Below, piece by piece: positions 1-64,000 of a DNA stretch of 64,000 nucleotides; the stretch's first letter is position 1; every line of letters begins with the position of its first letter. This DNA comes from Escallonia rubra (Eukaryota; Streptophyta; Magnoliopsida; Escalloniales; Escalloniaceae). The position numbers and the translations under genes were made by a program. The notes under the pieces are model-generated. The model saw only the letters and a program-made list of their open reading frames with translations, had not been told where the DNA came from and ran no database searches. The stretch lies in assembly GCA_033065855.1 (NCBI GenBank), contig JAVXUO010002773.1, positions 124,001-188,000 of the forward strand. Reading direction: 5' to 3'.

Positions 1-2243
1 GGAAGCCGTGACTGAAATCAAATTTCCTAATATACCGATATAATTCTAGTGACAACGGTATAAACAGAGCAACTAAACCCTTTAAAATAAAATATCTCCA
101 TAAAACAAAAATCTAATACAATCCATTCTCTGAATAATCCCATACAAAACCATCTACTAAACGCAGCGGCTAAACAAATTACAAAATCAATTATATCAAA
201 TTACCCACTTTCGGGTAAAGTTCTCAAAACAAACTGCAATCTAATTAACTAAAAAGGAATCTCAAAGCTCCAACGCCGTCACACGGATCCTTAGTCACTT
301 TCATGACCTGTGGCAAGGGGCAAGGTAGAGTGAAAGGGTGAGCTCAAATAGCTCAGTAAGGTACAAAAACGACATGATATCAAAGCAACAACTAACAGAG
401 TCAAACATCAATACTTGACAGAATGGGTAAACCAAATTCTTATATCAAATGCCGAAACAAACGTGATTAAGCATTAACCCTAAACATATATATAATATGC
501 CGGGAATGCTACACAACAAAAATATACGATGACTATGTTGGTCATAAGACCCAAACGTCGAACCAAACGTACAAACATCAAACGTGTGCTACCGGTAGCA
601 TGCTAAGCATCTATTAATCGCCAGCATATAATCAAACGTGTGTCCAAAAGGACCCTCTCAATTTGAGAGTTGTTCAAACATAGTCGATCAATTAGTCGTA
701 GATTGACGAGTACAAAAATACAAATTCAATGGAACTGAAACAACTCAACTCCGGGTTCCTTTGAGCTCAATATGACATGAAATCAAATAATTGATGGCAA
801 AATGATTAAACAAGGAAATAGGAACCAAATTCAAGCTTAAACTTAGAAAAAGAAAACAGCACAAGAACTGTTTATTTTTAATGATCAATGTCGCCCGTAA
901 CCCAGCAGATAAAGTACATTACATAGTCCGTTTTAGGGATTGGCGACTTACCCATTCAGTGACTTTGGCACTGGCCGTTCCCAAAATGGGTACTGTCGGG
1001 TCGGGTGAATTCAATAATAGACGCCTGTTGGCATTCCAGCCTTCCTTCGCCTTTCAGGGCCTATCCGAAAGAGAATCCAGTACTTCTTGGTCGTGAATAT
1101 GTAACGTGAACTTGGAAGTTTGTCCAATGATTTCAAAAGAATTCCCTAAGGTGACTTGAATTCAAGGCATATACATGCATTAGAAAACATGAAAGGAACT
1201 GTGATGTAATGTAATGTCTATGAATAAATTAAAGCCTGAAGAAGTGATTAAGGACAAAAGATGATGCCATCCATAAAGAAGAAAGGCATTGACCATGCCT
1301 TCTGCCAACCCAGCAATGAAAGAAAGAAATAATAAGACTAGGGCTTCTGTTGGTGATTAGCAAACGACAATGACATTTGGGATGCAACTGATTCATGCAA
1401 CTGCATGATGAATACTGTAACAATGATACTATAAACCTAACCAAACATAGAAGGCATTTCATAGGCTTCCAAATCACAAGCTGCCTAATGAAATTTGAGG
1501 TAAAATGGTAGCTAAATAAACAGTGGGTTTGCATTGGTTTAATGGGTATGGAAATTCCGCACGTGGCCCGTAAGGGAGTATCATATTTACCACACTTCAG
1601 CAGATTCAAACAGGAGAAACAAGAAGCAGACTATATCAATGATCGTGGAAACATGAATCTGACACAAGATGGATACCCTTTTCAAAGGCAATTAACGTAG
1701 GAATTTGAGCGATAGGAAATAATAGTGGAAACCCTCATCATCGGTGAAACTAGAAAACCCTTACAATAACAAAATCAGATTCCCTTACCATAGCAAAAAT
1801 AAAAGAAATCTCTTACACAACAAGCTTGATCGAGATCCAATAATTTTTCAGATTGAAAGAAGGAAACCCAAGCCACAGCAAAAAGCGTTAAAATCCCTTA
1901 CCTTAAACGCAAATCAGCGAAAGCTCAATCCTCCGGCTCTACGCCACTCAATTTACAACGAATTTCTCCAAAACGCAAGAAATTTAGGGCTGAAATGGAG
2001 GAGACAATGGAAGAGGCAGCGAACAGGGAAGAAAAGGGGAGGCTGGAAGAGAAAAAAGAACTATTTATATCAAAGCCCTAATTGGCAAATTACACAAAAC
2101 CCCTTTAAACTTTATCCACTTATTCAAAAGGCACCAAAACTTTCCTAATATTAGAAAAAGACCACAAATTTGTTTAATTAGTTATTTACTTATTTATTCA
2201 TTTTAAAGTGATAGAAAAAATTAAAAAAATATGGGGTATTACA
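1..2243 (-). mobile_element. Gypsy-type LTR, left part outside the window
   Basis: Read on the minus strand, the right end at 2243 starts TGTAATACCCC, the usual start of plant Ty3/gypsy LTRs, and it abuts terpene synthase coding sequence without spacer. No PBS of the tRNA-Met type is seen leftwards to position 1, so either the LTR is longer than 2.2 kb or it is a solo LTR. The stretch has no credible gene; a lysine/arginine-rich open frame at 1744-2148 (+) is read as chance. Assignment to gypsy rests on the terminal motif only. Confidence 0.6.
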
Positions 2244-5200
2244 CTCAGCATGGTAGATCATATTCAAAAACTAGGGTTGGCTGAACACTTCCATGAAGAC
2301 ATTGATGAAATTCTAGAACAGTTCTTCAGGTAACAAAGCACTGTTGCCCAAATTTAGGTTCTTGACAATAGCTCACTCAACCATCTTCGTTTCTGTAACT
2401 AGAACATATAGGAATCGCAAGAAACAACTAACGGAACCAAGGGGAACCAATGATGCATTGGCAAAGATATACAAGGACTCATTAGCATTTCGGCTACTGC
2501 GGATGCATGGATATAACATAACTCCATGTACAGCTTCAAAACCTACCCCCCCCCCCCCCCCCCCCTTCTCTCTCTCTCTCACACACACACAAGTTTTTCA
2601 AAGTCTTGTGGTAAATGACTTTTGCATTAACTGAAACTGATTTTGCATGTGCAGGGAGTTTTTGTTGGTTTCTAAATCACGAAGACATCCTAGATCATCT
2701 AGAACAAAACTGTGAACATTTCAGAAGCTTGATATATAATGTCTATAGAGCCACAGATGTTATATTTGCTGGAGAATACGAACTAGAGGAGGCAAGAATG
2801 TTTTCAAGAAAATTGCTCGAGAAAACTATGAAATCAAGAATGGCATGTGATAATTTTGTCACACTCCCAAGTTTCCGTGGAGTGGTAAGTCACGTTTATA
2901 CTCTTCACTCTATTCAACCGATGGGAAGTCGATGAGGAGAAATTAGCCACTGTAGTGGCTTTTCATAGTTAAATGATGCATTTGAATGTCTGGTTGCCAA
3001 CATAATCTCACTAAGTTTTTGGCTTCAAGGTGGCGGCCAAAATTAAATTTGGTAATACGTTGGCTCCTTTAAGTCCTGTGTGAAGCAAAGTTTCCTCCAA
3101 CCCCATGTTTGGAACAAAATTGTGGCTAGAGATCTTTTTGTGGCATTTTTGTATTACTCTACCAACAGTATTGTAACTTAGTATCAACAAACTGTAGGTT
3201 AAAGTGTTACAAGAAGTGTCACAAATGGGCTTTAGGGATGATGATTAGTTGAAGTGTCTGGGCGTTGGAGGGGAAATGGGCTCCCCCGTGAAGTCACCCT
3301 ACCAAACTCCAGATGGAAGTCAGCCGAGAGAGACAGAGAGAGAGAGATAGCAACAAAAGAAGACAATCCCAGTCTGATGAATTTGGATGCAATTCTTATG
3401 CCCAAAGATTATCACAAAAACATAAGAGAACTGGTTAAAAAAAACCATTTTTTTTTCTTTCTCGTTCCATTTTGTTCTCTCTACAATGTTGAAACTGTAT
3501 CGTGCATGTAAGTCATGCTAAGCAGAGACTGTTATGTTTCTAAAAGATTGAGCAAGAGCTGAGTCTTCCGTGGATTGCTAGACTGGATCATCTTGACCAT
3601 AGAATGTGGATTGAAGAAAATAGGGTCAGTCCTCTGTGGACTGGGAAGGCCTCCCTTTACAGGTAGAAGCTCCTATGAGTTGTATTGCACTTAAATTCCT
3701 ATTATGTTTACAGTTCTGCTTTATTCAATTTAAGCATGGTTGGAAGAATTTAACCAATCAAACATTTTCCTACTAGGTTAACATGTCTCCAGAATGAGAG
3801 TATCATGCAACTTGCCATGGAAAATTACAAGTTTCGTCAACTAATTTATAGGAACGAATTGGAGGAACTGAATAGGTACAAGATTTACTTCCACTAGAAT
3901 GTGTCCTCAAACACAACGAATTCGTCGAATAACTTTGTGAAAATTGATGAGTCATGGCGCGCCTTACGGATATGGCAGGTGGTCAAAGGACACTGGCCTT
4001 AGCGACATGGGATTTGGACGGGAAAAGACTACCTATTGCTACTTTGCTGTTGCCGCCAGCAGTTGTTTGGCTCATGATTCTCTTGTTCGGATGATAGTTG
4101 CCAAGAGCGCAATACTTATTACAGTCGCGGATGATTTTTTTGATATGAAAGGTGCTCTCGATGAATTGCAAGAATTGACTGAGGCAGTACAAAGGTAATT
4201 AAACTTCTTCTTTAGGTACATTATAATGGCAAAATTTTATCAGTTTGGCAAAAGGAGGCATCATGCCAAGCAAATTTATAGCTTTAGTAATACTCTCACA
4301 CCAACTGAGTGTTGTGATAAGTGTCCTTATAGGCTTTCAGCGATACATGGTGCAAAATGCCACTAAAAATCAACCCATAGTCTATGAAAATCAGGATAAG
4401 GAGTGTGCGGTTCAGTGTCTGAAGTACCAAAAGAACCAGACAGATTGCAGGGCTTCCTTTTCATCAATTTTTAGATTCCCTTTTGTTTTTCTATGCACAT
4501 TTGTTTTTTATCCTCATCTTGCCCCAAAATGTTACTTACTACTAATGTTTATGAATATGGTAGATGGGATGGTAAAGGTTTAAGGGGCCCTAGTAAGGTC
4601 ATCTTTGCTGCCCTTGTTGATTTTGTGACTGAAATTGCAACAGAGTTCCTCCATCAACAAGGAAGTGATATAACAAGATACATGCAAGATATAGTAAGTA
4701 TTGATGCATACTTGAGTGAGCAAATGCTGCATAATTGATCCATGTTATCGGTAAAAACTTAAGATTTATGTACTAAATGTGGTTCTTGTACAAAAGTGGC
4801 GCGAAACATTTTCCTCATGGCTGCTGGAAACTACTTGGAGCAATACTGGATACCTACCATCCGCAGATGAGTACCTTACGGTTGGCATGACGTCCATCGC
4901 AACACACACCATAGTTCTTCCATCTTCATGTTTCTTGAGCCCAAGGCTGCCAGATGACAAACTCAAAACCAATGTCTACGAAACTATCACAAAGTTGCTC
5001 ATGGCTACGGCTCGCTTGTTGAATGACATCCAAAGCTATCAGGTATGTTATCAGCCTTTTTCATAATGTCTCAGAAATTGAAATGCTCTAGAGTTAAAGG
5101 AACCAAGCGGTTAAGTTCTTTGCTGCTTCTAGGCCGTTGCCATGCGACTTCAAAAAACTTAACCGAACAAGTAAAAAAGCGTGACAAAATGAATCCCTTC

Positions 5201-6156
5201 ATCTTTGTAATTTACTACAAATTAACAAGCATGAGACCATCTGGCTATCTTGAAGAGTTTGAGTTTTGATGAAGGGCCCTCTTTTCCAATGGGATGAAAT
5301 TTGGTAGGACTCATCATGCTTTCATGCTTTTTTTATCGGTGTGGGTGAGGTTTTGAAATGTGCTCCATTTGTAAAGGACCAGGGAAATGCAAAGTTTCTG
5401 TATCCTGAGAAAATATTTTGCTACTGATGTAGGCATTTTATTTGTAACCACAACTAATGCCTATACTATCAAGTGTCTTTCAAGAAAATGTAGGTGCAAA
5501 TTTTAGAAAAAAAGTTGACACTGAAACTACTAGTAGAAGTATCGCTGCTCTAATAACGAAAAAGCCATTGAAAGGCGACGATGTCTCCTTTTCAGTCTCC
5601 GGGTAGCAGCAACATTTGCTCATTCTCTACCCTACTCTAAAACAATTATATGTTTCCTGTCGTGTACTCACAGAAGGAACAAGAGGAGGGGAAAATGAAC
5701 CTTGTGCTGCTCCACTTGAAAGAAAATCCAGACGGAGACATTGAAGATTCAATTGGTTATGTGAAGAACATATTAGATGAGAAGAGAAAAGAGTTACTCC
5801 AGCATGTTCTGATGGACGAGCTAAGTGATTTGCCGAAACCATGCAAGCATCTCCACCTATCATGTCTGAAAGTGTTTCAGATGTTCTTCGACTCCAGCAA
5901 CCGTTTTGACTCCAACACTGAACTACTTCAGGAAATAAAGAAGGCAATTTATGATCCTCCTGAATACCGGATCCTCAAGCCGATAACGCCTCAGCGTTGT
6001 TCTCGTGGAGTAACCACCCAAGAAAGTTCAACGGTGCATGCTCATTTCAATCGAACCTTCACAACTCGCGGCAGCAAAAGTCCCAAAATTTTTGCTACAA
6101 TAGATGACTGCAGGAAACCGCTTATTCCACCAAGGTTTAACTTCTGCTTCATTTGA
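2244..6156 (+). pseudogene. TPS-f terpene synthase, geranyllinalool/linalool-synthase-like, 5' truncated
   Basis: Class I terpene synthase of the TPS-e/f group, closest by eye to geranyllinalool synthases, which ionise geranylgeranyl diphosphate to an acyclic alcohol; linalool synthases of the same clade use geranyl diphosphate. Exons: 2244-2329, 2403-2527, 2655-2884, 3547-3662, 3777-3875, 3979-4194, 4564-4693, 4797-5042, 5674-6156. Counted from the ATG at 2250 they sum to 1725 nt with one open frame (574 residues and TGA). Key motifs are DDFFD at 4130-4144 (residues 268-272) and the second metal site NDIQSYQ-KE (residues 408-416). Family proteins have roughly 800-880 residues, so about 280 N-terminal residues are missing. 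Coding sequence (Leu-Ser before the Met) continues to 2244, where an LTR begins. The N-terminal exons may lie left of the window. No transit peptide or DXDD motif can be assessed. Substrate is not determinable. Confidence 0.88.
2546..2591. repeat. Compound microsatellite (C)20-(CT)n-(AC)n
   Basis: About 20 C residues followed by CT and AC dinucleotides inside the second retained intron of the terpene synthase. Probably variable in length between individuals and prone to sequencing error. Confidence 0.9.
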
Positions 6157-7441
6157 TTCGGCTTGTCAGCTACATCGCGTGTCTTAGCTTCCACAATAAA
6201 CAGATTTCTGTAATGCGAGTGTGTGTGAATAAGGCAATGTGCCTGATATCTGTGAAATTATGCTATCCCAATCAGGTGTGTGAGTTGAGCCTGTGAACTA
6301 AGATTGAAGCAAAGTTCTCTACTTGGTTAGATTAGTTCCGCTATCATTCCTGGTCAGGTGGTTGGATTTTTGTTTCTCTTTTGCTTTTTCTGATCAAAGT
6401 TGGATGGTACGTTGGCAGGAAAGCGTGTAGCCCTGATATTGTTCACCAGGTATCTTGATATTGACCGATCTTTTCCAGAAGGTACAGACAGCCCTAATCA
6501 AACTAGGACACAAACAACTTGGTTGTACCTCAAAACCAAAAAACATACAACAGTTGGAAGCAAAACTAATGAGTTCAGAAGAAAGTTCTTGAAACCATGT
6601 AATAAAACAGCCATAAAATCGCTATTGTTTCCAGAAATGGGACACTATTTGCACCTCAGAGGATATTTCCAAGTCTTAGGTCGTTTGAGAAAGAAGACAC
6701 TCTCGAAACCTCCAGAAAGTTTGCATCGAGAATTGTGTTTGAAGCTGGTTTAGCCAAAACACGTTCGCGCGACAACAACATTATACGGAGTAAAATACAG
6801 AAAAAAAACTGTCAGAGCGTTTTAACCATAAACAGACGCTAAAGTAGCCTAGGTGGAATTCTCCTCATGGCTTCAAAGTTATGGCCAGGCTAGCACTAAT
6901 TATTGGTCTTCCAGCAATACAACTGCTGCAAACTACGTACATTTATGATACTATGGTTTGTCTCAAGTTCAAACTGAAATAACATGTTAGTGTCAGGTCA
7001 CTATATGTGGCTAGATGCGCCAGACCTTGTTGTATTTGGTGCACAAACTTACAATTACATCAAAGTCAAAAATTGATTTCATCCTTGAATTTACTCTCAA
7101 ACTTGCTTGCTTGAACTTGTATAAGTTGTGCAAAACTCATATTTTCAGATTGGAGAGATTAGAAAAGTCACATGGGTTTATAAGTTGGTTGGCATGTTGG
7201 GCTTGGTAACAAGCTAGTAAAGGTGGACTGCCATGTGCAGGAGAGCTCAAAAATCCACCAGAAATCTATCCAGAACGATTGATTTGCACGCAGGTTTAAC
7301 TTTTGCTCCTTTCTTCACTATTGTCTCGTTTTACAAACTCACAGCTCCTTTCTTCACTATCTTCACCATCTAGAAGTTTCACTTTTTGGTGATAAAAACA
7401 AGCAAAAGACTATTTTGAGTGCTCCTTAGTGAAGAAGGGAC
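6157..7441. other. 3' flank of the terpene synthase; no gene recognised
   Basis: AT-rich. The 3' UTR of the terpene synthase must start here, but no clear polyadenylation signal was chosen. An open frame at 6400-6753 (117 codons) shows no family motif and is probably not coding. Confidence 0.5.
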
Positions 7442-8236
7442 TGTTGAATCCTGGAGGGTGCGAAACTACTCAAGAACAGTCAATCACCAGCCTCAACTTG
7501 CTCAATTTTCATTAAGTTAATACGCTAATTTTCATTTTGAGATAGTAGGTTTCCTATTATTTTAAAATAGACCCTTAACCTCACCCTACTCTTCAGAGGC
7601 CCACCCCCTCGTATTTTCTTTGAGCAGGGCCGAGAAAACTCTTTTTACTTCATTTCGTTCCCCAATTTGTTACATCAATTTATATGCTCTCCTCTTGGCG
7701 TTCTCTTGTCGTCCGAGTATGCTTATGGCGGGAGGGACTTCGTTCTACAACTAATTCGATGTTTATTGTTGGTGGTAATATGGTATGGCTTTGTGACTGA
7801 AAGAAGAATCGGTTTCGAGGCACGTTGTAAAACGCTTTCCTTAAGTTTATATTTGTCCCCACCAAAAACGATATGCAGCGGGTTGCAGGCAAATATCCTC
7901 CAAGATACAACGAAGCACTTTAGTGAATAGCGTTTGCACACACGATATTCACCCCACAAATATGTGTATGAAATTCTGGATAATGATTTTACAAGTAAGA
8001 AATTCTGCAAAAAAAATTTGTTGTAAAAGATCTGCAGAAAGAAAATAAATGAAGAGAGCAGAGGCTAATTACTAGGTCCGAATATCTGACCATTGTGCTC
8101 TATTTATAAAGCACTAGTGGTTGCTAATCAATGGTCACACCCTTTCATCATGCACCCAAGCAATCTGGATCGTTAGATCATAAACCATTAAGATTAATGG
8201 TCCAGATCTGGGCTGGTAACTAACCAGCTCCCAACA
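7442..8236 (-). mobile_element. Possible copia-type solo LTR
   Basis: On the minus strand the segment starts TGTTGGGAGC and ends GGATTCAACA, ends typical of plant Ty1/copia LTRs (TGTTG...CAACA), about 795 bp. A TATA-like TTTATAAATAGAGC lies at about 8098-8111 in minus orientation. No PBS, polypurine tract or matching 5-bp flanks (GGGAC against GTTAG) were found, so boundaries and identity are tentative. Confidence 0.35.
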
Positions 8237-9179
8237 GTTAGGTCTGCCCCGAACTGGAACCACCCAGCAGGTGCAACCGTTCGGGCATAACCCGAACCGG
8301 TGCAAGTGTAACCACCCACCTGCTAACGGTCGGATCCGACCCGATCCGTTGCACCGGCAGCCTAGTTTTAGTCACGAAAACTTAAAAGCGTCTAATCGCG
8401 TGCTAAGTACGCCATCAAAGCGCCACATTGTGCCTCACAGCCCACTGCCACGTGCGCGAGCGCGAACATTCTTCGTATGGTGCTTCGGTGCACATGCTTA
8501 CACCTTAGCATACCTCATAAGTATTAAAGTAAATGGAGTTCTTTATTATATACCCACTTACTTATTCAATTCCCTTCTACGTGGAATTCCTCCCTCTTTG
8601 CCTCTTCACATTCCTTTCATTATTTTGACAAAGAAAATGAACCAAACTTGACACTATATTTTGGAAAACACTAACATTTATTTGTAAATTATGTAACCTT
8701 CTCAGCTTGTTTACAAGCCAAACGCTATATACTTCTGAAAACTTTCTCTTTTCGTTTCTTGTTCAGGACAACAGAAATCAGTCAGAACTACCAAAACAAC
8801 CCCTAAAAGGAATCATGGTTAGGATGATCGAACTTTCTCTTGATCTGTGACGTTCTCTAGAGAAAATGTCTAAGTTGGAAGAGGTTTAGAGTAGAACATC
8901 CTGTGAGTAGCTGGTTAGGATTACCATGATTGATTAGACTCTTCTATCACTTTGAAGAGAAGTTGTTTCAAAATTGCAATTCCATGGGGAATGCTTTGAT
9001 TTTCATGTAAAGCCCTCCTCAACATAACTATAATGACAAAGATAAAGCTGTTACTCTCTATTTGAAAATGGTCTATTATGGAGGGGCATACCAAAAGGGA
9101 AAGGAGGTCTCTTGTGAACTGACAAGCAATTATATGATGACCATTTTTCTTGTGCATGTCACTAAAAGGTATGGGGCTT
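8237..9179. other. Intergenic; nothing recognised
   Basis: No gene-like frame. Short open frames on both strands (for example 8271-8651 and 8921-9157) lack family motifs. Confidence 0.5.
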
Positions 9180-9560
9180 CAAGAACCAAGAAATGCGATG
9201 CAGAGAAGTCAATTTTGTGGCAGCAAAGATATACAAGGTGCTAATTAATTTTGCAGCTGCTGCGGATACATGGATATGATGTAAAGCTATAGCATGGGGG
9301 CTTTTCTCAACAAGTTACTCTGGAATTGAGTATACTAACTTTCCATGTTTTTGCAATTGCAGGGTGTTTTTGTTGGATCTCAGATAATGTAAAAACTACG
9401 TTTACCAAGCTACATATCTTTCGTTTCAAAAGAACACGAACTAGAGGCAAGATTTTATCCATGAACATGCGTGATCTTAATTAGTATATTGTCTTGGAGA
9501 AAATATTCGATGACTATTCCACGTGAGTACAGTGACCCACACCATTTCATACACTCGTGT
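9180..9560 (+). pseudogene. Decayed fragment of a second TPS-f gene
   Basis: Collinear similarity to 2457-2900 of the terpene synthase. AGCAAAGATATACAAGG at about 9220 matches the exon at 2460. CTGCTGCGGATACATGGATATG at about 9257-9278 matches the region coding LLRMHGY. TTGCAGGGTGTTTTTGTTGG at about 9357 matches the acceptor and start of the next exon. GAACACGAACTAGAGG-CAAG near 9434 matches the region coding YELEEAR. Stops and indels break every frame, and the exon tail after the YKD codons is lost. It covers only two exons and the intron between them, so this is a genomic-DNA duplicate and not a processed copy. Nothing else of the gene was found nearby. Confidence 0.7.
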
Positions 9561-9946
9561 ATGTGAAGATAAATTTTATAACGATCCAACTCAAAAGTTA
9601 TACACCGGTTCATCAAGCTTAGTGCCACTGGATATCTACCCTACTTTTTTACCAGAACTGCACATTCTTTACTATGTTTTGCAATTCAAGTCAAGGCCTT
9701 AGTCACATACAATACAATGCTGCAACCAGAAAACCATGAACAGAGTCGATATTAGTTTTTAGTTAACTCCAATGGTGTCACTAGATGGTATCACATCCAA
9801 GCATTAATACTCCAAATAGTTGCATAACCAAATATTAGATTCCTAGATCTCGAAATATATGCGTTAATTATTCAGTACATCTTTCTCGCCTAAATTAATC
9901 TCACATCAATATATATGTTGATGCCAAGGAAAGTGGGTTCTTACTT

Positions 9947-10222
9947 ACGTGGAGGTGCCACAAAGGCTGCAGTCTATGTCAGCTGCCAAGTATGTAAAGT
10001 GAGAGACAGCAAGGACGGAGTAAGGGCTGAGAGCAAGGCTTCCCAGACGGGCCGTGAGGAATGGCAGTGCAGCGGAGGCAAAGTTACGTGGAGGTGCAAC
10101 AAAGGCTGCAGTCTGTGTCAGCTGCCAAGTATGTAAAGTGAGAGACAGCAAGGACGGAGTAAGGGCTGAGAGCAAGGCTTCCCAGACAGGCCGTGAGGAA
10201 TGGCAGTGCAGCGGAGGCAAAG
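9947..10222. repeat. Tandem repeat, 138 bp x 2
   Basis: Two almost identical 138-bp units, 9947-10084 and 10085-10222, each beginning ACGTGGAGGTGC. They differ at only a few positions, so the duplication is recent. Open frames across the units are a by-product of the repeat. Confidence 0.9.
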
Positions 10223-10839
10223 CCACGACGAACAGGGCCGGCAGTCGATAGTCCAAGTCAGGGTCCGATGTCACGATCTTAAGTTATGCCCAATTTTGTG
10301 TTTCTCTCTCTAGAATCCAAGAGCTCTCCAATTCTAGAGTGAGAAAGTGATTTTTGTGAGAATGAAGAAGAAGTCCCTTTTTGAGTTGTAAAGTTCACTA
10401 TTTATAGAAAACAATGTGCTTATGTCATAAAGTGCCACATGTCGTCCCCCGGGAGTGACACGTCACCAGGGGGTCCCAAAATACCGGTTCTCCGTTGGAC
10501 TGCCGGTTCCCAAATTCGCGTTGCCTGCCTCGCACAGCGTCGCTCTGCCTGTCTGAGAAGACTGACCATACCATGACGGCATGGTCAGAGTAAACCCGTT
10601 GCCCCAGCCACCAATCCAAGCCCTTACTGAATCCCATGAGGTGCGTCAAGAGACGCGCAGATAACCTGACAGTGGTGAGGGTTACCCCTGTAGCCAACTG
10701 CCAGGCGGACTAGGCGCGATGCCCTCCAAGGACCTGCTCCCGTCCCGGAGTGACCCGGGGGTCATTGCCCTGGTGGTGTCGAAGATCGATAGTAACATGA
10801 GCGGACATGGTCGCGGCTCAGTGCTCCGAGTCTTTGGCG

Positions 10840-11365
10840 AGGGGTCCTTGTGTCGGAGCCCCCTGTGACTGTGACGGCGATGGCCATGAGGTTGTGAGCC
10901 CATCCCGGTACGAGGGTCGAAGCCCCCTTGTGATTGAGACGGCGATGGCTATAAGGTTGTGAGCCCATCCCGGTACGAGGCCGAAGCCCCCTTGTGATTG
11001 AGACGGCGATGGCTATAAGGTTGTGAGCCCATCCCGGTACGAGGCCGAAGCCCCCCTTTTGATTGAGACGGCGATGGCTATAAGGTTGTGAGCCCATCCC
11101 GGTACGAGGCCGAAGCCCCTCTTTTGATTGAGACGGCGATGGCTATAAGGTTGTGAGCCCATCCCGGTACGAGGCCGAAGCCCCCATTTTGATTGAGATG
11201 GCGATGGCTATAAGGTTGTGAGCTCATCCCGATACGAGGCCGAAGCCCCCATTTTGATTGAGACGGCGATGGCTATAAGGTTGTGAGCCCATCCCGGTAC
11301 GAGGCCGAAGCCCCCATTTTGATTGAGATGGCGATGGCTATAAGGTTGTGAGCCCATCCCGGTAG
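10840..11365. repeat. 65-bp minisatellite, eight copies
   Basis: The marker GTTGTGAGC(C/T)CATCCC recurs at 10891, 10956, 11020, 11085, 11150, 11215, 11280 and 11345, a period of 64-65 bp. Units share the segment ending GATTGAGACGGCGATGGCTATAA. Divergence is low in the inner units and higher in the first. Confidence 0.95.
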
Positions 11366-11439
11366 TATGCAACATGATTGTGGCGCATGAGCGCGGTGCC
11401 TATAGCACGAGACAATACCCGATGCCTGGGGCACGTGTT

Positions 11440-11715
11440 GTGAAAGTGGTGCGGCGACGAACGTCGCGGAGCAATATTTGGTGCCGGGGCACGTATGATG
11501 AGATTGGCGCACGGGCGCGGCGACGAACGTCGCGGAGCAATACTTGGTGTCGGTGCATGTATCATGAGAATGCACGTAGGCGCGGCGATGATCGTCGCGG
11601 AGACAATACTTGGTGCGGTGGGCACGTATCATGACGATGGCGCAAGGGCGCGGCGACGAACGTCGCGGAGCAACAGTTGGTGCCGGGGGCACGTATCATG
11701 ACGATGGCGCTCGGG
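11440..11715. repeat. Second 65-68-bp tandem array, four copies
   Basis: Units marked by GCGGCGACGAACGTCGCGGA or close variants begin at 11451, 11517, 11582 and 11650. The core GCGACGAACGTCGC is itself partly palindromic. Sequence is unrelated to the adjacent 65-bp array. Confidence 0.9.
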
Positions 11716-11900
11716 CGCGCATCGGGTGTCCCAAAGACGAGATGTGAGCTAAGTGTGCCTGTCATAACAAGATAATGAATGCAACCTATAGTAATGACAA
11801 AGTTGGTAGTTATGGTATGCGGTCGTCGGCGACGGGTCATTCGGTGATAGTGCGCGACTTTGGGCGATGGGCATCGCGGGAGCGATGTGCGGTCATGAAC

Positions 11901-11975
11901 GACGGATGTCCCGAGGTTGATGCACGACGGACGTCATGAGGTTGATGCACGACGAACGTCGCGAGGTTGATGTAC
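11901..11975. repeat. 25-bp tandem repeat, three copies
   Basis: Units starting GACGGATGTC, GACGGACGTC and GACGAACGTC at 11901, 11926 and 11951, each followed by a GAGGTTGATG(C/T)AC tail. Confidence 0.85.
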
Positions 11976-12033
11976 GAACGTCCGTGAACATCGCGGAGGT
12001 GCAAAGACTCGAGAAAACAAGTATGTGGAAAAA

Positions 12034-12962
12034 GGGGTGAACCATCGGGGGAAAGTGGCCAAGGCCAAGCCCCCCAGGAGGCCGAGGCCGACCCCTATGG
12101 CCTGGGGAAGGCCGAGGCCGACCCCCTGGGGTTGGCCAAGGCCAAATGGCCAACTCTCCTGAAGGAGCCCAAGGCCACTCCCCTCTCTTGGTGAACTTCG
12201 GGCACGCCGACGGTAGGTGTTTTGATGGGCAAATACAAATCCGAAAGTTGCATCACGACGAGTGTGTCGACGCGAATCATACCTACATGAGGAACGAAAT
12301 GTCAAAGTCACGTGCAAAGCGTACAAAGCGAGAAAAGTGCGGAAAGAGGGGTTGCGCGGAGGGGTGAACCACCGGGGGAAAATGGCCGAGGCCAAGCCCT
12401 CCAGGAGGCCGAGGCCGACCCCCATGGCCTGGGGAAGGCCGAGGCCGACCCCCTGGGGTTGGCCAAGGTCATTTGGCCATCTTCCATTTTTTGGAGCCCG
12501 AGGCCACTTCTCCTTTTGCGAACTTCAGGTGCGCCGTCGGTAGGTGGTTTGATAAGCAATGACGAATCCGGAAGTTGCGTTACGACGAGCACGTTGCCAA
12601 GAATCATACCCACATAGCGATCAAGGTGTCAAGGTTACGTACAAAGCGTACGAGGGGAAAGAAGTACGAAAAAGGGGTATGCGGGAAAGGGGTGAACCAC
12701 CGGGGGAAAGTGGCCAAGGCCAAGCCCCCCAGGAGGCCGAGGCCGACCCCTATGGCCTGGGGAAGGCCGAGGCCGACCCCCTGGGGTTGGCCAAGGCCAT
12801 TTTCCCCCTTGACCCCGTTTCTCCAAATTCGCCGTCGGCCGATATTTTTGATGAAAAGGTGTTCAGATGGTCTCGGTGTGACGATCGCGCTAGCGTTAGT
12901 GACGTCGACGCGAAATAAAATGACTAAGTCACGCACGAAGCGCGCGGAACGAGAAAAACACG
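12034..12962. repeat. 328-bp GC-rich tandem repeat, about three copies
   Basis: Units begin GGGGTGAACCA(C/T)CGGGGG at 12034, 12361 and 12689, periods 327 and 328; the third unit is diverged in its second half. Each unit has a very GC-rich first half with GGCCGAGGCCGACCCC repeated inside it and a less biased second half. Many overlapping open frames on both strands result from the base composition and are not called as genes. Confidence 0.95.
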
Positions 12963-13099
12963 TGTCTTGGGCGCGCGGGCGCTGACAGGTTTGATGCGTT
13001 GGAAAATTGACCGTTGACAATGTCGACGTGTTCGCGTGAAATGGGACCCCTATTGGGCCCTTGGGTACGACCAGAATAGGTTGGGAACATATGTATATC

Positions 13100-13304
13100 T
13101 TTTTTTTTTTTGGTTAGACCACCCGGTTTCCGGACACCACATTGAGAGCCGACTAATCCGGGTTCGAGCCGTGCAGGACCACATGGGCGGAAAAGCTCTC
13201 CCTACCAAGTTTTAACGCAGCTGCATTCCCAGGGCTCGAACACGAGACCTCTAGTTAAGTTAGGACAACCCCTTACCAGCTGACCTACGCGCTTGGTGGT
13301 ATAT
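13100..13304 (-). mobile_element. tRNA-derived SINE with target-site duplication
   Basis: On the minus strand the element starts near 13304 with a tRNA-like head: GCGTAGGTCAGCTGGTAAG resembles an A box and GTGTTCGAGCCC a B box. The body ends in a run of 12 A (T run at 13100-13111 on plus). An 11-bp direct repeat ATATGTATATC flanks it at 13089-13099 and 13305-13315, as expected for target-primed insertion. It lies between the repeat block and the end of the carboxypeptidase gene. The SINE family was not assigned. Confidence 0.88.
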
Positions 13305-13605
13305 ATATGTATATCACTCTCACTGTGAAACTGCAACAAATTCAAACTAGCCATGTTTTTCTATCTTTAGTGATAAGCCATACATTTCTTTGATACAGTT
13401 TGCATACCTGTTAACAATGGGAACATCAAACATGAACTATCTGGTATAAAAGATTCCATTTATTCTCTTTCCACATTTGGTACATGCCCCAAAGGGCGAA
13501 GACCACGGGTAAGGTTGTTTTATGCTACATGTATGAAACTACATAGTAGATTTAGGTGCGTACGTATGTATGCGAGCAAAGTACAAAGACAACCTGCCAT
13601 CAGGG

Positions 13606-17653
<4,048 letters not shown>

Positions 17654-17704
17654 CCTAGAGACAGGTTTCGCATTTAAGGATGAAAGACATAAAGCCCCAC
17701 ATGT

Positions 17705-17713
17705 CTATATATA
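17705..17713 (-). promoter_or_regulatory. TATA box of the carboxypeptidase-like gene
   Basis: TATATATAG on the minus strand, about 52 bp upstream of the first ATG at 17653, a spacing that would leave a short leader. Inferred from position only. Confidence 0.5.
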
Positions 17714-18052
17714 CTTGGTAGGTTATACTTGCCTCCACTACTTGATGATCAAGATGTAATTCTCTAATACGTGGCAGTCTCTCTTTTATTTTCGGTCAGC
17801 AACTGTGTGGCTTCTGACGTAGGTTTTAGGCAGGTTCTGGAGCCTAACTTTTATAAGCAAGGGTTTATGGAGCCTCCATTCTTGGGTATGGGTTGTTGGA
17901 TCACAGTCACGTGAACGACATTTCTATATAATAATGCGAATGCTGTTTACGTTGACTTGAAACATTATATGCTTTTGAATATGAAAGATTACCTTTCCCT
18001 TAAAGGCCTGTTTTAGAATTTCCTCCTAATTTTACAGTAACAAAAACCAATT

Positions 18053-19335
18053 CTTCCTTAGTGTGTTTGGAACTATGGAATTGATGAAATTTCATTTCAA
18101 ATCCTCAAATTTTGTTGTTTGGAACATTAAAAAAAGGAATTGGAATTGGATTTGATGGGATTTGACTGGATTTGTTTCTATAGTGTGAAATCCGATGAAA
18201 AATGGTCGGATTTCATGGGATTTCGATTTACTTGAATTAAAACTAATTATTTACCTATCTTACCCTTTTTCTGGATTTCTCTAACAATGAACCCACCACC
18301 CCATTTTCATTGCCGCTACCGCCACACCACTTTTACTACCACCACCGGCACCACTACTGTCACTACCACCACCACCGGCACCACTACTGCCACCACCACA
18401 GCTGCCACTACTGTCGCCACCACCACCGTCGTCGCCGCCACCACTACCACCACGCCACCGCCACCACTACTACAACTATCGCTGCTGCCACAACCTCCGC
18501 TAACACTACCGCCACCACCACCGCCGCCGCCGCCACTACGGCCAGTACTACCACCGTCGCCACCACTACTGCCATCACCAATGCCTCTGCATCCCCCACT
18601 ACTGCCATCACCAATGCCTCTGCATCCCCCACCACTACAGCCACCGCCATCGCCACCGCCATCGCCGCCAGTACTGCCACCACCGCCACCACTATTGCCA
18701 CCGCCGCCACCACCACCACTGCCACCACAACCATCACCACCACTGTCGCCGCCACAGCCACTGTCACCATAGCCATCAATAATGTCGCCACCACCATCAT
18801 CGCCACCACTACTGCCACCACCATTTCATCACCACTATTGCCACCGCCACTACTGCTGCCAACACCACCATCACCACCGCCGCCACCACTATTGCCACCA
18901 CCCCCGTCAACATCACTACTGTCACCGTCGCCGTCACCACTGTTGCCACCACCGCCACCACTACTGCCACCGGCATCACTATTGGCGTCAATGGATGACC
19001 ATCACTACCATCATTACCATCACTTGACCACCCCACCACTTCCACCGTCGATGTTGCTACCCCGTGCAGTGCTGCCACCACCACCACCACCATGTGGTGG
19101 TACTAGCACACTTGAAATCATTTATCGTAATTTATTTTTCATCGTAAGTTAAGGATATAATTGTCTAAAAATTTATTACCTTTCCATTTCATCTGTTCTC
19201 CAAACACAAAATTGGAATTCCGTGATTTGAATTCCCTTTCGTTCCAAACAAAAAAAAGTGAATTGAATTCCAAATCCAATTTCAAATCTGAAATCCAAAT
19301 CCTAAAAAAATTGGTTCCAAACGATGTCATCTCCA
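18053..19335. mobile_element. Inverted-repeat element with (CCN)n core
   Basis: Left arm (about 18060-18250) and right arm (about 19150-19330) are imperfect inverted copies: TGTTTGGAAC motifs and GGAATTGGAATTGGATTTG-like stretches on the left reappear as reverse complements (GTTCCAAAC, CAAATCCAATTTC) on the right. The core at about 18287-19100 is a trinucleotide-like tract of CCA/CTA/CCG/CCT steps. The arrangement fits a non-autonomous DNA transposon whose interior expanded. No target-site duplication was established, so the ends are approximate. Confidence 0.5.
18287..19105. repeat. Degenerate (CCN)n trinucleotide tract
   Basis: About 800 bp of near-perfect period-3 sequence with very few G on the plus strand. 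It opens proline-, threonine- and histidine-rich frames on plus and valine/alanine-rich frames on minus; none has an unbiased segment, so none is called as a gene. A 27-bp segment (ACTACTGCCATCACCAATGC...) is tandemly repeated near 18567-18620. Confidence 0.9.
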
Positions 19336-19339
19336 AGCT

Positions 19340-22300
19340 TTACGATGTAAGATTGCAGAAACTGTACGCGCTATACAACCTGTCGCACTACTTTCATCTA
19401 GCAAAAGCAGCTACACTACTTAAATAGGAGTTATGGAACGGTTGGTTCTGTTCAAGCTAGAGGAAGGATACATAAGCATGGAAAGGTTAGGGGGGAAGAG
19501 CATGTAACGAAAATATTCTGACAATGAAAAATTGTGCGACAAAATCAGATTATTTGTGTCACCGTAGAGAGTTAGTGGAAAGAAAGACTTAATTTACAAG
19601 ATTATACAAATTGATTACTTAAGCGCACAATAGGAATTTACCAGTAGTATCAAAACAGTTGCTTAATGTGATTACATGTAAAGGAAAAGGTTATAAAGCG
19701 AAGGCATTTTAGACTTCACGTGCCAATGAAGAAGTCAGCAAGCCGATAGGTTTATGAATGTACCCCCCAATCAGCTGTCTAGGAAACCATAATACCAACC
19801 CACAGTGGGGCTATGGCATCACTATCCGAAGCTAAGATGTGAATGTCAAATCTACGGTGGCAAAGTCCACAACACCAACTGAAATATGCAGAAAAAAAAA
19901 AAGGCTCAACTGTGTTGCAGCTCATCATGATTTGTTTATGCAATTGACCAGGTTCTTGCTGGTCAGTTTCATGTCATAGCAGTGCCAAGTGGAAAGAGAA
20001 AATGTGGTATATATTCCAAAGCAGTGGTGGCTTAACATATAGAGGAAAGCTTAAGATATCGAATCTCATCATCAAAGTGTAGAAAGGAGGAGTTTTGTGG
20101 CGAACCTTGTGGGTTGTGACGCTTGTGATCTAAAGTCAAGGTGAGATGAAGAGATGACACTAACAACCAAGTTGGTTGTTGAATCATGACTTGGAGTAAG
20201 GAGATGGAAATCATCTCTTGATTTTTTTATTATTATCTTATTCAACAGTATTAGCAATTCCCTACTCACGATGTATGTCAGTCTGGCAATCTTGTCATCA
20301 AGTTCTTAGGTCTCAGAGATAATCTTTGAAAAAGTTTTGATGTTTCCGTAGGGTTACCACAGGTTTTTTCTCCTATGAATGTGAATCTGTTATCATACCT
20401 CCATTGGAACGTCAAAAATGTTCTCTTCACACTGCTTTAAAGATGTAAAAAGTGGATTTTGACATATGTTCATAAAGAACTCAATTGACTTTGATCTGAA
20501 CCGCTAGGAGTTATTGATTGCAAACTATATTAGCAGATTACCCTACATATGGTCTCACTCTAGATATCGGCACTTTCTCCTTGTCAAGATCTATTCTCAT
20601 GCATTCTTCTCATTTAGGCATTCCGGTCATTTACGCGTTCCTGTCGTTTTGTTTGGATCTCCACTGCTTGATACCTCAAATTTTTAGATGTTTATTATGA
20701 CAAACTTCTATAGCATTTATGCATGAACATTTATTGTCAAAGACTTGTATTTAAAACAGTAAGATGAAAATGAGAATTGCATCTGAAGACACAGACCATC
20801 ATTTTAGCAGCACAGCTATGGTCCCCATCATGGGGTTTGCCATTTGTGCCTCCTGTACCCGGCATGACATCGCTAACCTGATCTTGGTCAATTCTTGACA
20901 GACGGTGTGTTCTCTTGCACGTGGATAAACCACCACCACCACAATCAAATCAATGTAAAGAAAGAAAGGTGCATATGTGTGCAAAGCTAAATAAATAGCA
21001 AGTACACTCTACGAGCTCAAAGTTGAGATAAAACGCACTGTTTGACAATACGGGATAACCACATACCTACGCCGATGCAGGTGCCAATCCAGAACAACCA
21101 ATAGCTGATTCAAGTGCCATTGAAATTATCTAGCTGCCACATGATAATTTTATTGCATTAGTTTTTCCAGGGATCGAAGTATTAAACAACTGAGGAACAT
21201 CAGATCCTAAAACTCCAATTCAACAGACAATTTTCATATCTTTGATGCCAGCACCTTGTGGTCAGCTGCCTAAAAGTTCACGTCACCATTCAGAACATTT
21301 TTCTGTTCCTAACCAATGTAAGTATCAAGGAAAGAAATGATAAAACTGAAAACTCTCCGGCCCATCTTTTCTCCTGTTAGTGTGTGTAAAAAACAACCAA
21401 GCCTCTTGCACTGAAAGAGAGGCAAATCTTGAACATCACCCGTTAGTGAAACCCTGAGAGGAGCCACTAAAAGACTTTAACTCAGTCAGGCAAAAAATGC
21501 AACCTATATTTTTTTGTACTGAACCAAAACAAGGCTCAAAAGTAGTTCTACTTTCTTAAATGGTTGAACCGAATGTATCAAGACATTGTGTATAAAACAC
21601 AATAACCTAGCGTTTCTTTCCATGTTCAGTAACCAGAGAAAGTGCATGGGCCCAGTTATGGTAATCATACAGCCTCCCATAAGAACATTTCTGGATATTT
21701 ATAATACCATCTTTGGTTCGTTGCATCTTCTTTATGTAGGCAACTCCAAAACCAAAAGAATTAATAAGAGGATATCTCTTGGAGTGATGACTGTAGGGTA
21801 CATAAATTCTGATAGAAAAAAAAATTCAACAAAAGCATCTGATGCTATATATGTCAAATCCATATACATGTTCATGTTTTCTATCTTTCACAGTGATGTT
21901 CGTTCATACATGGTAATCCAAAAGTAAAAGCATTGATGAGCAATTTGCATCCTCATCCATACATGTATAGAATATACCTAAGAGAAATTTTGCAACATTG
22001 ATCATGGCACTGAGGGTTCCTTTTAGACAGAGAGAGAGAGAGAGATTGACCCGTTGTAGGACTCGCAAAATATACAAGTAGTATAAGACTTGGAAATTTT
22101 TTCACCTTCCATTGCATTAACAAAGTCATACTAATGCAAGCTTACTATCTGTTGGATAAGAAAATTATTTCATGTAACAAATATCACGTTACTTTATCTG
22201 TAGCTAACCTATCAATACATCAAACTCTTAACATATAGTTTGAACTAAGTCGGAAGTATTTGAGTCTCTGATTGACTACATATTTAGCATGCGTAAAAAA

Positions 22301-25013
22301 AAACAATGGGTTCTTACAGTCGGCTTTCATGCGATACAGGGTTGCCGCCCTACTTTCCACTTTGGAATGCTAAATTCTCGTTCCGGACTTTACTCGCCAC
22401 CTTATTATGAAATGACACCTAACAATTCCTTTGACATGTTCATGATAAGGCAGCACCAGCTGAAATATAATCCCATGCCAAGTACATATTCAATATTGTT
22501 CACTCAAAGGTCTAGCCGAGAAAGATGAAACATTTCTTGGATTGCTACAAGGAAATTAAGGAAAAACCAATTTGCACTCCCTTTTTTGCTAATGGCATTA
22601 ACATATATTACATTATTTAAGCACAAGATGCAAATTATCATGGCTGTACATTATGCAACAATACGAGAGTGCCATCAGCAAGTAAGGGAGTGCCAATAGG
22701 GCCATCCGAAAGATAAGTGCTTATATAGTGCTTCCTTTACCGAGCATTATGGTTCCTTATCTCCCAAAATTTACCAAACAGTTGCAAAAAAGAAGTCTTT
22801 GATATGCTATTGCAAGAGGTGAATCTACAAGAAGTGCTCTTAAAATAAAATATACAGAACAATAGTAAATGCCCAGGTCAATCATCTTATCCTATTCAAT
22901 CTTTCACGTGTTACGTGCCTAAATTTGATTTATTACACCAGAGTAGTCGCGTGATAATTCTGAAGCTTGAGATTAACTTTTAGATACATTAATTAAGAAG
23001 CACATGCTTTACGAATTCCACTTCTTTCTTGGAAGGTCGGGCATTATGATGGATTAGGTTCAACTGTTTCCCTTGTTTTCTATTCGTAAATTGGATCATG
23101 CTCAACAATAAAGTCATCTAGTTCATGATGACAAGCAGAAGGGCTGTTTTCAGTATGGAATTTGGGCGTTTCATGGCTATCTGAATGTGGTTGGCACAAG
23201 TTGATATCATAAGTTTAGCAACACATAAGTTTCCATCTGTTTATGGAGATTTTCCTTGGTGCAAAGAAAGCCATTATCGGTTTGTTAAGGCAAATATTGT
23301 TCTGCCAAGAGTCACTAACCAAGGTCAACTAAAGTTCATTACATGATTTTGTGCTTCCAGTGGAATGAAGCATATCTGCAAAACAAATACAGTAAAGCTA
23401 TTCTCTGATGGGCCACCTTTTGTAAAGCAGTATGGTGATACTTTATTAGTGCCACCATTGGTTCCATCTTGCAGGCAACCTTCCTTGACCGTCTATGTAG
23501 GCAAAATCTATCAAATACCGCGAAGAAGATAAGCATCATGCCAACCAAAAGTGCTATCTGTCCCTAGTTCTCCCCCACTACCGCCAAGAAAAATAGAATT
23601 GCACAACATTGGTCATTTTGCATTAATTTTATCTGTCCAACATAATTTCTCCTAGGGTATAGATCCAACAACCCATACACATGCTGACTAGCGAGAATGA
23701 TAATAAGACTCGCACAACAATATTGAAGCATCATTGAACTTCCTCCAATTGGCCTTATTGGTAGAGTCACTAGTGGGAAGGTATTCTTGTCGTACTTTTC
23801 AGGTACATGCTCTCTCTTTCTTGACCAACTTTATCTGCTTCATTTAGGTAAGTAATTTTATCCTTTAGTTACATTGTCATTTATATTTTCCAGTTCTGAC
23901 TCCCATATACCGACCAACATTCCTCTATTTGATGTTAATTCCTTCTACAAGGCTTTCTTCACCTTATTCATTTTCTTGTATAGAGAATGCATCTAATTCT
24001 ACTGAGCTTGAAGGTAAAGGATGAACATTGCTAAATGGTCCCAATTTTGATGACAGTCATGAGACGGTACGAATCAATCGAGTATCAAATGTTTCACATC
24101 ATCACCGTATATAAAGATATAAAATCAGAAGATAATCCACGTAGGTTCCTTTTACCGTTCATTGTATGTACTATTATACTAGCAAATGATAAGAAGGGCT
24201 ACTTCTATTAACAAATTATCAAGTTATTTGGGAGTTGTTGTTCATCGTATCGTTATATTGATTTCCTGCTTCAATCTTCTCATAGATGAGAACATCATAA
24301 AAAAGGAAGCACTAGAAACAATCCAAATAAAAACATTGTATCCCCCACTGCGAGTTGTTTTTCGGTGTCACTAGGAACTATGATCACGAATGCTTTTTCA
24401 AATGCTCAAGTTCCCAATGGAGGAGGTAGAAAATTTACCAGCCCCCTTTGTTTGTCACTCTTAGAGTGGTGTGAGAAAAGAGAAAAAAAAAGGTAAGAAA
24501 AAGCAAAGAACACTTATGCAGATCTACATATGGTGTCGTGGGGTAGTACACTGCTGGTGATAACCCAATGACGAATCACTGTACCAAAAATTGGCCTTCA
24601 CTAAGAGAAAAGGGATTCGAAGCATTTTATCAAGTCTTCCTACACGTTTGTTCACAATCTTCACATCCCAAACTCGGATTGATGCTCACAAAAGTGACAC
24701 AATAGTGAAGGAATCAACTTCTTAACAAGGAAATTAAAAATTACCTCAAGAAAGTATCAAACTTGTTAATCCGGTGGTCTTAGCAAGCAGCTGTAGGCAA
24801 AGGTTGCTGATCTTCAGTTCCACTAGGATTGCAGAAGGTCAAAATCCCTTCATCTACCCACCGAGTCACTTAACCCAGCCCCGAGCCCAAGTTCACTCAA
24901 ACACAAGAGTCCAAAACCCAAGCTGGAAACCAAAGGCGAACAAACCACCCCACTCCCCGTCTTCCCCCACATTTACCCAAAACCAAAGACATTCTGAAAT
25001 TCTCTTCCAAAAA
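19340..25013. other. 5.7-kb intergenic stretch; no gene recognised
   Basis: AT-rich, with only short open frames (longest 113 codons, 21586-21927) lacking recognisable motifs on either strand. A GA run lies at 22030-22044. The last part holds the promoter and leader of the hydrolase gene at 25014. Diverged transposon remains are likely, but none could be assigned. Confidence 0.5.
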
Positions 25014-25976
25014 ATGGGGGAAGAACAGAAGCAAGACCCCCAAAACCGCCTCCATTACTGGGGAAACACCACAGAAGAGGACTATTACAAAACCCAAAAC
25101 ATCAGATCCACAAAGTCCTTCTACACCTCACCCAGAGGCCTATCACTCTTCACAAGGTCATGGCTACCCCTACCCACCACCATCCCTCCACGTGGCCTGA
25201 TCTGCATGGTCCACGGCTACGGGAATGACATCAGCTGGACATTCCAGGCCACCCCGATCTTCCTAGCCCAACATGGGTTCGCCTGCTTTGCTCTTGACCT
25301 CCAAGGCCATGGCCAATCCCAAGGCCTCAAAGCCTATGTCCCAAATGTCAACGACGTTATATCGGACATCGTGTCTTTCTTCAATTCCATCCTCACTCAA
25401 AACCCTGATTACCAAAACCTACCCAAATTCCTGTTTGGCGAGTCAATGGGTGGTGCCATTTGCCTTCTGATCCATTTCCAAAACCCGAGATTGTTCAGTG
25501 GAGCAATTTTGATTGCACCCATGTGTAAAATCTCAGATAAAGTAAAACCCAGATGGCCAATTCCTGAGATTTTAACGTTTGTGTCAAGATTTGCGCCCAC
25601 TTTGCCTATTGTTCCTACGGCAGATTTGGTGGACAAGTCTGTTAAGGTTCATCAAAAGAAACTTATTGCTGGGATGAACCCGATGAGATATAGGGGGAAA
25701 CCACGATTGGGTACTGTTGTAGAATTATTACGGGTTACTGATTATGTTAGCAACCGATTGTGCGAAGTCAGTTTGCCGTTCATTGTGTTACATGGGAGCG
25801 CTGATGTTGTTACTGATCCGGATGTCAGTAGGGAATTGTTTGAAAAGGCGAAGAGCGATGATAAGAGTATCAAGATTTACGATGGGATGATGCATTCTTT
25901 GCTGTTTGGGGAGACTGATGAGAATGTTGAGATTGTTCGCGGTGATATACTGGCTTGGTTGAATGATCATTGCTGA
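25014..25976 (+). CDS. Monoacylglycerol-lipase-type alpha/beta hydrolase, intronless
   Basis: Serine hydrolase of the plant MAGL / caffeoylshikimate-esterase group (Hydrolase_4). Members release fatty acid and glycerol from monoacylglycerol, or hydrolyse lysophospholipid or caffeoyl shikimate. The protein has 320 residues, the usual family length. VHGYG (66-70) forms the oxyanion region; the catalytic triad is Ser144 in GESMG, Asp264 in HGSADVVTDP and His294 in GMMHSL. The N-terminal HYWGNTTEEDYY (residues 14-25) is a plant family hallmark. The open frame extends 80 codons upstream to 24774, but the ATG at 25014 (context AAAAATGGGG) starts at the conserved region and the upstream part is low-complexity and Ser/Pro/Gln-rich, so it is taken as leader. 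No signal peptide; probably cytosolic or membrane-associated. Substrate is unproven. Confidence 0.93.
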   Translation: MGEEQKQDPQNRLHYWGNTTEEDYYKTQNIRSTKSFYTSPRGLSLFTRSWLPLPTTIPPRGLICMVHGYGNDISWTFQATPIFLAQHGFACFALDLQGHGQSQGLKAYVPNVNDVISDIVSFFNSILTQNPDYQNLPKFLFGESMGGAICLLIHFQNPRLFSGAILIAPMCKISDKVKPRWPIPEILTFVSRFAPTLPIVPTADLVDKSVKVHQKKLIAGMNPMRYRGKPRLGTVVELLRVTDYVSNRLCEVSLPFIVLHGSADVVTDPDVSRELFEKAKSDDKSIKIYDGMMHSLLFGETDENVEIVRGDILAWLNDHC

Positions 25977-26814
25977 TGAAAATGTGGTTCGTTTCTTGTT
26001 GAATTTTCTCTGTTGGTTATGATTGTTGTCGTCAGAAATGAAAGTTTTAGCAATTCAAAAATTCGCTTTATCAATCATTTGGTTATTGAATGAGGTTATG
26101 TGAAGCTAATTGTTTGTTTCTAGTTCACTCGATTCAATCAATGGATCCCTAAAGCTGTTAGAACAGATTGGTAGTAGACTGTAGACCTCTAGGCACTCTA
26201 GGAAGAGCGTCACTTGAGCTTCCAAAGTCCAGACTATTGTAACAGTACGCCTGGGAAGAGCAGAGCCGACTAGGAAAATTTGCAAGACTTTAGATTATCT
26301 GGTCTACCAGAAGTTGCAACCTCGGGCTCGTTTATAGGAGGTGTAAGTCAGGATATAGCATAGTCTACAAAAAGTTGCAAAGACGTCGCTGCCTTTAAAA
26401 ACTGTCACTAGGACTCGTTCGTAGGAGGTTTAAGGCAGAAATGTAGGATACGATTAGGTTTCGGGTCCAATCTAGAGCAAGCCCTTCCGTTCCCTTCGTC
26501 CCATGATCATTACTACCAACACCAGGTTGCGTTCGTTTCTGTGTGATTACTTGGTATCTGGGAGTAACATTCTACCAAGGGGATTGTTTCCAGATTAACC
26601 ATCAAACTAGCTGCTGCAGCCAAAAGCTGGGGTTAATAATTCAAGAGGGTGCTTGTTTTAGTCCTTCAAACATCCAGCATTATTATAGCTTAAATCCATT
26701 GATAGACAATCTACGATGGTCAATTCTGTTTCAAGCATCTGCAGAATCACGCTTGTTTTTGGAAGATGAAAGTGATAACGTATTTTCACAGAATTTCCAA
26801 TTGATACTTGGCTC
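25977..26814. other. 3' flank of the hydrolase gene; nothing recognised
   Basis: Holds the 3' UTR of the hydrolase. No gene-like frame; a 115-codon frame at 26543-26890 has no family motif. Confidence 0.5.
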
Positions 26815-28020
26815 AAACATTCATATTTCATCCCAGTTAACTATCGGAAATCATCTAGGTCAGGGAAGCTTGGCTTGTTTGGTAACGTAGTACTTTGGGC
26901 GTATCAATACCATGTTAAGCTTCAGATATTTGGTGCACTGTATAAAATGATAATGGAGAGCACTGTTGACTTGGGATTTGTTCAAATTCAATGTATTTGG
27001 TGCACTGCATAAAATTATAATGGAGAGCACTGTTGACTGGGGATTTGTTCAAACTCAATGCGTTTGTAGGACTTTTCTGCGTAAAAGTTCATGAAGCTAC
27101 CAAAAAAGAAAGAGTAGGAAAGGCGATGCCTTAGGCTTGTCTCCCCCACCTTTGGCATGGTTACCCTTGCACTGAAAAGTACATGGTAATCTAGCAAAAT
27201 AATATATAATTTGTAAAATCCTATTATACCTTTTTCAGTATGGACAATAGAACAGCATGATTGCTCAATATGTAGTAGTATCTGAAATTGTTGAATCGTT
27301 TTATTTTTTTATTTTTTTTCAGGTGGTCACCTTGTCAACTGCTTTGGGTTTCATCACCGAAATATCCTGCTCGACTTATTGATGTGTGTGGGCTATAAGC
27401 CAAGCCAAACTAGCTACTTGAAAAGGAAGCATACCGAAAATTGGAGAGAAGAAAAAGAAACTGAAAGCAATGCTTAGCGGATGCTGTGCAGGCTACGAGG
27501 GACAGAGTATAAGGTGATAGCAGAAGATGAAAACCAAACAGAAGTTTCGTTCACAAAGACAAACCACACGCGTAGTAATGGAAGCATACCAAAAGGTGGA
27601 GAGAAGAAAAAGAAACGAAAAGCAATGCTTAACGGATGTTGTGCAGGCTACGAGGGACACTGCATACAGCGATAGCGGAAGATGAAAACCGAGCAGAAGT
27701 TCGTTTACAGAGAGGCATGGAATTCCTCTTCATCCGATGATGAGATTCCAGTAAAAATGGACAAGAGGTGCAGTGCAGCTCTTCAGAATCATGTAGGTTT
27801 CGACAAGCCTAAGGCATCGCACAAGGGTGGCAACAACAACAATCATGTAGGTTCAAATTGATACGTTGCTCAAACATTCGTATATCATCCCTATAAAATA
27901 TGGGAAATCATCTAGTTCAAGCTTGGCTTGGATGGCTATGTAATAACTCCAGCATACCAATAAATATTTGGTGCGCTATGTAAAATGCTAATGCAGAGGC
28001 CTGTGGAGTTGGGGTTATTT
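26815..28020. repeat. Locally duplicated non-coding segments
   Basis: Three overlapping duplications are visible. A 67-bp tandem pair starts with TGGTGCACTG at 26931 and 26998. A 155-bp pair begins GGAAGCATACC at 27425 and 27580. A longer segment, about 26815-26990, recurs diverged at about 27865-28015 (shared GGAAATCATCTAG and ATTTGGTGC). Between them, 27675-27861 is open in one frame and rich in Ser, Asp and Asn, but no family was recognised. Confidence 0.75.
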
Positions 28021-28390
28021 GAGTAGTCTTATTTAAAAGATATGGAATATTAGCGAACTTAACCTCTCTTTTTTTCCTTTAAAGATGGCTAAGTTATATA
28101 CTAATTCCGAAGGAAGATGTTAATTTGAACTCCTAAAGAAATGCTGGTAAAAGGCTTAGCAAATTTGAACACCCTCGCTTTATTTTTGTCACTAAATGTT
28201 AAAAATGATGTTATTAACAACGATGCGTATAAATCGACCCCTACTCACGAAAATTATGCACATTAACAAAATCCTTTACGGATTTATGAAAAGACATAAC
28301 TGCTCTCAACATTTTGTGTTATTTACTTGTAAAATCTTCACTTTCCATTTTCTCTCCAATTACGGTTCTGCCCCCTAGATTTTCTTAATA

Positions 28391-28870
28391 GGGGTATGTC
28401 ATCATGGGCTAAGAACTAAAGATAAATTGAAGGCTTGGAATATGATACAGGAGGAGACTTGTGAGCTTTGCCATGCTCAACCTGAAACCATGAATCATTT
28501 ATTAGTACAATGCCCTTATTCACAAGAATTATGGGAGTTGATCTTGAGGAAACTGCAAGGTCAGTTTTGTATCATGGCACCAAGCATTGCAGTATGCTTA
28601 CCATCATTTCAGAGGCAAAAGTTTCAAGGCTAGACTGTGTAAACTGATAATGGCCCTAGCTGTTTATGGACTTTGGCAAGAGAGAAACAATTGGGTATTC
28701 AAGAAACAAGCAGCTTCAGTTCAAGATTATCGGGCTGTGATTCAACAATGAGTCAAGCATAGAGTGTACAGCTGGAGGAAAGCCCCTGCTAGTTGCATTA
28801 TGTGAGGCTTGGGAAATTGATAGACAAATTCTTCTGTAATTAATGTATACTTGCTTGTTTAGTAGTAGAT
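28391..28870 (+). pseudogene. 3' end of a LINE reverse transcriptase, broken
   Basis: The frame at 28391-28636 contains the zf-RVT signature of plant non-LTR retrotransposons: CELCHAQPETMNHLLVQCPYS followed by WE. A frameshift near 28640 leads to the usual C-terminal continuation LWQERNNWVF (28640-28750), then an in-frame TGA at about 28749 and RVYSWR. The reverse transcriptase core upstream is absent, as in a 5'-truncated or eroded LINE copy. A typical AT-rich tail follows. Confidence 0.8.
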
Positions 28871-29431
28871 AACTGGGGAAGTAGATTGGAATGAGGAGTA
28901 TAGAGGTGAAACATTTTCATATCATGGACATATGATTTTGATTGAAATAATACTTGGGACCTTTTACCCAAAAATTAAAAAATGAAAACAACTTGGAAGG
29001 AATTGAAAATAAATAATTGAAGCACGCTGCAAGGCTGTAGGAAGAAATATAACAACCAAAAGCTGAAGTCCAGTGCATGATCCTGTTACCAGCCAAACTA
29101 TTTGGTATCTGTAAAAATTGGGGAAAAATCTATCATATACACTTCGGATGAAAAAAAATCTCCAAGGAATGTCTATCTGCACTAGGTGTAACTCGACTCC
29201 TAATTCTATACAAAGGGAGAGCACCAGAGGCTGTGTGTTTAAACAAAAAAAATTATATATTTATCATGCGAATCCGTCTAAATCCCGATTCCCATGACCA
29301 TGCATGTGTAGATTGAAGGCCCTCTTTACCTGTTACTCCTAGGAATCTATGCTCATAAAATCTTCAAATGCTGCCGCTGCTGCTAACAAAGAATCAATGT
29401 GAAAAGCCACCTAGTAAAGCTTCAGTAAACA

Positions 29432-32400
29432 TCACTCGTTAAAGCTGAATAGATAGTTCAAGTCCTCTACTGTAAGGCTAGTTTGACCGCTACCAGTCTC
29501 ATCCTCTCCAAAGGCAGATGATACCATTTCTCTCTTCTTTTGCTGCAGAGCACAAGCATTTAATGAGTACAACTCTTGTGAACCCAATATCATAAACTCA
29601 AGAATAACGGAGACCAACAGTAGCGGATCTTTAATACAATGCCAGTGAAGTAGAAATATTAGAAAGAAAGTGGCAAATCTTAACTTTGCACAGTATTTAG
29701 GTTCGTACTTTTTTGTTGCTACCAAACTGGTCAATGAAGTGGACTTCCAGCGAAAAAAAAATTTGGCTGCCGGAGCTCAATATCTAGAGGGCCCTGATCG
29801 TTCTATCCTAAGAATGTGGAAAATAAAAACCAACAGTAAAATGGATGTCGAATAGAAAGGGTCTTCTTGTATTCGAGATCAGATCTTCCAAACTTGTAGA
29901 TTGAACCTGGATCCATGTTAATACTTGCACTTTGGGGGCATTGCAGCACTCTATACTGATGGTTGTAATAACAATATTTTGCCCTAATCTAATCAGGTAA
30001 AAGTTCAACACAGTGATGAGTCAAAACCCAATTCCCATGCTTGATTCCAGCAGTTAAAAAATTGAAACCAACTGCGGTAAAGTTCAAGGTCCATTCTACA
30101 ACTAGCCCAAGCAACAAAATACAAATGAAGTACCTGAAGAGCTAAAATACGATCTTCAACTGTATCTTTCACTGTCAATCGTAAAACTTTAACCGGACGA
30201 GTCTGCCCAATCCGATGCGCTCTGTCAATTGCCTGATCTTCGGTTGTGGGATTCCACCACAGGTCCAGGAGGAGGACATGACAAGCTGCAACCATGTTCA
30301 ATCCCAAACTTGCAGCTTTCAAAGACATTATCATAACAGACACCTACAAGAGAAGTAGAATGTATCATGTTAATAAGAAGAAAAGAACTATACCAAGAAG
30401 ACTATAGCAAGATTCCCACAAACCTCTGGAAGATTGTTGAAATCCTTCACGGCTTTGTCTCGAGCCGCAACAGACATTGTTCCATCAAGTCTTCTGTAAT
30501 TGATGGCAGAAATTTTAAGACCGTTCTCAAGCAAATCCAACATCCTAGTCCACTGGGAAAAGACTATCGCTTTCTCTCCCACTACTGAAACCACATCATT
30601 CGAACCTCGATCCAAATCCATTTTTTTGTTAGCAATCTGCGGATCAGAGGACTTTTTAGGACAACTGGAACTCTCATCAACTGAAATTAAGGAACTACTG
30701 GATAAGACAATTGCTTTCTCTCCCACCACCGAAACCAGATCATTTGAACCTCGACAGGAATCCATTTTTTGGTTAGAAGTCGTATCCTCATATAACTTCC
30801 CTGGAAGAGGATCAGAAGCCACTCTACGACAACTGGAACTCTCCTCCAAAGATATCAACGAACTACTACTTGACGTAACTTTGCACGGTTTAGACAGAGA
30901 TTGCAAGAACTCAAGGGCAGCCTTGATTTTGGAGGAATCAAATGAGCCAACTGATGAAATAGTCCCGGAAGACCCAGATTCAGCACCAGAACATTCAGTG
31001 TTACTTTCCTGACCAGTATGGTCTAGAGTGCTTTTCAGAGTTGCTCTAGAAAATACGGAAGATACACAAAGGCGAGCTTTGCAATCTGCAGTTGGGCACT
31101 GTTTTTCATCACCTGTTAAATGTTCACAGATGCACTGATTGCAAAAAACATGCCCACAGGTTGTAACAGCAGCATCTTCAGGTGGGTCCTATAATATTGT
31201 CAGCAAGGATACGTCAATAAACAAGAAGCTTCATTTAACTCAAAGGCAAAACATGAGATCATGCTCTTAACAGATAAGAGCATATATCACCTTAAGAGAA
31301 TTCATCTTTACTAGTAGAAGATAGAATTAGGACCACAAGCATCACAATCACATGATCTCTCTTGTACAAAACTAGTATACACTCTTACACCGTGATAATA
31401 TGGCCAATTATTAGACAGCTTACCAACCAAGAAAAAGAGATGATGCAAAATTATAGCATCCAGACATGAAGTATTTGATGTGGCAGTATCTGAACGTGTA
31501 CCATATCATCACGAGGATACTTCAACGTATTATAAAAACTCAAGATCCTAGTAAAAATCAGCATTCAATCAGGGGTTCCTAGATATCATCGTTTTCTCCA
31601 CATCCTTTCAACTTTGACTTCTTCCCTTGAATTTGGTGTTAACCATGTCTTAAAAGGCACTCATGCCCTCTAGATCCTTTTCCCTACAGGCTTTGTTTCG
31701 AAATCTTCATTTTTAACTTCTTCCCTTGTATTTGGCGTTAACCACGTCTTATGAGACCTTGATACCCCTCCCCTCGATCTCCCTGTTCTCCATTGTTCTC
31801 AAGTAAGACATGCAGCCGCCTGGTTGGAGCAAGACATCATGCTTCTAATATCGATAGGTGGCAGCGGTAAATGGGGCTAAGGATTAGAATTGGCAGCTGA
31901 CAAACCACTAACTTCTCCTAGGATTTTAATTAATTATCTCGTAATCAACCGAACAAAAAGAGATCTGTAATATAGAGAATATAATAATATAGAAAGGCTA
32001 TTTCAACCCCACAAGTATGTTAACAATTATAAAAAAAAATGCATCTTTAGTGACAAAAAGGGGGTGAAAAAGCATATGATAAAACGGAAATCCCTAATAC
32101 TACATCCAACTATGTGAAAAATAGAAAGTTCAATCAAATTGCTGTAACGACCCAAATGCTTCAAAAGTTTCCCACCAAAAAGACGTGCATAATTCAAAGA
32201 TATATAAATCAAGGGCTTAAGAACACAGCAGAGTATGCATGTACATGTAAAAGTTCTGCATGTGGATTTAGGTAAAGCTAAAAAATCACACATAAAAAAC
32301 AATCCTTCACTACAACATTAACCCAACTCAAAGAAGAAAGCAGCGACAATTAGCAACCATAACAATATTGACAGGTAACAACAATAACTACAAAAAGTAA

Positions 32401-35400
32401 AACAAAAAACTGAACTTCCAGAGTTCCCAGTAAAAAAATCATACGTTACAGATGCCACAGATTGCTAATGAAGCTTCCAGACAATGCAGAAGATGAACTT
32501 GTTTCTCCCTAGGAAGTTTCTTAGCTGTCTCAGCAGAGGTCCTCCACACTGAATTGGAACCACATCCCCCAACAAGAAGAGGATGATCACAAGCTTGTCG
32601 GAGGCGCAGGAGCAACAACAAAATGTTAACATAATTTTGCTTGACGGTTCCAGCAGCTGCATATTCCTGACACAACATACCAATCTTAGTAAGATACCAG
32701 GAGAAGAAAAAAAGAAAAAAAAAACACTTAAAAAATGATTTAACAAGTGTAAACCTGGCACAAATGCCAAATCCGGGAGTTACAAGCAGTGGTGTGAAAA
32801 TGAAATAAAGATTATTTAGCAACCCAAACAATAGTAATACATACAGCTGGCCAGGTGGAAACTTAAAAAACCAACAAACACTCCAAATTACACGAAAAAG
32901 TAAAACATACTGCAAACTGAGCACGTGAATCAGCCTCTAATCTGCAGTAGAAATCCCGTTCCTCAACTGTAAAATCCACTTTCTTCAACTCTATGGTTTT
33001 AGGTGGTAGGCAAATGATTGGTTCTCCATCAAGAAGTGTGCCTACAACAAACATTAATCACCAAAAATCATTAGTCAATTAGTAGTCGTAACTTTAATAA
33101 TCTATAGATGATGCAATAGCAAATCAAAACGGCACAGGTCAATTACTAACTGTACGTAAAGACACAAGCAAACACTAGCACACCAAAATTTCATAAAAAC
33201 AACTCATTGATGAAAGTTTTAAGGGAATTAAAAAGGCTAACAATAGATTTCAAGTAGTCCAGAACACTTGAGCCAACAACAATAAGCTCAACGTATACGT
33301 CTCATAAAAAACTTGAAGGGGTCAGATCTTAGAAGCAGGAAGCTCCTCATATGGTGTCGCTTCTCTCTCAGAAACTCGCTTTTGTGATCCCAAGTCAGGA
33401 CCTCGATGGATCCCGTCCCAAGCTAACATGGGAACTAGGTCCCATCAGCTGGACAGAGATACATGGAACAAGTTTTAGAGTACCTGAAAATCAAGTCCTT
33501 TTCAACTCAATTCCCTTTCCCCTCTTCCTTTAAGTCCTTAAAGCCTCCTTGCATGTTGCTGAATACCCCCGTCGAGAGAATAGAGCTTGTCAATCAGCGC
33601 GCTCTCTCTCTTCAATTTTTTGGCCCCATGTCTAATTGCTTGTCCGATGAGAGATGTGCCACTAGAAACGTCTCGAGAAGTGAACAGCAGCAGCGAACTA
33701 CTTTTACCTTAATTATTTTCAAAGGCAAGTTGTAGGCAACCACTAGATGTGACGAGTACAAAGTAACAATTCATTGTCGCTTATGATATTTTCAAGGAAA
33801 AAAGTGTGTACAAAATAATCAAGTATAAGGTATATTAAACAAATGATACTACTCTTTACACGTTTATTTTTCAAGTTGCTCCCAACCTTAGATTCTTCAA
33901 GGTGCTTACCCGCCCCCGCTCCGTGCAACTAAGGGCCTATTATAACAGTCCCATTCATTCATATAAAACTCTTGATAAATTGGCTTCTTAAACTAAAAAG
34001 CGAGCAACCATATTAAAAACCCTCACAAACAACTGTCTTTCAAATGAATTCACTACACTGAGTCATAAGAAACGCACAGATAAAGGAAGTAGTGAGAACA
34101 AAAGAGAAACCATTATATTGAGCTATTCGCCTATTCCATTAAATTTAGATGATTAAGAAAAAGCATATCGCTTTTTTCTATCGCCTCACCTTTGGTACGG
34201 CGCAACATAAATGTCTTCAAGACAGCTTGTAGCTTTCTGTATCCCTTTGTTGGGCTCTTCTGAATTGGAGCCTTAATTGTAGAGCAGAATGATTTATATG
34301 CGGCATAAGGTTCATATTTGAGAAATCTGAAGTAGCTATAAAGATCATCAATGGAATTCTGAACAGGGGTCCCTGATAAGCACCACCTACGTTTAGCACG
34401 GAGACCCCAACAAGCCCTAGCTGTTTGAGTTCTGTGATTTTTAATGCTCTGGGCCTCATCCAGTACAACTCTGAACCATTCAACTTTAGCAAGAGGACGA
34501 GCAACAGCTTCAAACAATTCACTGTCCATTCCTTTCTTACCCTTATATGATCTGCTAGTAGAGCTTGGAGGATACTTCCTCTTCTTACTGGAAGAGAGTC
34601 CCATAGACAGACCATGATTTTGTTTTTCCGTCTCATTATTAATTTCATCTGCAAGAGGTTGCTTTGGGACCTCCATGCTTACAATTGCATATGTGGTAAG
34701 GACAACATCAAACTTTGCCAGCTCAACAGGATCCTTAGTTCTGTTGCTTCCGTGGTATATTAAGATGGAGAGATTAGCTTTGCTGGTTACCTTATTATGC
34801 AACTCCTCTGACCATTGGCGAAGAACACTCGTAGGACATACCACAAGGGTTCCAGCAGCCGGCCTACCTTTTGTCTTCACGGAAGGGTTTCTCATATTAG
34901 TTGAACTTCTACTTGTATTAACTTGGCAAGATTCAACATTATGAGTTGATCCATCAAGCTGAAGCTCGCCCTCCTCGTCATCTTCCAGATTCAATGTCTC
35001 CGTCTCTCTTTTTTGGTTGTTCATTGTACACAATACAGAAGATGGAGATCTTTCCGTAAGTAAAAGTGCAATGGTTGATATAGTTTTGCCCAGCCCCTGC
35101 CAGAGTTATTATATAGAATCATGAAGAGATTAAAGAGCAGTTCCTTGCACAGTACTATCAACTAAGTCTAGTATTGGCGGGGGGTCCAAAATGTAACCTG
35201 ATCATCTGCAAGAATTCCTCCACGGCAGTTCAGGCTGGCTATCTCCTTTTGAATCATCCATGCTAAAGCAATTCTCTGTCCAGAACTTCAAGCAATGTCA
35301 GTTTGCCCGTCATCAAAAGACTTCCTTAATGAGTAGAAGAATAAATAATATATGTAAGAAGGGTATCCCTATTCGCAAACCCTAAACGGCTATTGGCACT

Positions 35401-38400
35401 CACTGCACACAATGTTTTAGTGTACGTTGTACAATTACGAGCATAAAGTAGTAGTACAGGCTAACTCAATGGCCATTTAGAGAGTGCTCATTGGGCTACC
35501 CACATCAAAAAACCAAAAATGCCAAAGAAAACGATGGGCATATAACAGGCATCAAAAGGACAGAGCATTAAAATGGCAGTGAAGTAGTTCATAACAAACT
35601 TAACTTCATGATCCTTATAAGCTCAAGTAACCAGTACAAACCTGGTGTCTCAAAAGAGGGACTGCCACAAGACCATCTGGTGGAGTAGCTTCTGATCTTG
35701 GCTGAGAAAGATCCTGCAAGGCCACAACCCAAGCCACGTCAATTCAATATTTGTAACATAGCAAACGTCTTTTCAGCAAAAAGGAAATCAGCCGATCAAG
35801 AGAAGCGCGACGATTGCATTGGACAATAACGAGTTCAGTATTATGAATACTTTACCTGATATATTAAACAGTGTTAGAATCCATAAGTGTGTTTTGAAAA
35901 AGCGTATGAACCTACCGTTACAGCTATGGGTTTTCCTATTCGTTATGATTCTAGGATCGTTGACTTAACTAAGTCGTGTCTTCTCCGCAGTGGGGCACGG
36001 ACTTTGGTCTGTTGTATGGTATGCCTTTCACACATTAAGGTGATATGCACACTTAACCGGCCAAAAGGGTCCCTCTAACAATCCAACGTATTATTTCCTA
36101 TTACGCTTTGAGGAACCCATTTGTATTAATCAAGTTTAAAAGCTTGGAAGCATTAGAAACGAAAACGAAGGTATTGTACATCTCTTAAACAATATAGTAA
36201 CTAGTCAAGTGCAATTATGTAAATACCAGTACTGACCTGCAATGCAACTCGATAAACAAGACGCTCGTCATTTGACTTAAGCCTCACGCCACCAACTCCC
36301 ATGTGATTAAGGGGGTCACCAACTGAAGAAAGTACTGGAGTAACAAGGGACCGCCCATTCGATGAAGAGAAACTTTGGCATGCAGGTTCACTCAAGTCTT
36401 CAAGAATACAAATATCAGAGTCATCATCATGATCGGATCCATAAACTAATGCTTTCCCCTGGACAGATTGGTGGCTGACAGAAGCCCTGTTCTTAAATTG
36501 AGTCAGCTTATCTGTTTCTTCCTTTTTGCAGAACTCTGGAATGAGCTTTCTACAACTCTCATCCTCAGTTTTATCAAAAGCATGATGAGCTCCTTCAGAT
36601 GAGAGGAATACGTCTTCTCTTTCATACTTTGCAGCCACAGCGCTCTTACTGGAAAGTGACTGCAACAGACTTTTGTTGACAGACAGCTCAGCAAGATCAG
36701 AAGACTTTCTCCTAACCACTCCATCGAAGGTTTTAAAGGATTGAAGAGAAGCTCCTTGTGATAGTTCACCATCTTTTTCTTCCTTAGCGCTAACTGCTTC
36801 ATTTTTGCAGGATACCTTTGGTTGACTATGTTTTGATGTGTTCCAAGCAAGATTACCATCTTCAGATTTGACACTTAACCCCCTGACACCAGAGTACCCA
36901 GTCAATGAAGCCTCAGAGACTGCTCCACCTCCTCTGCCCATCTGACTGTCAAAAAACCTCAAATCACTTGACCCTGCATTATGAGTTACAAGCCCATCTC
37001 TTTCTTCCTTTATATTGCCCACGATTTCATCATCAGTTGACACAGATTCAAGAATAAAATTTCCAGGAAGATAGTCCCTCATTGGAGAAAAATAAAAGGA
37101 ATCTTCCGGACTCATGCTATACTGCATAGCTGAATATTGACCACTAGCTTGAGATATAGCGCCAGGAAATTCACAACTACTAGACTGCGTGTAAGATGCA
37201 CTGTTGTAACCTATGTCAACATCCATAAAAGATGTTTCACCGATAGCGGCTTCACCAGAGTCGCAATATGTTCCATGGCTAATACCTGAATTCTCCCTCG
37301 ATTGGTTGAAAGACGAATCTGAAACATCATAGAATCTCAGTCAAAAGCAAATATAACGAAGATGCAATAAGTAAGAAACACAGAGCAAGCTATGCACAAG
37401 CAGAGCATAAATGTAAATACTCTAATCCTACAACTTTAAGTAGATTAATCACATACATCTAGAAATAGTGCTATCTCCCAAACACCTGAACTCAAATTCA
37501 GCATCATTCCTCAGGTATTTAGAATCCCAAGCCCCTCCGACGTCGGAAACATGAATAGAATCTCCAGAAGCAAAACTAAATGTCGTACTACGGTGGGGTA
37601 CTTCTGATTGAGTTTCTTTAGTTTCCTCTCGACTACAAGATGAAGCAATCTGAGAAATTACATCCCTGTCTGCAGCAGAAGTTTCACGGCTAGAAACCTG
37701 CAAAACCCAGTCCGTGAGACTCCCAGAGGAGCTATGCACTGGAGACCCGTTTTGTATTGAAGGTTCCAGGTTTGCACAGTCAAAGATGACAGAATTCCCT
37801 GAAGACTCAACTGAACCATCTGATCCCCTGGTCATAGAATCTGAAGCTTCTGAGTTAAATGAAGCCGATAATCTAACAGTTCCTGGTAACTTAGTCACAA
37901 CTGAAGATGCTTCTTCTGACACTGGCAACCCAAACAAGAAAAAAGTAACATTAACATCATGCAGTCCTTCTAAGTTTACTGGTCATCACTTTTGCTATTC
38001 CAACACCTGTATTTTTTTTTAGTTGAATCTATTATGAGAAGTTTCTTCTCAAGGAACTCTACTGGTAAGGTTGTTTAAACCGACTTTTGTTTGCCCCAAA
38101 AGGAGGTCTGGGTTTTAGAGCTTTGGTTGATTGGATTACTGCCATTATGTTTCGGCATACATGAACTTCCTATCAAACAAATTGTGCTAATGGACATAAT
38201 GGGTCCAACTTTATTTGCTTGCAGAGCACTGCTTTTGGGACCTTGCAATTCCCATGACTGCTCATGGACTTGGGTAGATATTCTCTTATTAAACAAGAGG
38301 TTCGTCGCTATTTTCAACCCAAAATTGAGAATCGCAGATCAATCTTTGCATCCTTTTGGTCTACTTCTTTGACAATTTAGGATCACATCATGTAAGATGA

Positions 38401-41400
38401 TGTAGTCTTTCGACGAAAAAGTCAATTCCATTGTTGAGTTCCAGCCGACGTCTCAATTTGTGTGGTTCTCGAATCCCCGCACTCTTTTTTGCTATGGCTT
38501 GCTCTTAAACATCGAATACGAACCAGGAGTATACTGTTGCAATGGGGGGTGGAGAATGCTGCTTTATGTCCCATCACTCAATCAAGCTTGGAAATGAGGC
38601 AAAAGTGTCTTTCAACTGAACATTTGCTCGCTTGACTTGAAAAAATGTCATTGGGCTGCACATCTTATAAAGAGGATGCCTTCCATGGCAATAGCAATAA
38701 CAAAGGCAATCCTTTCCCGAAGATTGCCAGAATATTAAGGTTTGCAGCTGTGGTCTATTAGAACAGAGGGAGAGAAAGAGAGTTGTGTCTGAAAACATTA
38801 AGAGGACGACTAAAGACATTTTTACATCAATAAATTATAGGATCATCTATTTGGGAAGTGCTTTGTTTTAAGATCCTGTTTGGTGGGTTAGGGAGGTATG
38901 CCCCCTATTAAATTGTCCTTCAAAGTAATACTTCTCAAAGTAAAAAGCTTACTCTCTTCGCAAAAAAAAAGAAAAAGAAAAAAAGAGGCCAGATTATCAA
39001 AACAATTATAACCATCTCAGAACAAGTACCGGCCCATTACTGATTACTGCCAGGTTAGAAGCTGACTCACCTGCACCCATGGATTTCAATGAAGAATCAT
39101 CTGGCCTATTCTGCAAAAGAAAGATCACCTAGTAAGTACCCACAGGAATAAACTTGTAGAAGAAGAAATGGGATTAATATTCCTAAAAGAGCTAATCATT
39201 ACTACATCCACGAACTATAAAGGATATGTTAAGCTCCTTCAACTAATTTTCTTCAAACTCAATACCAATTCATATTCGTATAAGTAAGCACAATAGGTTC
39301 ACGTTCAATTACATAAATATTTGACGGCGAAAACCATCATCAATTATTGAACTCGTTAAAAACCACGTTTCTCCTTCAACCCGCCTTTTTTATATGTTTG
39401 TATGAATACCGAGTTAATGGGAAATACAAAAAACTAGAGACGAGGACGTCTATCTAGATATTTTTCTAAAAAGGGGAAACAAAGTAATCAGTTTGTGCTC
39501 AAAATTTACACATTCTGCCATGCAAAGTAAATGATGAATCATGAGTCTTTCAACTTTCCATATATATATGTTTACACATATTCAAGTGAACAAGAATTAC
39601 TAAAAGAGATGGCATCTTATAAGTATCATCCACAAGAATTAGCAACTTTAGATAGGACAATAAATACTCCAGTTTTCTACTTGAATGCATACAGTAATAC
39701 AGCCACAGTCAAAATCCTAAAAATTCAAGTCATCAAACCATATCTTACATTGGGAAAGCAACCATTCCACTCCACAACATCGTATCGCCATTGAAGTGCC
39801 ATAACACTTCAATCGTGAGACAATTGCAATTTTTCACATCAACTCGTACACCAAACCGCCAATGCATAAAGCAAGCACTGAACCGCAATCACACACACAA
39901 AGTTCAACAGAATTCCACTCCATCATACGCTATCACAATCAAGTCTGCCCTGATAGTTTAATTCCGAGACTATCACGGTAATATAGCATTCTTACCCTAA
40001 TAATTCAAGTCATCATGCACCAAATCCCCGATACACAACGCAACCACTAACCCCAATCACAAGCACAAATTTAACTCCGATTCCACTCGATCACACGGCG
40101 TCACAATTGAATTGCCATGATACCCCAACTTCGAGTGTAACACCCTGAAATTATAGAGGTGCTCAAAATATTACTGGTTGGTTGAGAGAAAAATGATGAT
40201 GGTGATTTTTAGTGACAACTGGGATTGGCATTGTCATACTTGTTAGGTGTCATCATGCTATCGTGACACCTCGTGCTTATTAAGGAGTCAGTGTTGATTA
40301 CTTCTCTGATCGACACCTCGTGCAACCTATCATCGCTGTGCTTGTGATGTGTCAACATATTATCATGACACGTCGTGCTTCGAACCTCATTGTGCTTTGC
40401 TTAGCCGTGCCGTGCTTACTACGTGGCACAGTATTGTCTTACCACCTCGAGCTTCGAACATTGCCGTGCTATGATTAGCATTGTCGTGCTTGCTAGGTGG
40501 CGTAACCTTGTCTCGCCACCTCGTATTTCTTTCCACCTCGTGTTTCCTAGAAATTCTATAAATAGCCCTTTGATCTCTTTCAAACTATCTGAAATTATCT
40601 TTGACTTTTATATATAGACAATGAGTGAGAGAAGAATTAGCCGCGATGATAAAAGAAGGATCATAAGGACTGGTCTAGAGAAATTGTATGAGTAGTTTCT
40701 TCATGATTTAGGTAAGGGAAATATCATATCACTATTCGTTTATGTCAAGTGGTAATTTCTTAACGTTTCTCGTACTCCTAGACACTGTTATTCTGAAATC
40801 TTGCTCCGATGCTTCTCTTGAATATTGACAAATATATTAGTTTTGAAATACGTATCTGAAATGTGGGTTAAGTACTTTTGATCAATGACAGTACTCAAGT
40901 GATTTGTCTATGATGTGTTATAATACAACTGAGCTTTGGCGGATCCCTTTGAGAATACCGAAAGCAAGATGCTGAATTGTGCAACTTGAATACTGAATTG
41001 GTTAACTAATTAGCCGGGGTACTAAGCCACGGCTGTGCTGGTAATTTGACTACCGAATATTTTGATTGATCCTGAATTGTTTAGAGTGTTCGATTCTGAT
41101 GTTATGGTGCTATGATAAATTTACTTACTAGGCTACCCGGCTCGCCCCCCACCATTTACCTTTCCAGTACAGATGATTATTTTGATGAGCACATGCAAGC
41201 AAGGATCTGAGCAAGACTCGCCGTTTTGGAATTTTAGAAATGTTCTAACCTATTTTTAAGACTTGTAATCTGATAGAATTGTGTTGAAGATATTGAATTA
41301 GATGATTGATTGGCGACCTGTGTCATCACAGTTGGTATCAGAGCGACACATAGGCTTGAATTGCTTAGGTTAGCTAAAGCCAAGATAGGTTCATTGGCCT

Positions 41401-43367
41401 TAGGATAATTATGAGCCGAATTTTGAACTTGTGGATTCAGATTTTAAATTGGTGAATTTTGCGGGACCAAATTTTTAAGGAAGGAAGAATGTAACACCCC
41501 AAAATTTTTGAGGTGCTCAAAATATTACTGATTGGTTGAGAGAAAAATGATGATGGTGATTTTTAGTGAGGCATTGCCATGCCTGTTAGGTGTCATCATG
41601 CTATCGTGACACCTCGTTCTTATTAAGGAGTCAGTGTTAATTACTTCTCTGATCGACACCTCGTTGAACCTATCATCGCGTGCTTGTGACGTGTCAACAT
41701 ACTATCGCGACACGTCGTGCTTCGAGCCTCTTAGTGCTTTGCTTAGCCCTGTCATTCTTACTAGGTTGCACAACCTTATCTTGCCACCTCGTGCTGTGCT
41801 TTGAGCCTTGTCGTGATTTGGCTAGCACTGTTGTGCTTGCTAGTTGGCATAGCCTTGTCTCGCCACCTCGTATTTCTTTCCATGTCGTGCTTCCTAGAAA
41901 TTCTATAAATAGCCCTTTGATCTCTTTCAAACTATCTGAAGCTATCTTTGACTATCATCTATAGACAATGAGTGAGAGAAGAATTAGTTGCGATGATAAA
42001 GAAGGATCATAAGGATTGGTCTAGAGAAATTGTAGTTTCTTCATGATTTAAGTAAGAGGAATACTATATCACTATTCTTTTATACCACGTGCTAATTTCT
42101 TAATGTTTCTCGTACTCCTAAATACTATTATTCTGAAATCTTGCTCAGATGTTTGTCTTGAATATTGACAAATATATTAGTTTTGAAATACGTTTGGGTG
42201 ACATGACTTAAGTACTTTTGACCAATGGCATTGCTCCACTGATCTATCGATGGTATGTTATAATATAGCTGAGCTTTGACGGATCCCTTTGAGGATACCG
42301 GAAGCAAGATGCTGAAGTTTGCAACTTGAATGTTGAATTGATTTACTAATTGTTCGGAGTACTAAGCCACAATTGTGCTGACGGTTTGACTACCGAATAT
42401 TTTGACTAATCCTGAATTGTTTAGCGTATTTGATTCAAATGCTATGGTGCTATGATTATCTCACTTACTGGGCTACCCGGCTCACCTCCCACCTTTTACC
42501 TTTCTAGTACAGATGATCATTTTGGTGCGCACATACATGCGGGATCTAAGCGGGACTTGTTGTTTTGCAATTTTAGAAATGCTCTAACCTATTTTTAGGA
42601 CTTGTTATCTGATTGGGACTGTGTTGTATTTGTGTGGAAGATATTGAATTATATGATTGGCGACCTCGGTCGTCACATCGAGACTATCACAACACCGCAG
42701 CATTCACTATGCACTAACACAAGTCTTACATAACTCCAAAATTCCCCAACAGGCAAAGCAACCACTCATGATAACCAAATCGTGGATCACGCGCCGAAAA
42801 TAAAACTCAATCCCACTCGACTACGAGCTAATCGCGATTAAACTGCCGTCACTTAAATTTCAGGACTATACCACAAGAACACATCGTTCAAAAAGTAATC
42901 ACAACACGAAACTCCCGGATGCACAAAGCAATCGGTCAACCTTCCCGTGCAAACCAAATCAACATCCCACGCCAAAAGTCCAACTCAATCCCACTCTGTT
43001 ACGCAGTAATCGCGATTAAATCACCTCTCAATTTCACCAATTACTTACAACAACTCAGCATTCAAAACTCCAAAACTCCACTGAAGTCATCACACGCCGT
43101 AGTTCACCTAGACAAACCTCAAAAAGTCGAATTCGATCCCACTCGGCTACGCTATAGTTGCGATTAAATCGCCCTAAAACATACAAATTTCGAGACTAGC
43201 AAAACCAAACAATACGGGGGAATTGAGGAATCTACCTGCGCGGCGGAATCGGGAGGATCGTCGAGAATCTGCCAGAGCGAATCGAGGTCGATGGAGAGCT
43301 GATCGTCTGCATCGTCGCTGGCCGAGAACTGATTCGGCGGCCAGTAATTATCGTCGGCCATCAACAT
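29432..43367 (-). CDS. CHR28-like: SNF2/RING helicase, CHR27/CHR28 (Rad5/16-like) group, complete, twelve exons
   Basis: Nuclear Snf2-family ATPase with a RING finger between the helicase lobes; Arabidopsis CHR27/CHR28 (FRG1/FRG2) act in RNA-directed DNA methylation. Exons on minus: 43367-43236, 39110-39071, 37921-37457, 37318-36237, 35713-35642, 35275-35198, 35096-34190, 33041-32911, 32666-32445, 31188-30424, 30343-30134, 29542-29432; 4215 nt, 1404 residues, frame kept. The N-terminus has the conserved [13 protein letters not shown], followed by an acidic, Ser-rich region (to about 590). Walker A GLGKT is at 624-628, DEAQ at 836-839, CLSGTPVQN follows, RING starts CGIC (about 1040) and CGHVFCNQC, and motif [13 protein letters not shown] is at 1335-1345. 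The start is MLMADD at 43367; 43385 and 43361 are alternatives. Odd: a 48-codon duplication in exon 10, just before VFSQWT. Longer than Arabidopsis relatives mainly in the N-terminal region. Confidence 0.95.
30569..30880 (-). repeat. In-frame tandem duplication in exon 10 of the helicase
   Basis: GCTTTCTCTCCCAC(C/T)AC at 30569 recurs at 30713 (spacing 144 bp). The two copies code related segments, both containing SSSLIS, ESSSC and [10 protein letters not shown]; the outer copy has an extra 24 bp or so. Only the copy next to 30569 continues into the helicase sequence VFSQWT. Confidence 0.85.
35872..36080. mobile_element. Small TG...CA element in helicase intron 4
   Basis: A 209-bp segment bounded by TGTTAGAATCC at the left and CCCTCTAACA at the right (7-bp inverted termini TGTTAGA/TCTAACA), as in short solo LTRs. 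No flanking duplication (AACAG against ATCCA), so the call is weak. It lies in the intron between exons 4 and 5 and does not touch splice sites. Confidence 0.35.
37922..39070. other. Intron 2 of the helicase; probable inserted sequence, unidentified
   Basis: A 94-codon frame at 38091-38372 (+) and surrounding sequence are more GC-balanced than the other introns, which suggests an insertion, but no family could be recognised and no terminal repeats were found. Confidence 0.35.
40131..40135. other. Target-site duplication TCGAG, left copy
   Basis: Identical to 42678-42682 on the other side of the miniature gypsy element; fixes its ends exactly. Confidence 0.9.
40136..42677 (+). mobile_element. 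Miniature gypsy-type LTR retrotransposon without coding interior
   Basis: Two LTRs, 40136-41330 (1195 bp) and 41490-42677 (1188 bp), start TGTAACACCC and end TCACA/GTCACA. The 159-bp interior keeps a tRNA-Met PBS, TGGTATCAGAGC at 41333-41344, and a polypurine tract, AAGGAAGGAAGAA at 41477-41489, directly before the right LTR. A 5-bp target duplication TCGAG flanks it at 40131-40135 and 42678-42682. No gag or pol remains. It sits antisense in helicase intron 1. Each LTR has a TATA-like CTATAAATAGCCC (about 40556 and 41903) followed by a leader-like part. Confidence 0.93.
41333..41344 (+). promoter_or_regulatory. Primer-binding site (initiator tRNA-Met)
   Basis: TGGTATCAGAGC two bases after the left LTR, complementary to the 3' end of plant initiator tRNA-Met, the standard primer of gypsy and copia elements. 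Confidence 0.92.
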
Positions 43368-43700
43368 CGCGATCCGACCATGCAAGTAATCACCAAACCC
43401 TAGAAGGAAAATCTTGGCCTGTGCAATGCGTCGAAGCGCTCAAAAGGAACTTCAATCCCGGAAAGAGACGGGATTGTCAATTGTCAAAAGAGAAGGCTAT
43501 ATAATACAATATAGTCTAGAGAGAGAGAGAGTCTTTGTTGTTATTTTCGAGAGAAAGAGAGCGTGGGCGGGGGGGAATTTACGGCGAAAATTCGTTACGA
43601 CTTTCGCTGCTCCAACTCAACTGAGAATCGGAGAGATTTAGATAGAGAGAGAGAGGGGGGGGGGGGGGGGCAGTCGTCAAAGTAGCGTAGCGTGTTGCTA
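43368..43700 (-). promoter_or_regulatory. Leader and promoter region of the helicase gene
   Basis: Upstream of the start codon lie GA-rich stretches (43512-43530, 43642-43655) and a G run at 43655-43670; on the gene strand these are CT-rich and C-run sequences, common in plant 5' leaders. No TATA box was seen, consistent with a housekeeping promoter. Confidence 0.5.
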
Positions 43701-44796
43701 AAAATGGGAATCAGTGTGTAGGTTAAGGATTTTATTGTCGTTGATTTTAAGGTCTTCTCGATATTGAGTCTTTTAAGGATTCGATTTTAGAATTGAACTT
43801 GGATTAGGAATTTAATTTATGTTTCTTTGTTTGAAACAGAAGGGGGTTTGAATTTTTTTAGTAATGTTTCGTGTTGGGTAATAGTGATAATGAAAATGTG
43901 ACTAATTTTTAGACAATTGTATATTACGTGGTTTAAAATGTTCTCGTGAGAGTATGTGGTGGCGGTGGTCGAGGAACTGTAGTCGATGTGTAAGCGGTGG
44001 TGTAACGACACTAATGGTGAGGATGGACGTGTGGTGTGCTGTATATATTGTTTTAGAGTATACTAAATGTATTTTTTATCGTAATGTCTTTTTTGTGATA
44101 ATTGCATTTATGATTTTTAAGTCTTAACGTATTGCCTATACCTCTAACTATATATCTAGTATCAAAGAAAGAAAAGAATAGCAAATAAGAAATAAAAAGG
44201 AAATATGGTTCAAATTTAGAAGAATGTAACTATAAGATTACTACCAATCCAATGAATCCGTAAAATCTGTCTTACGTAAAGTGTGTCTCAACTAAGATAT
44301 ATCGTTTAGCTCGAGAACACGTATAGAAGATCGGTGGCACCCATAAGTGCAATTCATTGGCCTGTGACCATAAGATCAACGTCGCTTCCTTGGATCAGTG
44401 GCACCTATCCGACAGTTTATGATCCTTATGACTTAAAAATTTTTGAATTTTTCCTGGGCTTTTTCCAGACTCACAATCATACTTCTTAAGATCCGTGACT
44501 CTTAATTAATGGTGCTCAAGCACCAACAGGTTGCCTGAAGTCTTGAACTTCCTTTGTAACTAATTGCAATCTAAATTTTTTTCACTTTCTCTTTAACTTT
44601 TTAAAATTCTTTCTAAGTGTCAATTGAATCCTTATCCTGAATGAGCTCTTGGTAACGTGAGAAAATTAAAGAAGTGCAATATTTACTTCTCTAAGTTACT
44701 GGGCACTGTATCTTGAGGATAGATTTTCCTTGAGTATATTTGCACCATAATAGGATAAATATTATTTATAAGATGAACAATATAAGATGAACAAAC
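43700..44796. other. Intergenic; nothing recognised
   Basis: AT-rich sequence upstream of the helicase promoter without gene-like frames. Confidence 0.5.
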
Positions 44797-45026
44797 TTTG
44801 GCTCCTACCCGGGCTGTAGAAATTTTCTTCCAACTCCGTGTATAGTGATAATTAACAGTCGCTAAATATTTTTAATGACTTTTTTTTAACACTATCAGCG
44901 ACAATTATTAGCAGCATTTTTTTAGCGTCACTAAATAAATGTCACTAAAAATATTTAGAGACGATTGATTGTCGTTATATAAAGGGTAGAAGGAAGATTA
45001 TTCCAACCGGGGTAGCAGCCAAAATT
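44797..45026. mobile_element. MITE with imperfect terminal inverted repeats
   Basis: The left end TTTGGCTCCTACCCGGG is matched by the inverted right end (reverse complement TTTTGGCTGCTACCCCGG). Inside, GTCGCTAAATATTTTTAATGAC is matched by an inverted GTCTCTAAATATTTTTAGTGAC, so nearly the whole 230 bp can fold into a hairpin. No coding capacity and no clear target-site duplication; superfamily not assigned. Confidence 0.7.
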
Positions 45027-46200
45027 TTTCCTTATAAGATAGCTTTCTGAAAGTGCATTGCCTAACATAATCTTGTTCTAAATTTGTTGCTTCTTTGAGT
45101 TTTCTAAGTCCATTCACCTTCACCATAAAATAATTCAAAGATAGTAATTATCTCAACATTGATGCTGCAACAATCCTGAAGGTTACACAACTTCAAGAAG
45201 TGGTAAGACTTGAGAGGTTCAATGTGTCGAATTACAAAAGATGGAGCACGTAGATTTTTTTCAATGTCACAAATTGGCTTACGTACTTTCGATGGGGTAT
45301 ATGGCACACGAAGTTGATCGAGCAGCGGATTTCTCTTTTTAATAACCGGTTGATGGAAGAATCAGCCGCATCACTAAGATACATTGAATAGGGGAGATTT
45401 AGCGTATAACCTAAATAAACTCCTAGTAAAGGGGAGAACGCAAAACAAAGAACCGGGGATCCTGGCATTTCATAATGAGGATGGAAAGAGTTCTAAACAA
45501 AGGAATGAATGAGACGTTGTACAGATTACTAAAGGAGATCAGTAGTACACATCGGATTAAGGAAAAGCCGCTGAGGAAAGAGCATTCGCTAGAGGCTGTG
45601 AATGGGCCTTGGATCGTTCCCATGTATGTAACTCTCAGGGGTATAGGGAAAATCTTATTGAGTGCATTCACTACCCAAGAACCTATCTCTAATAGTTATT
45701 CCTTTCTTAGACCGATGTTAAAGCTACTCTTGTTGATTCACCCAATGGAGCAACATTTGGTGATGTTTCTAACATTGCTTTTGCAAGCAATTCGCAATAA
45801 ATCGAACAAACTAAGAATTAAAAGAAATGGCTAGACGACTACTATTTGTGCCGCTACACCTTTCAATTCCATGACGGTTTCAGCGCATTTCCCGGTTACT
45901 ACGACATGAAAGATGTGGAATGCGATTCAAATAAGGTATGTGAATTTAAACGTTGGTAGTGAGTCTTTCCTTGTTAATTAGTTTATTGATTTCGAGAAGC
46001 ATGATAATAAACATAAAATGGATCAAGTCAATGGATTCTATGATATTGTTACCGAATGTATTAGTAGCCAAGTTAAAGGTTATAGTAAAAAATAAGGTTT
46101 TGATTATTTAGAAACTTTCTCGCTTGTTTTAACTAATTTCTATTAGATATATGTTATTTGTAGCCTTTAGATATAAACTTTAGCTACACCAGATGCATGT
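45027..46200. other. Probable 5' part of a degraded element; nothing certain
   Basis: A 119-codon frame at 45475-45834 (+) has no recognised motif. It may belong to the copia relic that follows, but the similarity is not good enough to call. Confidence 0.35.
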
Positions 46201-47350
46201 CAAACATTGTTTGTCAATGAAGATCTTAATGAGGAGATTTATATTCAGTAACCCGAAGGGTATGTTTTTCAAGGTGAAGAAAATAAGATATGCAATCTAA
46301 GCAAATCTTTTTATGATCTTAAACAACCACCTACATAATGATATATATAAAACTTAAGAAGAGATAAGATATTTGGCTTTAAAAGGAGTAGGAGTAGTAA
46401 AGACCGTAGTGCCGGGGCTATATGTTTAGCATTTTTGTTTTGTATTTTTATTTTCATGATTTTCGTATTCTGTTAGAAAATACGCTCCGGTATTTTTATT
46501 AATTTCACCAAAAAAAAATTAGCTACTTTTTTTTACATTGGGTTAAGTTTGGGTGAAAAAAGCTGTTTGAATAATTTTACCCAAAATAAAAACATAAAAT
46601 GATAAAAGTACACAAAAACAAAAGAATCTTTTTTAATCATCATTACAAAAAATAAGAAACGAAAATGATAAAAGTACGGGCCCAAATTAAATTACCTTGC
46701 ACCTTCATGTTCTATTGATCTTTGGTTCTACTTTAGATTGCATCAATAAGACAAATGGATCTAAATCTAGGAGGTAAAGTCATTAAGACGGATGACAAAT
46801 ATATTTTAACCGAATCTCATAAAATAGAAATTGATTTGAAAATTTTTAATTATGTTGACTTCAAACCTACTAAAACTTCTATATATTGACCCTCAATTTA
46901 AGTTGGTACCCAACTCTGGATCACTTGTCAATCAAAAGAAGTATGCAAAGGTAACTAGTAGTCTAATGTATGTTACGAATTATACTAGACCCGACATTGC
47001 AGGTTCTGTTGGTTTTTTTAGTAGATTCACTAGTAATCCAAGTCTTAAACATTGGAATGAATGTACTTATTAGAGTATTAATTAAGTTACTTGAAGCATA
47101 CTAGAGATTATGGTTAATATTATAAGTCTAAAACTCATGTGTTTGGAATGTTATAGTGATGCTAATTGGGCATCCCATAGACTTAAAGATGATTAAAGGA
47201 CCAATCACATTATATCGTGATAACCAAGTTGAGATACACAGCACTAAGAACAAGAGGACTTCAAATAATAACAAACACATTGCTATGAGATATAATCGTA
47301 TCTGAAATGTTGTTAAGAATGGTAAGGTTGCCCTCGAGGTCTTACCAACT
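46201..47350 (+). pseudogene. Ty1/copia polymerase relic
   Basis: Three parts of a copia pol appear in order with stops and frameshifts. Reverse transcriptase at 46201-46340 shows NEDLNEEIYIQ, PEGYVFQGEENK and FYDLKQPP (consensus ending YGLKQAP). The thumb/connection follows at 46795-47070, with SHKIEIDLKIFNY and YTRPDIAGSVGFFSRF. An RNase H trace at 47155-47175 reads YSDANWAS. The YVDD region that should lie between the first two is replaced by an unrelated AT-rich stretch (46380-46720). No LTRs were found. Non-functional. Confidence 0.82.
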
Positions 47351-48793
47351 AATCAAAACTTCACAAAACAAACAACCTTAGCCCCTCTAAGCAAAATAAA
47401 CCTCTCCCCCAACCAAATTTCCAGGTTTCCAGTTTCCTTTGCCATTATTATGCCACAAATGAAATTTGCCTACATGGGGAGTGTTGCTATCAGTTTGTGC
47501 TGTTGCTCGGAAGGCACTGGATTTGTAATATGGGTTTCCACCTAAAACCTTTGGCTACTTAATTCTCATGGACAGCTTGGGCAATGACAACCCAATGAAT
47601 ATACATGCCCTGCAGAGTAAATATGTATGCAATTGCAGTTATGGATGTTTGCTGCTGTATCTGCATGACTAATGATTATGGAAGAGGTTCAATTTTAGTC
47701 TTGTCTCGATGGAGAAGCTGCAACTTCCAACCATAAATATATTTGCTTTTAGTTTCTGTTTTCTTGATTGAGCCCGCAGTAATCCGACTGCTGCATCGTG
47801 TTCTTCCAGATCACCGATGAATCCGCCATGGTCTGCAAGGCTGGTGACGAAACGAGGTGGATGTTGGCGGGGATGTTATGACAAGCGCTACAACCTTACA
47901 AGGAAAGGTTTTGTGGCGTAACTTTACCTGGACATGCTATGGTAGTTGCTGATTTCTGTGTATTTAGTCTAGGAAACCGATAGGGGATGGACTAGTTAAC
48001 GACTTAACGTACTACAAGCCAAGATCGATCTTCTCCCAAGATTTTCTTATCAATCGAGAACTGTGGTGAACTTATATATGTCCTCTTAAGGTTTCTGATT
48101 TAGAATTTTTGCCAGCAGATCTTTTTGAAAGGCAAACGAACTATTTTCCTTGACCCGCTTGAAGGTAGGTCTTGTTCTGCGGCAGAATCTAACTCACCAA
48201 GTCGGGCGATAGAAACTTGTGTGTCTTAGACTTGAGAGTCGAAACTAACGTATGCATCAAAGCATCTTTGCACCGTCCTAGTGTCAGCAAATGATCCAGT
48301 CCCAATCGTAAGATGGTAGATTTTATTTATGTTGTTATGTAACTTCTAAGGTTGTTACAATATTTTGCCTTTGTTTCAAGAACTGCCATGCCTCAAACAT
48401 TGTATGTCATGCTACTTCAGCAAAAGCTTTTAATTTCTGCGTTGGCAGTGCCATTGGCATCGTCTTATACACCTATTACGAATCGTATTATACTCGTAGA
48501 GTTATTCTCGTAATATCCGGTATATGCCATCGTAGGTTGCATCAGTTGAACATTACAGGAATAATAAAAGAAATTCTAGCAAAAACCAAAAAACTAAAAA
48601 AAAAAACGTATCATGCTCCCATTCTGGATCAAAATGTGATCTACCAAGTTGTACATTATGGCTTAGAAGTTGCACAGCAGGTTGTTGTGTTGCTGGTAAA
48701 TCTTGCTCATGCTAAATGTATCAATACTGAAATTTCACTAAAAGCATGAGATGTGAACAAAGTGAATCATGCAGACTGGTCGATGAAATTTGC
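47351..48793. other. Intergenic; nothing recognised
   Basis: No gene-like frame on either strand. The part nearest 48793 should hold the 3' UTR of the small minus-strand gene. Confidence 0.5.
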
Positions 48794-49057
48794 TTATGAG
48801 TACTCCACCCAGAAAACAAAGACCCAAGTAGCTGCTGTTTCTTTAGTCTGCTGAGATGCCCTCTGTCTCTCCAATGCCAAGTTGCAGCTATGGTCGTCGA
48901 AGTTAAGGGCATAGTTCAAAGGATCATACTGAAATTGCAGCTTTCGGCCATTTCTTGCTGACTTCTTCGCTGCTGCTCTCATTCTCCCAACTAGGCTTCT
49001 GAACTGCTTCTTGCTGTAACTGTTGACCACCCCTACCAATCTTCCAACCAAACCCAT
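48794..49057 (-). CDS. Small conserved plant protein, function unknown
   Basis: An 87-codon single-exon gene. The N-terminal two thirds (MGLVGRLVGVVNSYSKKQF, then RSLVGRMRAAAKKS, QFQYDPLNYALNFDD) look like a family of short plant proteins that I recognise by the core FQYDPxxYALNFDDG but that has no known role. It is basic in the first 45 residues, with a mildly acidic centre, and has no signal peptide or membrane span. The start is the only Met before the conserved segment. A TATA box lies 137-145 bp upstream, which supports a real transcript. The C-terminal tail after residue 65 is not conserved to my knowledge. Confidence 0.72.
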   Translation of the reverse strand: MGLVGRLVGVVNSYSKKQFRSLVGRMRAAAKKSARNGRKLQFQYDPLNYALNFDDHSCNLALERQRASQQTKETAATWVFVFWVEYS

Positions 49058-49193
49058 CTGAAGTTTGATAATTTAATCCAAACCCAGAAACGCAGTTCTT
49101 GTTTCTTTAACAGAAACGAGAAGAAAAACAAATTGAGTTCTGAGTTTGATGAACTAGAAAATGGAAGTGACTAGCCATGGCTGATGGGCAGAG

Positions 49194-49202
49194 CCTTTAT
49201 AG
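49194..49202 (-). promoter_or_regulatory. TATA box of the small-protein gene
   Basis: CTATAAAGG on the minus strand, about 137 bp upstream of the ATG at 49057, which would give a leader of about 105 nt. Confidence 0.55.
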
Positions 49203-49209
49203 GCCATAA

Positions 49210-52200
49210 AGAAGTGAAAATTGTTCAACTTTCTGAAGGGTGGTAAGATTGAAAGGAAAGAACCGCTCAAGAGAAATAGGGGAATCCAGTTTGGTCTTTT
49301 GAAGAAACTGCGCCACTGTCCTGTGCTTTTCCTTGCATTGGGAGGCTCAAATTCCATCATCTACACACACTACTGTGTGTGCCTCTGAGTTGTCGGGTCA
49401 CTATCGAGGGTGTGGTCTCAGATCATCGGCGATTGATTTCTTAATCATAGAATATTACAACGAAAAAACAAAATATATATTTTTTTTTTACAAATTCCCA
49501 AGTCTTGATTGCTTATTTGCATATATAAGATTGAAACATGTAAACGAAAAGAGTGAAGTATAGGAGTTAATGTGTCATATTATTTCATAACGTAAAATTG
49601 TTCTCATCTAATCGGTAAATAGTTCTTAAGCGCATCTACACTTATAAACATTCTCAATTTTTAAAACCCAAATCTAAATTATCGTCTTTATATCGCCAAT
49701 TTTGCAGAAAACATAAAAATAATTCACCTGATACATCAATGTCACCAATTTTGCATAAGTTACTATGCTTATCTTTTTGCCTTCTTAGTGAATTTCTGTG
49801 CAAACCCTTTTTGTCTTCTTACAGATAGCCTATTTCAGCCTTTTACATATTCTCTCATCATTCAAATCCCTTTTGCCCCTCTTGGAGCTTCCTTGCCCTT
49901 TGGTCCCCATATCATATGACCTGTCATCCTCGGCTGTATATTGCATTCCTTGTCCCAGACGGACCTCAGTTTCTTGACATCGTAGCAATAATTGCAACAG
50001 ACGTACAAAGATCTATCAGTTTCGCCAATCTTTTACATTAGAAAGACAAAAGGCAAACCACGGCTTGATTAGTCATCCTCTGATAGACCAAAATTATGTA
50101 CTTAAACAGATAAGTTTTCAATTACGTACGTCTTGTAAACTGTTACAAAGACGAGGTATTCTAACTTAAAATTACTCGAACGCCAAGAGAAATATACAGT
50201 AGCACGCGGAGGGTGCGGGATACCATCTCATTTTGGAGTTACAATGAGGCTTATTTAAAAATGCGGCCTGCAACAGACCGATTTTGATATATGTGAATAT
50301 CCATAACACCGTTTGAAAATGTAGGTAGCCATAACATATCCGTCGTCGTGTATTAGAGCAATAATCAACATGTAACATACTTAGCAATACACGCGCACAC
50401 ACGCACATACAGTATTTTTACGAGAATTTTGGTACCCAAATCCCTATTTCAAATCCTTTCTAGAATTTCACAACTTCTCAGTTGTAATTACTAAACAGTA
50501 GATTTTATTTAAAGTAGTTCCAAAAGCTCAGCCAAATTAAAATCCTTACTTAAAATATTTCATCTCTCAAATACTTAGCTCGTGAAGCAAGACCAGCCTT
50601 GTGTAGGTGTAATACTTAGGCAAATCACCTAGCTTGATTATAGACCTCGGTTCAGATTTCTCAAAGGAGCCCAAATTTGAAATCAATGTCAAGGCCCAAT
50701 ACATTCACCTTTCCAGCTTTCAGCTGAATCGGTGGTAAACTAAATGGGTTACGGCCATCATTCGAGCCCATCAGGCCCAGCATAGCACAACCCAGTTACC
50801 ACATTTCATCAATTTGACCATGCTACCATTTGAAATATATCTGCTAGCCATGACGATTTAAAACCTTTATTTAGTTTTTGATTTTTGATAAGAGTGCTGG
50901 AAAGTAAGGTGAACTCGATCGCGTAGTGTAACTAAGTTCCGCGCTAAAGGTTATTCTTGCGTTTTTAACGGTTCTCTCTGATAATTTGTACAATTTCTTT
51001 TATTATTAACCTCATGAAAGACTTTTTTTTCCTCTTTTATTCGATCGCTCCCATTCAATTGCCACTCCTCGTATTGAAAAGTATAATTTGGCAAGTCACT
51101 TGTTTGCATAGTTGTTAAAGCCTTAAAGGCGTTGACTTGCGCGCATTCGAAGCAAGGCCTGCATAAGCTATACAAACCAATTCTATGGCATCAAAAACAA
51201 CATTAATAAGCATCTAAAGCAGGGTATCTTATAGTAAATTTCAACAGTGTCACTTGTCCAAATTCAATAACTCTATGATTCAATTATCCTTCAAGGAATC
51301 TCAACTGTTCTGCATGCTACTGGAATTTCAACAGTCATATATGCTTAAAGTGGATTGATGGACTTAAATTGGCATATATTAGTATGTTAGTAATAAGCAC
51401 GATGACATGCGATCACTCAATGCTACTTATATATAGAGTTCACTCAAAAGGAACTCATTGAAACCATGAATTTTACATAACTGAGATTAAGCTTTGGAGT
51501 GGGCTTCGTGCCATGTGCCTAGGCACAAAAGAGGCGCGCTTTTTCAAAGGGGCTGCGCCTAAAATTACACGAGGCGCTAACCCTTGTGTCTGGCTGCACC
51601 TTGTGCCTAGGCGCTTCTTTAATGACTATGCTCGTGTGTTAAGCTAATTATCTCAACTACTTGTGCTCTCCACGAGGTGAGGCCTAAGGAAATTATAAGA
51701 TGGAGATTGCCCATCCGGGGTCATAACAATGTGATCAGAGCCTGTGTGTTTGTCATCTATGATTGCTGTGGTTGCTGTCTATGAGACTAGAAATTAACAT
51801 GACTAATGGTGGTCTATGTGACTTGGATGAGATGGATTGCACAAGAGTGTGGCATTGAATACTTTCTTTTTTCGGATTTAGGTCTTGATTAGCAAAGTCC
51901 GTAGCGATACTAACTTTCTCTGCAGACATGCGCTTGCTTTTGCCGAACCACGTTAAATTTCACTTTTATCCCGTTATCTTAGTATTCAAATCGATGTTTG
52001 ACTCTTCAATTTTTCTTTAGTTGACCGAACTAAATGGGCGGTTCACAATCGTGTTCAAAAATAAATTATAACATTGTAAAGCTTATATCTGCTCTCCATA
52101 ACTCTACGCTTACACTTCTCGATACACAAAATGCTACTCCATATTACGTTATTTGTCGCGTATCTTTCCATCAAAGGGCAGGTTAACCTCAAAACTCCAT

Positions 52201-53921
52201 TTCTTTAACAAGTGACAGGCACATGTAAGATGGAGGAATGGGCAGTATAAAGCATTATAAAGAACTTGAAGAATCAGGCAAAGGGAGATCTTTGGGGCAT
52301 ACAGAGCCAGAAGATATATGGTTCTTTATAGTCTAAAAAGCACAGTTCTTCATAAGCAGAACCTATAGTCTATCGCCGAACTCTATGTTGGCTCATTGAA
52401 AACCAAAAGTGTGTGGGATTCCATGTAGCACAGTGCTGTATCATGTAGAATCTCTTATATGGATTTGCTCCCCCTTCTTTTGAGGTGCTTTTACAACCCC
52501 CACCCAATAGATTATAGACTATGTTCTTTAGGGTTTTGTTTAAGTATCACTTTGCAGATGTTTACTTGGGGATTGCGTAGCATGATTGTAGAGCCTCTTG
52601 TCTCTCATTTTGCTCTTCAAAGCATGCATGATTATCACTTTGCTTGTGCATAATGTTCTATGTGATACTTGATTGTCTTTGATTTGTGCTGCTCAATACT
52701 TAATTTTAAATTGACAATCTCGTTTATAATTTGTTTGGATGAAGTATTTCAAAACTTGGCGTACGTTTAAGTTCCTTTATATTATAAATTATTAACTTCT
52801 ATCACGAGACTTTCATGGTATTGTGTAAATTATTCATGTATAGAAGTACCATGATAACACACAATACTTTCTGGGCATTGGGAAAATATTTGTAACAATT
52901 ATTGAATTATACCCGTCAGCAAAAGTAAAAAGAAAAAGAATTAAAAATAAAAAAAGAGAGGCGAAAGCGTAGTCAAAGGAGATTAAAGAAAAAGCGGTTG
53001 GAATTATCACATGCCCTTTGAAAACTGCTAGACCGTGGGGCAAAAATTAGTCTAGACTAGTTATTTAGAGATGAAATTTTCAATCAGTTATATTATACAT
53101 TTGCTTAACTCACCCCCCACCTCCCAACAAAAAAAAAACATATTGGTTGAGGATGCTTTATAGCTATTTGTGTTTAAGCATTTCTTGACTTATTCGCTGA
53201 TAATATCATTTACATATATTTAACTATACGACTCAAAATCAGCCCTTTGTACATTATCGTTTCTCCAATTCATTTTGGCTGCGGAATCCATTCCATTCTT
53301 GGCCTAGAAAGAAAAGTGTAGTCTTCGCCATACATGAACAAGACACCAAGTGAAATACATGAACAAGACACCAAGTGAAATAACCCAAGCAAATTCCATC
53401 TGTACAGCTTTGCGCTACAACTATTTATTTAATGTCCAAAATAGTTAAACACCGATACCAACGGTAAAATGTCATTTTTAGATTCTGTCATGTCTAATTG
53501 CTAAAATTTATGTTCTCCCAAGTGTTGATCTACTTCTTCAATTGATGCAACTCTCTTTGTTCTTACTTCTACCAGAGCCTAGTGAAGCCAATTACGGCCA
53601 AAGTTTGTTGTCTTCTCAGTTGATGTGGATGGCTCAAACCTTTGAAATCAACATCCTTTCATCTTTGAACTTACCAATTTGTGATGTGAAGGACATAGCA
53701 AAAGACAAACCCTTCACAATAATTCAATCATCATAACAAGAAAACCTCTAGATTTTTACATCAAAAATTTAGACACTATCACATTGTCCAAACAACAGTC
53801 CCATTGCGCACTCCGTCCCCCTACTATAATATCATTCCCATGTCTATCACATTTCTCATTTGGAAATCGTTTTGTAGCACACTATACTCACCCAATTGAC
53901 ACCCCTTCTATCATCACTTCG
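49210..53921. other. 4.7-kb intergenic stretch; no gene recognised
   Basis: AT-rich, without gene-like frames. A segment at 51495-51640 with repeated GCGCCTAGGCGC-type palindromic motifs looks like a diverged repeat. A 25-bp direct repeat (ATACATGAACAAGACACC...) is present at about 53331-53381. Confidence 0.5.
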
Positions 53922-55046
53922 ATGGGCTCCCTCCCCTCCCCGCCTCCATCCCTGGCTCCACCCGAATCGCCCGAAAATTCCATCTCCCGCTATCGGGTTT
54001 ACGCCTCGTTTTGCTTTAGGGAGCCTGCACCCAACATAAACGTGTCTAACTGGATAGAGTGTTACAACCCTTGTGACAATACTTGGAGCCGTGTGAGTTC
54101 AGTCCCGCAGCTGAGCGAGAACCACGTGCTAAAGGACTTCGCCATGACCTCAATAGCAAACTCGATCTACGTAATTGGCGGGCGGCTCTGTCGCAAGGAA
54201 ATGCCTCAGTTTCCAGGCGAGTCCGACAACGTTTTGGAGGCGGAGAGGAAAGTACTCTCGTCAGTCTGGCGTTACAACGTCAACTCTGATCACTGGTCCC
54301 GATGTGCATCGCTTAACGTACCGAGATACAATTTTGCGTGTGACGTGTGTGACGGTAAAATCTTTGTAGTAGGGGGACAATCCAAGCTAGCAAGTGCCAG
54401 AGGTATCTCTTCTGCAGAGGTGTATGATCCTGCACAAGATGTGTGGACACCCTTGCCAAATATGAGCACCTTAAGATACAAATGTGTGGGGGTGACATGG
54501 CAAGGGAAGATCCATGTAATTGGTGGATTTGCAGAGAGAGGAATACTGGACCGGATCATTGTGCCATACGTGGACCGGAGCTCTGCTGAGGTGTACAATA
54601 CAGAGAGTGAAAAGTGGGACCTCATGGCAGGCATGTGGCAGCTGGACGTGCCACCTCATCAGATTGTCTCTCTAGACGGTAAATTATTTAGCTCTGGAGA
54701 TTGCTTAAATGCATGGAAGGGTCAAATTGAGGCATACGATGGTAAACTTAATATATGGAACGTAGTCGAAGGGTCGCAACAAAATTTTCTTTCTTTAGCA
54801 TCGTATGCCAACGAAGAAAACAGGTCGCAAATTCAACGGGTTTATTACTTAACTATGGCACCCATCGGGTCACATTTGTACTTTTTAGCTATTTATCGGA
54901 TGGTAGGGGAGTCGTCGAGAACGATATCAATGGTCCGTTCGTTTGACACGTCTATGACGGGAGACGGGTGGAGGAGCTTTGAGCCACAGGAAGAGGAGGG
55001 AGAGAAGGAACTTTGTAGTCACTGTTGTGTTGTTCAACTTTCTTGA
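53922..55046 (+). CDS. Kelch-repeat protein, intronless
   Basis: 374 residues folding as a kelch beta-propeller, a protein-interaction platform. In plants most such proteins are F-box substrate receptors of SCF ubiquitin ligases, but no F-box is present at this N-terminus, which instead is a short Ser/Pro-rich stretch (residues 1-22). Kelch blades are marked by the diglycines in YVIGGR (about residue 90), FVVGGQ (about 150) and HVIGGF (about 200), each followed by a Tyr-Asp/Asn-x-Trp element: WIECYNPCDNTWSR, VYDPAQDVWTPL, VYNTESEKWDLM. The open frame begins 46 codons upstream at 53784, but the ATG at 53922 (TCGATGGGC) directly precedes the conserved part and is preferred. Partners are unknown. 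Confidence 0.9.
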   Translation: MGSLPSPPPSLAPPESPENSISRYRVYASFCFREPAPNINVSNWIECYNPCDNTWSRVSSVPQLSENHVLKDFAMTSIANSIYVIGGRLCRKEMPQFPGESDNVLEAERKVLSSVWRYNVNSDHWSRCASLNVPRYNFACDVCDGKIFVVGGQSKLASARGISSAEVYDPAQDVWTPLPNMSTLRYKCVGVTWQGKIHVIGGFAERGILDRIIVPYVDRSSAEVYNTESEKWDLMAGMWQLDVPPHQIVSLDGKLFSSGDCLNAWKGQIEAYDGKLNIWNVVEGSQQNFLSLASYANEENRSQIQRVYYLTMAPIGSHLYFLAIYRMVGESSRTISMVRSFDTSMTGDGWRSFEPQEEEGEKELCSHCCVVQLS

Positions 55047-55514
55047 CCGCTGAAGAAGACCTTTTTGTAGCGCCAAAGGGATTACCCTTTAATCATGTTG
55101 TATAAGGTCTTGGTCATTAGTTATGTAACTCACCCAAAATATTACATTTACACTTGCTTTCTCAAAAATTACAAAGGTAGAGGCATAGAGGGCCTCTGTT
55201 AAAGTGGCTACAAAGATAAGATTTGTCCGAAATTAGAAAGCTTTGGCAATCTAAATCATAATTATGTCATGTTTGGTTGATTCCAAGCAGTCCACTAATT
55301 TTAGGAGCAGCTTTGTTTAGTGAATTCATCATGGTGCCTCATAAACTCAACACATTTGGGCCCAAGTGTTGTGCTCTTCACTCCCTCACTTTCCCATAAA
55401 CTTGACTCATTTGTGACTTACCATGATTATGGAGAGAGATGTACTTACCCAAGTGATGAGTGATCCTCATGTGTAATTATCCACGTAAAAATGGTATCCA
55501 TGCAATGATTAAAA

Positions 55515-55672
55515 GGGTGAAAGTGAAAAGATACAACAATTAATTATTAATAGGCTTAATCCATTATTATGGTTTTCTAAGAGTATCCTCAAAGGGTGAA
55601 AATGAAAGGATACAACAGTTAATTAGTAGTAGGCTTAATCCATTATTATGGTTTTCTAAAAGTATCCTCTCG
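55515..55672. repeat. 79-bp tandem duplication
   Basis: Units start GGGTGAAA(G/A)TGAAA at 55515 and 55594 and share TAGGCTTAATCCATTATTATGG; few differences. Confidence 0.9.
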
Positions 55673-55815
55673 AAGAGCATTTACGCTCCGCAATACTAAC
55701 AGAGGCTTGTCACTCGGGATAAAAGTTTTATAGGACGTGAAATTTTATATTGGAAGAGCCCCGTGGCTCAAATTGAAGTGCAATAAAAGCTAAGTCCTTT
55801 ATCTTTACAATGTAC

Positions 55816-55945
55816 TATTTCTTATGATGGTATACGATGGTGACGAATTAATACCGTCAATAGTAATTTTGTCTTTATAAGGTACTCCTATTTCTTATGA
55901 TGGTATACGATGGTGACGAATTAATATCGTCAACGGATGTAATAT
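55816..55945. repeat. 73-bp tandem duplication
   Basis: TATTTCTTATGATGGTATAC begins at 55816 and again at 55889, followed by the same GATGGTGACGAATTAATA. Confidence 0.9.
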
Positions 55946-58900
55946 AATGACTTGTTGATGTTCATGTTTTGCTTTAGGTCTGAGTTGCAATTTGAATATG
56001 AGTCGTTGGTATGGAGATTCGAATTCGAGACAATGAAGTTATTCTGTAATGTTTTTGCTACTTTATCAACCCCTTGAAGTTCTTATCAGTTAATTGTACT
56101 GCACCATATATACAACTATTTCAATCTCTAAGGATATAAAAAAAAATGGGTCACACAGAAATTCTTTAGTGTAATGCTGATAAATACGATACGGTATAAC
56201 TGATATAATATAATCAAATACATGCCCAAATAACAGGAAAAGGAAGCAAAAATATATTTATTTTCTCTATCGTTTGATATTTATATCACGTAATAACTAT
56301 CACCGTTATACTGTACTGAACGATAAAAAAGGAAAGAGGGAGTGAGGGAGAGGAAGAAAAGCTCAATCCTCCCACGACATGAAAAGAAGAGAAAAGGACT
56401 GGTCAGCCCAGATAAGAAAAGGAAAAGACATCCTTTCACGTGAGCCCCCTTTGTGGACCCCCCCCCCAATATGAACCACAGCCCGAGTCCCTAGTCTTTG
56501 AGTCTGAGTCTCACACGAGCCACCAACAGCACCACCTGACCCATTCACCACGGGTCCACTGCACCCTGACACACACAGTACAGACACACCCACCCCCCCC
56601 CCCCCCCCCCCCACCCACACACACATGTCAGGCAAAAGAGGGCTATAATTTCTACACTCCAGCACGCAATCTCACGTGCGATCCCCCTGGCCCCTCAAGC
56701 ACGCGCGGTGCCCTCTTTTGACTTCCTGCAGGGCTTTTTGACCGCTGACCAAAACGAATCCAGAGTAAATTATTATTACACCAACATTCTTCCATTTTGG
56801 CAAATTAGTTTTTTTTTTCCTATTACTATTGAAAACATGAAAAACATGCCTTTTGTATAAAAATGCAGATTAACTTGTTTGATGGTATTTCACAGTTATA
56901 GAACTAATGAAATCTAATTAGTACCACGTATGAAAATATTGAAACTCTTCGATGCTGTTTGAATTTAATCGTTTACGTATATAGGGGGTAGGGGTATTTT
57001 TGGCGATAGAATTATTGGGATGTGAGGTTAAGGACTAGATGTTTTGTATAACGGCTCGGTCTCGACATCCTGCTGTTTCATAACACAACTGCAGGTTAAC
57101 TTGCACTCACAAGCAGTAACGGCCAATTGAAATTGCTTATGTTATAGCCACTTGTATAATAAATTACGCAAGAGTGATTGTGTCGAAATCAGTCATCCGT
57201 GAGATCAAGATCATATGTTGTACAACAGAGATGCCGTACAACATTCAGCAATAAAAAATTGCCACTGAAAATATTTTGTTGCTATTACTAAAGTTTAAAG
57301 TGACATTTTTTTTGTCGGGTTAGAAAATGTTTAATGGCATTTTTTTGGTACCACCTCTGCTGCACAACAGAGAATCAAAGGATCCTATTTGTACTATCCA
57401 AATTCGAAACCAACAAGCACGTATGATTTTCTAAACACTAAAAATTATTTACGTCTGAATGTTAAAAGTACTTATGAGCCTCCCAAAAGCACCGTTCTTA
57501 AGTTAGCGGCCGAGATACGTTCGTGAAAAGAGAATCTGGACCGTTGAAAGGGAGACGACGTCGAGGATAGGATTTGTCCACAATGTTGGTTGAGACCTGA
57601 AAAGCCCGACACTTTGGGAGTTTGATGTGTCCGGTTTGGGCCTTTGGGCACAGAGAGAAAAGTGCACACCTGTTTCCAATAATGCCCACGCCACGTGTCA
57701 TGCGCTGAGATGGATACCCTTGGTTGACACGTGGGAAAAGAGGGGTTGTGGGAACCATGGCGGCTCATAGACCGACATGAAGCATGTGGGTGGCCATCAT
57801 TTTTGTTTTTTTTTGAAAAGGGAAACATTAAATGGAAATTGGGAGATGAAATTACAGCCAACCATGTTTGTTTTGCTCTCTATAAAAGAAATTGAGAACT
57901 TGAGAACCACTCACATTCTTTATTCTCAATAATATTAATTGGGTGGACGTGGATCCATGTTTATAATTTACTTGAAAATAAAAATATAAACTAAAAAACG
58001 TGCAAAATAAATGTTCGTTTACTAGATTATCTTTAACCTCGTTTGTAAAAACAAAAAAAATTAAATTTTATCTTACTGATGCAGCAAAAAAGACTAATGG
58101 GAGCAACATTTTACTTGTTCTCTCTATGCTTTGGTCAGCGGTACTCTACAAGGAGCGTAGTAATACGACAAACGATTTCTTGTCATATTTTCTTAATTTT
58201 ACGGGCTGGACTTACTCGCTGCTTTTTTCAACATTAAATAACTATAAATAAGTATCTGTTATCCAAAGGTAACACTATTGTCCCTCCGCTTAGACGACTT
58301 TCGCTTTGCATATAGAGGCGCGCTTTTATACGAGTGTGAATTTTGGTTTTTATAATGTGAGAGCTAAACTTTAGGGATGAATTTGCAAAAAGGGGGGGAG
58401 TGATCAAGTCTAAATTGCAAATAGTGATGTGTACGCCACGAAGGTGACAGGCTGCCAAGTCAGACGACAGGTCATCCTGTCCTACTGTGAAAGTGAAGGC
58501 GCAAGTAGGGTCCACTTCTTTTGCTTTTGGTCGCAAGAAGTGTGGGGCCCACAAGCTGTCTTTCATCGGAAACATTGATTTGAAATCTGATGGTTTCAGA
58601 AAAAGAAGTAGAAAAGAAACAAATTAAAAGCTCTTGGAAACTAGCGCGTTACCTTTTACCCAAATTTGAGGCTTCAATTGCAAGATTGCCATTTGGTTAC
58701 CTAAGATTAACTACAACCTTAACTGAGTCCGATTGCACCACAAAAATATTGTATGGTTCGAGATTAGCGATCTGGCTAACCAACAGCTATTGGATATATC
58801 GTATAATAATCTCCGCCTCTCTTAGCCTTATGTTTATCATACCATCCTTCTTCATCTGACGGTCCTAAATAATTGGGATCAATGATTCACGATCATACTA

Positions 58901-58981
58901 ATGAGTCAGCTCGTTGTTAACTTTTACCCAATAGGAATGACGTTTTGAAGCCTTTCCATCAGGGATAGATCATTAGCATCT

Positions 58982-59107
58982 GGATCAGGATCCCCTGCTG
59001 TAACCATGGTTACAACAGGGGTGCTGTCCCATGTTGCTGTGAGAGAGGGAAGAGACAGAAGGACAACACCCTACTGTAACCATAGTTACAGCATGGGATC
59101 CTGATCC
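58982..59107. mobile_element. 126-bp MITE with 9-bp target-site duplication (MULE-type)
   Basis: Termini GGATCAGGATCC and GGATCCTGATCC are perfect inverted repeats, extended by CTGCTGTAACCATGGTTACA against TGTAACCATAGTTACAGCA-type matches, so each arm is about 45 bp. The 9-bp sequence TTAGCATCT is duplicated at 58973-58981 and 59108-59116, the length produced by Mutator-like transposases. No coding capacity; mobilisation would need a transposase from elsewhere. Confidence 0.9.
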
Positions 59108-59116
59108 TTAGCATCT

Positions 59117-61365
59117 ACGTTGTCGTGGCAATCTCAATGTTTTTCGCCTTCTAACAAGGGCTTTTCGGGAAATTGTGGTGACTCTTATCACATAGGGGCT
59201 AACGTAAGTTATTGGGCTGGGCCCTTCTTGGTAGGCGTTTGAAAGGCAAAAAAGGCAAGGTCACGGAGCTTTCAGGGCCCATGGAATAACAGTTGTTAAA
59301 AAGGTACTAGACTGGATTTGGGTATTTAATGGGCCGGGTCCTTCTCTTTAATGTTGCATGGGTGGATGGGGAGCTTTCAGCATTTCAGGTGGTGTCTTAT
59401 TTTGTCTTCCTTTTTTGCATAAAATTGAAAGCATTTTATATTCATTTTTTTTTAACTTCATTTGGTAGCATAAACATTTTGCATAGTAAAGATTTTAGCT
59501 GCAACACGGTAAGAGAAATCTAGTACAACTCCTCGTTAGCGATAACAAATGGTAATTACACTTGGTGACATTTTTGTAAAAAACTTCAACGGCAAATGTT
59601 AACGACTCTTTATTGCGTCATAGGTCATGCTTGGCGGGCAATCATTATCCCTATAGCAATTGGTAATTACAGTTAGAAACATTTTTGTAAAAAATTTAAA
59701 CGACAAATGTTAACAATTCTTTATAGCGTCATAAGTCATGCTTAGCTGACAATCGTTATCCATGTACGGAGATTGTTGTTCTTCCTCTGACAACCTGAAA
59801 TGTAGCCAATTTTTTTTCTTTTCCCCCCCGATTTCAGCTTTAATCTTTATTTAACTGAGGATTTACAATGGAAGGTTCTCTCATAAGAATTATACAGAAA
59901 CGAGTAGGAGATATTGTTCACTAAAAAGAGAAGGTAATGTACTTGGCCCTTGATTTTTCTAAAGTTGTTCTTATCCTTTCCCTATCTGTCAAAATGTTCT
60001 GACTTTTCAAACTGACTTTTCAACTTTCAAAATGAGCTTTAAGCTCCTTATAGCAAGATCAGCTTCAAGCTATAGATGATATTTGGTTAAAAGTATTAAA
60101 AGTTTAATTTCGGGAAAGACCACAAATTTAGTGATTCAATAAAATATGCTAAATGTCTTTGTAATTAATAGAATTACTCACGTACTTGGTCAAACCCGAT
60201 TATTGAAAATGCATAATTCACAATTTTCACTTTCTTGGATTATGATTCATCGATTTTTTTGACTTCTGAAAACTGATTTAATCAGTTTTGAATGTGTTTC
60301 AAACACACAATTTTAAAATCAAGCCCAAATAATCTCCAAGTAAATGTTTTATTTTTTATTTTTACGTAGTAAGTAAGTTATGCATACTTGTTTGGTAAAG
60401 AACATTGAAGACATTTTATTTTACTCATAAACAAATCACTCCTGAACAAAAACGGAAGAAAACACCCTTCGATGAAACTTAATATAAAGGAATTTAATTT
60501 TGCAAACTATTCAGTTGAAACCCATTTACTTAAAACCATTTTCATGAATGCATGTTCGAATTTATCGAGCTCTTCAAACACATTCGTATCTAATTTCATA
60601 TACTTTTGTGGTACGAGAAAAAAACCCTATAACATCAAACATAAGGAAAGAAAAAGAAAAAGAAAAAGCTAATCACCTTTAACTCTTACGTCTCTGTTAT
60701 GATTTGCGTCACACCGACAACAACAATCCACGAAATTTAATTTATCGCTGAATGGATAACCCTAGTTCATCTACAAACCTCTTTTTTAGTTTAAACAGAT
60801 ATTAGATAAGATAACTTTCAGTCCAATTACTGGATTTTCTTTTTAATAAATAGATAAGGGTGAGACTCATTTCTCATAAAATGGTATTCCAAAAGCTAAA
60901 TTAGGGTGGTGTGACCTTTTTAACCCTCAACTTTGGATTTTGCACTTTGGCTCCCAACTCCTTGCTTATAAATGTGTACTTGAAGTACCATTTTCCATTG
61001 TCAATTTGCAGGTGCTATTTCCCAACTTGGGACTGTCTGGACTTCGAAGGATTAAAAGAAGAGCTCTCTCCACACACACACACAGCCATCCCAAATCCCA
61101 AAGCTCTCCTTTTCAACCTCCGGTCATCTCTGTAAAGTGAACCCACATGCCCTCTCTCTCCCACACACTCAAGCACACACATTTCCTCAAACAGTTCCAC
61201 ACAGCAGGTCTTGAGCACTTGGTCTGCTTTGACAATGGCGTGAGAAAGAATTAAAAAGCACTTGTCTCCTCCTTTCCGAACTGCTCTTAACCGTCTTTCC
61301 ATTTCTGGGGGGTTTGCTCCAACTCATGGTGCAAGAGAAGTCCTGCTAAATTCAGGCAGTGAAAA
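59117..61365. other. Intergenic and promoter region of the membrane-protein gene
   Basis: AT-rich. Contains a 111-bp tandem pair at 59551. From about 61050 to 61365 the sequence turns CT/CA-rich (CACACACACACAG, CTCTCTCTCCCACACAC), as expected for a plant 5' leader. No TATA box was chosen. Confidence 0.5.
59551..59772. repeat. 111-bp tandem duplication
   Basis: GGTAATTACA at 59551 and 59662 starts two diverged copies sharing ACATTTTTGTAAAAAA and GCGTCATA(A/G)GTCATGCTT. Confidence 0.9.
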
Positions 61366-64000
61366 ATGGGGGAAGATGACGGTTGGGGTGTGCCACCAAG
61401 TCAAGCTCCATTGTACATGCAGAGAGAGGAGCACTGGAGGCATTTTGACAACTCAGTCAATGCAGTCTCATTCGGGTTTGTTGCCACTGCCATTCTCATC
61501 TCCATGTTCCTTGTCATGGCCATCTTTGAGAGGTTCCTCAGACCCAACTCGCCGGATTTATCGCCCTCCGGTGGCCGGAATCGTGAAGATATCGAGTCCC
61601 AGATGGGCTTTAACACGAAGCCTGGTCACCCATCACCCAAAGTTAGTACCACTATCTATCTTTGCTCTGTCATGCATATACATTCACAGATTAAACTGTT
61701 TGGGGGTGTATCTGAGATGTTTCGGTTAACCATAATCTTGCAAATTAGTACGGGAATGTGTGGCTACAGTGTCCTTCGTAGTTCGTAGTCTTGTGAAAAT
61801 AATGTTCGTGTTGACTGTAACTGTAGTGTTGCCCACACTTCTCTTTTTCTCTATCCGTGATTGTTTGGCAGTTTGGGTGATAGTTTTGGTTTTTGCAGGG
61901 TCTGTATGAAGACTGTTTGGTCTGACATAAAGCTATGGTTTTCCTATATTGTGTGTGGTTGTGAGCGTCCATGTCTTCTCTCTCTTAATATGTTGCTAGT
62001 GGCTTGGTCTTGAAATGCACCCTACATTCTTGTTTTACCTTATTACGTACTTAATTTACCCTTTCTCGTTCGGGTTTTACCATTGTAATCAAATCGCACC
62101 GGTAAATATGTCGATATGCTGCCCCCATTAGTATCTCCAACGAAACCGCCCGTGATTTGCGAAAACACGGTGATTTGCTAACTTTGGTCGTTTTAGAACG
62201 AACCTTGCAGCCGGATCTAACCGATTTGATAGCCGCACTCAACTTTTTGACGCCCACTAACGAAACTTTTCCGATGATAAACATGAAGGGTAAATTGTAA
62301 CGATAGAGTGAAATTAGCAAACCCCCGCGCCAAATACACATAAAGGTCAAAATGTGTAATTTTGCACAAGTTATGACCTTTTTATTTTGTTAAAATAATG
62401 AAGGTGATCCTGAGAACCTGCTATGGCCTATGTGTCTATCTTCTTAAAGTGTATGTTCTTTCGTTTTCTATCCTATCCTGTACGGCGGTCTGCAGTGGAT
62501 GCTAGGATTTGATGCTCACTGTCTGTAGGAATTAAAGAAAGATACAACACATGTTTGGTAGTAGAAAGCAGGTCTTACAAAAAACTTCTGTTTCTATTTT
62601 ATTGCCAAGTTCACTACGAAATTTTGTCGCTAAACGTACCTCTAGTTGAAAAAGAAATCGTGGACGGGTGCAAATTTAGAAGAAAAACTTAAATGGGTTG
62701 GTTCCTGTTCCATTCTCTGTTACCAGAATTCAGATTATGGTTGTGAACTCTGGGATATTGTAATAAAAAACTGGGTTGGAGAAGAACAGAACATTGCATT
62801 AATTAAAATTGAGAGTTTTCTTTTCTCTAGAGACATGTGCATGTTCCCTCAAATGTGGATACATTAGAAAAGGGACAGTGTTACTTGATTATGAAACTTA
62901 AGGAATGGCCCAAACTCAGTAATTGCTAGCTGGTTCATTGGTCCCCAAACTCCCAATTGAAGACTTTAGGGACCCTTGTGTCTGTTTGTACTGGTTCTTG
63001 CGCATTTGGTGATTAACCCCACCAAGTGTACGTGGTACCATTTGCCCATCACTACCAATCTTTATGATGCCCCGCATCATCGCATGACCAGCACCTGGCT
63101 TGGGGACAAGCCTTCAACCTTTTCTTTGCTGGCAAGTCTTAGTTTATTGTCTTCTTTCCCAGCTTTAAATGCACACCCAAGTAGCTTCGTTAAACTATCA
63201 TACTTGTTGAATTATCCCCCGAAGTTTGTGTGTTTGTTTCTGTGTGCTTACGTCTGTTATCGAGTATAAAACTGTAGACTTTGCGCTTTATTTTATGTTG
63301 CAGTAGTCTGTTGGGAATTTCAAAGGAAAAAGCGCAATGCTTAGTCTATAAGAAGTCTGTTAATGGTAGAAAATGTCATCCATACTAGAGGGTTAGGTTC
63401 CAATTTGGAAAACATGGTGTGGGGACAAAGCATCAGAGAAAGAGGCCGCTTTTGCTCTACAAGGTTACAAATCACTCGAAACGTCTGCAAAATCCAAATG
63501 GGCCACCTACCGTGTTAACCTTCGCTTTTGTGCTAAGGCACCTCAATTAGTTCACGGGGCCAAAGGTAGTTTTGGTCTTTACTTGATGATCTCAAAATGG
63601 TAGTTCTTTCTAGGAAATTAAACTTCATGAGGACAACCTCTAGACAGAAGTAAGATACTTGAAGAGTGTTTGGTAATAGCAGAAACTGCTCCATCCATCA
63701 GTGGATGTTAATTTTTATGAATAAAGATATCCCCTTATTTTATGGAAATGCACCAAGTAAGGGTGTAACATCTGCATCGGGTTAGCACTATTTCTGTTTG
63801 TATCCTAATAAAGAAATGCAGCCTCCACCATTATCCTGACCAACATCTTTGAAAGAAAAAAGTCAAATATATTTCGTAGTACCATGCGATACATTATAAA
63901 AAAGGTCTGTGTCATACATGATTGTTCTTGATTGCCAGAAAAAGGGGGATTGCATATTGATCATCCAGTTAAGATATTCAATATGTCCCGCGGATATACT
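61366..64000 (+). CDS. Plant one-span membrane protein, exon 1 and part of intron 1
   Basis: Exon 1 is 61366-61641 (92 codons), ending HPSPK at a GTTAGT donor. Residues 1-28 are polar with WGVPP and EHWRHFDNSVNAVSFGF. A single hydrophobic span covers about residues 32-52 (FVATAILISMFLVMAIF), followed by a cytosolic-looking, charged stretch ending in DIESQMGF. I recognise this exon as typical of an uncharacterised plant protein whose second exon carries an ARG(V)SVLMPG-like segment; that exon is not in the window up to 64000, so the gene is partial or has a very long intron. The start codon has good context (AAAATGGGG) after a CT-rich leader. Function is unknown. Confidence 0.82.

Follow-up and report, generated by a model that had tools for sequence, protein, structure and literature searches.

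Class I terpene synthase genes are described as having 12-14 introns and as encoding the SAYDTAW signature (PMC5573811). In maize, 9 of 30 terpene synthase genes are contained wholly or in part in an LTR element (PMC6681836), and the terpene synthase cluster of grape contains 25 pseudogenes and vestiges of Copia elements (PMC3017849). The locus from Escallonia rubra analyzed here (a stretch of 64,000 nucleotides, C3178:124001-188000, called the window in what follows) shares with those of maize and grape a tandem cluster of terpene synthase genes with pseudogenes and LTR elements, whereas the solo LTR in a coding exon that is present here is not described in the cited parts of the maize and grape accounts. 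In its single LTR, its TG..CA ends, and its 5-bp duplication the insert resembles solo LTRs of plant Ty3/gypsy elements, and duplications of 5 bp were found for 93.4% of 13,566 surveyed elements (PMC6317226).

At 2231-2262 an LTR terminus abuts terpene synthase coding sequence, as the preliminary description had claimed and as the letters confirm. The exons to the right of the LTR (Table 1) add up to 86+116+230+116+99+216+130+246+483 = 1722 nt, that is 573 codons and a stop codon, with GT-AG borders at all eight introns. It had been reported earlier that nine downstream exons are open in one frame, which holds, but the nine include the broken exon itself and their length, stop codon included, is 1722 nt and not 1725 nt. 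In the translation of this right part, DDFFD is located at residue 267 and NDIQSYQKE at residue 407, and the Pfam families PF03936 (E 7.4e-58) and PF01397 (E 3.8e-29) were detected, with the PF01397 match beginning at position 52 of the 188 in the profile. The N-terminal exons are present in order to the left of the LTR, the first of them encoding SAYDTAW. With N- and C-terminal domains, a DDxxD motif (DDFFD), an NSE-type motif (NDIQSYQKE), and SAYDTAW all found, the gene is predicted to encode a class I terpene synthase, putatively of the TPS-e/f subfamily; a pure TPS-c type is presumably ruled out by the DDxxD motif.

Table 1. Coordinates of the broken terpene synthase copy, its insert, and other genes. 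Plain numbers are window positions; L024 is C3178:117001-127000, and window base p is L024 base 7000+p.
Feature	Position	Strand	Remark
Exon 1	L024 5294-5612		313/322 aligned positions matching P1
Exon 2	L024 5955-6146		188/193 matching P1
Exon 3	L024 6236-6456		205/221 matching P1
Exon 4, left 38 nt	L024 6941-6978		36/38 matching P1
CTCAG, left half of duplication	C3178:123979-123983 (L024 6979-6983)		17-21 bases left of window
Solo LTR, 2260 nt	1..2243, starting 16 bases left of window (C3178:123984-126243; L024 6984-9243)	-	homology limits and CTCAG on both sides
TATA-box-like ATATAAATAG of LTR	2061..2070	-	TATAAAT at LTR position 175; motif only
CTCAG, right half of 5-bp target site duplication	2244..2248	.	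single CTCAG here in uninterrupted L020 and L021
Exon 4, right part (exon A)	2244..2329	+	
Exon 5 (B)	2412..2527	+	
Exon 6 (C)	2655..2884	+	
Exon 7 (D)	3547..3662	+	
Exon 8 (E)	3777..3875	+	
Exon 9 (F)	3979..4194	+	carries DDFFD
Exon 10 (G)	4564..4693	+	
Exon 11 (H)	4797..5042	+	carries most of NDIQSYQKE
Exon 12 (I)	5674..6156	+	through stop codon
Serine carboxypeptidase	15443-16000	-	PF00450
Hydrolase	24738-25973		PF12146 family
SNF2/RING helicase pieces	30391-31188 and 34134-35105	-	
Kelch protein	53685-55043		

Two whole copies of the gene are located on the same contig. P1, with exon 1 from about C3178:85684, has a coding sequence of 2496 nt (831 codons in 12 exons) and P2, with exon 1 from about C3178:105809, one of 2493 nt (830 codons); in both, the sole stop codon is terminal and SAYDTAW is present. 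P1 is like class I terpene synthase genes in its 12 exons, SAYDTAW, DDFFD, NSE-type motif, and 831 residues, and its 11 introns are one under the 12-14 printed for class I and far over the 6 of class III; class I of the citrus paper, in the part cited, includes a gene of 12 exons. In contrast, the window copy differs from class I genes by being split in exon 4 and by carrying two more lesions. When the assembly (566 Mb in 3222 contigs) was searched, C3178:86881 matched the gene side of the junction at 97%, beginning exactly at 2244. At this site P1 and P2 both read ATCAAG-CTCAG-CATGG in an uninterrupted exon, whereas the broken copy reads ATCAAG-CTCAG-LTR-CTCAG-CATGG. Because the whole copies run uninterrupted through the site with one CTCAG, the target lies inside coding exon 4, 38 nt past its start, a distance that is the same in all three copies. 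The comparison with relatives lacking the insertion, proposed in the preliminary description, thereby agrees with its central claim that the LTR was inserted inside a terpene synthase coding exon.

CTCAG followed by C resembles a YAG splice acceptor, and the target might have been the last bases of an intron, with CTCAG as the native acceptor. However, P1, P2, and the broken copy all have the start of the exon 38 nt further to the left, where TAG or CAG precedes it, and in the whole copies this 38-nt stretch is coding sequence (P S M Y P M D G G L I K), so that this explanation, refuted by the uninterrupted copies unless these have been misread, can be regarded as practically impossible. For the question of the exon the whole copies supersede alignments with solved structures, in which the 46 best stretches start at query residue 1 in 15 cases, at residues 2-4 in 18, and at residues 180-181 in 13; at the junction residues taxadiene synthase has LS, and LN is found in the five such alignments shown. 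Searching the literature for the word LSMVD gave unrelated matches only.

Some further differences were observed within the cluster. P2 is without the intron between exons 4 and 5 (L021 2910-3146; C3178:106910-107146), a deletion having removed it together with 3 coding bases without closing the frame, while P1 and the window copy have kept it. P1 contains about 2.6 kb of extra sequence in its intron between exons 7 and 8 (L020 6177-8815; C3178:88177-90815). Downstream of the broken copy, a decayed remnant of exons 5 and 6 is present at 9180-9410 (75/110 and 42/63 aligned sites identical), and the tandem array therefore once had a further copy. The exon B portion of it (9180-9290) scored 223 when 6157-14000 was scanned, where the highest score among 20 shuffles was 108; of the other 17 exon-and-strand tests in that region, 14 did not exceed the shuffle maximum and three were barely above it (C+ 187/185, H+ 142/137, H- 148/145). 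A sequence at 7284-7312 resembles the end of terpene synthase coding sequence (79% of 29 nt), perhaps by chance. GC-rich tandem arrays occupy 10793-12810, with units of about 65 nt at 10793-11429 and a spacing of 327-328 nt at 12033-12810, and a long repeat of CCACCA type with open frames on both strands extends from 18321 to at least 18904.

On the minus strand TGTAATACCCC terminates at 2243 and is followed directly by CTCAGCATGGTAGAT; to the right of the LTR the terpene synthase exon resumes immediately at 2244, with no element interior between. Homology to all five fetched 10-kb relatives starts at L024 6984 and stops at 9243-9246, and the termini are TG..CA (from TGTAATACCCC to GTGACA on the minus strand), as in one complete LTR. 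The order at the junctions in L024 is GGACTCATCAAG-CTCAG (6979-6983), the LTR (6984-9243), and CTCAG-CATGGTAGAT. What had been expected from a leftward extension, namely the other LTR end, a second CTCAG, and the missing N-terminal exons, is found just left of the window, and the CTCAG at 2244-2248 is one half of the target duplication as supposed, its mate standing exactly at the other LTR end. Inside the window CTCAG occurs 33 times on the plus strand and is alone uninformative; the occurrence at 352-356 was considered as the mate and rejected, its next bases being TAAGG. An assembly artefact at the junction is extremely improbable, as the insert stops on each side exactly at an LTR terminus, the two halves of the 5-bp duplication match, and the exon is continuous on either side, which a misjoin would not yield.

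Leftward of the insert, no match to a second LTR was detected at E up to 1e-6 across C3178:94001-124000 or 117001-127000, and the exact primer binding site (PBS) word is absent from the same two stretches. Because neither was found in 30 kb leftwards, the insert is identified as a solo LTR and not a full element. The word TGTAAYACCC occurs three times in the 64 kb, both strands counted, compared with 0.14 expected from 100 shuffles: once at the insert end at 2243 and once at the start of each LTR of a small complete element at 40136-42677. The LTRs of this other element measure about 1.19 kb (1017/1171 aligned sites identical, 86.8%) and enclose an interior of about 158 nt; it has a PBS at 41332, a purine run, and TCGAG on both sides, and is non-autonomous and TRIM-like but with long LTRs.

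The end of the inserted LTR (about window 2100-2243) was matched by 38 of the 40 places scored among 261 candidates in the assembly, a count that is a lower bound, and the LTR family is therefore abundant. Copies of the family have LTRs of about 2.0-2.2 kb and the PBS TGGTATCAGAGC, and paired LTRs, with the PBS word following at a distance of a few bases, were found in four of the five fetched 10-kb relatives (L025-L028). In the one relative tested, L028, a reverse transcriptase was detected (PF00078, E 8.3e-39) along with a chromodomain match (PF00385) of 24.8 bits, just below the cut-off of 25.1, which together point to a predicted Ty3/gypsy chromovirus. From the long LTR and its start word we presume that the family is probably of the Tekay (Del) type. 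It resembles the Tekay elements of beet, whose LTRs measure 2561-2743 nt in copies without insertion or deletion (PMC3605345, section 5), in its long LTRs. The PBS word was absent from all 11 IMG/VR contigs found by pattern search, and a search of a plasmid collection gave nothing useful for this element.

In two copies of the family, the LTR pairs are about 99% identical (99.6% over 1426 nt in L028 1670-10000 of C2282 and 98.9% over 1970 nt in L027 2977-8274 of C673), and the family has therefore moved recently. Among 11 loci sampled (L014-L019 and L025-L029) from the 38 or more other LTR places, the copy nearest to the inserted LTR is L019, from which it differs at 21 of 1637 compared sites (K2P 0.0129). 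The insertion is no older than the split from L019 and hence at most about 0.5 My at 1.3e-8 or 0.9 My at 7e-9 substitutions per site per year; these clock rates are assumed, and gene conversion would upset the dating. A neutral clock applied to the intact 1722 nt alone allows up to about 0.8-2.8 My (5% level, assumed rates) and is superseded by, and consistent with, the LTR divergence. The earlier suggestion of a recent break is thereby supported: the insertion is recent, under about 0.5-0.9 million years, within these assumptions.

Upstream of the insertion, exon 2 of the broken copy has lost 1 nt and exon 4 has TAA in place of TAT; both changes are absent from P1 and P2. Exon 1 carries in addition an in-frame 3-nt deletion. 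The copy might thus already have been dead through the frameshift or the stop when the element inserted, in which case the LTR would not be the cause of the loss. Against this, the 1722 nt to the right of the LTR are free of lesions, as would be expected if constraint had been lifted only a short time ago, and the lesions are spread unevenly, though not strongly so, with two in the roughly 770 nt upstream and none in the 1722 nt downstream; we regard an earlier death as possible, if somewhat doubtful. Compared with P1, the right part gives dS 0.070, dN 0.025, and a ratio of 0.36 over 574 codons and the left part dS 0.083, dN 0.021, and a ratio of 0.25 over 255 codons, and P1 versus P2 gives dS 0.022, dN 0.011, and a ratio of 0.50. 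From these values the divergence of the copies long predates the break and took place mostly under constraint, and the left and right parts show no difference of a kind indicating that selection acted on the right one once the break had occurred.

The account that we hold to be very nearly certain, with the assembly taken as given, is that of an LTR insertion into exon 4, reduced to a solo LTR and leaving most likely a young pseudogene. A Ty3/gypsy-type retrotransposon would have been integrated by its integrase, in minus orientation, into one of at least three tandem class I terpene synthase copies, duplicating CTCAG. The insert itself is without a PBS or coding part, and a full-length stage would have been ended by recombination between the two LTRs, removing the interior and one LTR. 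With the exon split and the TATA-like box of the LTR directed away from exons 4-12, expression of the copy has probably been lost, and the frameshift in exon 2 and the stop in exon 4 likewise speak against an in-frame product read across the LTR. A rightward transcript starting in or near the LTR might nevertheless use the right part, in which an in-frame ATG at 2250, six bases past the junction, would open a predicted 571-residue enzyme without the gamma domain. According to a review, truncation studies of diterpene synthases gave, in the part cited, no independently working domain pieces (PMC10813164), and we consider such use highly unlikely; if true, it would be a domain loss made by a transposon and caught in the act beside whole parent copies.

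Insertion with pseudogene formation is an ordinary, textbook kind of gene damage, and the case is new only as an instance, unusually well documented with its flank, that leaves the understanding of such events unchanged. Its documentation is complete in that the two ends of the LTR, the duplicated target, and sister copies with an uninterrupted exon are all present on one contig. It corrects the annotation, the window copy not being a gene, provides in the presence or absence of the insertion a usable marker, and illustrates turnover within a tandem array of terpene synthase genes.
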